Of a DNA stretch of 64,000 nucleotides, positions 1 through 64,000 are shown one piece after another. The stretch comes from Hexactinellida sp. DTS-2022 (lineage: Eukaryota; Porifera; Hexactinellida): contig JAPNXP010000008.1 in NCBI GenBank assembly GCA_028753945.1, positions 3,720,001-3,784,000 on the forward strand, in the 5' to 3' direction. The translations under genes were made by a program, and so were the position numbers. The first letter of the stretch is position 1. Each line of letters opens with the position of its first letter. The notes beneath the pieces are model-generated. The model ran no database searches. It saw nothing but the letters and a program-made list of their open reading frames with translations, and was not told the DNA's origin.

Positions 1-1510
1 AAGGAGTCTCTTTGTGCGGACATTTGCATTTGCAGCATGGAATCAAGATTATGAATGGAACGAACCAGATAATGCGAAAGAATATAGATAGCAGTATGTA
101 GGCCCAAGAGGGATACTTGCTATTTGCTGCATCCAGGAGACGCAGGCACGCTTCTGGACCTCCAAACGTGTTGATTCTGTTTACCAGATAAGTAGCATTG
201 GAACCTTCTGTGGACACAAGAACTGGGCTGTTAACAGTTGTGCACAAAATATATTCTTCTATCAGTAAGTGGTAGTCGTCTGCTATCAAGTTAACAGTCA
301 GCAGTTGGGTCCCTATGAAGAATAGCATGAACATAAGCACTATTGAGTAGGCTAGCATTCGACTTTCTAGCTCAGTTAGTTTGATAGATTTCCCCATCAT
401 AACCTTGGAGCGTATTGAGTTGAGTCTAAGTTTCAGTACTATGGCGATAGCAAATGTTGTTATTATTCCAGACATTAGAAAGTACAGCCAGTCTTGTAGA
501 AATGTATTTAGCCAGGCGTCGAAAACATAGATCTGCTGCAGGGTGTATACCACACCGTAAGGAGAGTCAGAGTCCAATGCAAAGGCCAGGGCGATTGGGA
601 AAAGCGGAGCCGAGTAGGAAACAAGACACTCAATTAGAAACACCAACACTTTCCTTTTCTGATTATCTCGCATTGGAAAGAATACAATAAGGAATATGTT
701 GAAGAACGACACGGCTAGCCAGATTAGCGAGCAGAGCGAGAAGTAATGGTATAGAGCCCCAATCAGGTTGATGACTATTCTCACTGAGGAGTCGCTGCTG
801 GTGTAGTGGTTGAGGTGAGCTGGCAGGAACTGCTCGCCGCTCTCGCCACTGCTGCAGTATAAATAGCTTCTGTCCAACAAGTCTATTGAAACGGTGATAA
901 TTAGCAGCGGTAGACTGGAGATTACAACCATAAACAGGGAAGTGCGGGCTAGCTGGAAGTCATAGCGAATGCGTTTCTTCTTCCAGTCGACACAACTAGT
1001 GGCTATCCAGCCGCCTAATGTCCCTATCCCGAGGAGGAGCCCTGCTACATTTAACAGCACATAGAGTACCTGTTTGAAGGTTGCTAGATGTACGTCATAC
1101 GGATCCCAATCACAGCTGGGGAAACAGAACGAGTCGTTGGAAGAATATATAAAGTTGTTAATGCAAAAAGTAGTCAGAACTGTAACACTAACGTTGCTGG
1201 TTAGATTTGTTAGGTTGAGGGGAGGGAGTCTCTGAGTGAGATTAGAGGATCTCTGGTTGGAAACGCTCGTGCCTCCACTATTGGGCATTTTAGATCGGAT
1301 TTGTATGTCTATGACTCTGACCAACAAGGGAATGAAAACCAGAATCCATATGGATATTATAACGCTTACACTCAGCGTTATAAGGAAGCATTTGTTTCTG
1401 AATAGCCTTTTTAACTTCAAAAGAAGAAATCTTCTGCTCATTAATTCGCTATTACCTTTACTCGTATGTTTAATTGCATCGCCCTCTAGTTTAACTTTTT
1501 CTATTTCCAT
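1..1510 (-). CDS. Multi-pass (seven/eight-TM) receptor-like membrane protein, 3' end outside window
   Basis: An uninterrupted minus-strand frame starts at the ATG at 1510-1508 and runs off the left edge, giving about 503 residues. The N-terminus is short, basic and cytoplasmic-looking. A first membrane helix follows (about residues 45-65), then an extracellular loop of about 100 residues with several N-glycosylation sequons and three cysteines (FCFPSC). At least six further hydrophobic segments follow. The segment GGWIATSCVDWKKKRIRY looks like the first cytoplasmic loop. A cysteine-rich tail (PCCKCKCPHK) is reached at the edge. Topology and the Cys-bearing extracellular segment recall GPCRs of the Frizzled/adhesion type, but I see no cysteine-rich ligand domain and cannot name the family. 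No intron is needed. Confidence 0.72.
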   Translation of the reverse strand, partial: MEIEKVKLEGDAIKHTSKGNSELMSRRFLLLKLKRLFRNKCFLITLSVSVIISIWILVFIPLLVRVIDIQIRSKMPNSGGTSVSNQRSSNLTQRLPPLNLTNLTSNVSVTVLTTFCINNFIYSSNDSFCFPSCDWDPYDVHLATFKQVLYVLLNVAGLLLGIGTLGGWIATSCVDWKKKRIRYDFQLARTSLFMVVISSLPLLIITVSIDLLDRSYLYCSSGESGEQFLPAHLNHYTSSDSSVRIVINLIGALYHYFSLCSLIWLAVSFFNIFLIVFFPMRDNQKRKVLVFLIECLVSYSAPLFPIALAFALDSDSPYGVVYTLQQIYVFDAWLNTFLQDWLYFLMSGIITTFAIAIVLKLRLNSIRSKVMMGKSIKLTELESRMLAYSIVLMFMLFFIGTQLLTVNLIADDYHLLIEEYILCTTVNSPVLVSTEGSNATYLVNRINTFGGPEACLRLLDAANSKYPSWAYILLSIFFRIIWFVPFIILIPCCKCKCPHKETP

Positions 1511-2457
1511 TAACAATACCAGTTAAATATGCAAATTGGAATATACTCAGTTCAAGTACAGATTGTTTTAACAGTTTGGTATTTATAGGTGGTTTATCTA
1601 ATTCATTCATAATTTGGTATTGCCTATTGAGTACCTATCTTAATTCATTTCATATTATCTCCATACATATACATATCATAATCTGTTTAGCTGTAATTTT
1701 AATATAAACTTATTTCTAGACAATAATTAAAATTAGTGAAGCTTTGGAGAAAATAAATAATTAAGTTTGAAATATATGTATGTGAAACCGATAATTACTT
1801 TATCATATAAGTTATATTGAGTGTGCTGAATTCAAATTTAGTAGCCAAATCTATTTTAAATTTATAGTTGATAATTGATTAGCATGGCTATTACCAGGCT
1901 TGTTGTGGATTAAAAATCGCATCCATATTCAGGTAATTTTTTTGTGGAGATCCATGCATATTGATGCATATTTCTAAAATGTCATTTCTACAAACTATCC
2001 GAAGATTTAGGTTGCAAAATCTTCCAACTTCCAACATTAATTTGAGTGCCGATTTACATTTCAACACAATGAATAAGATCAACATTTGAATGCTAACATA
2101 TTCAATGTTAAATTCATGTTTGAAAAGTGTTAGTATTTTAACTCGACATTATACGACAATACGTATTATCCGAGATAAACATATAAGTTAGCATAGTCAA
2201 CCAATTATCAAATATCAACAGGAACTGTTTTTGTGGTTTACGGGCAGTTCATTGCAGGACACTTATTTTTCGGACAGCCAGTTCGTTACAAACATAGCTT
2301 AACACGTTAAGTTATGCTAGGAAGATACGGGCAAACAAATTTAACGGTCCCCTGGTGTACCAACAAACGAAAGTAGTAAGTACTTTAATTAATCACTGTA
2401 TCTAAATATACTAGTACCCTATATCTAATTGATTTATACTTTTTAAATTAAGTGGAC
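1511..2457. other. AT-rich intergenic region with a possible decayed MITE
   Basis: No convincing gene lies here. The tract at about 2316-2375 resembles the right half of the element at 10246-10403 (shared core GGTCCCCTGGTGT), so it may be an old, degraded copy. The 5' flank of the next gene carries no clear promoter motif. Confidence 0.4.
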
Positions 2458-3531
2458 ATGGATACAAGGAGTTGCTTGCATATATTGACGAGTAAGGAGT
2501 TCCATTCAGTGGCTATAAGATTCAATTTACTTCCATTAAAAGAGAGAATTACTTTTATTTCTAACACTCATGAACAAACGAAAACATCTGAGTTTATTAT
2601 CCCGATTAAACAAGATCGAGAAAGTCAAACCTTTTCTAGTTTTAAATCTTCTCTAACTTTTCCGCCTTCTTATTCTGAGTGGCGTAGATTCAAACAAAGA
2701 AATATACAAATTGTATTTATAACCTCACAACAGCTACATTCCAACCCGCTACTTTACCAGCAGGTTACTGACGTGCTATCGCACCTCTCTCAATTGTGTG
2801 CGGTGTTTTTCTACGGTTGTGAGGTAACCATGGTAGCGGATATACCCATTGAGCATGCAAAAGCTCGTTCAAGATTGCACCTGCAAACCAATAGAATTCA
2901 ATACTTAGCATCTGATATTATTAAATTTCTGGAGAAACATCGCCCCAAGAATGTATTTGCATTGATTGGTGTAACGGTTGAAGATTTATTTCCGGACTTT
3001 TCAGCCAATTTCGTGCTTGGTCATGCGAATTTCAAAGGAGGAGCGGGTGTGATAAGTTTCGGGAAATATGCAGATGAAATTGGAGGTGTTATGAAGGTGT
3101 CGCAATCGCGGTTATTTTGGCGGCTTACAAAAGTCCTTTTACACGAATTGACACACACCTTCGGACTGGCACACTGCTACGACTTTGCTTGTCTCATGAA
3201 TGCAAGCGGATCGATTCCAGAAGCTGAGAGCCAATCTCTATTTCTTTGTCCTTACTGTATTGCTAAACTGTCCCATATATTGAAGTTTGATTTGGTTGAA
3301 CGATTTCATGCAATGGAATTGGCTCTAATTCCAATGCAGCGATTTTCATCAGACCTTAATATAGTATGGAAGGGACATACGCACCATTTTAACTTGTATC
3401 ATCTGGGCATCGGCTCTGCCTGTAAGGAAAGAGAAAATTGTGAAAAAGAATTAACTAAAATGGACTCATTTGCGAAGGAAAAATGGGTACTTTCATTAGC
3501 TCATCTAACCGAATTGAATAAATTATTTTGA
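2458..3531 (+). CDS. AMZ2: Archaemetzincin metallopeptidase (AMZ family)
   Basis: A 357-residue single-exon protein. Residues 229-239 carry the zinc site HELTHTFGLAH. It is followed by the Cys cluster typical of archaemetzincins: C directly after the third His, C five residues on, then an LM pair and a distal CPYC. Family knowledge: these are gluzincin/metzincin-type aminopeptidases with a catalytic zinc bound by three His and a second, structural zinc bound by four Cys. The length is close to human AMZ2 (about 360 aa). A GTG codon two codons upstream is in frame, but the ATG at 2458 is the natural start. FAM50 starts only 59 bp downstream on the same strand, so the two genes may share regulatory DNA. 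Assigning AMZ2 rather than AMZ1 rests on length only. Confidence 0.9.
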   Translation: MDTRSCLHILTSKEFHSVAIRFNLLPLKERITFISNTHEQTKTSEFIIPIKQDRESQTFSSFKSSLTFPPSYSEWRRFKQRNIQIVFITSQQLHSNPLLYQQVTDVLSHLSQLCAVFFYGCEVTMVADIPIEHAKARSRLHLQTNRIQYLASDIIKFLEKHRPKNVFALIGVTVEDLFPDFSANFVLGHANFKGGAGVISFGKYADEIGGVMKVSQSRLFWRLTKVLLHELTHTFGLAHCYDFACLMNASGSIPEAESQSLFLCPYCIAKLSHILKFDLVERFHAMELALIPMQRFSSDLNIVWKGHTHHFNLYHLGIGSACKERENCEKELTKMDSFAKEKWVLSLAHLTELNKLF

Positions 3532-3590
3532 TAATATTATACTTTATATAATTGCATATAATAAACTAACGTTATCCACTAGTGTAACAA

Positions 3591-4601
3591 ATGGCTGTGT
3601 ACAAGGGGGCAGCCTCCGACGGCGGTCGAGCGGCCAGCCTGCTGAAGAAGAGGGAGAGGTCCAGACAGGAGTTCGAGTTTATGAAACAGAAAATAAGAGA
3701 GACGCAAACGCTCAAGGTAGAGGCTATAGAGAGCAAGTATGGACAGTCTAACTACGATGCGGTTGAAGATGAATTGAAGAGCTCAACAGTGGGACTAGTG
3801 ACTCTAACGGAAATGAAAGCTAAGAGAGAGAGTCTCGTGCGAGATCGAGGCTTGCAGGCTGTTTGCGACGCAGAAGCGGCGAGTGAGAAAGAACAGAGAG
3901 TGCGAGTACGAGAAGCGGAAAGAGACAAGCGGTATCCCAATGTTAACAAGTCCCTGCTATCATTCAATCTGGATGAGGACTCGTCTGAGGGGGAGAGCGA
4001 CAGCAGAGAAGCTAAGAGAGTTAGGATCTGCAAAGACCCGACTGTGGACACCAGTTTCCTTCCCGACAAGCATCGGGAGGAGGCCGACACGCTGCTGCGA
4101 GAGGAGCTGAGACAGGAGTGGCTGAGTCAGCAGGAGAAACTCAAGAGCGAGCAGATACGCGTGACGTACTCCTACTGGGACGGCTCTGGTCACCGCAGAC
4201 AGGCCCTCATGAAGAAGGGAGACAGCATAGAGCGGTTCCTGCTGGGGTGCATCGAGAGCTTGCGGGCAGAATTCCACGAGCTGCGGGTGTCCTCCGTGGA
4301 GAGTCTCATGTACATCAAGGAAGATATTATCCTGCCGCACTACAACTCGTTCTACGACTTTATCGTGGCGGGGGCGAGGGGCAAGAGCGGGCCTCTGTTC
4401 CAGTTCGACGTGCACGATGACGTCAGACTCATGAGCGACGCGTCGGTGGAGCGAGAAGAGTCGCACGCGGGCAAGGTGTGTCTGCGCAGCTGGTACGAGC
4501 GGAACAAACACATATTCCCCGCCTCTCGATGGGAGCCCTACGACCCGGAGAAGAAATGGGAGAAGTACACCAACTCGGATACAGCGAGAGCTAAGAAGTG
4601 A
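3591..4601 (+). CDS. FAM50: FAM50/XAP5 nuclear protein
   Basis: A 336-residue intronless gene. The N-terminus ([20 protein letters not shown]) and the early block [17 protein letters not shown] are hallmark FAM50 sequences. Residues about 30-190 are highly charged and helix-rich. The C-terminal XAP5 domain (about 190-330) contains [19 protein letters not shown], the [16 protein letters not shown] block, and ends with [15 protein letters not shown]. The family is nuclear and associated with spliceosome-linked functions in animals. GC content is much higher than in the preceding gene. Length matches the family (about 325-340 aa). Confidence 0.95.
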
Positions 4602-5415
4602 CTATGTTGTATGTGTGTGTTCTACTTGTTTTATTAATAAGAAAGCCTGTGTTCACCTCTGCATATAGGGGCCAGTTTAATGGCAATGGCTTATCACAGA
4701 TTATTCCAAGTCTGTTTAACTGAGGATGAGGTATTTAAATATTAAGAAGTAGTATTAATAATGATTCCATTGGAATTTTCGCTTGGCCACAGGCTCTCTC
4801 ATAAACACTGCTTTACTGGCTTTAGTTAATATCACATAGATACATGCAGGTTGCATTTTTCTATATTTCAATCAGGACATAATAAATAACATACACGACT
4901 CTAAGACGAGTGTAAATATGTAAAATTACTGACCTAAACCCTCTCAATGATGATTTAAAAAGGCGAATCTGAGACAATATAATTGTTAAATATAACTAGC
5001 AACAAATTGTCATATGATACAATATTTCTGAGAGAGATTTTTAAATGTATTAATTATATTATAAAATTCGTTAAAAACTTTAAATTTAATTAGGATCTTA
5101 TCTAGTAAATAAATCTGTGAACTCTAGTTGAAACTGCGGTCGGTTAATTATTCGAATTAACCCAATAATTATTTAAACACATTTTCTTTCCAAATTTGCC
5201 CAACTAACCGAAGATCTTTTCATTAGCTTTACTGGCATGATTATGTTCCTGAAATTTTTACCCGATTAAGCGAAGAAGACTGTATTTTAATAAACACTAA
5301 GCTATATTATATTTATAGTACATTGAATCTTAATGGAATACATAGCCCAACAATAATATTATTGAATAAATCATGTGAAAGCACAACTAATAACATTCTC
5401 TAACTATCTAAGTAA
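4602..5415. other. Intergenic, convergent 3' ends of FAM50 and GET4
   Basis: AT-rich sequence between two genes that converge. Around 5120-5286 there is weak similarity to the MITE at 56343-56516 (ACCCGATTAAGCG core, right end ..GACTGTA), suggesting a decayed copy. Nothing else is supported. Confidence 0.4.
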
Positions 5416-6345
5416 TCAGTCCAGTCCCTCGCTCTCGCTAACATTCGGTTGCTTTGTAGTGCACGCAGGCACTGCCTGTAACATCCCTCTAAATGGGTGT
5501 ATTTTAATGAAATTGAGTTTCCCTAGTATCTCCATCAGAGAGGGGTCTGTTTGTACCGCGGGTAAGTACTGTTCTGTGATGTGTTGACACCTTTCTATGG
5601 GGGAAGGGGGTTCCATGGAATCTTCTATCAACACCGCTATTATCATATGGCTGTAGTTAAGCAGAGGGTGGCCCCTAAATGGAAAGGCAGAGTCCAAACT
5701 TGGGTGGTTGGACACAAACTCTCTGAGCACCTCTGCGGCCTCCTTGACGCACCCCTCCCCTAGCATAGCCAGCACGGCTTGCGTTATAAACAGTCCTGTC
5801 TCCCCTGGGTATCCGCCCTTCAGGGAGAGGTCTAGCACCCGGAGAGCAAACTCCCCCGTCTGTCTTCCGTGTATGTAGTGTACCTTCGCTTCGTTGTACC
5901 TCTGCAGTTCCCACAGAATGTCAGCCAGCTCTTGGTGCAATGCGGTGTCCCCTGTCCGGGTGTCTCCGTTCTCCTGAGACCACTTGATACACAAACGCAG
6001 AAATTTAACAATCGGCGCGGCCTCCTTCTGTCCAACTGGGAAGTGCTTGGCTATCTCCAGAATGCGCGCAATCTCCCGTTCGCTAGCGGGTATAGAGTGA
6101 GTCCGCAGGTGCTCTGCCCACTTTATGACCAGCTCCTCTGTGCTCTCCAGCTGTCCCCGGGACAGGAACACCTGCGCCGCCTCAAAGAGGAGGTCCCCCG
6201 CCTCCTGCGGGCCCCTGCTGGAGAGGTAGCGCGCGTAGAGCGTGAGGTACAGCTGCAGAGCCTCGTAGTAGTTCTCCTCGCTCAGCAGCCGCTGCAGACG
6301 AGACAACAGACGAGGTTGGTGCGAAGACGAGTCCTTTGATGACAT
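5416..6345 (-). CDS. GET4: GET4, cytosolic tail-anchored-protein targeting factor
   Basis: A 309-residue single-exon minus-strand protein made almost wholly of alpha-helical repeats. Residues about 20-60 (YYEALQLYLTLYARYLS) match the start of the Get4 solenoid. The stretch IVKFLRLCIKWS, then ELHQELADILWELQRYNEAKVHYIHG, follows the GET4 pattern, as do HPSLD..FPF and PLLNY further on. In known systems GET4 bridges the GET5/UBL4A-BAG6 and GET3 chaperones to hand tail-anchored membrane proteins to the ER. Length fits (human about 327 aa). The ATG is at 6345-6343; the next upstream codons contain no better start. Confidence 0.9.
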   Translation of the reverse strand: MSSKDSSSHQPRLLSRLQRLLSEENYYEALQLYLTLYARYLSSRGPQEAGDLLFEAAQVFLSRGQLESTEELVIKWAEHLRTHSIPASEREIARILEIAKHFPVGQKEAAPIVKFLRLCIKWSQENGDTRTGDTALHQELADILWELQRYNEAKVHYIHGRQTGEFALRVLDLSLKGGYPGETGLFITQAVLAMLGEGCVKEAAEVLREFVSNHPSLDSAFPFRGHPLLNYSHMIIAVLIEDSMEPPSPIERCQHITEQYLPAVQTDPSLMEILGKLNFIKIHPFRGMLQAVPACTTKQPNVSESEGLD

Positions 6346-6465
6346 TATACTTGTTTAGTTACAAATAGTTATCAGTATAAGCCGTGTAGTGTAGTATTAT
6401 TATTCGTTTTGATATTTGAATTTATTTTCTCTTAAATTAACTGGTGCTAAACGCTATACTATATG

Positions 6466-6644
6466 CAGTATATGCTAGATGCCGGATAAGCACACCGGTT
6501 ATAAGAACATATCAAATATAAGCACACTATGTTGGAAAACGGTTGCCATATACGCTATATAATTTATGTCGGTTATAACAACATGCCGGTTATAAGCACA
6601 TTAAGTGCAGTTCCCGACGATGTGCTTATAACCAGCATCCACTG
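6466..6644. mobile_element. pogo/Tigger-like MITE, family with GGTTATAAGCAC ends
   Basis: An approximately 179-bp unit that begins CAG at 6466 and ends ACTG at 6644 followed by TA. Ends are imperfectly inverted: left GATGCCGGATAAGCACA, right TGCTTATAACCAGCATC. Internal repeats of GGTTATAAGCA/AACA are present. A related unit is at 50966-51165. It has no coding capacity and lies in the 5' flank of GET4. Confidence 0.65.
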
Positions 6645-6723
6645 TACTATGAAACTATTCAAGGGAAAATGTTGATATTTCTACGAATAAGTTTAAATTT
6701 AATAAGTCTCGTTAAGGAACTTT

Positions 6724-7806
6724 AATAAGATTATGCGTGACCTTCGATATATAAGGCCTGAGTGCTGGTTTGAACCATGGATTACTTAAAGTGCATTGAA
6801 AAATGGAGAATTGTTCTTTATCCCAATAATTAGCAATGATAGAGCTGAAAAGTGTATTATAACTATATAGGAATATGGTACCCAGGTATACATAGCACTC
6901 TCCAGAATTGTGATATGTCATCATCTGATGACGTAATGGTAATTTTGGTTGCGAATTATCTTGTTTTTCTAGCATACTTTTAACATAGTTAAACGCGTTA
7001 TAAATGTTCAAAATTGGAACATGGTTATACCCATAACTAGTTGAAAAAAATATATCGAAATTATAAATGGAATGTTGACACATTCCTCGGTTGCCATGGA
7101 AATGTATATTTCCTAAAATGTGTCATAACTCAAAAACTATGAATGTTATGTAAACTAGGCTGGTACTGATCTGTCCGGAATAGGTAACTTCCTATTCATT
7201 GATAATACATTTTATATGCCTAACTTCAATAACTTTTGAGATCATGACATAATTAACACTTAATTCATTATTAGGTAATGACTCACTATCTCAAAGATGA
7301 TTGAAGTTAGGCATATAAAATGTATTATCAATGAATAGGAAGTTACCTATTCCGGACAGATCAGTACCAGCCTAGTTTACATAACATTCATAGTTTTTGA
7401 GTTATGACACATTTTAGGAAATATACATTTCCATGGCAACCGAGGAATGTGTCAACATTCCATTTATAATTTCGATATATTTTTTTCAACTAGTTATGGG
7501 TATAACCATGTTCCAATTTTGAACATTTATAACGCGTTTAACTATGTTAAAAGTATGCTAGAAAAACAAGATAATTCGCAACCAAAATTACCATTACGTC
7601 ATCAGATGATGACATATCACAATTCTGGAGAGTGCTATGTATACCTGGGTACCATATTCCTATATAGTTATAATACACTTTTCAGCTCTATCATTGCTAA
7701 TTATTGGGATAAAGAACAATTCTCCATTTTTCAATGCACTTTAAGTAATCCATGGTACACAAATTTTCGCTTAGCACTCAGGCCTTATATATCGAAGGTC
7801 ACGGAT
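6724..7806. repeat. Long inverted repeat (two arms of about 0.5 kb, 69-bp spacer)
   Basis: The left arm (about 6724-7230) is the near-perfect reverse complement of the right arm (7300 to about 7806), with a 69-bp centre at 7231-7299. I compared the arms over their whole length. The only clear differences are at the outer ends: a block near 6770 versus 7757-7777 differs by about 9 bp. Because of the symmetry each arm shows the same open frame of about 124 codons on opposite strands. That frame has no recognisable domain and I do not call it a gene. A fold-back transposon or a recent palindromic duplication would both fit. The outer ends AAGATTATGC/GGATTATGCT are not clear target duplications. 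Confidence 0.85.
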
Positions 7807-7871
7807 TATGCTATTAATCCATAATATTAAAATAAAAATAAAAATATTGAAGAAGGTTGTGTGTATTTAAA

Positions 7872-8999
7872 TTATACATAAGGTTCATAAGTATACTTGA
7901 TCATTTCTTTAATATTTCGCCTTAACAATTGATGGTTATTCCTCTTCGTTGCGCAACAGCGATTCAAAGAGAAGAAAAGTGTGAAGTAAGCAACGGACAT
8001 TAGTATCTGATGGATGTAGGACAATGCTAACGCTGACCTGTAAAAGTACATTTTTATATTATCAAATGAGTCAACTATTCCTGTTCCAAACTGAATCCTC
8101 TCTAAATAACCCAAACTTATAAAGCTGAAATAACAGCTGTTATGTAATTCTGTTGTTATGATGAAAAGAAATGAGTTTATTGATATTTGGAGAATTAATA
8201 CTAATTCTAGGATTATAGTGAAAACGGTAGAAATCTTGAAGTGCCTAGCTGAATTTCTGAATCTTCGGTACTCGAGTTTGGTGGAAGGGCAATTATAATT
8301 CAGATATTGAATCTGTGCTGCTTCCCGCCTAGATTTAAGTAATTTGTAAAATCTCCTCGCGTAGATTAAATATCTAACGAGATCAAACCAAAACCACAAC
8401 ATCTGAATACCCACGAATATAACGTAAGTGTAAAATGTGTTAGAGAGTACTAGCATTATGATAGATCTTGCAAAGATGTAAATTGTCCATTTTTTGATGC
8501 TTTTACCATATGGGTGTGACAGAATTGCACAGCGTATTACCTCCAAAGCGCAACAAATCGTTGGTAGCAGCGAGAAGCTGATCACCTCTACGATTCGTGT
8601 AAGTAAATACAAACTCCAGCTATTAAACCTAGTCAAAACAAGCAAATTTTTACTATGAGAAATTTGACAGTGTTCTGAGATGTTGATTGACAATGGTCTG
8701 TGCCTATAGGAACTAATATTGTCCACTGCAAGCCATCCAGCAGTCCCAGTTACATTAATAGCGATCTCAATTGAGAGTATCAATAAGATGAACCGGTTCA
8801 CAAGTCTCTTTAATTTAAGAGAATGGATACGCTCTTCATTGGAAGGTCTGAAAGGGATATTAACTTTAACGATAGTTATCTGTTTGCACAACTGATGGTG
8901 ATTCTGGCAGTATTTATAAAATAGCAACAAAGAAAAGAACAAAAACACTATTGGTATATAGGGATCAGCTCTCTCAAAGATTGAGTATACGATAAGCAT
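7872..8999 (-). CDS. Orphan multi-pass membrane protein (about seven TM)
   Basis: A 375-residue single-exon minus-strand protein (ATG at 8999-8997). Hydrophobic segments lie near residues 12-28, 68-88, 120-150, 165-200, 250-280 and 335-355, with basic loops between them (for example RRFYKLLKSRREA after the middle helices). There is no cleavable signal peptide. The extracellular-looking loop around residue 100 has an Asn-Ile-Ser sequon and a Cys. I do not recognise the family. An orphan GPCR-like receptor is the simplest reading from topology alone. AT-rich codon use matches the other membrane gene at 1-1510, but no clear sequence kinship is visible by eye. Confidence 0.68.
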   Translation of the reverse strand: MLIVYSIFERADPYIPIVFLFFSLLLFYKYCQNHHQLCKQITIVKVNIPFRPSNEERIHSLKLKRLVNRFILLILSIEIAINVTGTAGWLAVDNISSYRHRPLSINISEHCQISHSKNLLVLTRFNSWSLYLLTRIVEVISFSLLPTICCALEVIRCAILSHPYGKSIKKWTIYIFARSIIMLVLSNTFYTYVIFVGIQMLWFWFDLVRYLIYARRFYKLLKSRREAAQIQYLNYNCPSTKLEYRRFRNSARHFKISTVFTIILELVLILQISINSFLFIITTELHNSCYFSFISLGYLERIQFGTGIVDSFDNIKMYFYRSALALSYIHQILMSVAYFTLFFSLNRCCATKRNNHQLLRRNIKEMIKYTYEPYV

Positions 9000-9566
9000 T
9001 TTAGTTTGATATTACGTACTTGAATTCACCGTCCACAATTATTCTACTTAAATACTACAGCCCCTTCCATTTTAAAAAATGATTAAAAATATTACTTAAA
9101 ATGATTAATGGTTATTTTCCCTATTATTTTAACCTTAATTAACACACATTACGCTATATTATTTGTAGACTCTATCTCATATTATCCTGCAGAACAAATG
9201 AATTATTGTAGCTAGGTAAACAAGCTATTGATTACACCCAATTATACTTTTCTATTAACCTTTCTTATTCTATCTGAATACGTAATTTTACTAATTTAGT
9301 GGAGAGTGTACATGAACTCGTTAGCCAAACATTTCTACAGAGGGGTTTGCCTTTATGTAAATATCCTAAGGGAAGGATTAGTATGTTTGCTGTTACAAAG
9401 ATATTTTGTATACTAAATGTGACTTGTTAATAAGCAAACATATTGAAAGTTGAAACTAAGGCAACTAGAAATTAAATTTGAAATCTCATTCTACCATAAA
9501 TTGAATGAAATAACCACTTGCCACTCTTTACGTTAAATAGAGTCTACAATACAAATCCCTAAATAA
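9000..9566. other. AT-rich intergenic spacer
   Basis: The region lies between the start of the orphan membrane gene and the 3' end of PIGT. It is AT-rich without repeats or open frames I can support. Confidence 0.4.
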
Positions 9567-11907
9567 TCATTCAGTTTTAGTTTTTCTAAACATCTTTAAG
9601 AAGCGTTTAACAATTCCCTCTCCGTCTGATTGTATATCCAACCCGATATTCACACTCTGGGTGCTCAGTCGGTATATGAGTGCGAACCCAATCCCCACGG
9701 CTGTGCACACGAGACACAGCACGTTATAAGGCATGCTGAAATCAGGTGTGGCCAGTGATATTAGCAGCGGTCTGCTGTATATCAACTCCGCTTCTGTGAC
9801 GGGGGACCAGTCGTCGCTAGACAGGTGTGAGATTCCGCGAGAGAAGGAGCACGGCCTGAGTACAACAGGCGGAACGTAGAACCCGTGGTGCGCGTCAGGA
9901 GGATACTCGGTCCAGTGTAGAGTGGCTCTCTGGAAGTACACACATATCTTTAGTGTGGCGCGAGGCGGCAGAGCGTGTACCATCTCCAGCATCAGAGGCT
10001 GTGCCTTGTCTCTGGCTAGCTGCAGCCTGTGGAGCCGCGTGTAGTTAGATATGTCAGCTGATAGCTCCTGTCCGTTATGTAGGGTTAGACGCGTGTTTAT
10101 AGTGTGCGTGAATACTCGGAAGTACCAGGGGACCGTCTCTAGGTGGGTGAAGAGGAGAGAAGTGTTTAGCTGGTTTCTAATCTCGCTGCATATCTGTCCG
10201 TCCTCTAGTCCGCTGCTATACGTGTATCTGCGAAGAATAATAATACAGTAGAACCTCGTTAGTACGAACACGGTTAATACGAACACTATTTCAGTCCCCT
10301 TCAAAGTCTTTTCAGTACAAATGATATCGGTTAATACGAATTCCGGACAAGGCGAACGCATTTTGACGATCCCCTGGTGTTCGTACTAACGAGGTTCTAC
10401 TATAGTCTCTCATTTCTAATTGCGCCAATATAATAACACACCTGTCCACTAGTAGCACTTCCTGTGCGAGGAACTGCTCCTGGGTGTGTGGGGACAGCCA
10501 CTTCAGCTTGGGGTCCGCAGACCGTGAGCTGAGTAGCAGCTTGTAGAAGGGGGCGGATCGGAGCGGAGAAGAGCTGAAGACGAACTTGTGGCTCTTGGCC
10601 TGCAGGAGGTGAGGCTCGCTCAGCTCTGTGAAGTCCAGAGAGAGTCCGCTGCCCTCTCGGTCAGCCAGAGGACACAGGGAGCTGACGCCTGATCCGAATA
10701 GGTCGGACAGCGAGAACCCCCTCTTATGCCACTTCTTGGTATCGAATACGGTCGCCAGATACAGCTCTAGCCGGACAGCCAGCTGTCCCCCCTCCTCTGT
10801 GTAGTATATGTGCATAGCCAGAGAGTGGTAGAGGTTGTTGAAGAGAGATTTCGGGAGGAGCAGCTGGGAGAGACCCTCCTCGGGACAGGGCAGCATCTTC
10901 CTGAAGGGGGTCAAGTTGTTGGTGCAGACCGCCTCTCGGGGGATGGCGCCCTGCAGGAGCGAGGCGCCGGCGGGGAGGAGGCCCCACGGACGGAAGGTGT
11001 CGGAGGGGGCGACGGTGTTGGTCTCTTTCATCTCGTGGAGAGAGGAGGAGATCATCCCTCCCAGCGAGTGCACCAGGTCTCTCCACTGGGTAGTGACGTC
11101 TATTCAATGAGTAATTGTATTCTGGTTAAATATTTGTTCTTAAAGCTAAGGGACCTTACGTTACACAAAATTCCTCTAAATTTAGATACCCTCCTTGGTA
11201 GCGTTACGTAACGTTTGAACGTATCCTTTCTTATAAATTAATTGTCATACAGTTAACCTCCGTTGCAACGAAGTCGGATATAACGAAATAACCGTTAATA
11301 ACGAAATGGAGATTTTTCCCCAGAACACTAAATGCACTAATTATTATCTGCTTATAACCAATATCCGGATTTTTGAAGGAATTTACAGGTCCAAAGCACT
11401 TCGTTATAACGAGAGCACTGTATCTATAAGCTTACCTTTTCCCATACTCCCACTGGCATTCGCTCCCTCTTGCCCGAGCCAGGCCACCAGCTGCGCTCCC
11501 ACTGGCGCTACGGAGCGAGACAGGCCCCTCCCCCAGACCCCGTACCTCCAGTTGCTCTGCGTGAGAGACAGGTGCAGCTCCTGTACACGGTGCTTGTCGA
11601 GGATCTCCCCGAGCGCGCGAGGGAAGAGTCCGTAGTGCAGAGGGCCCGGACTCTGCTCCGAGGGGGGCGGCGGGTATAACGAGGTGAAGTTAAATAATAT
11701 TAGATACTTGTGTTGCTGAGGGAGTGCCTTTATGTGTAGGTTCTCGTAGAATCTCTCTTGTGTGAGTCTATAATAAATTAATAATAATATAATATCAATC
11801 TAGATTCTAGAGCTCCAATTATAATCCCAAGAAATACTCACCTACCTTGAGAGACAGGTAGAAGTGAGGCTGTATTGCAGTAACAATAGCAATATGTACA
11901 TGTACAT
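9567..11907 (-). CDS. PIGT: PIGT, GPI transamidase subunit (four exons)
   Basis: Exons on the minus strand: 11907-11846, 11767-11436, 11099-10442 and 10227-9567. Phases agree at every junction and the product is 570 aa (human 578). A signal peptide starts MYMYILLLLLQ. Family blocks follow in order: ERFYENLHIKAL, the HLSLTQSNWRYG region, REAVCTNNLTPF then LPC, LDT-type ETVPWYFRVFTHT, LHWTEYPPDAHHGFYV, and the membrane-proximal TPDFSMPYNVLCLVCT leading into the single C-terminal TM. PIGT is the luminal scaffold of the ER complex that attaches GPI anchors to proteins. Introns 2 and 3 each contain a pogo-like MITE (11250-11420 and 10246-10403). Exon 1 is short but its signal peptide and splice phase support it. 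Confidence 0.93.
10246..10403. mobile_element. pogo/Tigger-like MITE in PIGT intron 3 (GTTAGTACGAAC family)
   Basis: A unit of about 158 bp flanked by TA. It begins CAGTAGAACCTCGTTAGTAC and its right end is the inverse, GTACTAACGAGGTTCTACT. The 22-bp terminal match is almost perfect. Inside are further copies of GGTTAATACGAA. It fills most of the 214-bp intron. Partial relatives are seen at about 19465-19545 and 2316-2375. Confidence 0.82.
11250..11420. mobile_element. pogo/Tigger-like MITE in PIGT intron 2 (GTTATAACGAAGT family)
   Basis: A unit of about 171 bp, TA-flanked, left end CAGTTAACCTCCGTTGCAAC, right end CTTCGTTATAACGAGAGCACTG. The interior includes AAATGGAGATTTTTCCCCAG and ATATCCGGAT, shared with copies at 23073-23259, 56902-57081 and 60244-60397. 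Confidence 0.82.
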
Positions 11908-12077
11908 TGTGGGTAGAACTAATTAGAGAATTGAAATAAGATAGATTTTAGCTCCTGTCTTTGAAAAACATAGACTTTATTTGCTTCAACCATACATTTG
12001 ATTTCAGACTTAATTCTAGTAAAATTTCGTGATTCTAATAAAAATTTACATACATAAAAAATCAGAATAATATACTA

Positions 12078-12896
12078 CTAATGGAAGAAGATTTGAGCAA
12101 GATCGAAGTTAGCTCTAACAATAGTTCCATCCTCTGTTATTTCAATGCCAGTTGGTCTCCCAGAGGTAAACCAATGCTGGAAGATTTTACCCTTACAGGT
12201 GCTGATAGAAATCTCTCTGTTATCCTTGTCTGACACAGCGATATTGAAAAACTTATCAATGCAAATGAACAACGGTCCATTGCCTTGCTTGAGTTTAATG
12301 ATACTCTTCAATAGAACTCCTGCCATATTGAATAAGTGCACATTATAGTCCTCACCATTATCACAAACAATTATTTGTTTTCCATGTAATTTAACGTCTC
12401 TAGGGGTTGTGAGTTTGTACTTGCCTATTCTTCTGATGTACTTTAAATCTCCGCTCAGTACTACTACTCTGTTTCTGAAAGCATCCGCTACATAAACATC
12501 GTAATTGGTATCAATAGCAACCCCCATTGGCATTTTAACATCTCTCGTTTTACTCATTACAATCCTAGTGCACTCATTTCCATCGTACCTAACAATTCGT
12601 TTCAATACATTATCACTCACGACAGCGATATTATTATATACAACTATGGCATATGGGGATATGAACACGTCGCCACCGAAATTTGTTATGAAATATCCAT
12701 CGAAAGTGAATACCTTTATCCTCGTGTTACCGTTGTCAACAAGGAAAATATTGAGGTACGCGTCTAGCGCTATTCCTAGAATAAACCTTGAATCTCTCAG
12801 TTCGCCACCTAACTTGCCCACACGACAAAACGCTTCCGATCTATTCGAATATAACTTCTCTACACGTGAAGGGTTCTTTTCAAAGAGTTTTGACAT
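12078..12896 (-). CDS. NHL-repeat beta-propeller protein (short, propeller only)
   Basis: A 272-residue single-exon protein, start ATG at 12896-12894. After a short leader almost the whole chain is NHL-type repeats, each with the pattern G(I/V)A.D...(V/I)(Y/F)(V/L)(V/A)D..N.R(I/V). Examples are GIALDAYLNIFLVDNGNTRI near residue 42 and GVAIDTNYDVYVADAFRNRV near residue 125. Six repeats would make a propeller. No RING, B-box or coiled coil precedes it. NHL propellers generally bind RNA or protein partners; this one's ligand is unknown. A sister gene lies at 24350-25198. Confidence 0.82.
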   Translation of the reverse strand: MSKLFEKNPSRVEKLYSNRSEAFCRVGKLGGELRDSRFILGIALDAYLNIFLVDNGNTRIKVFTFDGYFITNFGGDVFISPYAIVVYNNIAVVSDNVLKRIVRYDGNECTRIVMSKTRDVKMPMGVAIDTNYDVYVADAFRNRVVVLSGDLKYIRRIGKYKLTTPRDVKLHGKQIIVCDNGEDYNVHLFNMAGVLLKSIIKLKQGNGPLFICIDKFFNIAVSDKDNREISISTCKGKIFQHWFTSGRPTGIEITEDGTIVRANFDLAQIFFH

Positions 12897-13238
12897 AATC
12901 CAATACAATTGCTAACCAGGGAAGTGCATATAAAACAACGAACTCTTCGTTCTCTGTCGCTTCGCTACGGTTTACAAAAAGCAACTATACGGTCATGCTT
13001 ATTCATTATAATCTCTATATTAAATCTCCATTTTCAATAACTTATTCTTCAATTCAACCTAACAACAACATACAAAATCGGGTAGGTACTAGGCAGGTAG
13101 ATAAATTGCCACTAAACTAAACGTTCAAGATATTCAACTACATGTCGGATGAAAAACTAGCTTTTAGGAACATTTTGAACAATATTGCGCTTATAGTTGT
13201 TTGCAAATGGTATGCAATCTAATTAAGTTGAATTCAAT

Positions 13239-14190
13239 CCGGTGTAAGCGCGATTTGGGTATCCAGCGATTTAGGGATCCCCGTCCCTAAAACACTAGCG
13301 TTTTTGGCCCTCTGGGTCCCTGAAACACTAGCGATATAGGGACGGGGATCCTAAATCGCTAGCGTTTTGTGATCGTGGGGTCCCTATATCGCTAGCGTTT
13401 TGTGGTCGTGGGGTCCCCAAATCGCTAGTGATACAGGACGCCAGTGTTTTGGGTATCCTCGTTTCTGTGCCCTAAATTACTAGAGATTTTTGGAACTAAG
13501 TTTACATAAAGTGAGTATATCCTAAACTAAAGGTCTAAAGTACCTAATTATGTGACTACTTGATGATATATAGATAGGTAATTATAATTCCTACGGTAGG
13601 CCTAACTAAAACACTACATCTCTTTGTAAATTTCACACGCCCTCTTATAGTTTGGGTCTGTCCACGCCAGTATCAGGATCCGGCGATCCGCATACTTTCT
13701 TCGTGAACAATCTGCACATTGTATCATTTTCCTCCTTCCTGAGTACGGCATTTACAAAATATATCGATCCTCTTTCTATTTCTAAAGATAGTGAAGGATT
13801 TGGCAATACAATGCAACCTCGATTATCCGGACTTTGATTATCCAGACTCTTCGATTATCCGGACACTCTATGTTGGTCCCAACTGTTATGTAATTATTTT
13901 ATCCGGACTCGATTATCCAGACTGTAAATTATCCGGACTCATTTGAGTGTTCCCAAAAAGTCCGGATAATCGAGGTTGCACCTGTTTATACGTTGAAGAC
14001 TATGCCTTGAGCGTATAGGTTGTATATGGTTGGCCTAGGCCATAGGCCTAGGGTATGCCTTGTGCCTATAGGTTCTATAACAGGCCTTGGGTGGGGTCCC
14101 TATATCTCTGAATTGATCCCTATATCGCTAGCGTTTTTGGGATCCAAGGGGTCCCTAAAACGCTGGATCCCTAAAACGCGCTTACACCGG
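13239..14190. mobile_element. Non-autonomous DNA transposon with CGCTAGCG subterminal repeats
   Basis: A 952-bp unit with 14-bp terminal inverted repeats CCGGTGTAAGCGCG (13239-13252) and its complement (14177-14190). Both ends carry many copies of a motif centred on the palindrome CGCTAGCG, usually followed by TTTTG and preceded by GGGTCCCTA or GGGATCC. They are dense at 13260-13450 and again at 14090-14176. No transposase is encoded. The centre contains a nested pogo-like MITE (13809-13984). I could not find a clear target duplication, so the superfamily is open. Confidence 0.75.
13809..13984. mobile_element. pogo-like MITE nested in the 13239-14190 element (GATTATCCGGACT family)
   Basis: A unit of about 176 bp preceded by TA. 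Left end CAATGCAACCTCGATTATCC, right end GGATAATCGAGGTTGCACCTG. Between the ends the word GATTATCCGGACT recurs in both orientations. It interrupts the larger element, so it inserted later. Confidence 0.75.
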
Positions 14191-14437
14191 ACACAACAAA
14201 CTATAAATAAATAAACAAACAAATACACAACAATCAAGTTGTAATTATATACACCGGTATGCTCGTTTGTCACTACCGCATTGTTTAACAATTGACTTTT
14301 GTAATTCTATAAGTAGAATTTCCTTTCAAATAACTAATAGTTTTAATTGAAACGAAGCGAAGTGTGAATTATAAACTTTTGCAAACGAGTATGCTCAAAA
14401 TATAAAATCAGCCTACATATCAATCAAACTATTCATT

Positions 14438-15037
14438 CTAAAGAGACTCTGGAATAAACTTCTCGAAATACACAAGTGGTTTCAGCTGCTCTGCAAATGA
14501 ATGCATTTCTTTCGCCAAATCCTCGCAGAACTTAGGTCTGATCGCCGAGAGCTCGACTAAATACTCCTTTGCAAGTGGCTGGTACCCTTCTGCCTGAGTT
14601 GGGTCTTTCACTGGATTGTAGAACTTGCTAATTATAACACGCATGTCTCCTTTCTTGAACACATGGCCTTTAGAAACCAACTCAAAGTCTTTCTTGAACC
14701 CGATGCTGCTCAGGAACTTTGGAAGCGCCTCGCTAGTGCCTGCCTGCACACAGGTGCGGAGCGCCACTAATCTGCTGGAATCGGCTGAGTCCGTCTGTCC
14801 ATAGTAAGTTAGCAACCATGGATATCCCTCGTGCATCAGGGAGCGACGCGCTCGTAGACTCATGGAGACGTTGCCCGCGGCCAGCTGTATGGTATACGCA
14901 ATCTCCAGGTCGCAGAACGGGATGGAGCCGCTGGCGGCATCCTCGCAGAGACCGCGCAGTAAGTGCAAGAGAGCCTGCAGCGTCTCGTTGCTACTGACAC
15001 TCCCGTGGAGAAAATGCTGCACGCTGCTTGTGGGCAT
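14438..15037 (-). CDS. MED18: MED18, Mediator head-module subunit
   Basis: A 199-residue single-exon gene on the minus strand (human 208 aa). Family blocks seen: FLHGSVSS near the N-terminus, LLHLLRGLCED, SLRARRSL, then PWLLTYYGQTD. The segment FKKDFELVSKGHVFKKGDM leads into KEYLVELSAI, and the end is FAEQLKPLVYFEKFIP. MED18 pairs with MED20 in the Mediator head, contacting RNA polymerase II. The start ATG at 15037-15035 precedes the first conserved block by only seven residues, as in other species. Confidence 0.94.
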   Translation of the reverse strand: MPTSSVQHFLHGSVSSNETLQALLHLLRGLCEDAASGSIPFCDLEIAYTIQLAAGNVSMSLRARRSLMHEGYPWLLTYYGQTDSADSSRLVALRTCVQAGTSEALPKFLSSIGFKKDFELVSKGHVFKKGDMRVIISKFYNPVKDPTQAEGYQPLAKEYLVELSAIRPKFCEDLAKEMHSFAEQLKPLVYFEKFIPESL

Positions 15038-15506
15038 CTGTAGTCAACTGATATAAGACTATAAGTAATGTGTAGGATGAAATTACTTATAGGCTATTGG
15101 GCTGATATTTACTTTTTCGCGAGAACTAGTCCCTGGGCAATAGTTTGTATGAAATAAGTTGCAATAAGACGAATGTTTTCAAAATTATACCCCAACTTGA
15201 ATTATTTAGAACAAATTCAATTGAAAATATCAAGATTCAGTGTTTTTCATTACTTTTACACGTAATAAACTAACTAAAAGCCAAATCAACTCATCTTTCA
15301 AATATTCATTTGATTAGCTGTACATTTGCTGGCTGCTTACGGCACAATGACCTAACCAGTGTGAGCACCTATATTTATACAACGTATTACATCTAAAGCA
15401 TAAAGAAATGCATATAGTGTTTCATTAATTTATAAGCAGTAAACTTAATTTTTTTGAAAATTTATTTTTATTAACTTCCCAGTTTACTTTAGTAATTGGA
15501 CTAGCA

Positions 15507-16580
15507 ATGTCTTCGAGGGAAGACCTAACAGATTTCGATGACCACTCCGGTCCCTATGACAACAAAGGCTCTGCTCCTCCCGATGAGAACACTGCCACTA
15601 CTTCGGGAGAGGAGAAACGAGAAGATTTCGGGGTGGAAGAATCAACTAAGGAAGATCCCAAGAGAAGAGCGACTCGTAAAATGAGGAAGATTAGTTTCCT
15701 GCGCGTATTGATGATGCTGTACAATGTTACGTTCATGGTGCTCAGTGTTGTTATTCTCAGTGTTGGGATTTACCTGCTCGTGTCGGGAAACGACGTTTCT
15801 TTCGCTATTAGCAACTTTCTGTCCGGGAGTATTATCGTGATCATAGTCGGCGTTGTGATGCTGGGCCTGAGCATAATGGGACTCATCACTGCTATTTTCC
15901 CGTTCCACGGCCTGCTCTGGCTCTACGCGATTCTCATGTCTCTGGTGTTTGGCGTGGAGATAGGGATTGGGGTCTGGGGGTTCGTGGTGAGAAGCGACAT
16001 CACTATAAGTAAGTTCATAAGTTGGTTATGTCTATTTATAATGCTGGCATTCGAGGAGTTTATAGACTAACGCGTTACCTGAAAGAGGATTTGTATTTGT
16101 GATTTACCTAATTTTTATTTGTTTATAGATCTCCGCGAAGAGTTCCAGTTCGGAATCAGGACGGAGTTCGGTAACGATAACGCTCTCTACGTTAACACCA
16201 TTAACGCCATTCAGGACGCTTTCGACTGCTGCGGCTACTACGGATACAGAGACTGGGACACCTCGAGCTACCTAAATATAACTTTCAGCGGACAGAGTTT
16301 CGTGCTCTACCCTAGGAGCTGCTGTGATAGTTCATTCACAACTTTCCAAGGGAATGAGTATTGTAACGCTACGCTACTGGTCAGCTTGATGGTGCCCGGG
16401 TGCAATAACAAGGTGAACCGCTTTGCAGACGGCTTAGTGAGTGGCATCGGATTTATCGGAGTGGGGTTAGCGCTTATTCAGACCGTAGGCATCCTTATGG
16501 CGCTCTTTCTAAGCTGCTACAAACACAAATACAAAGAAATGAAACTATCAAAGATGCCTAGCTTTGCAAAAGTTGTTTAG
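15507..16580 (+). CDS. Tetraspanin (two exons)
   Basis: Exons 15507-16008 and 16129-16580 joined across a 120-bp GT-AG intron (phase 1); 317 aa. An acidic cytoplasmic tail of about 60 residues precedes TM1 (FLRVLMMLYNVTFMVLSVVI region), which is longer than usual for the family. TM2 and TM3 follow, then the large extracellular loop. The loop has the diagnostic CCG (FDCCGYYGYRDW), a second pair PRSCC and a distal Cys in VPGC, with two sequons. TM4 and a short basic tail end the protein. Tetraspanins organise membrane microdomains with integrins and Ig proteins. The paralogue cannot be named. Confidence 0.93.
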
Positions 16581-17292
16581 CTAAAGCTTTCAGCTCGTGG
16601 ATAAGACTATTTTATATAAATTGGTGTTTCTATACCTGAGATTTAGCTGCCTCTATATGCACGTGTTGTCATTTTATTTTGTTTATGAGTTATCCTATGT
16701 TTAGATATCCACTAGAAATAATTTGTTAATTAATTAAGCCAGTGTTAATGGTAATATTGTTTCAGCTCCATACGAATTCAATAAGAGGATGCGGGCGGGT
16801 GGCATCTCATTATCATTATCACATTACAGTGGAATTGGTTTATTCGTAACTCGGGTTTTGTTGCAAGAATAGTTGCTAATAGGGGAATTTTCTTTAAAAA
16901 AGGTAAAACATGATTAGACGTAGTTATTCATCATTCTCATTCTCATAATTAATATAATTAATCATGAGAGAATAGATTTATTGAGGAAGTCCGACTTGGA
17001 AAAATTATCAAGTCACATAATCAACCTAAATAAGTCGACACAATACTTATGTGTACGTGTTAATTGTTATAGTAAATCATTATTATTATTTGTGCGAGTA
17101 TGTAATTGTTTTCGTCGTTTATTAAGTTTGAGTTGCTCAAAAGTGATTTTTTTGAATGTCTAATTGCAACTTTGAGTTATGTACAACTCTGTGGACACCT
17201 AACTTTGGGCTGTGGAGAAGTTGTTGCATTGATTGGTAATTATTGGATATCAAATAGACACAATAGAATGTTAGAAATGTATGGACACAAAT

Positions 17293-17630
17293 AACTGATT
17301 GGATAAATGAACTACCTTCGACCAATTAGATTACAGTCTCAGATAGGCATTCTATAACGCCACTTAACAATTGATGGAGGCACTAAAATCCTTTTATACG
17401 AATTGAATGCTAGCTGATAATCCATACTGGAAAACCCTCGAATTTAATAGGCTAAAAGTTTTGTCACCTTTTGAGAGGGAACATATGAATATTTTTCTTA
17501 GATATTAGAACTTGTTCCTAGAAACATTATTTCCCACCCCCCTGCCAAATTTCAAGCCTGTAGCCCTTACCAGTTCCTCAATCAATTCTGAACAAACAAA
17601 TAAACAAAAAAAATCATTGTAATCTATATA
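17293..17630. repeat. Direct repeat, copy 1
   Basis: Runs from ATAACTGATTGG to the A-rich tail (GAACAAACAAATAAACA then ATCATTGT). It is about 90% alike by eye to copy 2 at 18192-18530. Shared landmarks are TACGAATTGAATGCTAGCTG, ACTGGAAAACCCTCG and TTAGATATTAGAACTTG. The CAAA-rich tail followed by TATATA suggests the end of a dispersed element rather than a local duplication. Confidence 0.75.
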
Positions 17631-18191
17631 TACAAGCTGCTCGTCCGCGCTACGCGCGTTCTTACAACTTGCACTCGGGCCTGTGGCCCTCGCTTGTATT
17701 CTAACACATGCCTTTTCAAAATCAATGCCGGTTGTTTTTAAATACATACTCCAATAGACTTAATGCAAATTGAGTAATGTATGTGCATGATTGAGCTCAA
17801 ACTGAATTTAGTCGCCTATAAAAAAATGTCAAAGGCCCTATACACAGGTCGATTATATTAGGGGGAATCATATGGGTAATATTTATGTGACCGCTAGTGA
17901 CCCACATAACAGTAATGCTATTGTTCAGAGTAGGGCTGTGCCCCCCCTAAGCTGTCTATATCCGTGGGCCCCAGCCATAGGTATATACGTATAAAAGGAC
18001 AGAGCAAATGAATTGGGAAATACTAATCAGCGCCTGATTGTTGAATATTTATGCTAATTAGAACTGACATTTTTCTAGATATTATCGCATGTCCGTGTAT
18101 AATAATATACCAACTCCAAATAGAAAATTAATTAAATATCACTAAGGAACTGTACAACCTAGAAATGTATAGATAGACAGAGGGAACACAA

Positions 18192-18530
18192 TAACTGATT
18201 GGACGAATGAACTTCCTCTTGACCAATTAAATTACAGTCGCAGATAGGCAATCTATAATGCACACTTAACAATTGGTAGAGGCACTAAAATCCTTTTATA
18301 CGAATTGAATGCTAGCTGCTAATCCATACTGGAAAACCCTCGAATTTAATAGGCTAAAGTTTTGTCACCTTTAGGGAAGGGAAGATGTGAATATTTTTCT
18401 TAGATATTAGAACTTGTTTCTAGATACACTATTCCCTATCCCCCTGCTAAATTTCAAGTATGTAGCTCTTACCAGTTCCTCAATCAATTCTGAACAAACA
18501 AACAAAAAAACAAATCATTGTGATTTAATA
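18192..18530. repeat. Direct repeat, copy 2
   Basis: Second copy of the 340-bp unit, same orientation as 17293-17630, about 560 bp after the end of copy 1. It ends in GAACAAACAAACAAAAAAAC and ATCATTGTGA, directly against the start of the Helitron-like segment. Confidence 0.75.
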
Positions 18531-19451
18531 TATAAGATAAAGTAGTAGGTTTGTGTGTATGTCTGTCATCACATCTCCTCCGAGAGTTCACAACAGATCT
18601 GAACCAAAAAATTTGTATGCCATCTAGGAGTTACCCCACCACCCTGAATAAGGAGTTTTTAAGAGATATTTACATTCCTCGCGAAGTTAACTCAAAATAT
18701 GTGATTTTTTTGGCACCTTCCCATACATTTCAATGGGAATTATCAAAAGTTCACAGTGCTGCTAGAAAAACATTTCAAACGTGCAATCTAGGTTTTAGTG
18801 TATGAGGAATCCAAATATGATATTTTAAAGTACATATAATGTATAATTTGCAATTTACCACATGCATATTTTTCACACTTTGCGAGGGACCGACCTTGAC
18901 CTATCAGATTGCAGAGTTCTCACATTATTCTGACTCGAGTTTTATTGGCCTATAATTCAATGGGTCAATTGTGTATGAAAGAAAACAACAATTGAATGTC
19001 CCTTGCTATAGAACTAGGACACCATGACATAATACAGAGTCAAAACATAACAACATACTAACCAACTGGAATTCACAGCTTACAACTAATCTAACTCTAC
19101 AGGACAGATTAATTTTCCCTGCACAATTCTGGGTACTGTCAGGAAGCACGTAAATTTCAAGTTTCATTTTTACAACACTCTAAGCCCCAATACTGACAAA
19201 TGATACTTCGAATATACAGTTATCTTCTGTACTTCCCAAGTGGTAATACCACTAAAGAGGTACAGATATAACAAGTTCGTTGGAACATAATGATATTTTG
19301 CAGAAATTACCAAGAAGCCTTTTTGTGGCGGAGGGCGGCGCTTCGGCTATTAGTAATACTATCAATAACATATGTAAATATGATTATTTACTCATTATAA
19401 GACATCCCGTGAATTTGAATACCGCGGCGAAGCGCGGGTACAAAGCTAGTT
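18530..19451 (+). mobile_element. Helitron-like non-autonomous element (candidate)
   Basis: The 3' end at 19422-19451 has a GC-rich hairpin (CCGCG, loop GCGAAG-like, CGCGG) followed after about eight bases by CTAG and then T, the layout of Helitron 3' termini. The 5' side (TATATAAGATAAAGTAG then GTTTGTGTGTATGTCTGTC) resembles the opening of animal Helitron-like MITEs as I remember them. No Rep/helicase gene is present. The exact 5' boundary is uncertain; an alternative 5' end with TCTATATATACAAGCTGCTC lies at 17620. Confidence 0.5.
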
Positions 19452-19556
19452 TAATATATAAGATTACACCGGTTAATTAATACGAATTTGGATGAGTGCA
19501 CATTTTGACGGTCCCTTGGTGTACGTATACGATGTTCTACTGTACTATAATAGCAT

Positions 19557-19859
19557 ATGGCCACTGACGAGCCCACGTTAATTATAAAGTCTCACTACTA
19601 TGAGCTACAACGAGATATCCAGCCACAAACGCTGGCTGTGGTGATGCTCCGAAGAGGATTGCTGAGCGAAGCAGAGCTCGCTACGATCTCCGGTCTCGCC
19701 AGTAGGGACGAAGCAGCTGATACACTGATCAGAAGCTTAGCTGGGAAGGGAAAAGAGGAATTGATAAACTTTGCTGAATGTTTGAGTGAAGATAACTCAA
19801 AGGAACAGCATCACTTGTTGGGACAAAACTTGAAAAAAGATTTGGCTAATTTACCATAA
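19557..19859 (+). CDS. CARD-only protein
   Basis: A 100-residue single-exon protein. Residues about 12-95 fit a caspase recruitment domain: a helix with TLAVVMLRRGLLSEAEL, the break ISGLASRDEAADTLIRSL, then AGKGKEELINFAECL and a final helix ending in LKKDL. The GLLS.AEL and KG.....F..CL spacing is typical of CARDs. CARDs pair with other CARDs in caspase activation and innate signalling. A CARD-only protein usually acts as an adaptor or decoy inhibitor. There is no catalytic or second domain. The assignment is by pattern only. Confidence 0.68.
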   Translation: MATDEPTLIIKSHYYELQRDIQPQTLAVVMLRRGLLSEAELATISGLASRDEAADTLIRSLAGKGKEELINFAECLSEDNSKEQHHLLGQNLKKDLANLP

Positions 19860-20060
19860 TTTTACAAATATCTAAAATGAATTTATTACTTTCCTCCTGA
19901 CAAGTATTGGTCCATGGTTCAATACAAATATTTTTAACAGAACGTAACTAGGTAGTAGGTTCTGAAGTTTACATACTTTCTGTTTGGAGGTCTAGATAAG
20001 CTCGGTCCAAACTAATCTACTTTGGTTTTAATTCACAAAACTAATCCCCCTCTCCTCTCC

Positions 20061-21773
20061 ATGCAACCTGAGAATACCAACGGTCACAGCACGGAGCCCC
20101 ACTCGATAGACGCTCTCTGCTCCTCCCTCATAAAGGAGTTCCTCGTCAGACGCGGCCTCAAGCAAACTCTCCTGGCCTTCAGTCAGGAATGTAGGAGCGT
20201 TACCAGTGGACAAGTGCTGTCTAGTAGGAAGGAGCTGGCTCAGGCCGTGGGAATGGAGGAAGCTATGAAACGTAACAAGAGCACCTCAAGGCCTCTGACT
20301 ACTATTCTAGAGGTGCTGATAAAGAATATCAGACTTTCTATAACGAGCCAGCTCTCCTCCAAGCCGTTTCCTCTCGCGCATTCATTCTCTGCTTTCCCTC
20401 ACAAGGCAACCAATGCAGACTCGGGAAATAACAGTGATATCGATTCCACCGCCAAACACGTGTCTCTCGTCGCTAACACTAATTCCCCAGCCCGCGGCGC
20501 CCCAAAGCAGCAGCGACCCAAGCAGTCCCAGTTCCTGCGATCAGCTGATCCAGACGCGACGTCAGCTGACCCCGTCCGCAGCGCCGAGAGAGACACGCTG
20601 GAGCTGTTCATCCCCACTCCCCACGCGCAGGCCATCTGTCTGGAGGACCTGGACGAGACGGACCTCAGCTCCATCCAGGCCCCGCCGCCCCCCGTCGGGC
20701 CGGTGCCAGCCCCCTCACACCCGGTCTCTTACAAGGAGGCGGTCTCGCTCCGGAGGATCCTATTCGGGACCGCCACTGGTCGCTCCTTCAACCAGGAGTG
20801 GAAGCGACAGGGGTTCTTCTTCTGCGACCTGCCGGACATAGAGTTCGGACTGATTCAGCTCAAGGGCGGTCCCTGCGGCCTCCTCGCCGCCCTGCAGGCG
20901 CAGATCCTGAAGTACCTTCTCTTCCAGAGCGAGCAGCCGACCGGCAAAGCCCTCCGTCCCGCGGGCGCCCTCCGGAGGCTGGCCCTGCGCGAGGCTCTCT
21001 CCGAGGTGCTCTGGCGGGCCGGAGGACGCAGGAGCGCGTCCGTGGCGCTGCTGGCCCCCGCCCCGCACTTCGGATCCAACTCTGGATACAAGTGCGATCA
21101 GCTGACCGAGTTCCTGCAGGTGCACCTGCTGAGGAGCCAGGAGGAACTGAGTGCCTTCCTGGAGCAGCACCTGGGCGAGTTCATGCACGAGAGTGCGGGC
21201 TGCGTGCTGCTGCTGTTCTCAGCGCTGCTCTCGCGGGGGCTCGCGGCCGCCGAGAGGGACATGGACCCGGGCAGTCAGCTGATCGGCGCGCACGGCTACT
21301 GCACGCAGGAGATGGTTAACCTGCTCCTGACCGGTCGGGCCGTGTCCAACGTGTTCAACGGAGATATGCAGCTTAACTCTGGGGGCGACACGGCTATCCT
21401 GCTGAAGGGAGTGCCCGCCGTGAGTGACGTAGGACTGCTCTCTCTGTTCGAGCACTACGGGTCCTGCACTGTCGGGAGCCACCTGAAGGAGCCCGAGTTC
21501 CCTGTGTGGGTGGTCTGCTCCGAGAGCCACTTCACAGTCCTGTTCAACACGAATAGGAACCTCATGAAGGACTGGAGACTGGAGAAGAAGTTCGATTTAC
21601 TGTACTACGACGGTTTGTCGAGACAAGAGGAGCTGATTCGCCTAACGATAGACACACGAACAGGCGTATCTCCCGTGCACAACTCTTCGCTGGTTCCTCC
21701 TCTCGAGCTGTGCGTCCGCACCAAGTGGAGCAGAGCTCTGGTAGACTGGAACGGCACTGACCCGATCCTTTAA
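20061..21773 (+). CDS. MINDY4: MINDY4-type K48-ubiquitin deubiquitinase
   Basis: A 570-residue single-exon gene. The N-terminus (SLIKEFLVRRGLKQTLLAF) matches the small helical N-domain of MINDY4. A serine/proline-rich linker covers about 110-215. The catalytic domain has QLKGGPCGLLAALQA with the nucleophile Cys272, GAHGYCTQEMVNLLLTGRA, and VVCSESHFTVLFN with the catalytic His490. The end (PPLELCVRTKW then WNGTDPIL) is the MINDY4 signature. MINDY enzymes trim K48-linked ubiquitin chains. The linker is shorter than in vertebrates (757 aa in human). A TTG codon is open 13 codons upstream, but ATG at 20061 is the first methionine. GC-rich, unlike the AT-rich flanks. Confidence 0.95.
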   Translation: MQPENTNGHSTEPHSIDALCSSLIKEFLVRRGLKQTLLAFSQECRSVTSGQVLSSRKELAQAVGMEEAMKRNKSTSRPLTTILEVLIKNIRLSITSQLSSKPFPLAHSFSAFPHKATNADSGNNSDIDSTAKHVSLVANTNSPARGAPKQQRPKQSQFLRSADPDATSADPVRSAERDTLELFIPTPHAQAICLEDLDETDLSSIQAPPPPVGPVPAPSHPVSYKEAVSLRRILFGTATGRSFNQEWKRQGFFFCDLPDIEFGLIQLKGGPCGLLAALQAQILKYLLFQSEQPTGKALRPAGALRRLALREALSEVLWRAGGRRSASVALLAPAPHFGSNSGYKCDQLTEFLQVHLLRSQEELSAFLEQHLGEFMHESAGCVLLLFSALLSRGLAAAERDMDPGSQLIGAHGYCTQEMVNLLLTGRAVSNVFNGDMQLNSGGDTAILLKGVPAVSDVGLLSLFEHYGSCTVGSHLKEPEFPVWVVCSESHFTVLFNTNRNLMKDWRLEKKFDLLYYDGLSRQEELIRLTIDTRTGVSPVHNSSLVPPLELCVRTKWSRALVDWNGTDPIL

Positions 21774-22156
21774 ACTTTTCAAACTTATTTATTGACAAAC
21801 TGTATGTACCGCTATAAATACTCAAACCTTAGATATTTATTATCACACTCTTACACAGATAGTAGACATCTTTATCAGCCATTAAACTAACTAGTCACCA
21901 ACAGTATTCTAATTTGATTCTTAAACAACATGGAACTTATAACTTATTTCGATTATTACTAACGAACAAACAAACAAAAAAAAGATGAGTCTCGTAAAGA
22001 AACTCACTTAAAATTCACTTACTTATTATATCATAGTAGTGCTTGATAATACAAGTATTATAGACATATACTAATGCAAATTCTATAGTAGTAATATGGT
22101 TATGTCATTGAAACATTTGGTCGATATTCCTATTTTATTGGTTCACTGCATAGGTA
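21774..22156. other. Intergenic spacer
   Basis: AT-rich DNA between MINDY4 and POLR3G. A short CAAA-rich tract at about 21963-21980 resembles the tail of the 340-bp repeats. No gene is supported. Confidence 0.4.
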
Positions 22157-22729
22157 ATGTATCGCCGTAGCGTCAACGTGTTTAGTAGGGAAAGCATAAA
22201 GATAGAAAGTGAGCCAGAAGAACTATTTTCAAAGTTCCCCAAGCCTATAAAGCAGATAGATCAGTACACACAAGAGGAAGACAGGTGGTGTCTCGAGGCT
22301 AAGAGAAAGTTTCTAAAGAGTATGCGTAGTTCTTCTCACTTCTCGCAAACACACACTGACACTCACAAAGGTTATGTAATTAGCGAGTTAGAGAGTAAGT
22401 CGGTTGGTAGAGCTAATAAACAGAGAGCTCCTGGGGATTTCTATATACCCGGAATGCCTGTAGAATTAATGTCAGTAAAGGGAAAAAGTAAAAAGATAAA
22501 GAAAAGGAAAATAAAAAAAGTGAAGAGTTCAACAAAGCCCGGAGATCCAGAGGCTAGTTCTGGGGAAGAGGGAGGGAAGAAGAAGCCCAGCGATTCTGAG
22601 AGCGAACAGGAAGAAGTAGTTTCCCACTCGTCAGGCGAGGAGGCGGGAGACTACGCGAACACACACTTCGATAACGGAGAGGATGACCTGCCTTCGGACA
22701 AGAGTGAGGGAGAAGGGGACTACTATTAG
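22157..22729 (+). CDS. POLR3G: RNA polymerase III subunit RPC7
   Basis: A 190-residue intronless protein. The N-terminal half contains LFSKFPKPIKQ and EEDRWCLEAKRKFLKSM, matching the RPC7 block of an aromatic-proline stretch followed by a helix. A lysine-rich region (about 110-135) is followed by an acidic tail ending in NTHFDNGEDD and GEGDYY. This agrees with the conserved RPC7 C-terminus (N..F..G.DD). RPC7 joins RPC3 and RPC6 in the Pol III heterotrimer needed for initiation. The G and GL paralogues cannot be told apart here. Confidence 0.88.
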   Translation: MYRRSVNVFSRESIKIESEPEELFSKFPKPIKQIDQYTQEEDRWCLEAKRKFLKSMRSSSHFSQTHTDTHKGYVISELESKSVGRANKQRAPGDFYIPGMPVELMSVKGKSKKIKKRKIKKVKSSTKPGDPEASSGEEGGKKKPSDSESEQEEVVSHSSGEEAGDYANTHFDNGEDDLPSDKSEGEGDYY

Positions 22730-23072
22730 GGCACTGGATTAAGTATATCTGGAAGGTGTTTGGATAAACTAAGAAATATGTTTGTTCTCTGATGAGATGT
22801 CTCTAGAGTATAGAGTTAAAATTAGTTTCAGATGTGAAGCCAATAATCTCAATTTAATAAACTCAATTTTGTTCAAAGAGGTTTAATAACATCATACTCT
22901 GGAGAATGGTAGGCTTTGTACTCACATTTGTAGAAAACATTTATATTTACTGATAATTTGTTTTATATAGACTATTTTAAATTGCTACACACACAAAATG
23001 AAATTCATTTGGAAATTGTCTCCGCCAGAAAAACTTCTGGACTGACTCCTTCGGATAAAAGTTACTTACGTA

Positions 23073-23259
23073 CATTCAACTCTCGTTATAACGAAGTGCT
23101 TGGGACCTATAAATTCCTTCGTTATATCCGGATATTCGTTATAAGCGGATAATAATTAGTGCATTTATTGCTTTGGAGGAAAATTTCCATTTCGTTGTAA
23201 CTATGTATATGTAGGCGGTTATTCGTTATATCCGACTTCGTTACAACGGGAGTTCACTG
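23073..23259. mobile_element. pogo/Tigger-like MITE (GTTATAACGAAGT family)
   Basis: TA-flanked unit of about 187 bp. Left CATTCAACTCTCGTTATAAC, right GTTACAACGGGAGTTCACTG. The interior shares AAATTTCCATTTCGTT and ATATCCGGATATTCG with the copies at 11250, 56902 and 60244. It lies between POLR3G and the tandem-DED gene, 11 bp from the fold-back element that follows. Confidence 0.82.
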
Positions 23260-23278
23260 TAATTGATATTTACTTTAA

Positions 23279-23430
23279 GAATTTACTTATCCACCGATCA
23301 TCAGCGTTTGTATTAAATAACCTGGATAGTTTCTAACGATGGTGTTTTTTATAAACATAAAAAACACCATCGGTAGAAACTATCCAGGTTATTTAATACA
23401 AACGCCGATGATCGGTGGATAAGTAAACTC
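23279..23430. mobile_element. Fold-back MITE with 9-bp target duplication
   Basis: A 152-bp unit that is almost wholly one hairpin. Arms of about 70 bp run from GAATTTACTTATCCACC and its inverse GGTGGATAAGTAAACTC to the centre around 23350. Flanks are the perfect direct repeat TTACTTTAA (23270-23278 and 23431-23439). A 9-bp duplication is what Mutator-like transposases make, so this could be moved in trans by a MULE, although its ends differ from the 38738-48331 element. Confidence 0.85.
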
Positions 23431-23495
23431 TTACTTTAATACATACCACATTTGTAGCAAATAATAGTACTTAGAGTCTTAGATAGTGTAGATTG

Positions 23496-24053
23496 TCAGT
23501 TGAACGCATTTCTGACGATATCCAGATACACTCTTAGGGCAGAATCGTTTCTGGACATCTCTATAAATACTTGTTGTAGGAAATCAATGTTGGTGTCTGT
23601 GATTACTCTCTTAGCCTTCAGTTTATTGAACACATCATACACGTGTTTGTAGCTGGTCTGTCCAGTGAACGCCTGTGTGAGGAACAGCAGAGATTCGAAA
23701 TGGTGAGGAGGAGAAGCCTTCATTTTAGTATCCAACTCAACTGCTAGATATTTCAGAGATTTGTACAGTTTTGGTCTTGGTATAAGAGAGACTCTCTCAA
23801 TAATATTTTGCACTTGTTCTCTTCGTAATTTCATCTGAATGTAATTTAGAATGGATTGCAAATATTCACAATTTATATCGAGAGGATTCTCCTTTTGTTC
23901 AAATATCATAGATAGAATTTCACCAGCACCTTGGCAAGTTTCCAATGTTTCTAGTGGAATATAATCCTGTGCGAAGAATCTGAGAGAAGATAGGAAGAGC
24001 TCGTCTGGACATAACTTCCCAATTATTGAGAGCTGCTGTATGAATTGCTGCAT
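23496..24053 (-). CDS. Tandem death-effector-domain-like protein
   Basis: A 185-residue single-exon protein with two similar helical domains, residues about 5-85 and 95-180. The first has LFLSSLRFFAQDYIPLETLE, which matches the DED helix-2/3 pattern L.SLKFL..DYI. The second has ESLLFLTQAF, then DVFNKLKAKRVITDTNIDFL and EMSRNDSALRVYL. That follows the DED order of an F..L..K...  block, N..FL, and a variant of the R.DLL motif. Two DEDs with nothing else is the layout of FLIP short forms and caspase-8 prodomains, which control caspase-8 assembly. No caspase domain follows on this strand. Similarity is weak enough that another helical fold cannot be excluded. Confidence 0.6.
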   Translation of the reverse strand: MQQFIQQLSIIGKLCPDELFLSSLRFFAQDYIPLETLETCQGAGEILSMIFEQKENPLDINCEYLQSILNYIQMKLRREQVQNIIERVSLIPRPKLYKSLKYLAVELDTKMKASPPHHFESLLFLTQAFTGQTSYKHVYDVFNKLKAKRVITDTNIDFLQQVFIEMSRNDSALRVYLDIVRNAFN

Positions 24054-24349
24054 TTGCCCTTTGCTTGCATATTACATTTCATCTTATTTACCTATGACAA
24101 CTCATTCGTAATATGAGATTCATTTAGTCAATTATGAGATCGCAAATGCATTGGTTGTACGATTTCTCAATTATTGCTGTAGACTGTGGTCATATTGCAA
24201 ATGCAAATCCGTCTAATATGTTGAATGAAACCTCTTTTGATAGAATTTAATAAAATTCTAAACATTTATTTAATTAATTAATTATAACTTTATAAGACGT
24301 ACACTATTACTACCTCTCTCAACATAATTAGATTTATACTTCTCTGGGT

Positions 24350-25198
24350 ATGGCGTCTAACTGCGTCAGTCCGGACTCCCTTCCTATGGAGAGAATGCAG
24401 ATATCTGATCCCATACTGTTCTACCAGAGCAAGAACGGCCCAGTAGACACGATCACCTGTCAGCTGACCGCCCCGCCCGGGCTTAGCAATCCCCGCTCCA
24501 TCCTCTACGAAGCCAAGAGCAACAGTCTCTTCGTTGTGGACTCCGACAACAAACGGGTCGTGGTGCTGACCATGGGTTGGCAGCTGGTGTGCATGTTCGG
24601 GGAGGGGGAGTTTGAGTCTCCCTGGGGCGTGGCTGTGCTCGCGGACGCCGTGTTCGTAACTGACGTGGGGAACCATGGATTGCTGAAGTTCTCCCTGTCA
24701 GACTTCTCTCTGGTGTCGAAGGCGAGCTCCACTGACAACAAGAAGCTGAAAGAACCGCGAGGAATTGCCGCGGATGGGAAAGAGCTTTTCGTAGCGGACT
24801 CGGGTAGCCACACGATTTCCGTTTTCAGTTCGGATCTAGAGTTTCTGAAGTACATCGGGTCGGGCGACCTCTGGTTCCCTCGAGACGTGGGGCTGACTCA
24901 TGACTCCATTCTGACACTCGACAAGTCCGACTTTTGTATGCATTTATTCTCAAAAGATGGAGAGAGGAAGAGCAGCATAATCCCTTTGGACCCGAAAAGG
25001 ATATCCAGCCCCCTATTCTTCAGCATTGACAACTCGGGAAATATAATTATCAGCGACTACGAGGCTAAATCTATACGCGTGTTCGACCTAACAGGGAGGA
25101 GCATCCATACTATTGAGGTCTCCGAGTGTCCCAAGGGAGTAATTGTTGTTCAAGATAAGTTGATATGCTGCTACGCTAATACCATTCAGATATTTTAG
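24350..25198 (+). CDS. NHL-repeat beta-propeller protein (propeller only)
   Basis: A 282-residue single-exon gene. NHL repeats fill residues about 45-280: ILYEAKSNSLFVVDSDNKRV, GVAVLADAVFVTDVGNHGLL, GIAADGKELFVADSGSHTIS, VGLTHDSILTLDKSD and FSIDNSGNIIISDYEAKSIR. The N-terminal 40 residues have no zinc finger. It has the same layout and length as the protein at 12078-12896, but the codon use here is GC-rich. The role is unknown; propeller-only NHL proteins may work as binding scaffolds. Confidence 0.82.
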   Translation: MASNCVSPDSLPMERMQISDPILFYQSKNGPVDTITCQLTAPPGLSNPRSILYEAKSNSLFVVDSDNKRVVVLTMGWQLVCMFGEGEFESPWGVAVLADAVFVTDVGNHGLLKFSLSDFSLVSKASSTDNKKLKEPRGIAADGKELFVADSGSHTISVFSSDLEFLKYIGSGDLWFPRDVGLTHDSILTLDKSDFCMHLFSKDGERKSSIIPLDPKRISSPLFFSIDNSGNIIISDYEAKSIRVFDLTGRSIHTIEVSECPKGVIVVQDKLICCYANTIQIF

Positions 25199-25391
25199 TA
25201 TCAATTTTAATGGCAAAAATGGTATTTTCTATCGTACGAAACTCAAGGCCTGAATTGTTATTTGTTTATGGAAATTCCCGAAATATTAATATAATGCGAT
25301 AATTGTGATGTACCTAAAATAGATTTCCCCAGCATATATAGATTATATACCAACCCTGTCCATGCTACCAATAATAGGACGTTATCATGTA

Positions 25392-25583
25392 CAGTCAGGT
25401 CTGCTTATTGTGAACATTTTTCGTCTGCTTAATATGAAGAACTTTTTATTATGAACCAGCCCTATGGTCCCAATTTAACAACTTACATAGGGTTTGTATT
25501 AAGTTGAGTTCGCTTATTATGAATTCTCTATTATGAACACTATTTTTGGACCCTTGAATGTTCATAATTAAAGAACCTGACTG
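25392..25583. mobile_element. pogo/Tigger-like MITE just upstream of PUF60 (GCTTATTGTGAAC family)
   Basis: TA-flanked unit of about 192 bp. Left CAGTCAGGTCTGCTTATTGT, right ATAATTAAAGAACCTGACTG. The terminal CAGTCAGGT is perfectly inverted. It ends 58 bp before the PUF60 ATG. Partial relatives are at 48453-48568 and 58273-58373. Confidence 0.82.
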
Positions 25584-25641
25584 TATTAACCGCTTAGCTG
25601 GTTTAACCCCTATCGCTTTATTAGGACAGAATAGTAGGAGC

Positions 25642-26853
25642 ATGATCGGTGCCTCTATCAACATATATGGCATAACGGGGCTCACGGAAGAGGAGGAGGA
25701 TAAGCTGAAGAGAGCTAAGCAGTACGCACTGGAGGAGACCATGAAGTTCGCTCAGTCTCAGCAGGCGCACAACCAGCAGAACCAGATGCTCGCGCTGGCG
25801 GACGCGGCCCAGCGACAGCGGGCCCTCCTGCTCATGTCCCGCATATACGTGGGCAGCATATACTACGAGCTGGGGGAGGACACGCTGAAAACCGCGTTCT
25901 GTCCGTTCGGCACCGTTAAGAGCATCAACATGTCCTGGGACGCCATCACCATGAAGCACAAGGGCTACGCGTTCGTGGAGTTCGAGACGGTGGACGCGGC
26001 CCAGCTGTCTCTGGAGCAGATGGACGGGGCGCTCATGGGCGGGAGGCCCGTAAAGGTGGGCAGACCCAACAACGTGCCGCAAGCCGCCCCCATATTCGCC
26101 AAGATGAACGAGGAGGCGCGCGAGTACCACCGAGTGTACGTGGCCTCTATAAACCTGGACGTGACGGAGGAGGAGCTGAAGAGTGTATTCGAGGTGTTCG
26201 GGCCGGTCCGCAGCGTGCAGCTGGCGCCTGACGTAAATCCTACCAAGCACAGGGGCTGGGGCTACGTGGAGTACGCCACGCAGAAGTCTTGCGACGAAGC
26301 GATCGGCAGCATGAACCTGTTTACGCTGGGCGGGCAGTACCTGAGGGTGGGCCGCGCCCTGACGCCCCCCCTCCCGCTGATGCCCCCTAACGCCAATCTG
26401 CCCTACACGGGCGCCGGTCTCGCGGGGCTGTCCCTCCCGGACAGCGGGCTGTCAGGGCTGCTGGGACAGCCCGAGCTGAGTCTGCAGCAGGAGGAGAGCG
26501 TGAGCATATCCGGCAGCAACGCGCGGCTCCTGGTGATGCACAAGCTCTCGCGCAAGACTGAGTCCCGCGTGACGGTGCTGAGGAACATGGTCGGGCCGGA
26601 GGACATCGACCAGGAGCTGGAGGGGGAGGTCAACGAGGAGTGCAGCAAGTACGGACGCGTGCAGCGAGTGGTGGTGTACCAGGAGACACAGGAGGACGGG
26701 TCTGTCATTGTGAAGATATTCGTGCTCTTCTCCTCAGCTGAGGAGAGCCAGAGAGCTTCGGACTCACTCGATGGGCGCTATTTCAGTGGTCGCGTGGTTA
26801 GGGCGGAGTTGTATGATGAATCAAAGTTCAGTATTAACGACCTATCTGGTTAG
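25642..26853 (+). CDS. PUF60: PUF60 splicing factor (Half pint)
   Basis: A 403-residue protein from the ATG at 25642. RRM1 is at about 67-145 (RIYVGSIYYEL with MKHKGYAFVEFE), RRM2 at about 165-242 (RVYVASINLD with HRGWGYVEY) and a C-terminal UHM at about 310-400 ending in GRYFSGRVVRAELYDE. The spacer RVGRALTPPLPL is a PUF60 signature. The protein binds U-rich tracts and helps U2AF recognise 3' splice sites; the UHM binds ULM peptides such as those of SF3B1. The frame stays open upstream into the MITE at 25392-25583, but those codons are transposon DNA. An upstream non-coding or short coding exon is possible because an AG acceptor-like site precedes the ATG. Confidence 0.94.
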   Translation: MIGASINIYGITGLTEEEEDKLKRAKQYALEETMKFAQSQQAHNQQNQMLALADAAQRQRALLLMSRIYVGSIYYELGEDTLKTAFCPFGTVKSINMSWDAITMKHKGYAFVEFETVDAAQLSLEQMDGALMGGRPVKVGRPNNVPQAAPIFAKMNEEAREYHRVYVASINLDVTEEELKSVFEVFGPVRSVQLAPDVNPTKHRGWGYVEYATQKSCDEAIGSMNLFTLGGQYLRVGRALTPPLPLMPPNANLPYTGAGLAGLSLPDSGLSGLLGQPELSLQQEESVSISGSNARLLVMHKLSRKTESRVTVLRNMVGPEDIDQELEGEVNEECSKYGRVQRVVVYQETQEDGSVIVKIFVLFSSAEESQRASDSLDGRYFSGRVVRAELYDESKFSINDLSG

Positions 26854-27293
26854 GCTATCCAGGTGTTGTACTGATAAGATAGAGAGTATTGTTATACTGG
26901 CTGGAGCAGAACTAATAGTGCCACAGTTCTTTGTGTGGTATTGTGATAAAGAAATATTGCTGATGCTAGCAAGAAATTCATAATATACTTTACTCTCGAT
27001 TCCATTAATTTAGGTGTACCATTGGGTACTTAGTACATGGAATTAATGCAACACGTGTACTACTAAATCTAGTTTAGAGATCATCCCAAATAAATATGGC
27101 TTGTACTTTCAGTTCCACAGAAATAGGATTGTATTATTCCAGTTTGTTTACTATTTGGCATTCATGGACCCTCTGTATTATTTATGTTCTGATAACTTGT
27201 TAACCAATTATACTACAACAAACTATAATAGAGTTTTACAGCAGTTCCTCAGTTGACATCCGTATAACTATTCCCTAATTAAGAATTCGTACA
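26854..27293. other. Intergenic spacer
   Basis: AT-rich interval between PUF60 and the dehydratase gene. No repeat or gene can be supported; a short imperfect repeat of CATGGAATTAATG/CCATTAATTTAGG lies near 27000-27050. Confidence 0.35.
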
Positions 27294-28304
27294 ATGACAA
27301 GTAGTGAGGTAACGAACTTGTCCGATTTACTTGTGCCCACTCCACTGGTCCGCTTCCCCTCTGTTTCCTCTCCGCTCTCCCACGCCTACCCACACACGGT
27401 GCTCCTCAAACTCGAGAATCTACAGAATTCGTCCTCCTACAAGATACGCGGTATAGGTAACATGTGCATAAAGCGGTGCAAGGAGGGCGTTAAGCACTTG
27501 GTCTGTTCCTCTGGGGGGAACGCAGGGCTAGCGGGCGTGTTCGCAGCGAACAGACTTAAAGTTCCAATCACAGTTTACCTGCCATCCTCTACGCCTAACT
27601 ACGTGACGGAGCGCTTGAAGGTGCAAGGTGCAAATGTAATTGTGAAAGGAGATGTGTGGAGCGTGGCTGACGAGAGCGCGCGAGAGGCATGTGAGCAGGA
27701 AGGGTTTGGGTACATCCCTCCTTATGAGCACCCCTATATCTGGGAGGGGCATGCGTCCGTGGTGCATGAGATACACCAGGAGCTGAGCGCCAGGGGAGAG
27801 TCAGAGGCACCGGATCTGGTGATCGTGGCCGTAGGCGGAGGGGGCCTGCTTAACGGGGTCATACAGGGACTGGGGGAAGTCGGTTGGGAGAGCACTAAAG
27901 TATTAGGGATGGAGACAATAGGAGCAGACTGCTTAAACCAATCTTACAAATCGGGTCAATCAGTCTCTTTAATGGAGATCACGAGTATTGCTAAGACCCT
28001 TGGAGCTAAATGCCCCTCCCCCACTGCCTTACAGCACGTGCTAGCAGGCAGAGCCGTGAGCGCAGCGGTTACAGACGCAGCTGCCGTGGAGGCGTGCCTT
28101 AAGTTCGCAGACGAATACAGAATGCTGGTAGAGCCGTCCTGTGGAGCAGCCCTCTCAGCTGTGTACGACCTGTCGGTTATAGGCAGCCTGCAGAAGAGTG
28201 GTGCGCTGCCGGATAGGAAACTTAGGATTGTGGTTATCGTGTGTGGAGGCAGCGTTATTAACTTAAATCAGTTACAGGAGTGGAAAGTAGCTTTTAACTT
28301 GTAA
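27294..28304 (+). CDS. SDS: PLP-dependent L-serine dehydratase (SDS/SDSL-like)
   Basis: A 336-residue intronless fold-type II PLP enzyme. The Schiff-base lysine is K50 in QNSSSYKIRG; most relatives have SGSFKIRG. The substrate loop is CSSGGNAGLAG, whereas typical dehydratases read SSAGNAG. PLP phosphate is held by VAVGGGGLLNG and the C-terminal cysteine motif is VIVCGGSVIN. The reaction is serine (and threonine) to pyruvate/2-oxobutyrate plus ammonia. Length agrees with human SDS (328). Serine racemase is less likely because IPPYEHPYIWEGHASV and the ITSVAK-like ITSIAKTLGAK block are dehydratase features. Confidence 0.88.
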   Translation: MTSSEVTNLSDLLVPTPLVRFPSVSSPLSHAYPHTVLLKLENLQNSSSYKIRGIGNMCIKRCKEGVKHLVCSSGGNAGLAGVFAANRLKVPITVYLPSSTPNYVTERLKVQGANVIVKGDVWSVADESAREACEQEGFGYIPPYEHPYIWEGHASVVHEIHQELSARGESEAPDLVIVAVGGGGLLNGVIQGLGEVGWESTKVLGMETIGADCLNQSYKSGQSVSLMEITSIAKTLGAKCPSPTALQHVLAGRAVSAAVTDAAAVEACLKFADEYRMLVEPSCGAALSAVYDLSVIGSLQKSGALPDRKLRIVVIVCGGSVINLNQLQEWKVAFNL

Positions 28305-29235
28305 CTATAGCTATGCCATTAGATTATCACTTGTTTATAGATACAAATTTGATTTCACACTTATTTATTTTTGTATTTCTCAATTTGTGTATTTATTTTT
28401 GTAATGTATTATGTAATTAACATTAGTTGCTAATTGTATCATGTAGATTCCTTTGGAATATCAGCAAAATATGATCAACTGCTTGAAAGTTTAATTAAAC
28501 TCATAAATATTAGTGATCTGTTTCCAGGCATTTTTAACTTGATGGTATCTTTTAGATATTGTAAATTTAACAGGAGTTTATTAAATCATAATTTGAAATA
28601 GGCACTTTAAATTCATCAGTTTATCCTCGATTGAACTCATAATTTATAATTCAGAAATATCAGTAATTCCATGCATTTTGCCAAGTTAGACAGTTTCTCG
28701 GTTCTATTATTATTAATTGCAAACCGTTCTTTCCCGCTACGGTCGTTTCACATCTTGCACTAGAACTTATCACCTCGCTTATATATTGAACATCATCTTA
28801 AATTTTGGAATTTCAATGTGGTTAATTAAGGTAGACGGTATAGTATTTTAATGAATGGAATTGGTGATATTTAAATGCGTTCTTTTTTTGTCAGTCTGTA
28901 AGAGTTTACTATCATTTTAGTGTGTCTCTCTCACATACAGCTTAATTTTATCCGATAATTGTGTACTATTTTGATAACTTCCCGCAGTAAATCGACCTCT
29001 GTACATCTTTCATCTAAGTAACATTTAATTAAAATTCTAGTTTTAACTTATAAGCATCTGCATGCAGATGCTTATAAGTTAAAACTAGACATATAATATT
29101 TAGTCAAACTTCCGATAGATTTTTCCAATTTCAATTCTCTATCCTCCATTTGCTAAGAAAAGGTAAAACTTGCAATTTCTGAATAATTAATTGATTTTTG
29201 TATTATTACTACAATAATTATTTAGGAGTTGTGAA
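28305..29235. other. AT-rich intergenic region with a perfect 54-bp palindrome
   Basis: No gene is seen. The stretch at 28730-28790 weakly resembles the GC-rich part of the Helitron-like repeat near 17640-17710 (CGCTACG then TTGCACT). The palindrome at 29036-29089 is the only strong structure. Confidence 0.45.
29036..29089. repeat. Perfect 54-bp palindrome without spacer
   Basis: Two 27-bp arms meet at CA|TG in CTGCATGCAG. The left arm is TCTAGTTTTAACTTATAAGC followed by ATCTGCA, and the right arm is its exact complement. In RNA it would form an uninterrupted hairpin; in DNA, a cruciform. No obvious target duplication flanks it. It lies about 150 bp before the VMP1 start codon. Confidence 0.9.
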
Positions 29236-32200
29236 ATGAACAGTGATTGTACAAAGCCAAATCTCAGACGCTCTACCTCACAGCTGGCACTAACAGAGTC
29301 CCGAGATCTAGTGCTATGGAAACAGCCACTCGCGACTGTGTACCACTTAGCCATGTGTCTGTATGACAATGCTAAGTATTTGTACTCTGGGATTGTCAGA
29401 AATAAAATACTTTTAATTTGTGGAGTCATTGTTTGCCTTGGATTATTCTTTCTAGACCAAATAGAAGGTCCACATCAAGTAAGTATTGCAAAATAAACTC
29501 TTTTTCATAAAATTATTCAGTAATTAACAGCAGATAAACATTCCTTTTGATTGCCCTTGTCTGAACATATGTTCACACATTCTTATTGGGTAATATAAAA
29601 TAATAATCAAACTAGATTAGTATTTCTTGTTATCATTGCACTGTATTGTAAGGAAAGTAGTTTAATTTATAATGTAATTATCTAAATTATACAGGAAACT
29701 TTGCAACTCGAGAACATACATTATTTGTTCAATTAATTCTAGTCAGATGATGGAGGTATTCTGTCCTTTAAGCTAATTCATGCATATTTCCATTGAGTAC
29801 AGGTTATAGTATTAATTAATATATCTTTTCATCTTAGGAATGCTGTAGCTAATTGAAAGTATTTGTAATTATGTTTAATTATTAGGTACGTAGATATTTG
29901 GTATCATACCAAAATCTTTGTTGAGTAACATATTTAAAATTCTTCTCAGTCATGAATTATTAATCTGACCTAAAATATTTACTTAGTTCATTACACTTAG
30001 TGCCAATGTATTCATTTATTTACGACATAAGTTAAGTTAAAACTCTTTCATACCTTTTATGTTACATTTTTTCAAAATTTGCATTATTAGCTAGAACACG
30101 TAAAATTTGATACAAGATGTATTTTTTACTTTTATTTATTGTAATAACCATCTTATTCAAATAGCATTTTGTAATCTACATTTATTGTAATTCGCTTAAT
30201 CAACTTCGGTTAAACTAATCAAATAATTCATTGATTTAACATTCAAGAATTTGTCTCGTTTTGTGTCGAGGGTAAAACGTAGAGCCAAATGAATTTCCAT
30301 CTTTAATATATTTTAATTAATCATACTTAGGTATTATTCGGCGCCATAAAGAAGAATGGTTCTTGGGTATTTTACTGGACTTTCTTAGGATTTCTTTCCT
30401 CATTTGGATTTGGTACAGGACTTCACACATTCCTTCTATACCTGGGGCCGCACATAACCCACGTAACTCTAGCAGCATGGACTTGTGAATCTCTAGACTT
30501 TCCAGAACCCCCCTACCCTGATAACATTGTATGTCCCATAGGGGGGAGTGAGGCTGCTGTTAGCTTTTGGAAAATTTTAAATAAAGTGCAAGTAGAAGCT
30601 ATCTCTTGGGGGGCAGGTAGGTTTTATAACTGCTACTTCTTTAGAATAATTAATTGAGAGATTTCAATAATAATTGCGTTAACTCTAAAAATCTGCTTAA
30701 TTAATGAAAGCTTTTCTCTAATTAACACAATGTACATTAGCAGGTGATAAGTTCAGGTGATATTTCCTTACATGACGGGTTTAATTTTTTAATCCACTAC
30801 TGAAGTCACCTCTGTTAGCTTACACTTTTGTGGTTCCCTTTGAATTAATTATCTAAATTCTTAACATAGGTATTTCCACTAATTAGTGGAACATTAATGA
30901 ATATACTACGTAACTAACCAAGTATGTCTGACGTATATATTCTATAATTACCTCCAGTAAAATTAGAATTTGCTCAATAGTTTATTAATTCAGGGAAAGG
31001 AATTGATACTGAAAGGTGCAAAGTTTCTAATGGATGGATCTAAAAGAGTTTATTCGTCCAATTATGGTACTGTAAGGCAGTAGTTTCAATTTGGTGTTTT
31101 ATTGCAATTAGACTAATTAGACATAATTTGGCTAATTTTAGTTCAAAGTAGTTTTAGAATGGACAAAATTGATATTCTTTTTGTGGAACCAGCGTGTGAA
31201 TGTTAGTTCGGTTGTTGTTCAAAGTTGATTCAAACATGAAAAGCAGATCTCATTACTTCTAACCATGTTTCTTTCCAAGAATATAGGAGGAGTATTGAGG
31301 AGTATCTTTGTTGTTATAAACCTCTGACTATACGTCCATGATAGGGTATTACCACAGTTATAAGTGTTTCATGACCATTCCCTATATTATTACTTTATTG
31401 AAACGTACATTTTTAGTTCGACAGGTAGTTTTTTCTTTGATTGCCTATAAGTAATCATAGTGTATGAAATATCTACATAACTCGATTTGTACTCTTAATC
31501 AAAGTAAAATCTATTAGTAACGTGCTCTGTGTAATGGGCAGAGCCAGTCTACCAATAGAATGTAATCAAAATATTTTCAAATTTAATAGATTAATTTGCA
31601 CTTATTTGGACTTTGTAGAGAATAATTAAACCTGCATAGTTATGTTATATTCATAATAATGTTTATATTGTTAGTATATGTGTTGAATGATAGAAAGACA
31701 TAGTAACCTGATGTCAATATTTGGATTTTAGTCATCACGGAAGATTAAAGGATCAATTTCTATAATTAAATTCAATAGAAAATAAAGAAATGGTCCAATA
31801 TTTTATACTACACGTAGTACAATGATTAGGAATTTAATTTCCTGCAAGATTTTGTCGTATTTTCCTTTTAATTGCATCTATAATAACATTATTTCGCCAC
31901 ATAAATGATAATAATGATAATACTACGCAAATTGTTAGGGTACAACGTAAAGCTAGTTTGAATAATTCAATATTTACAATATCGATTCTTCCTATGCCCA
32001 GTTGGGATTGGTTATGATTAGCTGCTATGCGTTGACAGAATAAATCATTAATTACATATTTATTTGCCATTTTCAATGAATTAGTAAAGTACTGTGTAGA
32101 AATACTTTATGAAGTTCCATGCTTATTAAATTAAATTATTTTTAAGCCTACGTATTTATAAAAGTAGATTTTATGCGTAAAGTGATTTAATTAATTAATT

Positions 32201-35045
32201 AAAATGCAATTAGTCTCACAATATATAATATACAGTTGTAAACCGTTCACTTAAAAAATATGATAGCCAGTTAATAGTTTTACAATACAAATCTGACTGC
32301 TAGCAAACCCCAACTAAAGCAGGTAACATTTTCCTTTTTTAAGTTTGTCTCCTGATGCTTTTGTTGTGGCTGATCTGATTGCTTCGTCGAATACTGTCTT
32401 TAGTCCCTGCTGTGTTAATGCGGAACACTCCACATGTCCGATGCAACTGCCATATTTCGCGAGCTCTTTCGCTAGCTTTTTTCCTTCTTTTTTAGTTACA
32501 AATTTTTGTGGAACCTTTTTGACGCCGCTTGAGTTTAAATCTTCGTTTAAATCGTTTCTGAGATCAGTTTGTGTTCCAACAAGGAAGAAGGGAATTTTGG
32601 CTGCGAAAAAGTGGACCTCTGGAACCCACTTTTCAGTGATACTTTTAAAAGAACTCGGCTTAACCACCGAGTAACAGATCAGAATAACGTTAGCTTGGCT
32701 ATAGGACATCGGTCTCAGTTTGTCGTAGTTCTCGTGGCTTGGTGTATCGAATAGTCCCAAATGGCACAACTCTCCGTTTACCATCACATCAACTACATAA
32801 TTGTCGAAAACAGTTGGAGTATGTTCCTGGGAAAATTTGTGACTGGCATAGGATTTCAAGAGGCTCGTCTTCCCGACTGATGCGTCTCCAACAACAACAC
32901 ATTTAATTTGGTTCATTTTGGGAGAAAGTGTAGGAATATATCTTGTAGACTGTTAACTGGAATAATCAAGAAGCTGTATTATTGTTAATTTTACGGACTT
33001 CACTTTGGTCTTATTTATATGACTACAGTACGTTTGTATAGGCACTCTATATACTGATGGTTTGAGTGTGGTGAATGGATTGCTTTGTATAGGATTCAGT
33101 GAAGGATAATACACTAAGACACGTAGAAGCAAGAAAACTTTAAAATCTAATACTATTGGAAGTATTTGTACGTTTCAAATAGTTTAAGTGTTGATGTGTT
33201 GTAAATTAATTCCCTTAAGTACTCGACCACTACTAGCTAGCAAAGGTGATATGGCTATAACACAAACATATTAAATGTCAATTATAATGTGTTTATAGTA
33301 ATCAAAATACATTGAATAGATTCCATTTAGTTATGCTATTCATTGCATTGTGTGTTATTAGTTGTCAGGTATTAATGAGTGTTTCATTAACTTAATTATC
33401 GAATTATTGATGTATACGTTATTTACTATTTAGTAAACTGGTTATATTTATCATAAATTCTAATTAAATTATCAAGCGTAGCTTTAAGGACTTTTGGAAT
33501 TGGTATAATTTGTTAAAATATTACTATTTTAAATGTCTCATTATATTTGGATATGTTCTCACCCTTCTATTTTATTTTATTTTTAACCTTGTTTACCCGC
33601 ATTATATTAATGACTAACGGGATGAATTTACTATTTCTAAAACCCACATTTGTCATACCTATGATTACTATTAATATAGTTTAGTTTTAACTCCACTGAA
33701 CTTTTTAGTAAATTATTTATTTTATTTTATTTAGGAAAAAATAAATTTGTGTAAATTTAGTGGTAATTATATTGTAGTTATAATTTTAAAAGGCGACTGT
33801 CAAGTTCAAGATAAATAACTAAAATAATTAAATTTGACAAATCATTCTTATTGTAATCTAAATAAACAAGTGGTAAATTGTTTTAACAACGTTTTTATTC
33901 CGAATCATTTCTATTAGAAAGAAATATGATTATTAATTATGGCTAATTTCTGAGAACTTAATATGAACCAAAACAAAAACACAGTAAACATCACAATTAA
34001 TAATAGTAATTTTGCTATTTGATATTCTACAAAGTCCATTATTTAGCCAGAACTGATTGAACTGAGACTTGTGATACAAATTAAGTCTACTGTACTATTA
34101 ATGAATGTGACCTGTTTATTTGGAATATTATATTGTCTTAGCAATGTAATTTTAAACGATTTTAAATTATCTTTGTTTATCAAAATAGATTTTTAAATTG
34201 TATAATTTACTTGATTGACCAGTCTAACTCGATAGGTCTTAAAATAACAACGGGATGAAATGATGGTAAATTCTATTAAGAACCACAGTCGCTATACTTA
34301 TTTAATGATTACTACTATTTTAATGACAAATCATTTATTGAAATTTAATGTTATGTCCTCTAATTCTACAAATTACATAAACAACTATAGATTTTTCAGC
34401 TATGAACAGTATGAAGTATGTATAACCTAAGTTAGTATATTAAGAATTGCCTGTATCGTAGGGACTGCGATAGGAGAGCTTCCGCCCTACTTTATGGCCA
34501 GAGCAGCTCGTCTTTCTGGAGAATCGCTTGAGGAAGACATCTCAGAGAATTCCTCTGTCAAGAAGCGAGTCCAGGAACTGGTCACCCGTTTCGGGTTCTT
34601 CGGCATCCTACTCTGTGCCTCTATTCCAAATCCCCTGTTCGACTTGGCAGGCATTACCTGTGGTTACTTTCTAATTCCTTTCTCAACTTTCTTCGCAGCA
34701 ACTCTTGTAGGCAAAGCTGGAATTAAAATAGCAATGCAGGCTTCATTTGTAATAATAATATTCACAGAATCTTATTTGAAAATCGTGATAGGCCTGATAG
34801 CAGACATTCCTAAGTTCGGGGAGCTCCTAGAGCCTCACATTACGAGTTACTTCGAGCAACAGAGAACTAAACTCAAGCTTGGACAGGACTCCAGTGAAGG
34901 AGGTATCATCTCACTGCTTCTAGCCTGCTTAGTCACTACAATGATAGTCTACTTTGTGGTCCAAACTGTAAACTCTCTGGCACAACAGCACTTTATTAAA
35001 GAGATCAAACAGCGAGCTAATTCTGAAGGCAAAAAGGATCAATGA
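29236..35045 (+). CDS. VMP1: VMP1, ER scramblase and autophagy factor (three exons)
   Basis: Exons 29236-29478, 30331-30616 and 34462-35045, phases consistent, product 370 aa (human 406). Exon 1 has the cytosolic leader and [13 protein letters not shown], then TM1. Exon 2 has [16 protein letters not shown] and [10 protein letters not shown]. Exon 3 opens inside [20 protein letters not shown] and continues [31 protein letters not shown] and the GKAGIKI loop of the VTT/DedA-like fold. The C-terminus is basic. VMP1 moves phospholipids between ER leaflets and is needed for autophagosome and lipoprotein formation. The second intron is 3,845 bp, large for this window, and holds an antisense GTPase gene. 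A start in the first exon upstream of 29236 is unlikely. Confidence 0.95.
31873..32070 (-). other. Possible small single-TM protein in VMP1 intron 2 (weak; frame 31834-32070)
   Basis: A 78-codon minus-strand frame with ATG at 32070-32068 and stop at 31834. Its one hydrophobic stretch ([20 protein letters not shown]) is followed by a basic tail. I recognise no family, and a frame of this length can arise by chance in this AT-rich DNA. It lies 240 bp downstream of the GTPase stop and could also be an exon of an unseen gene. Confidence 0.25.
32314..32916 (-). CDS. Rho-family small GTPase with altered catalytic residues, nested in VMP1 intron
   Basis: A 200-residue intronless gene antisense to VMP1. 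It aligns codon for codon with Rac1/Cdc42 through residue 70: P-loop GDASVGKT at 10-17, switch I TPTVFDNY at 33-40, switch [15 protein letters not shown] at 57-69, guanine motif [13 protein letters not shown]. The normal Gly12 is Ala, and the Ala59-Gly60-Gln61 triad is Pro-Ser-His. These are positions whose loss abolishes GTP hydrolysis in Ras and Rho proteins, so a constitutively GTP-bound (Rnd/RhoH-like) protein is inferred. A basic tail (KLKKGK) and the CAAX box CYLL predict geranylgeranylation and membrane binding. The Rho insert region is present. The intact frame argues against a pseudogene. Confidence 0.9.
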   Translation of the reverse strand: MNQIKCVVVGDASVGKTSLLKSYASHKFSQEHTPTVFDNYVVDVMVNGELCHLGLFDTPSHENYDKLRPMSYSQANVILICYSVVKPSSFKSITEKWVPEVHFFAAKIPFFLVGTQTDLRNDLNEDLNSSGVKKVPQKFVTKKEGKKLAKELAKYGSCIGHVECSALTQQGLKTVFDEAIRSATTKASGDKLKKGKCYLL

Positions 35046-35418
35046 TATGTACAAATGATTCACTCATGCTAGCTTTTTGACTTTTACTCGGCTGATAAGG
35101 ACCTATTTATTATTTATCTGAGTAGTATATATACATGTAATTACGTGCACGTCATTAAACACTGGATCTGGCTATACTCTAAAGTCTAAATACAGGAATT
35201 AAATGTATAATGCGATGTGTAAATATGATATAGAGGTAAGTAGTCTAGAAATTATGTTTACTGGGTATTAAGCTATAATTTGTAATAATTATATCTATTC
35301 TAAAACTTTTATGAAAACAAACTTTAAGAACTAACATTTAGAAGGACTAATGGTAACTACTTTACACGTATACTGATACACTGTTCTAACATGTATAGTT
35401 ATGCTGGGATCCGGACGG

Positions 35419-36642
35419 TTATTTCGCAGCCCCTGCCTGCTGCTGCGAGGCCAGATACTGTTGGACCTTCTGCTGCATAATTCCCATGATACCTAAATGT
35501 TTAATACAATTGAAAACCGGTAGAATGCCGATTCAGTTATAGCTTACCTTCTTTGCTTTGGTATTTCTCTTGCAGAGTAGGCTGCAATTTTTGCATTTGC
35601 TCAGTCACATATTTTACACGACGGTCGAAAAATAATTCTGCCTCTACTATATCCTAAAGCGCACATGATCAGTACTTACACATCCGTGGATCGATTACGT
35701 CGGCGAAAATAAATTACTTACTTTTTCGATATAGAAACCAGTTCCTACTTCCACAATCACTTTGTTTGTTTCACTCAGCACTCCTGGAACATACATCTAA
35801 GCAACTTATTAAGGAAATTTTGCCATATAAACAAATGATAATTATATAATCAATTTAACAATCTATACACATATTAATGTTGTAAGAGGATACAGATGAA
35901 GTTAGCGGCACCAACAGAGGTTTACCTAGAAATATTAGATGTACGTAGTTAATTATAAGTTCATTTACGTAGGTATTAATTCTATTTTTAAAATTATTAT
36001 TTTATGACTAGATCTAAGGGGTATTGCATTGAACAATAATAAGTACACTGTTTAAATCTTCAAAATTAATGTTAAGAGGGGCCCAAATCTAATGGAAAGG
36101 ATCATCCTTTCTATTAAACTCACCAGCATTTTCTGGTTTGAACTTTTGAAGACATTCCTTTGATTCCAAAAACTTCTGTTGGAATTTCTTCAGCTGCTGA
36201 AGTGAGTTGGATAAGATTTGAATTTCCTAAAGAAATACACTCGGCTTTCAATGTACATTTGATGAAATCGTTATAATTGCTACTTAAATTGTGATTATAT
36301 TCGAATTAAATGTATATTATTTTAATTACTGAAAAAGAAACTAGTAGTCCATCATCTGAGGGCAACTGATAGCCGAAATATGAATCGAGTAATTTCTGTT
36401 TTGTCCCACGTTGTAACCGTATTACGAAGCATACGACTTCCGTGAAAATACTTATTTAATTGCACAAAACCTTGTTGGATTTAATTAAGATATCGTTCGT
36501 TGAATGATCTTGTGTACAAGTACCCGAGTTACGACTATGGGCGACCTAACCGCACAACAATTACCTCTTCCAACGCTGCTCTTAGCTGTTCTAGTTGTGG
36601 CATCTGTAGCTTGCTAATTTCTATTGTGTTCTCTTGAGCCAT
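35419..36642 (-). CDS. PFDN5: Prefoldin subunit 5 (six exons, one of 32 nt)
   Basis: Exons on the minus strand: 36642-36565, 36226-36124, 35925-35894, 35796-35722, 35653-35548 and 35492-35419, all GT-AG with matching phases; 155 aa (human 154). N-terminal ISKLQMPQLEQLRAALEE and the exon-2 helix LQQLKKFQQKF form the first coiled coil. The 32-nt exon encodes the KPLLVPLTSS core, exon 4 starts MYVPGVL and holds VEVGTGFYIEK, and exon 5 has QMQKLQPTLQEKY. The glutamine-rich C-terminus ends the second coiled coil. Prefoldin hands unfolded actin and tubulin to the CCT chaperonin. The protein is only complete if the micro-exon is included. Confidence 0.94.
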
Positions 36643-37527
36643 CTCTGCTTCGTGCGGCTAGTTTTGAGCTTTATTATGTTTCAAAAACGAAGTAGTCTTG
36701 GTAGAATAAATTAGATAAGGTATGATTATAAAACGTTTGATGCCAGATGGTTTAGCTGTACGTACATCCTAAAACAATGATGTGTATGACTATTTAATTT
36801 CACTTTTGGGGTGAAGTGCTAATTTATCAAAATTTGTCTGTAACCAACCCAAAGTCACTTATCTATTGGAATAAAGCCACTAAACCATAGTTAATAATTG
36901 ATGGTTGATGATATCTCCATGTAAGAGATCAGTTATTCCATTTGTCTAAATGTGTATTACCATCCAAATGACTTGACTCACTATAACACATCTATGCTAT
37001 TATGCTGTTAAGACGGACGTCTGTTAATTTGCATCTTTCGTTCTGAGAAGTGTAATAATTAGATGAAATTAACTGCCACGAAATATTTGGTCCGGCCGGA
37101 CCAAATATATAGTGACATAATTAATGGCAATTTACCTAAAAATTTTAATAGACTTCTTTTAGAAAGTAAGAAATTCACAGAAAGTCTATAATAGGCTGGT
37201 TATTAGCTCATTGTTTGGATGAGCTAATACAAGTTAATTAAGCCTAGATTACGTAATTTGGGTAATTGAAGATAGACGTAATACAAACCATTGTTTTAGG
37301 TGACTGTCCCGTGACATATATATATATTCAGTACAATGAATTTAGGCGTGTCCAGGACCTACCCTACCCAGGATAATAACTATTGCCTGTGGGTATACTT
37401 ATACAGCATTCCATGTACTGAGCTAGCATTTAATTAAATTGAATATACGTAGTATATTATAAAATGAGCAGATTATACAGACAATAATATAAGTGAGCGT
37501 GACTTTATTGTAGTTACACACGAAAGG
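36643..37527. other. Intergenic region with a 26-bp palindrome
   Basis: Lies between PFDN5's start and the 3' end of the WAVE gene. A perfect 26-bp palindrome (two 13-bp arms, centre CCGG|CCGG) occupies 37083-37108. An imperfect hairpin around TTAGCTCATTGTTTGGATGAGCTAA lies at 37203-37230. No gene seen. Confidence 0.45.
37083..37108. repeat. Perfect 26-bp palindrome
   Basis: Arms ATATTTGGTCCGG and CCGGACCAAATAT abut without a spacer. The GC-rich centre in AT-rich DNA makes it stand out. It could be a dimeric protein-binding site or a tiny fold-back remnant. Confidence 0.85.
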
Positions 37528-38721
37528 CTAATCTTGACTATCATCGCTATCATCGCTAGATTCTTCTGAATACTCACTGCTGCCGCTGCTGCTCTCTAGC
37601 TTGATAAACCTCCTCCTCTCTAGGACAAAGCTCCTGAGTAGATTTTTAACGGCTGATTCTCTCCGAGACACGTTAGAACGCTCCTTTAATGGAAATATTT
37701 TTCTCCCCACTAACGTTTCTGATTTTGGCAGTTCAATACTTTCTATACTATTACTATATGAAATTGTCGGTATGGGTTCCATAGCTCTATTCATATTGCG
37801 CTGCGAGAACTGCCCAGTATTGCCGTCTAATTCAGGAGATGATGCCATTTCTGCTGGTGCAAATATTTCGTATATTATACTAGAGTCGTCTTTGTAGCTG
37901 CCTTGCTCCCTACTGAGCTCACTGGTTGTATCGGGCTCGGAATCCTGATAGCAGTTTGTACAGAATGAAGGGTATTCGTACAGGGCTTGGTTAGAGATAT
38001 CTGGTTCTATAGGTATATCAGACTGTGGCGTAGACTGCTGCATATTCGGTGATTCGTTTAATTCATTTAATAACGGTTGAGATTTGTCAAGAGTTTCAGT
38101 TATCCTTGGTTTTACATGATGGATCGGGACGGGGTAGAATTTGTCATCTTTTTGAAACACATCGCTTATCTCCGTCGTTTGCAACTTTAACAATTTATTC
38201 CTAGTTATTCGCTTTTTAATTTTCATTTGCTTTTTCTGTTCACACCAGCTATCCTTGAAATAGTTTATGTTTGAATAAAACCTAATTCTCTCCTGAGGTT
38301 CACAATCACCTTGGGCAGATGGAATGTCTCCGAAAATCGCTTTGAAAGAAGGCGGAGGTTCACATTTATCGTACTGGTCTCTTAGCGACTGCGGAAGCGT
38401 GTGTCTCATGAACACAGGTTTATACTGAGAAGGCTTCTTATGTTTATTACAGATAACAACTGAAGTTTGTGAGTGCGCTTTAGCATCCAGGCTTTCAATC
38501 TCTAGGTTCATAGAATCAATTCTATTCTTGATACTGTTGTATCTCTTGTTCAAGCGGGAAATCTCTTCTAGCAGTCCCTCGATCAGCTGACCGCCTCTCA
38601 GACTGAGGTTGCTCAGCTGTAGGATTATCTCGCTAAGCGCGCGCCCCGCATTCTGCTCTAGGCTATCTCCCGTCTGTCCCCTGCATACGCAGACAGGCTC
38701 GATTGTAGTAAACAACGGCAT
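37528..38721 (-). CDS. WASF: WAVE/SCAR (WASF) family homologue with a reduced C-terminus
   Basis: A 397-residue single-exon minus-strand gene. The N-terminal WAVE homology domain is clear: MPLFTTIEP, IILQLSNLS, the helix SLRDQYDKCEPPPSF, then RIRFYSNINYFKDSW and a basic stretch with KKQMKIKKRI (about 170-185). The middle is low-complexity. The C-terminus has an amphipathic helix (ESAVKNLLRSFVLERRRF) and the acidic end SEESSDDSDDSQD. WAVE proteins sit in the WAVE regulatory complex and activate Arp2/3 through WH2, central and acidic-Trp motifs. Here I see no proline-rich region, no clear WH2 and no Trp in the acidic tail. Either the gene is divergent or a 3' exon was missed. The start codon lies 16 bp from the transposon. 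Confidence 0.8.
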   Translation of the reverse strand: MPLFTTIEPVCVCRGQTGDSLEQNAGRALSEIILQLSNLSLRGGQLIEGLLEEISRLNKRYNSIKNRIDSMNLEIESLDAKAHSQTSVVICNKHKKPSQYKPVFMRHTLPQSLRDQYDKCEPPPSFKAIFGDIPSAQGDCEPQERIRFYSNINYFKDSWCEQKKQMKIKKRITRNKLLKLQTTEISDVFQKDDKFYPVPIHHVKPRITETLDKSQPLLNELNESPNMQQSTPQSDIPIEPDISNQALYEYPSFCTNCYQDSEPDTTSELSREQGSYKDDSSIIYEIFAPAEMASSPELDGNTGQFSQRNMNRAMEPIPTISYSNSIESIELPKSETLVGRKIFPLKERSNVSRRESAVKNLLRSFVLERRRFIKLESSSGSSEYSEESSDDSDDSQD

Positions 38722-38728
38722 TGCTATA

Positions 38729-38737
38729 CTCGGTATA
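38729..38737. repeat. 9-bp target-site duplication, left copy
   Basis: CTCGGTATA, identical to 48332-48340 on the far side of the transposon. Confidence 0.93.
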
Positions 38738-40312
38738 GGGTCTGACTGAATGGTGGAAAATGGTGGAAAATGGTGGAAAACATCCGAGAGTGGTGGAAAA
38801 TGGTGGAAAATGGTGGAAAACTACTTGACTGAATGGTGGAAAATGGTGGAAAATGGTGGAATTTCTGAATTTTCGTCGAAATGACTGAATGGTGGAAAGT
38901 GGTGGAATTTCTAAAAATCGACTGAAAGGTGGAAAATGGTGGAAAATGGTGGAATTCGACTGAATGGTGGAAAATGGTGGAAAATGACTGAATGGTGGAT
39001 AATGGTGGAAAACGACTGAATGGTGGAAAATGGTGGAAAACGGTGGAAAACGCCTGAATGGTGGAAAAACGGGGGCTGACTGAATAGTGGAATCTAGTGG
39101 AATCTTTGACTGAATAGTGGAATCGAGTGGAATTTGATTAAATTGTTAAACACTACGTATATGCTATAAGCTACGTGTGTATCATATTACGTTAATTTTC
39201 GCCCATGTAAAATTGTTTGCAATGATTGAAGTGACACAATAGGATTTATTAGTTAGGCTTTGTTACCATGTTATTTAGACACATCTTATTACATTATTTA
39301 TCAACAATTCCTTATCAAATCCAGTTGGTATTCATTGGGCAGTTCAATAGAGATGATTAGTAAGAATACTAATATAGTATCATATTGTCACGAGTGTGAA
39401 GTTAGCAGCGAATTCCAGCAGCGAAATTTGAGCACAACTTCGCCCTTAATAAACTACTCATTTCCCATCCGATTCATCTGAAATTTGGCAGCCCCCTTCA
39501 GTCAGTATGGTGCTTTTCAATTATTCAATTGTTAACACATATCACACCTACTCTTCCCACAATGACGTTGCAAAATTTCTAATACAAAATTCCCATAGGC
39601 AATATTGAGCACAACTTCGCACTTAATAAACTACTCATTTCCCATCCGATTCATCTGAAATTTGGCAGCCCCCTTCAGTCAGTATGGTGCTTTTCAATTA
39701 TTCAATTGTTAACACATATCACACCTACTCTTCCCACAATGACGTTGCAAAATTTCTAATACAAAATTCCCATAGGCAATATTGAGCACAACTTCGCACT
39801 TAATAAACTACTCATTTCCCATCCGATTCATCTGAAATTTGGCAGCCCCCTTCAGTCAGTATGGTGCTTTTCAATTATTCAATTGTTAACACATATCACA
39901 CCTACTCTTCCCACAATGACGTTGCAAAATTTCTAATACAAAATTCCCATAGGCAATATTGAGCACAACTTCGCCCTTAATAAAGTACTCATTTCCCATC
40001 CAATTCATCTGAAATTTGGCAGCCCCCTTCAGTCAGTATGGTGCTTTTCAATTATTCAATTGTTTACACATATCACACCTACTATTCCCACAATGACGTT
40101 GCAAAATTTCTAATACAAAATTCCCATAGGCAATATTGAGCACAACTTCGCCCTTAATAAAGTACTCATTTCCCATCCAATTCATCTGAAATTTGGCAGC
40201 CCCCTTCAGTCAGTATGGTGCTTTTCAATTATTCAATTGTTAACACATATCACACCTCCTCTTCCCACAATGACGTTGCAAAATTTCTAATACAAAATTC
40301 CCATAGGCAATT
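38738..40312. repeat. Left terminal inverted repeat of the MULE
   Basis: Outer block 38738 to about 39134: runs of GGTGGAAAAT interspersed with GACTGAAT. Middle segment about 39135-39427. Inner block 39428-40312: exactly five 177-bp monomers (starts 39428, 39605, 39782, 39959, 40136). The first monomers are almost identical; copies 4 and 5 share AAGTACTC where copies 1-3 have AACTACTC. A 161-bp insertion (39231-39391) interrupts the middle segment relative to the right end. Confidence 0.92.
39231..39391. mobile_element. Small insertion inside the left TIR
   Basis: A 161-bp stretch starting GTGACACAATA and ending CATATTGTCAC is absent from the corresponding place of the right TIR (about 47810-47860), which instead has about 30 bp of different sequence. 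The inverted ends GTGACA.../...TGTCAC suggest a short transposon insertion. Boundaries are approximate. Confidence 0.45.
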
Positions 40313-40480
40313 TTCTGGGTAACAGTTACAACAATATAGTATATCACTTTATGGTGTTTTCCTTCATTTTCATAACTAATTATTATTACTTGAATAATTT
40401 ATCCTTACCCTGGTTTGTATAAGTTTGCTTCTATCACAATTATTTATTCATTATCATTATACGTACAAACATATCCTTTT

Positions 40481-40559
40481 ACAAGGTGTTGAGGAATTGA
40501 TGTCCTATTCTAGGAAAACCTATTAATCTGATTGGACATCAAATTCTTAACACCTTGTA
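40481..40559. repeat. 79-bp hairpin just inside the left TIR
   Basis: Ends ACAAGGTGTTGAGGAATTGA and its near-complement (CAAATTCTTAACACCTTGT) pair over about 25 bp around a loop of about 28 bp. It lies about 190 bp before the transposase start codon, so it may be part of the element's promoter or 5' leader. Confidence 0.7.
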
Positions 40560-40752
40560 CTAACTAATCACCACTTGTTCGTTATGAATTGTTGTGCTTC
40601 AATCATTATAGATTGGCTCATCTATAGTGATTGAATAAAGTATAAATATGACATACTATGCCCTTACTATATTATTTTAGTCATCATTTTATCTTTTCAT
40701 AATTCGTACAGCTTGTTTTTCTCCTTATTTACACTCACATCAATTTTACAAA

Positions 40753-43700
40753 ATGGAGGCAAACTCTGGTCCCTCTTCTTCAGGTAACGATTATTTAAAT
40801 CTACTTTTAGTTATATATTCTTGATATTATTTACCTCTAATCTTTGCAAATACTAGTAAAAATACTAGTCTCGTTATTTTAGTACAGTATAAGCTCTCTC
40901 ATTCGAACCTCGTTAATAAACGTATCTTATTTATTATTTGTAGACGGTATATTCATTCTACTTTGTATATATACTCACGGCTAAGGATCCCCTAAAAAAT
41001 ATTTCTAAATCGATTATTTCTAAGTAATATGATAAGTCTGCTATCAATATAACCGAGAGCTCGTATCTAGCTATCTTACTTAGGCTACATTGACACCCGA
41101 AACCATGTTGCTAAAAAATGACCCCTTGTTTCATTAAACAATTTTTTTTAAAAATTAGCCGCCCGGTGTTCACTCTAGCATCTGTAAAACATATATTTTA
41201 AGGGTGCTCTGTACTGATATTTTGACACCCGACGACCTAATGTTTTTATTGCGTTTTTGGATAGTACTAATATATCTAAGATATCCCTGAAAATATTAGA
41301 GTTCTACTATGTATATATCCTTAGTTATGAACTAGACAATGTCAATATAGGCCTAATCCATACTAGCCAAATATTTACAAAAAAATTTTATGTTAGTTTT
41401 TAGCGCGAAACATGTCAATTATAAAATATACCTGAGTCAATACTCAATGTTTTAAATCGAACCGAAATATGCTTTTTCTTTAATCTACTCTATGTTATTG
41501 TCATTTTTGTGAAATTGGTCAAAAAAAAACCACTATTTTTCATTAAAAGTATACTAATTCAATTTTTTTGTATTATATTGCCAAAACTGCCCGCTTTTAA
41601 AACATGCGCCTACATATACTGAGCATTTTAAAAAAAAGTTTGACTTTCTAGAATAAAAATTCTCTTTTTTACATCCATATGCCCAAATGGTCTTTTTTTA
41701 CACCTTCATAATTAGCATTTAATTAATTTGTGTCGAAGTGGCTGAGTCCAGAATATGAAAGTGCGAGGAAAAGGAGTTCCTAAACTGCATAAAATAGATA
41801 ATGTCATTTGAAATTGAATTAGACTATTTTTAGAAATTTAGAGCTAAGCTCTATCTCATTTGGATCAGAAGTTGGATTTTTGTCAGCTTTTTAACATATT
41901 GCCACTTTGACACCACCATATTTGGGCATTTGAAATCAGAACACATCATTCGAATTATAATATAATCCCAAAAGTTTATCCAATGAGTAAGAAATAGTAT
42001 CATGATGTGACTAGAATTTTAGAGCTAGTCTCTGCTGTCCAGAGATCAATAGTTACAAAATTTGCTTCGTCATCAAAATTGGGCACATCAAATTACCATA
42101 TATGGTCATGTTAAAAAGTGTGACACCTAGAGTCCTAAAATGTATTATAAACGTATAGAAAGTCAGGTATTTACAGTATTTTCTAATGCCTATGATCATT
42201 TTATCTCAAAGCGTTTCTGAAATATCAACAGGTGTGAAATGTCAGATTTTTTGCCCCCTTCTGTGGCCCAAAAGTCCATAACTTATCGAATAATGATTGG
42301 ATCGTGTTGTGTAACGTCTCATTTTATGCACAAATGCTATTTCCATATTTGTATTACCAATTTGGTGTTTTATATAATACTTTATTTGATATTTGAGGGC
42401 CTTGAGGTGTGAAAATATGACAAAACAGACAAAACCATAGTCATAAATTGGTCATAACTCATGATATATTATTGTAAAAGTGTTGAAAACAAATGCTACG
42501 CATAGATAAGAAGCTGGCGCATTTTTATGAAGAATAACAGAATTATTCTGCTGTCCAATTTCCCACAGTAATATATGATCACCGGGTACTTGCATACCCT
42601 TCATATTCTTTTATGCCCCTAATTTCCTAATTTTTGACATATTCCTGAACTTTTTGACGTGAACCTGTATATTTTGACCTGTAGATTCCGAAATTTTTAA
42701 TTTTGGGAACAATATATGGCAGTGTAGAATTTTATCACCTCTTTTGATGTAGAAATTCGGAAAAATTCGTGGGCCGAAGCCTTAGAATGCTTATAAAACC
42801 AAAAATAATAATCAGAAAGTCAAAAAATTTCTCTGGGGTAACACATGATGCATCCTCAGACCCTTGAACTAGAATTGAAAATTTTTTCTTCTAACATTTT
42901 ATAACGATTGTTTAGTGCACGACTGCGTTTTATGATTATTTTGAAAAAATGCCCTTTAGCATCGTTTCTTCTGCAAAAATAAATAAAATAAAAATTATTA
43001 CTGAGAGGAAATAGTCTCATAATAATATGTTCAAAAATTCAAAAAGATTCAACAATTTTTGAAAAAATGTCATGCCCATATAAGGAAGTCGACGTCTTAT
43101 TTTATTAAAAAACACCATCTTGATTGAAAATTAAGAAAAAAAAAATCATAGAAGTCAATCTCTATCTCATCAAGAGTATTCCTAGTAGTAAATTATGCAA
43201 TTCTGAGATTCACCGTGAACGCCCGAATATCAATACAGATTACCCTTAACTATGTACTATCTAACTATGTTTCAAACTGATGTACATTTAATTGGTTTTA
43301 ATTTAGATTCAGAACAATTAATCAAATCACCCATTGTATATTGATAATATTGACGACATATCAAATGCATAAGTTTCCTGAAAATATTTTTATTGTGAAG
43401 AGTTGTTTTAGTGTTTGAATATAACAACTATGAATTGTCTCGAGCGTGACAGAGAGCTTTTAGCGCTATTGTCTATGCAACAATTTCGAAATCATGAATA
43501 ATTTTGAAATATGATGATTTTCCACTAATTCCATCTAGTCACTGCTGTAATAATTATTGAAACTTGAAAGTATACATGAATTTACAAAAACTCAAGACGG
43601 GATGGGGGTATGCTTCTTCTGGTACATATGTGAAAAATATTCCATGTACGTAATAGAATGTTGATGTTAATTACTCCTTAATTCACCATTTATTCATTTT

Positions 43701-46700
43701 TAATAGATGATGAAGCTATTTCATCCTCAAATATTCACCTTTCCGAAAGATTCTTAAGTGCGCTTTTCAAATTAGGCGATAATATTCAAGAGATTGAATC
43801 ACAATTAAAGCTTTGCAATTGGCGAAAACATGATTCTATCTGGGGAAAACTGTCAAAATTATTATTCCAGAGAAATCGCAAGCAGCTTCGTCAAAAGATC
43901 ATGCTTTTGTGGCACAAGAACCATTACGGAGTTAGATCACGATTTGAATCTAGCTTTTCGCTGCATAAACATGATTCTACAAAGGTTAGCTTTCTAGTCA
44001 GTATCGAAATTAAAAATTTGCATACTAGTGGATTTAAGTTTCCTAAAAATTCAGATAGGTTCGAGCTAGATAACATGGACGAATTTTCAATAATTGGACA
44101 CGAAACTGTCAGATGCTCTGTTGATTATCCTACTAATTCATTAACTTGTTCAAAAGAAGAGTTAGCGATAATTCCTGATGCATTTGGTAATCAAACTTTG
44201 CATGAAAATTTATTTACTGAAACAGCAGTTGGAGCAAGTTATGTAATACAGCCTCGTATTCTAAGAAAAGAGAATTTGGAGGGTTACTCGACAAATCTCA
44301 AACAAATCGTTTTAAGTTTTGAAGAATGGGAAAAAATTAGACCACAATTCGGTGGTAAAAACTTGCACTCCGAGTGGACTAACATTATTAGCAAAAAAAT
44401 TGAATTTTTCAACCCATTATGTGTTTTGAAATTTTCCTACCACAGAATTAATCTAAAATCAAATCGACGAGATTGCCACTTTGTGTTGGCTGAGGGAAAG
44501 TGTAAATTCGAAAACTGTATTACATTCAGACTCTGGATTAAATCGGAACCAGAAGGTATGAATGATGTCATAGTTAACTTCCTTACATATGGCTCTATTT
44601 CAAACCAGCACAATGATAACGAAACAGCGTTTAGCCGTCACCTATCTGGAGAAATTAGACAGGAAGTAAGCACCGAATTATCCAAGTCTTCCCCTATTAA
44701 TTGTTATTACGAACAATTCAATGAATCCAAAAATTTATTTGCCGCTAAACATGGAAATTTCAACAATTTACATTCGCAAGCTCTCTTACGGAAAATAAAA
44801 GCTGAGCATTTATCTAAAGAAAGGTATGATTGTGATATGTGGTTGGATGTTGTGGGTACCAAGAGAACATATGACGCTGCTATAAATGGAAATGTAATTC
44901 ATGGTTATATTCAAACATTAGTGAGAGAACCAGTAATAATTCATATGTTTAGTGAGGAGCAAATACTTATTCTAAAACACTTTGATTTAAGGAAAATATC
45001 CTTACATCTAGATGCAACTGGTTCAGTCGTTCGGAAGATTGACAAACACCAAAAAGCTTTTCTTTACTACGCATTAACCATTAGACACCCAGATGCTAAA
45101 ACCAGCCCTGTACCCCTCGCAGAAATGTTGAGTAGCGATCATACAAATATTGAGATATCACATTTTTTGAATAAATGGCTATATTGTGTTAAATCTGTAA
45201 TACATAAAAACTTTGCTCCAAATCATGTAGAAATAGATTTCAGTTGGGCCATGATTCATAGCACTTGCCAAAGTTTCAATCATCAGAATCTGGAAGGCTA
45301 CCTTAACGTTTGCTGGGAAATGAATAAACGTTCTTGTTCTGTGATCTATCCAAAAACAGTAATCCATATATGCTCCGCTCATATTATGCATCGATTTAGC
45401 CACAAACTGAACTATACATTGAGGGCAGATAAAGAAACAAAAAGAAGAATACTATTTGTAATGGCTCGTCTTATTAACTCTGTGTCATTAAAAGAAATTG
45501 ATTCATTATTTTTCGCATTATGTATTTCTGTTGCTGCCAAAAAATTATATCCTGAAGTTCAACAGTATATCAGTGTATTGGAAAAGGCGATTAATTATGA
45601 TGAAGATCAGATAGATATGGAAATAGAATATCTTGCAGAATTAGATGAGGAACTTCCTAACGAATTAGGAGATAGTCTAACCTATAAGAGTAAATCACCC
45701 TTTGGAAGACATTTCGAAAATATCCTCACTACATGCCAGGCTTTGGTTAATCAGTTTGAAATTAAACATAGAGGATCGACTAAACTCCAAGATAATTTTT
45801 TCTATCTCCCTAAATTTCCTACATTTTTAACAACTCATTATATGCCGATTTGCCCCTTATGGACTGGTTTTATTCTTGCCATTTTTTTGCCTGAACAAAG
45901 CACGACTTGTAGATGTTCAAATGCAATAGTGGAAAATTGGATGAAAATAGTCAAACACAACATCTTAACTAAGGAAGTAAAACTTAGACCAGCGGACTTC
46001 ATCAGAAAAATCCGAGAAGGTATTCATGGAAGAGTAAATGCTTTTGATTTTGCATTTACTACAATAAGTGCCAAAATTCAATGCAGAAAGAGACGATCTT
46101 GCAAAAAAAGTGATTCTCATGCAGAAGAAATTTGGTGTAGGAGAAAAAAAGCAAAAAAAAGTTACTTCAATCCAAGTAAATTATCTGAATCTGCATTATT
46201 AGAGCCTTCCAATAGAAAGTATCGATCAACAATTAATGACAAATCCACACATCCTGGGAAAGTTATCCAGCTTTTGCCAAACAAAGATGCAGTTGTTTCA
46301 AGTGAAGACAGAAGTCCATCAGTGAAGGAAGAAGATGGAATAACATATTATCCTCAGGGGGAATTTATTCCAGTTGACTCAAAATGGCAAAAGGATAAAT
46401 GCAAAATGTTGAAGATGACATTTATTATTGGTATTCTATCGGAAGATCAATCAACAGAGAAGAAATTAGATATTAGGCGATTGGCACCTTCTAAAGAAAA
46501 GAGGATTTCACCCGATGGAAACTGCTTGTTCAGTTCCCTGAGCTATGTGATTACAGGAACAGATTGTTTTCATAAAGAAATCAGAGAAAATCTGCTTGAA
46601 AATATGAAAGGGCAATATAAGGATATTTGCACAAATTATTGTTGCTCACATTATGAATTATTACCAGAATACAGATGCCACTCAGTGGATGATTATATCA

Positions 46701-46972
46701 CAAAAAGTAAAATACACTTACTTGGATCATGGGGTACGGATATGGAAATATTTCTCGCAGCACAAATATTAACAACCGACATATTTGTCTATAGAGACAC
46801 TCTTCAATGTTGGAATAAGTTTTCCGGGTATGGATTCAACAACAAAAAGGATGTACATAGATTGACCTCTAAAAGGATTTATCTGAGGTTACATCATGAC
46901 CATTTTCAACCCGTACTCAAAGTTGATAAAGTAGAAAATTGTAGAATTTTCGAAGATTTGCAGTGCTTATGA
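40753..46972 (+). CDS. MULE transposase fused to an OTU cysteine protease domain (two exons)
   Basis: Exon 1 is 40753-40783 (31 nt, MEANSGPSSS) with donor GGTAAC. Exon 2 is 43707-46972, acceptor TTTTTAATAG, phase 1; 1,098 aa. The frame is open for 64 codons before the first internal ATG at 43901, which supports the splice. The central domain has LHLDATG (Asp446), VEIDFSW (Asp521), the C..H motif HICSAHIMHRF and a CRC..AIVENW segment, as in MULE DDE transposases with a C2H-type zinc site. A lysine-rich linker (KKSYFNPSKL) leads to the OTU domain at about 940-1090: SPDGNCLFSSLSY with Asp947 and Cys950, and LHHDHFQPV with the catalytic His1076. OTU proteases cleave ubiquitin chains. The 2.9-kb intron could also hide regulatory DNA. 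Confidence 0.88.
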
Positions 46973-47100
46973 TGAAAAAGAACTGAAACCTAGCACCAAG
47001 AATGTTCCAATGATTTAGTTTAGAAATCTCTAAAGATTAGTGTAACATGTTTTCTATTTAGTATACTATTCCTTACTGTATTACTAACAATAATTATATA

Positions 47101-48331
47101 ATTTTGCAACGTCATTGTGGGAAGAGTAGGTGTGATATGTGTTAACAATTGAATAATTGAAAAGCACCATACTGACTGAAGGGGGCTGCCAAATTTCAGA
47201 TGAATCGGATGGGAAATGAGTAGTTTATTAAGGGCGAAGTTGTGCTCAATATTGCCTATGGGGAATTTGTATTAGAAATTTTGCAACGTCATTGTGGGAA
47301 GAGTAGGTGTGATATGTGTTAACAATTGAATAATTGAAAAGCACCATACTGACTGAAGGGGGCTGCCAAATTTCAGATGAATTGGATGGGAAATGAGTAC
47401 TTTATTAAGGGCGAAGTTGTGCTCAATATTGCCTATGGGAATTTTGTATTAGAAATTTTGCAACGTCATTGTGGGAAGAGTAGGTGTGATATGTGTAAAC
47501 AATTGAATAATTGAAAAGCACCATACTGACTGAAGGGGGCTGCCAAATTTCAGATGAATCGGATGGGAAATGAGTAGTTTATTAAGTGCGAAGTTGTGCT
47601 CAATATTGCCTATGGGAATTTTGTATTAGAAATTTTGCAACGTCATTGTGGGAAGAGTAGGTGTGATATGTGTTAACAATTGAATAATTGAAAAGCACCA
47701 TACTGACTGAAGGGGGCTGCCAAATTTCAGATGAATCGGATGGGAAATGAGTAGTTTATTAAGGGCGAAGTTGTGCTCAAATTTCGCTGCTGGAATTCGC
47801 TGCTAACTTCACACTCGTCATATTGTCCCACTTCATGCACAACACTAGTTCAATCATTGCAAACAATTTTACATGGGCGAAAATTAACGTAATATGATAC
47901 ACACGTAGCTTATAGCATATACGTAGTGTTTAACAATTTAATCAAATTCCACTCGATTCCACTATTCAGTCAGCCCCCGTTTTTCCACCATTTTCCACCA
48001 TTTTCCACCATTCAGTCGTTTTCCACCATTTTCCACCATTCAGTCGTTTTCCACCATTTTCCACCATTATCCACCATTCAGTCGTTTTCCACCATTTTCC
48101 ACCATTCAGTCGTTTTCCACCATTTTCCACCATTTTCCACCTTTCAGTCGATTTTTAGAAATTCCACCACTTTCCACCATTCAGTCATTTCGACGAAAAT
48201 TCAGAAATTCCACCATTTTCCACCATTTTCCACCATTTTCCACCATTCAGTCAAGTAGTTTTCCACCATTTTCCACCACTCTCGGATGTTTTCCACCATT
48301 TTCCACCATTTTCCACCATTCAGTCAGACCC
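47101..48331. repeat. Right terminal inverted repeat of the MULE
   Basis: The inverse of the left TIR. The inner array 47101-47781 holds 3.85 monomers of 177 bp (starts 47101, 47278, 47455, 47632). A unique segment to about 47947 follows, then the 10-bp satellite read as TTTTCCACCA with CATTCAGTC spacers to 48331. The frame open across the satellite (47926-48258) is repeat, not a gene. Confidence 0.92.
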
Positions 48332-48340
48332 CTCGGTATA
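48332..48340. repeat. 9-bp target-site duplication, right copy
   Basis: CTCGGTATA, identical to 38729-38737. Confidence 0.93.
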
Positions 48341-49193
48341 TGCATATGAATATATCATATAACTATATAATACATTATTGAAGTATATTTCGCTACTATT
48401 ATGGTACGAGGGATTGTTCTAATAAATGTATACGAACATAACTTAGCTTTATTTTGTTTCAACAACTTACATAGGGTTGTATAAGTTGAGTTTGCTTATT
48501 TTTTAAGCCTCTCGATTATGAACACAATTTCTGATCACTGAATGTTTCATAATAAAAGAACCTGCCTGTACTTGATATTGCAATTAATTTCGTTAGACTA
48601 TAAGTTAACGTTGGGGACTTATGTACAATAATGGAAAAAGGCTAATTTGCTATAACGCGAACCCTTGAACCCCATTGGAATATAGAATGGTAAAGACTTT
48701 ATATTATAATCATTTTCGAATATAACAGAAGAAGTTCACCTGTATGAGGTCCTAAACAATGAATAAAGAAGTCATTAGTCTACATAACTGTTAGCTGTTA
48801 GCCATTCTAAAATAGAGCAAAAGAACTTGATACTTTAAAGGATAGTTATATACCAGCAGGTGCTTCTGCCTCTGTAATGGCTGCTATTGCATTCTCAGTT
48901 TTCTATTCAGTTTCTATTTAGCTACAGAGCCTATACTGTTCTATACAAATCTATATTCATTTGACGAGCCCTGCCTAAGGCTGCCTTATGCTCAATAAAT
49001 TGTCTAGAAAATATATTTGCCTATTCCCTTGAATATCTACTGAGTTTATCAACCATGAAACTTAATTTAATTATATGCGATACACTGTGTGATTATAACC
49101 GTAGTCAACTAACTGAGCCACAGGAATGTCACAGCAGTTTGTATTACCAATTAGCAATAAGTTACAGAGAGTATATCCAGTGTAGAGAGAGAG
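48341..49193. other. Intergenic region; likely original WAVE upstream DNA, with half a MITE
   Basis: Before the transposon landed, this DNA lay next to the WAVE start codon, so it should contain the ancestral promoter shared by WAVE and the divergent V-ATPase a gene. At about 48453-48568 is the right-hand part of the GCTTATTGTGAAC MITE family (ends AAGAACCTGCCTG then TAC). No gene seen. Confidence 0.55.
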
Positions 49194-52100
49194 ATGGGTT
49201 CGTTATTTCGGTCCGAAGAGATGTCGCTAGCACAGCTCTTCCTGCAGTCAGAGGCGGTGTACGCCTGTGTCAGAGAGCTAGGGGAGCTGGTAAGCAGTAC
49301 TGTGTTTTGTATTATATTGTTATAGTATAGTGTATTATTTGATTGGTGTTTGTCTGTTATATAGGGGAAAGTGCAGTTCAGAGATGTGAGTTAATTAGTC
49401 ATAGCAGTATTGTATAAAATACAGATTAATTAATATCCATTCCGGTAGCTAAATCCCGCTGTGAGTGCTTTCCAGAGAAAGTTTGTCAATGAAGTCAGGC
49501 GGTGTGACGAGATGGAAAGAAAGTTGAGTGAGTTTAAAATTCTATTTCTATCCATCTCTAGCTTTATAACCAGTTTCTAACTAACCACCTCTGTTTAGGG
49601 TTCTTTGCTAAAGAGGTGGAGAGGTCGGGTCTGACGCCGCAGCCCGCTTCCCTAGACATCAGGGCACCAGACCCTCCGGTTATGATAGACTTAGAGGTCA
49701 GATTATAAACAGTACATTTCCAATACAATCACTATTAATAATCGCATACGTATACTAGTATAATTAATATACAATGCATAATGAGTTGCCTCGCTTCAGT
49801 ACAGTTTCCATAGACTGATCCTCTTATCCCTGCTGCAGACTGCCAGGACATTCTCCCCCCCGTCCGTCCCGTAGTCTCCCTGATACAAGGTGTCCTCGTG
49901 GAACCTTAGCTGCACCAGCGGCTTCAGACTCTTCCAGCTGATCGCGTGCACACACCCACTGGTGGTCCCACAGGCCAGCAGCTTCCGGTCTCCTCTCAGT
50001 CGAACGAAGCTCACGCTGCTGTCTAGTTTAACGTCGATAGAATCGTGCAGCAGAATATCCTCTCCGTCTCTCCTCTTGACTCTAAACACGGCCAGGGTTC
50101 CTTCCATGCCCCCGAGAATTCCCATCATGCGTGTCTCGTCGAATTCCATTACACAGATCTGGTCACCAAGCAGGCTATTCACACAGAACAGCACAGTTTG
50201 TGTGTCCAAACTCCAAACTAGGATCGCATCTTCTAGATACGCGGCTACTACTATTATATCGCTACCGGAGTGAGGCTCTCTGTTTCTGTCCAGGATTTTG
50301 AGCGCAGTGCACTCCTTAGCTTTCCCCTCCGTCTTAAGCACCGTACTCTCTGCGGCCTGTCGGTACTGCTGCTCCAGCTTTATGACGCGTACACTGGAGT
50401 ACTCGGCTGTGGGCATACACAGCAGGCAGGAGCCTTCTGCCAGTGGGAGCGTGGAGAAGTTACAGAAGGTGTATTGCTCTTGTTTTATGCTCGCTACTGG
50501 CTCCGCCCTCTCTTCCGAGATGTTCCACACGCACAGCAACTGGTCCTTCCCCTGCACAACAAATATATTCCATAATTACACATTTATACAGTGAAACTTC
50601 CTATACGGAACCTAGGTTTTTGTTAAAGTACTTAATACGAGGATTGGGAAAAGCCTTTCCTATCATGTTCCGTATAAGAGGTTGCCATATGCAAATTCGC
50701 TAAATCTTACATAAGTAATAGCAGTTGCCCCGTCAACTGCCTCAACTTGTAGTATCGCTTTCCCCGCGTGTACCGTCTGATTCCATAGCGCCCTCTTGGT
50801 TGCTATGGACACTAGCCACAGCTCTCCCGCTGACCCGCCCGCCAGCAGACACGGGCTGTCTCCCACGCGCAGGAACCTCAGGCACTGCGCCACGCCTCCC
50901 AGCCTCAGTGTGTAGTACGGGCGAGGCTGCTCTCCCCCTACACTAGCGCACATTCTAATACGGATATAGTGCATGCCGGGTATAAGAACATCTTAGGGAA
51001 CTGCGTATAATGTTCTTATAACCGGCATACATATTATAGGCGTATATGGCAACCGTTTTCAGTAGAGTGTTCTTATAACCGACATGTTCTTATAAACGGC
51101 ATAAATAATATAGGGGTATATGGCACCGTTTTCCAGCAGAGTGATCTTATATCCGGTATCTACAGTATAGTGTGTTTATGTTATTGTATTTATTTCAGAA
51201 TGAGTTCGAACAGCTGGAAGCTCAGGTTAAAGACATTGAGTCGCACAGGGAGCAGCTGCAGAAGAACCTGATAGACCTTGTGGAGTTAAAACATGTGCTA
51301 CTCAATGCACAAGTAGACTTTGAACACGTGAGTAAATACTTTTGTTTAAATCCACACTCCATACACATTATGTTTTAGGAGTTTAGCATTCAAGTTGTAA
51401 CCATGGATAAGTATAATTACGAATAAGGAAATTGATATTTTATGAGATTGAGTGTAACCAATGCTTTAGGATTTTAATATAAACTGATACTTACAATGCA
51501 CTTACCTTGTTCTCCTAATACTTTATCCTAACTCTATGCAATAATGGTTTCCCTTATGGGTATGTTACATTTTACATCTTCAACCGTCTGTTATACTAAA
51601 TCTACACACTACACATATACTATATTCTAAAGCGTTATTCTAAACTTGAGATTGAATTTAATTAATTAATTACCTTGACAACTATAATTACCCTTCTATT
51701 AGGCTGAGAGAGAAACTTCTATACAGCGATCTGGGAGAGACGATCTACAGCAAGGTTAGCGTGTTAGATTACAGTCTCTTGTTAGATTACAGAACAAAAT
51801 ATTACACCTTATTAATATAATGCTTTTCGGACAAACGCACAAATTGGGAAAATTCTCCTCTTGACTATTTGATTATTTATGATATACACGTGACAACTGA
51901 AGTGTGTCTCATTACCATACACTATACGCTGTCTAATTAGGTCTCATTGATAATGGAGCCGAGACTGAGGAAGAAGTTGCTGCTGCGAAACCTACTCGAG
52001 TTAATCTAGAGTGAGTTATGATAATAGTATTTGTATGGAAAAGAAACAGTACTCTATAGTATTAATTAATTAAAAAACTTACTGTTAATAATTTAATATT

Positions 52101-55100
52101 AATCTTTACATTGAGCTGATGGTTTATATTTTGTTAAGTTTGTGATAATTATATGATACTCTCTTTATTGCTGTTAAACCTTGAATCCTGTTTATTATAT
52201 TACAATACCTGTAGGTTCGTGACTGGCACGATCGCTAGGGATCGCTTCTCTGGGTTCGAGAGGGTGCTCTGGAGGGCGAGCAGAGGGAATGTGTACGTCA
52301 AGCACGCCTCCATCTCAGACCCTATGAGAGACCCCGTTACGGTACACACTATAACATATCTGTAATGTGTATTTGGGGGACCAATTCCAAGTGATATGTA
52401 CATATAATGAGGGAACCTATAACCTTAGGCTTTCAGATGTCTCTGGAGTCGAAACCTATGTTATAACACCGTTCCCCCACTTTTAAAAATATAAATTAAA
52501 TATACATACACCACTGCTATCTGTAATGCTATAAGCAGAGTGCTTACCAGAGTGCTGTAGGGTAATGAAGTGCATAAGGACGTGTTCGTGTTGTTCTTCT
52601 CGGGAGAGAATTTGAAGAATCGCGTTAAGAAGATATGCGAGGGGTGAGTTACCTAACTCGTTAAGATAAATATATTTAATGCATTTAATTAATTTAAGAT
52701 ACCGCGCTACGCTCTACCCGTGTCCAGAGAATCGCCAGGAGCGAAGAGAGACCCTAACTTCTATCGACGGAAGATTGCATGACCTGAACCAGGTGAGACT
52801 CAATGGGTATAGCTATCTACAGTGGAACTCGGTTATAATGTACTCCATCGGGAATGGAAAGTACGTATTATTCGAGTGTACGTACTAATCGAGTTTATCC
52901 TGCATTAAACACACTACTCTTTATACCCTATGTTACAAAAATTAGTACATAACATGTCGACAATGCGTTATAACCGAGTTCTACATTATCTACTTTAGCA
53001 TCCATTTAGCTAATAATTCCTGTGCTATTAGGTATTGCATGAGACGTATATTCACAGCCAGGAGCAGCTGAGGAGAATCGGAGACCATTTGGAGACTTGG
53101 AATGTACAGGTGAGAATTGTACTTTTATTGTAGATATAATATATTGTTGTTAATTATTACTTATAATTTGAAATTAAGACTCTGTTTGTATTTGTCAGGT
53201 TAAGAAAATCAAGGCAATCTACCACACCATGAACATGTTTAACCTTGACGTGACTGCTAAGTGTCTGATAGCAGAGGGCTGGTGCCCAGTGGACAGCATG
53301 GACGCTATTCAGGATGCGCTAAACAGAGGAACTGTGCGTCTATTTATGAGTATCCTTATATAGAGACCGTCTATCTCTAGACGGTCTATAAAAGCCCTTA
53401 AAAACTAAGCAAAATATCTGTAGAACGTCTATAATTATGTAGACCAAAGCCCCTGCCGTATATTGGAAATATACTAATTTATATCTAGGAAAACCTGATC
53501 TAGAAGTAGACGGTCACATATACGTTATATCCTATTTTATTCGCTTTAACGTTTTAACATTTGTTGTTTATAAACCGTTTAGGACTATTCAGGTGCCTCT
53601 GTCCAGTCTATTCTAAGACCGACTGAGACCAAGTTGAATCCTCCTACATACAACAGAACCAATAAGTTCACTCAAGGGTTCCAAGGCATTGTAGATGCGT
53701 ATGGTATAGGAAGCTATCAAGAAGTCAATCCAAGTACGTGCTTGCTTATATGCTATTAATTAAAGCAGTGATTAAATTAAATTAATATTGTTATTAATTA
53801 TAAGTTATTCTTCCTTTTCTTTATACCAAAATCCAAGGTAGCTTATTTTTCTAATTCGATTAACTTATTTATATTATTTGTATAGAATAATTTAATAATG
53901 AAATTTAAGCATAGAAATTATTTAATTTAATTATTTAATGATTTAAGCATAGAATAATTTAATTATTGAATTGTATTCTTGTAGCTCCCTACACAGTAAT
54001 TACTTTCCCTTTCTTATTCGCTGTAATGTTTGGAGACATGGGACATGGAATTATAATGGCATTATTCGCGTTCTCACTTATAATATTCGAAAAAAAGCTG
54101 GGTAACTGGAAAGGTGGCGGAGAGGTTAGTTTATTGCAATTGGTGTCACATGCATGATTATGTAATTTATATTTATACAATATTTATATTTATACAAACA
54201 AAATATTATGTCCTAACTCCCACGAGATACACAAGGTCAAAACATAGACTGTCTGATACGTATTAACATTCAGCATTTCTATGTAGCTACTATTGGTGCT
54301 CTGCTATAGCTCTTTCAGCACCCAATCTTTCTGTGCACAACACACCACAACCTTGCCTTTAGAATCCACGTCTATTCCCATTGGTTTGGTTATCTTCTCA
54401 GATCTCCCTTCCATATCAACGTTTGTGAACACTTCGAACTTGCCGTTGCTCTTGAAGAGCTTAACTCTCCCCTCTCTCCCTTCGGTCACGAACACAGAGG
54501 CCCAGTTGTCCACTGTGAAGTACCGCGGGTCGTTTAGTTCTCCTACTGGCGCTAGCAGATACACCATGTCACCGTCTAGAGAGAACTTCTGTATGGCATG
54601 CTCTGAGTTCAGTACTAGGAGGTACAGCATTCTGTTTCTGATGCAGATGTCTCGGATCTCGGGTCCGTTGCTGAATAGGGATTTAACGCTGCTTCTTTTC
54701 TCCAGCTTTATGTCTATCTTTCCTGTCTGCTTCAGGTCCATATCGAATAGCTCTACCATATGGTTGTATGTCGCTATGTAGAGGATCTCTTCATTGACGC
54801 ATAGCGGAATATGTCTTATATCTTTTAAGAAGAGTTTCCGGAAATCCTTACCTCGTTTCTTCTGAAACCTCAACACGTACTGATATTCGTGCGAATTGGC
54901 CGCACACAATGCGAACAAATACTCGTTGGAGACCGCCAGGCTGTGTGGATAGCGCATTTTTTCACCATGGACGATGGTCTTAACATAGTTACCAGATCTA
55001 TCAAAGACCTGAATACGATGTTTATCTTTGTCAGCAACATATATGACGTCATTATCCTTCCTGTCGACAGCTAGTCCTGTGGGATCTTGTATACTGGAGA

Positions 55101-57188
55101 TGCCGTGGTTTAGGGGCACGTTGTATATGATAGGGCCGGGGGGCAGTGCTATTGTGTTGTGTGCTAGGCGAGGTGATTCAGGATCTGATCTCATCTCGCA
55201 ATCTGTTTGTGCTACTTCCCTTGCTGGTTGAGTTCTGCTATCTCTAACCTCAGATTGCTGCATTCCTTCTTCAGTCGGTCCTGTTACTATGGCAACTATC
55301 TCCCTTAGGTCTCCCATTAACTCTGGCTTGTAGCAGATCTCAATCTGAGTGAGAGGAATGACGTCAGTCTCGATCTCTTGCTTCTGCTCTGTCACAAATT
55401 TCTTTATTTTCTCGGAAGATTTGCTATTAGCTTCGGTTTTAAGAATTGAGGACTCAACTACATCTAGGTTTTTAATCTCCAGTTGCTTCTCTTCTATAAT
55501 TGAGACATTTCGTTCGTAGCGCGAGTCCAATTGCTGTACTAGATTGTCGTGGTGATCATTCAGCTTCTGATGCAGATCATTGAAATAGTTTCTCAGCTCG
55601 TTCTTAGCCTGGTCTACCCTGTTCCTGTACCTCTCGCTGTGAGAGCACACTCGGACTATCTCTTTGCTGTTAACCTGGTCCGACTGGTTATAGTGTGCAC
55701 AGCTCGCATTTCCGCTATTCTCCGTGCTTGCCATTGGGTCCTGTTTCCCGTTAGTGCAATACACATTGGATTCTTCTGCAGTCTTCAAGTGAGGATAGAT
55801 CGGCTGGCTTTCCCTTCTGAATTGAGCTGCGTTTACCCGAGGCTGGGAATGGGGAGGGGGCAGTAGCGTGGGAGCGGAAGGGCCGGATGGTTCGCCGACA
55901 TAATGCTGTAGGATACCATTCGGTTGCATGTTTGTTTGCGTGTTAGCAATTGTGTAATTCCCCCACTGCTTATGGTCGCTGGGATTCAATCGGTCTCCTG
56001 GTGTTGGTGCATAGCTGTCGCCTGTCACAGGGTTAATTTGCATTGGATTCATTTCGAATGTGCGCGGGGGGTGCGTCTGTATGTTGTTGAGAGACGGGAC
56101 CCCTGGGAACAGCACCTCTGTACTCTCGTCCTTCTCAATCGCGCCGAACGGATTATAACAAGCCATATTCTGTAATGTAAAACTAATTAATGGAATTTTG
56201 TGCTTTTCCCTGCTTTTATATTGTTCATAATCGAATTGACATAGATTATTTACCAAGTTTATTGGTTAGACAGTATTATTTGTGGTTGTTTTGGAATCTA
56301 TTTATAGACTATTATTGCTCATCAAATCTTGTTATTTGAATACAGTCGACTCCGCTTAATAAAGTCATCTCGGGACTTTGACCCGATTAAGCGGAGAAAT
56401 CTATTAACCAAAAATATTAGCCAAACTGTCATTCCGTCCTATAAATCCTGTGATATTTTGACCCCATTAAGTGGAGAAATCTATTAACCGGTGGCTCTAT
56501 TAAGCGGAGTCGACTGTAATTCTATTTACGGCTAATATACCGTTTGTAGATATTCGAGACAATGTTCCACGGACGCTACATTATCATCCTGATGGGTATA
56601 TTTTCCATCTATACTGGGCTCATTTACAATGATATATTTTCAAAATCCATCAACATATTCGGGACTAGTTGGAATGTAACTTATACCGACGCAGGCTTGA
56701 ATTTAACTGAGAGAATGGCACTAGGGCTTGATAATAATACGTAAGTTTTATTTACCTTTACCTCGTGCATTACTAACATTATATAATATTAGCCAACTGG
56801 TTTACTTGTGATATATTACATCACAAATTCACAACATATTACCGAAGTGCTGCTAGATATTAGCTAATTTAGCATACTATATTCCCCTCACATTTGATAT
56901 ACAGTCAGCGCTTGTTATAACGAAGTGCTTGGTACCTGTAAATTCCTTCGTTAAATCCGGATATTCGTTACAAGCGGATGATAATTAATACATTTAATGC
57001 TCTGACTCTGAGGAAAAATTTCCATTTCGTTATAAGCGAGTATTTCGTTATATCCGACTTTGGTATAACCAGAGTTTACTGTATTAACACGAAGTTTCTG
57101 CCTATTTGGATTAACAAATATGTTGCATCTGTTCAGGACTGCCTCCTACTTAGAATCTTAGATAATCCCAATATTATTATTCTTCTTC

Positions 57189-57228
<40 letters not shown>

Positions 57229-59971
57229 GTATTATTATTATTATTGTTGTTGTTGTTGTTGTTGTTGTTATTATTATTATTGTTATGTACCAGACACACT
57301 CTGGCTCCAGCAGGTGCCGGCATGTATTCCGTTCCGGTGGAAGCTTTCAAGAGGGACAATCCCTATCCATTCGGGGTGGATCCTGTAAGTTCCGTTCTGT
57401 ATTAATTAACACGTTTATTTTGGAGTTAATAATTACTGGTTCATTTCGATAGATTTGGCAAATAGCGAATAACAAATTGCTGGCACTCAACTCATTCAAG
57501 ATGAAGCTCTCTATTGTTCTTGGAGTTACACACATGCTGTTTGGGATAATTCTATCTATCTTCAATTATATGTTAGTTTGTCATCGAATAATACGACTCG
57601 AAAGGGACTGTAATTATATCCATAATTAAGTGGAGATTAATGTTTAATGAAATTGCCAAATTACAAATGTTTCTATAGACATTTCAAGCAATACTACAGG
57701 ATTATATTTCAGTTTATACCTGAGGTTTGTAATAATGAAATTAATGTGAAAATGTGAAAATGTGAAATTTTATTTATCATTTTATAGATTTTGTTTCTGA
57801 TGTCAATTTTTGGATGGTTGGTGTTTTTGGTATTCTTCAAATGGATCACATTCTATGTGGTTAAATCAGAAGTGAGTGATATAGTATATACTATTGTATA
57901 TAAAATGAATTAAGATTACCGTACACAATTATTCACTAATTATGAATTTATTCTTACAGCAACCTCGGTTACTAATCGTCCTCATCAGCATGTTCTTGAA
58001 GTTTGGCTCTAAACCCACAATAGAAGCTGGAACAGAAGTGTTTAACGCAAATGCCCAGGTCAGTAACGGGATATAATGGTTGGTCCACAACTGTTATAAT
58101 ACAACTTTATTTATTCCAATAGCAAGCTATACAAATTATACTCGTTCTAATTGCTCTTGTGTGTGTGCCCTGGCTGCTAATCCCTTCACCAGTCTACCGA
58201 ATCGTGAAGAACAAGCTAGCTAGCGTGAGTTTAATGCAAATATATTTATATAGTCTTGTACTAGTTAATTACAGTTATGTCTGCTTATTGTAAACAAAAG
58301 GTGTGTATTATGTTGAGTTCGCTCATATGAAGTATATTATGAACAAATTTTGCTCCCTTGAATGTTCATAATACAGTGGTGATTGCTAATAGCAAGTAGC
58401 ATTTTGACAAATTTGCTCGCTATAGGCAAACTTGCTATTAGAGGAACAAAAATAAAATTTTTAAGAGGTCGCTTGCGGAATGAAGATAACTTACTAATAG
58501 AGCAATAGAATATTGCTATCAGAGCAATTGCTATAGGCTATTAGCACTACTGTAACGGTATATACTATAATATGATTGCCGCTAGCGCAAGAAGACTGAG
58601 TACCAGCGGATCGAGGAGGACGAGGAGGAGGCGAGAGGGAACGGGGAGCTGTTGGGAGAGGAGGCAGCGTCTGCTCACGAGGGATCGGAAAATGTTAGTT
58701 TTGTTAATTAGGCTTACTTGTGTATCGGCCAACTTTAATATAAAAACCCGACTTAACAAAGGTGAAACTTTATGTTAAAGCTGACCTTGCCAGTACATGA
58801 AAACTGCTTTAGAAAGGTGTCGACCCATTTATACGTAATTCCTATATACTGTATTAATTCAACCTGTATTGCTGTTATTACAGGAACCTGGAGAGATCAT
58901 AGTGCACCAGGCTATCCACACGATTGAGTTCTGTCTGGGCTGCATCTCAAACACAGCCTCCTACCTGCGGCTCTGGGCTCTCAGCCTGGCTCACGCCCGT
59001 GAGTAACTACTTTTCACACCTTATACTGTTAATGTTATTAGGGCCTTATATGGAAAAGAGTTACTTCCGGTGTTAATATTTCATAAAATATTTGGAATTT
59101 TTGATTGAAATTTTCAGGGAATACTCTAAACATAATGAGCTTGCTAAATATGCAATAAAACTTTACATACGGATTTGTATAATATAATTGCGACTGTTTT
59201 CACACCTCATCTGTTTAATTGTATGTTTTCTGCAGAGTTATCGGAAGTTCTGTGGCAGCAGATCCTACAGAGAGCCCTAATGATGTCAACGCTTTATGTT
59301 TCTATTCCGTTCATCTTCATTGCATTCTCTGTTTGGGCAGGTAAGTATTTTATTATTACGACCTTACGAGCCATTCGGTCTCGGTAGTTTCGGGACGGAT
59401 CACCAACCGAATCAACCACTATGTGATTTCGCTATTTAGAATTGTAAACAACTGCAACATACTTGTTTACCTATTACAGCTTTCATAATTTGTTTACTTA
59501 TTTTGTAAACAAGAACATTAAAAATTATAAATGCAAAATTCGGTTCAGCATACTTGTTTACATATTATAACATTTGGTCGATATGGTCTCTATCTCAATT
59601 ATAATTGCGTATTCTTTTCCTCTATAAATTTAATACAGTCCGTGCAAACAATTACACAACATTCGTGTTTTGATAATAGAGATTATTGTTTCTATTCGTG
59701 GGACGGAATTCGTTGTATCTATTAACATTATTACATATTTAACTGTTTAGCTGGAACAATCGCAGTGCTGTTGGTGATGGAAGGGCTGTCTGCATTTCTC
59801 CACGCTCTCAGGCTGCACTGGTTAGTTGTTCGCTACGTTTATATAATCTCTCTGATTACTGAACTTACAAGAGATATGTTTAGGGTTGAGTTCCAGAACA
59901 AGTTCTACATGGGAGAAGGATACAAGTTCTCTCCTTTCTCGTTCCGCGCCATTCTGACAGGAGAAGAGTAG
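49194..59971 (+). CDS. ATP6V0A1: V-ATPase V0 subunit a (26 exons)
   Basis: Exons: 49194-49289, 49365-49385, 49449-49527, 49599-49696, 51199-51327, 51703-51754, 51941-52010, 52215-52341, 52561-52643, 52699-52792, 53032-53109, 53199-53333, 53583-53733, 53985-54124, 56550-56740, 57294-57384, 57453-57571, 57679-57724, 57788-57871, 57960-58058, 58123-58224, 58586-58693, 58884-58998, 59236-59340, 59751-59820, 59884-59971. Phases agree throughout; 856 aa (human a1 838). The cytosolic half opens [20 protein letters not shown]. The membrane half has [36 protein letters not shown] and [18 protein letters not shown], which contains the essential channel arginine. It ends [15 protein letters not shown]. 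Subunit a provides the proton half-channels of the pump. Exon 2 is only 21 nt. GNB1L and an NHL gene lie antisense in introns 4 and 14. Confidence 0.96.
49796..50953 (-). CDS. GNB1L: GNB1L, WD40 protein (two exons), antisense in V-ATPase a intron 4
   Basis: Exons 50953-50711 and 50551-49796, phase 0; 332 aa (human 327). WD-type blades are seen as [58 protein letters not shown] and [17 protein letters not shown]. The end, [17 protein letters not shown], is nearly the GNB1L terminus. GNB1L works with the TTT/R2TP chaperone system on PIKK kinases. The intron holds a partial MITE (50589-50690) and another MITE starts about 13 bp upstream of the ATG. The family's first blade is only partly conserved here. 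Confidence 0.85.
50589..50690. mobile_element. Short pogo-like MITE in the GNB1L intron
   Basis: Starts CAGTGAAACTTCCTATACGG after TA and ends near TTCCGTATAAGAGGTTGCC, the imperfect inverse. About 100 bp, likely internally deleted or degraded; the terminal ACTG is lost. Confidence 0.55.
50966..51165. mobile_element. pogo-like MITE (GGTTATAAGAACA family), 5' of GNB1L and in V-ATPase a intron 4
   Basis: About 200 bp with GCATGCCGGGTATAAGAACA at the left, several inverted and direct copies of TTCTTATAACCGGCAT, and the right end GATCTTATATCCGGTATCTAC then AGTA. Related to 6466-6644. An internal partial duplication (TATATGGCAACCGTTTTC and TATATGGCACCGTTTTCC) is visible. It ends 33 bp before exon 5 of the V-ATPase gene. 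Confidence 0.62.
52820..52985. mobile_element. pogo-like MITE in V-ATPase a intron 10
   Basis: TA-like flank, left CAGTGGAACTCGGTTATAAT, right GCGTTATAACCGAGTTCTAC. About 166 bp, non-coding, within the 239-bp intron, so it accounts for most of the intron length. Confidence 0.75.
53363..53521. repeat. Possible decayed MITE in V-ATPase a intron 12
   Basis: A hairpin AGACCGTCTA/TAGACGGTCT at the left and a matching GTAGACGGTC at the right end of the intron suggest a terminal-repeat unit of about 160 bp. The ends are not flanked by a clear duplication. Confidence 0.4.
54304..56166 (-). CDS. Coiled-coil plus NHL-repeat protein (TRIM-like without RING), antisense in V-ATPase a intron 14
   Basis: A single-exon minus-strand gene. 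From the ATG at 56166-56164 it gives about 620 aa; an in-frame upstream ATG at 56256 would give 650. Residues about 1-170 are low-complexity with Pro and Asn. A coiled coil with heptad-like leucines ([20 protein letters not shown] region) covers about 185-260. NHL repeats follow from about 360: [55 protein letters not shown] and [16 protein letters not shown]. No RING or B-box Cys/His pattern is visible, so ubiquitin-ligase activity is not expected. The role is unknown. Confidence 0.82.
   Translation of the reverse strand: MACYNPFGAIEKDESTEVLFPGVPSLNNIQTHPPRTFEMNPMQINPVTGDSYAPTPGDRLNPSDHKQWGNYTIANTQTNMQPNGILQHYVGEPSGPSAPTLLPPPHSQPRVNAAQFRRESQPIYPHLKTAEESNVYCTNGKQDPMASTENSGNASCAHYNQSDQVNSKEIVRVCSHSERYRNRVDQAKNELRNYFNDLHQKLNDHHDNLVQQLDSRYERNVSIIEEKQLEIKNLDVVESSILKTEANSKSSEKIKKFVTEQKQEIETDVIPLTQIEICYKPELMGDLREIVAIVTGPTEEGMQQSEVRDSRTQPAREVAQTDCEMRSDPESPRLAHNTIALPPGPIIYNVPLNHGISSIQDPTGLAVDRKDNDVIYVADKDKHRIQVFDRSGNYVKTIVHGEKMRYPHSLAVSNEYLFALCAANSHEYQYVLRFQKKRGKDFRKLFLKDIRHIPLCVNEEILYIATYNHMVELFDMDLKQTGKIDIKLEKRSSVKSLFSNGPEIRDICIRNRMLYLLVLNSEHAIQKFSLDGDMVYLLAPVGELNDPRYFTVDNWASVFVTEGREGRVKLFKSNGKFEVFTNVDMEGRSEKITKPMGIDVDSKGKVVVCCAQKDWVLKEL
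56343..56516. mobile_element. pogo-like MITE in V-ATPase a intron 14 (CGACTCCGCTTAAT family)
   Basis: TA-flanked, 174 bp. Left CAGTCGACTCCGCTTAATAA, right TTAAGCGGAGTCGACTG: a perfect 13-bp terminal inversion CAGTCGACTCCGC. The interior repeats GACCC(G/C)ATTAAG(C/T)GGAGAAATC. It ends 33 bp before exon 15. Confidence 0.85.
56902..57081. mobile_element. pogo/Tigger-like MITE in V-ATPase a intron 15 (GTTATAACGAAGT family)
   Basis: TA-flanked, 180 bp; left CAGTCAGCGCTTGTTATAAC, right GGTATAACCAGAGTTTACTG. The interior shares AAATTTCCATTTCGTTATAA and ATCCGGATATTCGTTA with 23073-23259. Confidence 0.82.
57172..57283. repeat. Trinucleotide microsatellite (ATT then TTG)
   Basis: About 110 bp of ATT units, a short CTT patch, then a TTG run and ATT again. 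It lies just before exon 16, where it may supply the pyrimidine/T-rich tract of the 3' splice site. Confidence 0.9.
58273..58373. mobile_element. Truncated pogo-like MITE in V-ATPase a intron 21 (GCTTATTGTGAAC family)
   Basis: Starts CAGTTATGTCTGCTTATTGT. Its right part AATGTTCATAATA stops where the next MITE begins, so the usual AAGAACCTGACTG end seen at 25583 is missing. Confidence 0.65.
58374..58552. mobile_element. pogo-like MITE in V-ATPase a intron 21 (GATTGCTAATAGC family)
   Basis: TA-flanked, 179 bp, left CAGTGGTGATTGCTAATAGC, right GGCTATTAGCACTACTG. It directly abuts the truncated MITE at 58273-58373. No other copy of this family is seen in the window. Confidence 0.8.
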
Positions 59972-60243
59972 CTAGCTCGTGACATAGGGTACCTCACTGA
60001 TTAACAACTGTATTATGAGGTTCTAGATACCGTGTGTATGTGTTAAGTAGTAACTAGAAACTTTGAGATTGTAGTATATTCATTTCAAATTTTCAATGTT
60101 TATAGCGAGTATACCACATTAGATACCCTCTGGAGTTATAATAAATTAACATGTCTAGTCCCTTAATTAAGATTGTCCAATACATTATAGTACATACAGT
60201 ATTTCCTAAAATAATTTCCTTATTGCCGTAAGTTATTAATATA

Positions 60244-60397
60244 CAGTGAACTCCCGTTATAACGAAGTCGGATATACGAAATACCCGCTTTCAACGAAAT
60301 GGAGATTTTCCCCCAGAGCACTAAATGCATTAACGAATATCCGGATATAACGAAGGTATTTGCAGGTGCCAAGCACTTCGTTATAACGAGAGTGTAG
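60244..60397. mobile_element. pogo/Tigger-like MITE between V-ATPase genes (GTTATAACGAAGT family)
   Basis: Preceded by TA; left CAGTGAACTCCCGTTATAAC, right TTCGTTATAACGAGAGTG. 154 bp, shorter than the other copies, with one degraded end. It lies about 140 bp upstream of the V-ATPase A start codon. Confidence 0.78.
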
Positions 60398-60534
60398 TAT
60401 AAGATTATATTGTGTACTACGTACAAAGGTGTTAAAACCAACATTTAGAAAATTCCGGGTATTAATCAGGGAAATCCTGTAATTAGTAATTATTTTATTC
60501 AGAACTCTAGTTGTTATTTGAACAGCGAGCTAGA

Positions 60535-62421
60535 ATGAACTTCGACACCGAGAAGGAGAGCATGTACGGGTACGTAAAGGGCGTGTCCGGACCTGTGGTT
60601 ATCGCCAAGCAGATGGCAGGGGCCGCCATGTACGAGCTGGTGCGCGTGGGACACACGGAGCTGGTCGGGGAGATCATCCGTCTGGAGGGAGACCTCGCCA
60701 CGATCCAGGTCTACGAGGAGACTTCCGGGGTGACTGTGGGGGACCCCGTGCTCAGGACCGGCAAGCCTCTCTCAGTGCAGCTCGGACCAGGGATAATGGG
60801 GAATATCTACGACGGAATCCAGCGTCCTCTGAAAGACATCTCCGAGATAACCGAGAGTATTTATATTCCCAGAGGAATCAATGCCAACAGTCTGGACACA
60901 GACGCCAAGTGGCACTTTAAGCCCGTTAAGAACCTACGCGTCGGGAGCCACATAACCGGCGGAGACATATACGGAATCGTTCCGGAGAACAATCTGGTGG
61001 AGCACAAGATAATGCTGCTGCCAAAGGGCGCGGGCACGATAACGCGCATTGCGGATGAGGGAGAGTACACCGTTAACGATATAATACTCGAGCTGGAGTT
61101 CCACGGGGAGAAATCCCAGTACTCTATGATGCAGGTACGTTTATATTGCATTGTCTCCCAGCTGTGTTAGCTAGGCTGTACACTGTAGATCTGGCCGGTG
61201 CGACAGCTGCGACCTGTTAACGAGAAGCTGGCGGCTAACTACCCGCTCCTGACCGGACAGCGCGTGCTGGACTCCCTCTTCCCCTGCGTGCAGGGGGGGA
61301 CCACTGCCATTCCGGGCGCTTTCGGCTGCGGCAAAACGGTTATCTCGCAGTCTCTCTCCAAGTACTCGAACTCGGACATAATCGTGTACGTGGGCTGCGG
61401 GGAGCGGGGCAACGAGATGTCCGAGGTGCTGCGGGACTTTCCGGAGCTGCAGGTGGAGATCGGTGGGAAGACGGAGAGCATCATGAAGCGCACCACTCTG
61501 GTCGCCAACACCTCCAACATGCCCGTGGCTGCCCGCGAGGCGTCCATCTACACCGGCATCACGATGGCGGAGTACTTCCGGGACATGGGCTACAACGTGA
61601 GCATGATGGCGGACTCCACCAGTCGGTGGGCGGAGGCGCTGCGGGAGATCTCCGGGCGCCTCGCCGAGATGCCCGCTGAGAACGGATATCCGGCCTACCT
61701 GGGGGCGCGACTGGCCTCCTTCTACGAGCGGGCCGGACGCGTGAGCTGCATCGGGAATCCCGCGAGGGAGGGGTCGGTGAGCATCGTGGGGGCGGTCTCC
61801 CCTCCCGGGGGGGACTTCGCGGATCCCGTGACCGCACAGACGCTGAGCATCGTGCAGGTGTTCTGGGGGCTGGACAAGAAGCTGGCTCAGAGGAAGCACT
61901 TCCCCTCCATCAATTGGCTCATCTCCTACTCCAAGTACATGCGCGCGCTAGACGACTATTACGAGAAGTACCACTCGGACTTCGTGCCCCTCCGGACCAT
62001 CGTCAAGGAGATCCTGCAAGAGGAGGAGGACCTGTCCGAGATAGTGCAGCTGGTCGGCAAGAGCTCCCTCGCCGAGACCGACAAGATTACGCTAGAAGTC
62101 GCCAAGCTGATCAAGGACGACTTCCTGCAGCAGAACGGCTACACCGCCTACGACCGATACTGCCCCTTCTACAAGACGGTGGGCATGCTGAAGAATATAA
62201 TAGCTTTCTACAACCTGGCCAAGCACGCGGTCGAGAGCACCTCCAAGTCTGACAACAAGATTACCTGGAATGCAATCAAGGAGCACATGAACGACGTCCT
62301 ATACGACCTCTCCAGCATGAAGTTCAAGGACCCAGCCAAGGACGGGGAGGAGAAGATAAAAACCGACTTTGCTGTTCTGCACGATAAGATGGTGGAATCT
62401 TTCAGGAAACTCGAAGATTGA
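60535..62421 (+). CDS. ATP6V1A: V-ATPase V1 subunit A, catalytic (two exons)
   Basis: Exons 60535-61134 and 61189-62421 (54-bp intron, phase 0); 610 aa (human 617). The beta-barrel N-domain has [12 protein letters not shown] and [20 protein letters not shown]. The non-homologous insert spans about 130-200. The P-loop is GAFGCGKT at 243-250, followed by [12 protein letters not shown] with the catalytic glutamate, [17 protein letters not shown], and the aromatic nucleotide contact region. Three A subunits hydrolyse ATP to drive proton pumping. It starts 563 bp after the V0 a gene on the same strand. GC-rich codon use differs strongly from the AT-rich spacer. Confidence 0.97.
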
Positions 62422-62682
62422 TTCGGTTATCTGGATTACCTTAGGACTCATTACTACAGTGTATACTTCTCTACCATGTATATGTGCCAATGGGTTATAG
62501 TTTGAGATTAGTGTTGTCCACATATTCTTGTATTTGCTAAATAAATATAAATGAAATATATCAGTATTTCTCGTGCTCGAAGGAATTAATTGATAACGAG
62601 AGCATCATTTGTTCTTTTACTCGACACCAATAATTAATCACACTCCATTCCCTACAGAGACCGTCCATCCAATAGCACCAAC

Positions 62683-64000
62683 ATGTCTCAAACAGAAATA
62701 TCTGATATCCTAGCCCTCTCCAGCTGCTCCCACATAACCCCAGGCGATGACGTCACTCCCAGGAAGCGGCCCCCCAAGCTGTCCGACACCAAGCTCCGCC
62801 CCGCGCGCATATCTTTCCCAGAAGTGACCGACAACCTGGGCAGCATAGTGGAGTCCCTCCGACAGAAGTGGGCGCTGCTGGCGCGCCAGTTCTCGAGCCG
62901 CGACCCGACGGTGGACAGCTCCTTTCCGCGGGAGCTGTCAGTCGACACCTCGGATGCCCTGGTGTCCGACTTCTCCTCGGAGGACCTCTCTCACGAGCAG
63001 GAGCCCTCCTCGCAGGCGCTGGAGTTCCGGGGGTGTGCACGGGAGATTCTCGACGAGCTGGAGGCTCTGATTTCTGCTACGAACCCGGTCGCCTTATTCC
63101 CCCTGGAGGAGGAGGTCGACGCGTCGCAGGGGGCAGAGCTGGCGGAGGAGGGACTACAGTCTCTGATTGAGTTCTACTGCCAGCAGCAGGTGTCCGCAGC
63201 CGGGTACGCTCTCGAGTGCGTGGCCTCTTGCACCGTGGATGCTGCGATAACCAAGTCAGTAGCGTTCCTTGTGTTGGAGGGTTACCGAGCGCAGGACCAG
63301 TGCCACCTGCGGTCCATTATACACACAATAGACACAACGTTCCCGAAGGGACGCGTGGAGAGTGGAGAGCTCTCCGATCAGCTGACGAGCTCTATGGTAG
63401 AGACGCACGTGAAGGGGCGTCTGAGCTACTTCCAGAAGAAAGTGGATAAGATGCACGCTAACAACAGCATTCTAGACTGGATAAAGGGCACACAGGCGCC
63501 CGAACAGAGGTCCCTGATCTCCTGGATGGCAACCGTCCCCTCCTCCTCAGAGGACGAGACGGACCCCCTCCCTGTCTCCGCCTCCCGGATACGGAGTGCG
63601 CCCAGAGGAATGTGTGAGCTGAGCGAGCCACAGAGCCTCTCTGGTATATTCGCGCCGCGTCGGTCTATCTCCGACATAACCTTCAGCTTCTCTCGCCCTA
63701 GCGCCAGTGATGCCGGCCTGCTTATGCAGTGCGAACCCGCGCTTTTCAACAGGAAGCTCTCCGACTCCTCGCAGCTGAGCTCCAGCTACCCCTCCAACGC
63801 GGCCGAGCTGCTAGCCGGCAATCCGGAGTTCTCTCACAGAACTGATAAGGAGCAGAGTAAGCCAAAGGTATTGCAGGAATTCGTTCAAGAATGTTTCTAC
63901 TCGAGTGACCGCAATGACGATGTTACTGAAGAAGCCAGAATATCTGATGCTATTGGGGAATCAGAGCCTATTGGTGATAGTAATGCGCTAGAAAAAGAGC
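62683..64000 (+). CDS. Unrecognised serine-rich protein, 3' end outside window
   Basis: An open frame from the ATG at 62683 to the right edge, at least 439 residues, without a stop. The N-terminal 60 residues are basic and Ser/Pro-rich. Residues about 60-100 and 115-260 are predicted helical (for example LQSLIEFYCQQQVSAAGYAL, CVASCTVDAAITKSVAFLVL). After about 290 the chain is low-complexity, rich in Ser, Glu and Asp. I recognise no domain. GC-rich coding usage and a gap of only 260 bp from ATP6V1A support a real gene. Later exons are out of view. Confidence 0.6.
   Translation, partial: MSQTEISDILALSSCSHITPGDDVTPRKRPPKLSDTKLRPARISFPEVTDNLGSIVESLRQKWALLARQFSSRDPTVDSSFPRELSVDTSDALVSDFSSEDLSHEQEPSSQALEFRGCAREILDELEALISATNPVALFPLEEEVDASQGAELAEEGLQSLIEFYCQQQVSAAGYALECVASCTVDAAITKSVAFLVLEGYRAQDQCHLRSIIHTIDTTFPKGRVESGELSDQLTSSMVETHVKGRLSYFQKKVDKMHANNSILDWIKGTQAPEQRSLISWMATVPSSSEDETDPLPVSASRIRSAPRGMCELSEPQSLSGIFAPRRSISDITFSFSRPSASDAGLLMQCEPALFNRKLSDSSQLSSSYPSNAAELLAGNPEFSHRTDKEQSKPKVLQEFVQECFYSSDRNDDVTEEARISDAIGESEPIGDSNALEKE

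What the first reader, a model, noticed from the sequence alone, without database searches (positions are those of the whole stretch)
38738..48331. Apparently intact 9.6-kb MULE with a perfect 9-bp target duplication
Seen: flanking CTCGGTATA on both sides, inverted ends, an unbroken 1,098-aa gene, and terminal repeats that remain nearly identical. Known: Mutator-like elements make 8-10-bp (usually 9-bp) duplications. Inference: recent, perhaps ongoing, transposition in this animal. Autonomous animal MULEs of this size are rarely described.
Basis: partly seen in the sequence, partly recalled or inferred. Interest (0 to 1): 0.85.

Follow-up and report, generated by a model that had tools for sequence, protein, structure and literature searches.

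The report
Three transposons nested in one another
What looked like one large jumping gene is three different young ones inserted into each other, just in front of an animal cell-skeleton gene, and the middle one still carries an unbroken gene that looks like its own moving enzyme.

Summary
The sequence facts largely hold: CTCGGTATA flanks 38738-48331, the ends are inverted, and the predicted 1,098-aa frame is open (one predicted intron). The reading as one 9.6-kb MULE does not hold. Layer 1 is a 1.16-kb gene-less foldback element (38738-39389 plus 47828-48331); CTCGGTATA is its duplication. Layer 2 (39390-47818) carries the gene and has its own ends (ACGAGTGTG...) and its own 9-bp duplication, CATATTGTC, inside the foldback. 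Layer 3 (41202-43245) sits in that gene's predicted intron with a TTAA duplication. Decisive: 36 of 39 other foldback copies have the junction uninterrupted; a 98-99%-identical layer-2 copy elsewhere has another 9-bp duplication, no foldback arms and no layer 3; layer 3 has at least 39 other copies at 99%. Layer 2 encodes a DDE/CxxH-type protein with a C-terminal OTU protease domain; its ends and duplications are MULE-like, but Pfam's MULE domain does not match. The foldback's probable partner is a separate PHD-OTU-MULE gene (994 aa, intact in two copies). The stack begins 7 nt upstream of a WAVE/SCAR-like start codon. Recent movement is well supported; present activity was not tested.

The parts
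38729..38737 (.). Left copy of outer target-site duplication CTCGGTATA (layer 1), 7 nt upstream of the ATG of the neighbouring gene
38738..39389 (+). Left part of layer 1, foldback element: terminus GGGTCTGACTGAATGG, 10-bp minisatellite arm (about 38749-39050), a second terminus-like motif GGGGCTGACTGAATAGTGG at 39072, and part of the unique centre
39381..39389 (.). Left copy of inner target-site duplication CATATTGTC (lies within layer 1); the word occurs only here and at 47819 in the window
39390..47818 (+). Layer 2: MULE-like OTU transposon, 8,429 nt as found, ends ACGAGTGTGAAGTTAGCAGCG.../...CACACTCGT
39428..40311 (+). Left arm array of layer 2: 5.0 copies of a 177-bp repeat
40753..40783 (+). 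Predicted coding exon 1 (MEANSGPSSS) with donor GTAACG; identical in the second copy
41198..41201 (.). TTAA duplication, left copy (layer 3)
41202..43245 (+). Layer 3: 2,044-bp element with short imperfect inverted ends and no open frame of 100 aa from ATG, GTG or TTG, in the predicted intron; absent from the second layer-2 copy
43246..43249 (.). TTAA duplication, right copy (layer 3)
43707..46972 (+). Predicted exon 2; invariant D, D, CxxH, E of a DDE-type transposase at residues 444, 519, 564-567, 751 of the 1,096-aa open frame 43682-46972
46511..46849 (+). OTU-like cysteine protease domain (Pfam PF02338, E 7e-8), invariant D945, C948 and, just past the domain match, H1074
47100..47780 (-). 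Right arm array of layer 2: 3.8 copies of the 177-bp repeat, inverted
47819..47827 (.). Right copy of inner target-site duplication CATATTGTC
47828..48331 (-). Right part of layer 1 (foldback arm, inverted)
48332..48340 (.). Right copy of outer target-site duplication CTCGGTATA
37528..38721 (-). Neighbouring gene, 397-aa WAVE/SCAR-like protein (PDB chains of WASF1, E 9e-14); context, not part of the transposons

Best explanation
Three cut-and-paste type elements inserted in succession. First, a gene-less foldback MULE (layer 1) inserted 7 nt upstream of a WAVE-like gene, duplicating CTCGGTATA; it was presumably moved in trans by a PHD-OTU-MULE transposase that is still intact elsewhere in this genome. 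Second, a self-coding OTU transposon (layer 2) inserted into the unique centre of that foldback, duplicating CATATTGTC. Third, a TTAA-specific element without a gene (layer 3) inserted into the intron of layer 2's gene. Shown: the boundaries, the three duplications, the empty site of layer 2 in other foldback copies, the copy of layer 2 without layers 1 and 3, the open frame. Inferred: that the layer-2 protein is an active transposase acting through its D, D, E residues on the ACGAGTGTG termini, that OTU assists, which transposase moved layer 1, and that the intron is spliced with layer 3 in it.
For: Separate ends and duplications for layers 1 and 2. A query made of the two outer flanks hits across the empty junction in 38 of 39 fetched foldback copies (two of them, L021 and L030, with only 11 nt on the left side; L040 has none); the 28-nt junction is present with at most 4 edits in 36 of 39 (not in L021, L030, L040), 16 identical and absent from the window; L010 matches the joined arms 375/375. 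Layer 2 occurs on C12 at 98.3-99.0% without layer-1 arms and with duplication TTAGTTTCC. Outer family: 26 of 39 copies have perfect duplications (17 of 9 bp, 9 of 8 bp; 13 none), against 1 in 9 x 39 shifted controls. Inner family: of 6 elements read with both ends, 4 have a perfect 9-bp and 1 a perfect 8-bp duplication, 1 has none. Layer 3: TTAA on both sides, absent from the C12 copy; 40 of 846 candidates were scored, all 40 (this one included) at 99-100% over 2,041-2,044 of 2,044 bases. Coding constraint on the layer-2 gene: against 5 diverged open-frame homologues and 2 gene pieces, pN 0.27-0.46 while pS is 0.69-0.81.
Against: No transcript, protein or population data. The order of insertion follows from nesting only. 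13 of 39 foldback copies have no perfect duplication and 1 of 6 inner elements has none. The C12 copy of layer 2 has a broken frame (one stop and one 1-nt deletion), so no second intact copy of this exact family was seen among the 52 DNA matches listed (40 of 119 candidates scored). Pfam's MULE model does not match the layer-2 protein.
Confidence: 0.95

Rival explanations
1. One reading: one autonomous 9.6-kb MULE with complex terminal inverted repeats and a 9-bp duplication.
For: Perfect outer duplication, inverted ends, one large open frame between them.
Against: Second perfect 9-bp duplication at the inner boundaries; other foldback copies without the inner part (36 of 39); another inner copy without the outer arms.
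Confidence: 0.02
2. Composite transposition: layer 2 entered a foldback elsewhere and the whole 7.5-9.6-kb composite then moved to this site as cargo between the foldback ends.
For: The outer duplication is perfect; foldback-type elements carrying cargo are known (Ssk-FB4, PMC8277862, passages; the Ising TE of flies between foldback transposons, PMC6431247, passages).
Against: Of the five other gene-bearing loci compared with the element, none has layer 2 between foldback arms (L050/L051 has the reverse nest); the remaining matches were not examined for this. In-place nesting needs no extra step.
Confidence: 0.08
3. Layer 2 is not a MULE but a member of another or an undescribed DDE superfamily that also makes 9-bp duplications.
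For: PF10551 matches 0 of 6 proteins of its family; hhalign against six canonical MULE proteins of the same genome scores 16.9, within ten shuffled controls (12.1-17.5) and near the reversed profile (15.8); the full-length comparison was no better; D2-to-E spacing is 232 residues against 131 in those MULEs.
Against: 9-bp duplication, long repeat-rich TIRs, D-D-E with CxxH between the second D and E, and an N-x-x-x-E-N-W block that by eye recalls the E-A-W-H block of three of the six MULEs. Profiles were thin (6 sequences each, Neff about 2.3-2.9).
Confidence: 0.25
4. Assembly artefact joining unrelated repeats.
For: Repeat-rich region with tandem arrays, which assemblers can misjoin.
Against: Three independent boundary pairs each with a fitting duplication and a single-copy flank on the gene side.
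Confidence: 0.02

Closest known systems
Tm1, Mutator/Foldback elements of root-knot nematodes (PMC3169594; abstract and passages seen)
   Same: Composite tandem-repeat TIRs, 8-10-bp duplications (45 of 53 there), gene-less copies and coding ones; the paper reports a second, unrelated element nested in one copy.
   Different: Tm1 transposase is 496 aa; 13-15-bp repeats; the term OTU has 0 occurrences in that paper (listing).
Muta1 of Aedes aegypti (PMC5225508; passages seen)
   Same: Animal MULE with subterminal tandem repeats, classed there as a type-2 foldback; two-exon gene.
   Different: 504-aa transposase; described as active; layer 2 has a predicted 1,098-aa protein with OTU.
Rehavkus group (PMC6446971; Table 1 and passages seen)
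   Same: 9-bp duplication, TIRs, minisatellite near one end, PHD finger in the transposase; compare the outer family's coding relative (PHD weak, OTU, MULE).
   Different: Minisatellites here lie in both arms; no Rehavkus sequence could be compared; OTU has 0 occurrences in that paper's text.
Drosophila FB4 / FB-NOF (PMC8277862 passages; the tandem-repeat arms and NOF recalled)
   Same: Long inverted arms, 9-10-bp duplication, gene-less copies moved by another element.
   Different: FB4's transposase is called unknown there; here an intact candidate partner exists in the genome.
OTU-carrying transposons: Ginger1 and some Helitrons/Helentrons (PMC2836005, PMC6431247; passages seen)
   Same: C-terminal OTU domain on a transposase (Ginger1).
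   Different: Ginger1 has a Gypsy-integrase-like domain; PMC2836005 names Ulp1, not OTU, for Mutator elements.

Membership tests
MULE superfamily (layer 2) | 8-11-bp, usually 9-bp, target duplication | tested here: met
   4 perfect 9-bp and 1 perfect 8-bp of 6 elements with both ends; 1 none
MULE superfamily (layer 2) | Long terminal inverted repeats (>100 bp) | tested here: met
   719-nt arms, 99% complementary
MULE superfamily (layer 2) | DDE triad with CxxH between second D and E | tested here: met
   Invariant in 6 of 6 diverged proteins: D444, D519, C564-H567, E751; same order in the MULEs; the motif's general link to MULEs, and its presence in other superfamilies, are recalled
MULE superfamily (layer 2) | Recognisable MULE transposase domain (PF10551) or profile similarity to MULEs | tested here: not met
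   0 of 6 proteins; hhalign score within shuffles; hence called MULE-like, not filed as a MULE
MULE superfamily (outer family, layer 1, via its coding relative) | PF10551 above the curated cut-off in a coding copy with the same kind of ends | tested here: met
   994-aa ORF, PF10551 31.1 bits against cut-off 27.6; ends GGGGCTGACTGAATAGTGG; the decayed relative L056 stays below the cut-off (19.4 bits)
MULE superfamily (outer family, layer 1, via its coding relative) | 9-bp target duplication | tested here: met
   17 of 39 perfect 9-bp, 9 of 39 perfect 8-bp, 13 of 39 none perfect
Foldback (FB) elements | Long inverted arms built of short tandem repeats, copies able to fold back | tested here: met
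   10-bp unit arrays in both arms; inverted arms about 20 nt apart in the top-scoring copies
Rehavkus | PHD finger in the transposase | tested here: inconclusive
   PHD 14.3 bits in the 994-aa protein and 16.9 in L056, below the cut-off of 24
Rehavkus | Sequence kinship to Rehavkus transposases | not testable with these tools
   No Rehavkus sequence was at hand in the collections used
piggyBac-type (layer 3) | TTAA target duplication | tested here: met
   TTAA at both ends, single in the C12 copy
piggyBac-type (layer 3) | piggyBac transposase, own or in trans | not tested
   Layer 3 has no open frame of 100 aa or more from an ATG, GTG or TTG start; other TTAA-specific families are not excluded

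The most novel reading that the evidence does not exclude
The layer-2 proteins (DDE/CxxH core plus C-terminal OTU protease, 9-bp duplications, 177-bp tandem-repeat arms) form a superfamily-level lineage of animal transposases that current MULE models do not recognise, heavily amplified in this genome beside a separate PHD-OTU-MULE lineage, so that two unrelated 9-bp-duplicating systems each recruited an OTU protease.
Probability: 0.2. Interest if true: 0.6.

Novelty: new variant of a known kind. Interest (0 to 1): 0.42.

Why it matters
It shows how a nest can pass for one large element: the outermost perfect duplication and the gene inside need not belong together, and whole-genome empty-site tests resolve it. 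It also gives a foldback family with an intact candidate transposase in the same genome, where the transposase of the comparable FB4 of flies is described as unknown, and two OTU-protease transposon lineages in which a role for deubiquitination in transposition could be tested.

Tried and rejected
A viral-contig scan for the protein found no relative. PDB sequence search gave one weak OTU match for the single sequence (E 0.031); the family profile gave 7 matches at E up to 1, five named OTU domain-containing proteins and two named RNA polymerases, one of these the best at E 1.7e-4, all in the OTU region. Profile comparison with six canonical MULEs of the same genome was not significant. The host species was not settled: Xenoturbella bocki was considered for its size and 18 scaffolds, but the published assembly has 72 Mbp in those scaffolds and 43% GC (PMC11521371, passages), against 112.4 Mb in 18 contigs here and 39.7% GC in the window. 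The 392-nt arm comparison was discarded because the alignment was gapped wrongly. A 2A-like motif (GDVEANPGP) just before the intron was found in one related copy (L055, overlapping L008) and not in the window copy, which reads YKMEANSGP, so no 2A function is claimed. The left end of the second intact partner copy (C17) was not found in the 121 bases fetched.
Full report
The observation. CTCGGTATA occurs twice in the window, at 38729-38737 and 48332-48340. The sequence between begins GGGTCTGACTGAATGG and ends with its reverse complement; 73 terminal nt are perfectly complementary. So the letters are as described, except that the arms as a whole are not nearly identical (92.6% with 180 gap letters).

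Why it is not one element. A BLAST of the 9,594-nt stretch against a second copy of its gene on contig C12 (L048+L049) matched only from base 652 to 9081, skipped 2465-4508, and left the outer 651 and 513 bases unmatched among the hits of 60 nt or more that were printed. At those limits both loci show ACGAGTGTGAAGTTAGCAGCG...CACACTCGT ends flanked by 9-bp duplications of their own: CATATTGTC here, TTAGTTTCC on C12. The search with outer-arm DNA returned 202 matches, with 40 of 168 first-look candidates scored. I fetched the 39 scored places outside the window; most are short near-palindromes. A query made of the two outer flanks without the inner part hits across the junction in 38 of 39 (L010: 375 of 375 identical; L021 and L030 with only 11 nt on the left; L040 none), and the 28-nt junction itself is found with at most 4 edits in 36 of 39, 16 of them identical, while the window lacks it. 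That is the empty site, with CATATTGTC or a near variant once.

Layer 1. The outer element is 1,156 nt without layer 2: arms with 10-bp minisatellites around a unique centre. Its termini (GGGTCTGACTGAATGGTGGAAAA, up to 1 mismatch) occur 88 times in the genome against 0 for the reversed control pattern. Perfect duplications flank 26 of the 39 copies (17 of 9 bp, 9 of 8 bp; 13 have none perfect); shifting the right flank by nine offsets gave 1 hit in 9 x 39. Coding relatives with such ends exist: L056 (9-bp duplication TTTCCGTGA, decayed frames with sub-threshold PHD, OTU and MULE matches), and an element in L050 with an intact 994-aa frame that passes Pfam cut-offs for OTU (35.3 bits) and MULE (31.1 bits) and shows a sub-threshold PHD finger. 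A second place with an open 994-aa frame, listed at 100% identity, lies on C17. The window's arms align to L056's at 85-91% in the four best hits and 69-72% in the others listed, and to the L050 element's at about 64-78%. That this protein moves layer 1 is an inference.

Layer 2. Of six elements of this group read with both ends, window, C12, L057 and L061 have perfect 9-bp and L055 a perfect 8-bp duplication; L060 has none. The arms hold 5.0 and 3.8 copies of a 177-bp repeat. Over 540 nt the two arms of one copy differ at 4 (window) and 7 (C12) places, arms of different copies at 8-11; this slight excess fits exchange between the arms of a copy, so arm identity is not a safe clock. Between-copy identity is 98.3% over 1,813 nt and 99.0% over 4,358 nt. 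The C12 frame is broken by one stop and one 1-nt deletion. Among the 52 DNA matches listed for the gene (40 of 119 candidates scored) only these two are full-length.

The protein. Pfam finds only OTU (E 7e-8). A tblastn search of the genome had 1,159 first-look candidates, 45 scored, 54 match rows at 35-63% identity apart from the window and C12 copies; 12 places besides the window's show frames of 1,028-1,349 aa with no stop inside the match. I fetched five, open in one frame as far as fetched (946-1,192 aa). In the alignment of six, D444, D519, C564xxH567 and E751 are invariant, as are the OTU D945, C948 and H1074; OTU is found in 6 of 6 and PF10551 in 0 of 6. Nonsynonymous difference (pN 0.27-0.46) is well below the near-saturated synonymous difference (pS 0.69-0.81) in 7 comparisons with the window gene, so the coding function has been kept over long times. 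Compared with six PF10551 proteins of the same genome (L071-L076), hhalign gives 16.9 against 12.1-17.5 for ten column shuffles and 15.8 for the reversed profile; the full-length comparison was also empty. So layer 2 works like a MULE (9-bp duplication, long TIRs, DDE/CxxH) but kinship by transposase sequence was tested and not shown. An unaligned AlphaFold model was useless (pLDDT 34).

Layer 3. Bases 41202-43245 (2,044 nt) are flanked by TTAA and absent from C12, which has TTAA once. The ends GGGTGCTCTGTACTGATATT / GGGTAATCTGTATTGATATT are imperfect inverted repeats. The search scored 40 of 846 candidates; all 40, this one included, are 99-100% identical over 2,041-2,044 of 2,044 bases. It is a young, abundant TTAA element lying in layer 2's intron.

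Setting. The left duplication ends 7 nt before the ATG of a 397-aa frame on the minus strand that matches PDB chains named Wiskott-Aldrich syndrome protein family member 1 (E 9e-14). A second, divergent match lies on C18 (32% over residues 5-113). A 96-base query at this edge had one match, itself. The stack therefore sits in the 5' leader or promoter of a WAVE/SCAR-like gene; any effect is untested.

Known work. Foldback MULEs with tandem-repeat arms and 9-bp duplications are described (Tm1, PMC3169594; Muta1, PMC5225508; FB4, PMC8277862; passages read). Rehavkus has a PHD finger, 9-bp duplication and a minisatellite (PMC6446971, Table 1 and passages). OTU domains are reported for Ginger1 and some Helitrons or Helentrons, and Ulp1 rather than OTU for Mutator elements (PMC2836005 and PMC6431247, passages). 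Searches that combined OTU with Mutator or MuDR terms brought up no paper whose listing pointed to an OTU-bearing MULE; of the papers listed there I opened five (PMC3169594, PMC2836005, PMC5225508, PMC6446971, PMC6431247), the library holds only open-licence papers, and Repbase could not be searched. I recall OTU-bearing MuDR-type proteins from invertebrate genomes, without a source here.

Verdict. The finding is real sequence, misread in structure: a three-layer nest of young transposons. The nest itself is ordinary in kind; the interest lies in the two OTU transposon lineages and in the foldback family with an intact candidate partner.

Noticed in passing
L050 5277-9747 (G000:C1, about 7975276-7979746): Reciprocal nest: an outer-type element with an intact 994-aa PHD-OTU-MULE frame lies inside a decayed copy of the layer-2 gene; a 7-bp word GTCAGTT flanks it, with 5 extra bases on the left.
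   Followed up: partly
window 6722-7817: A 1.1-kb palindrome (94.6% self-complementary) with mirrored open frames, perhaps another foldback element.
   Followed up: no
L055 813-836 (also L008): 2A-like motif GDVEANPGP just before the predicted intron donor of a related OTU transposon; only at this locus among the 66 sequences held at the time.
   Followed up: partly
whole genome G000: PF10551 gave 150 scored matches, all above the cut-off, from 961 candidates: canonical MULEs are abundant in this 112-Mb genome.
   Followed up: no
G000:C4:4593960-4602320 (L058, L065, L059): An 8.3-kb stretch between outer-type ends with flanks TTATTTAG/TTATTGAG (7 of 8 alike), perhaps another foldback with cargo.
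   Followed up: partly
G000:C18:1785080-1785427: Second WAVE-like match, 32% to the gene beside the nest.
   Followed up: no
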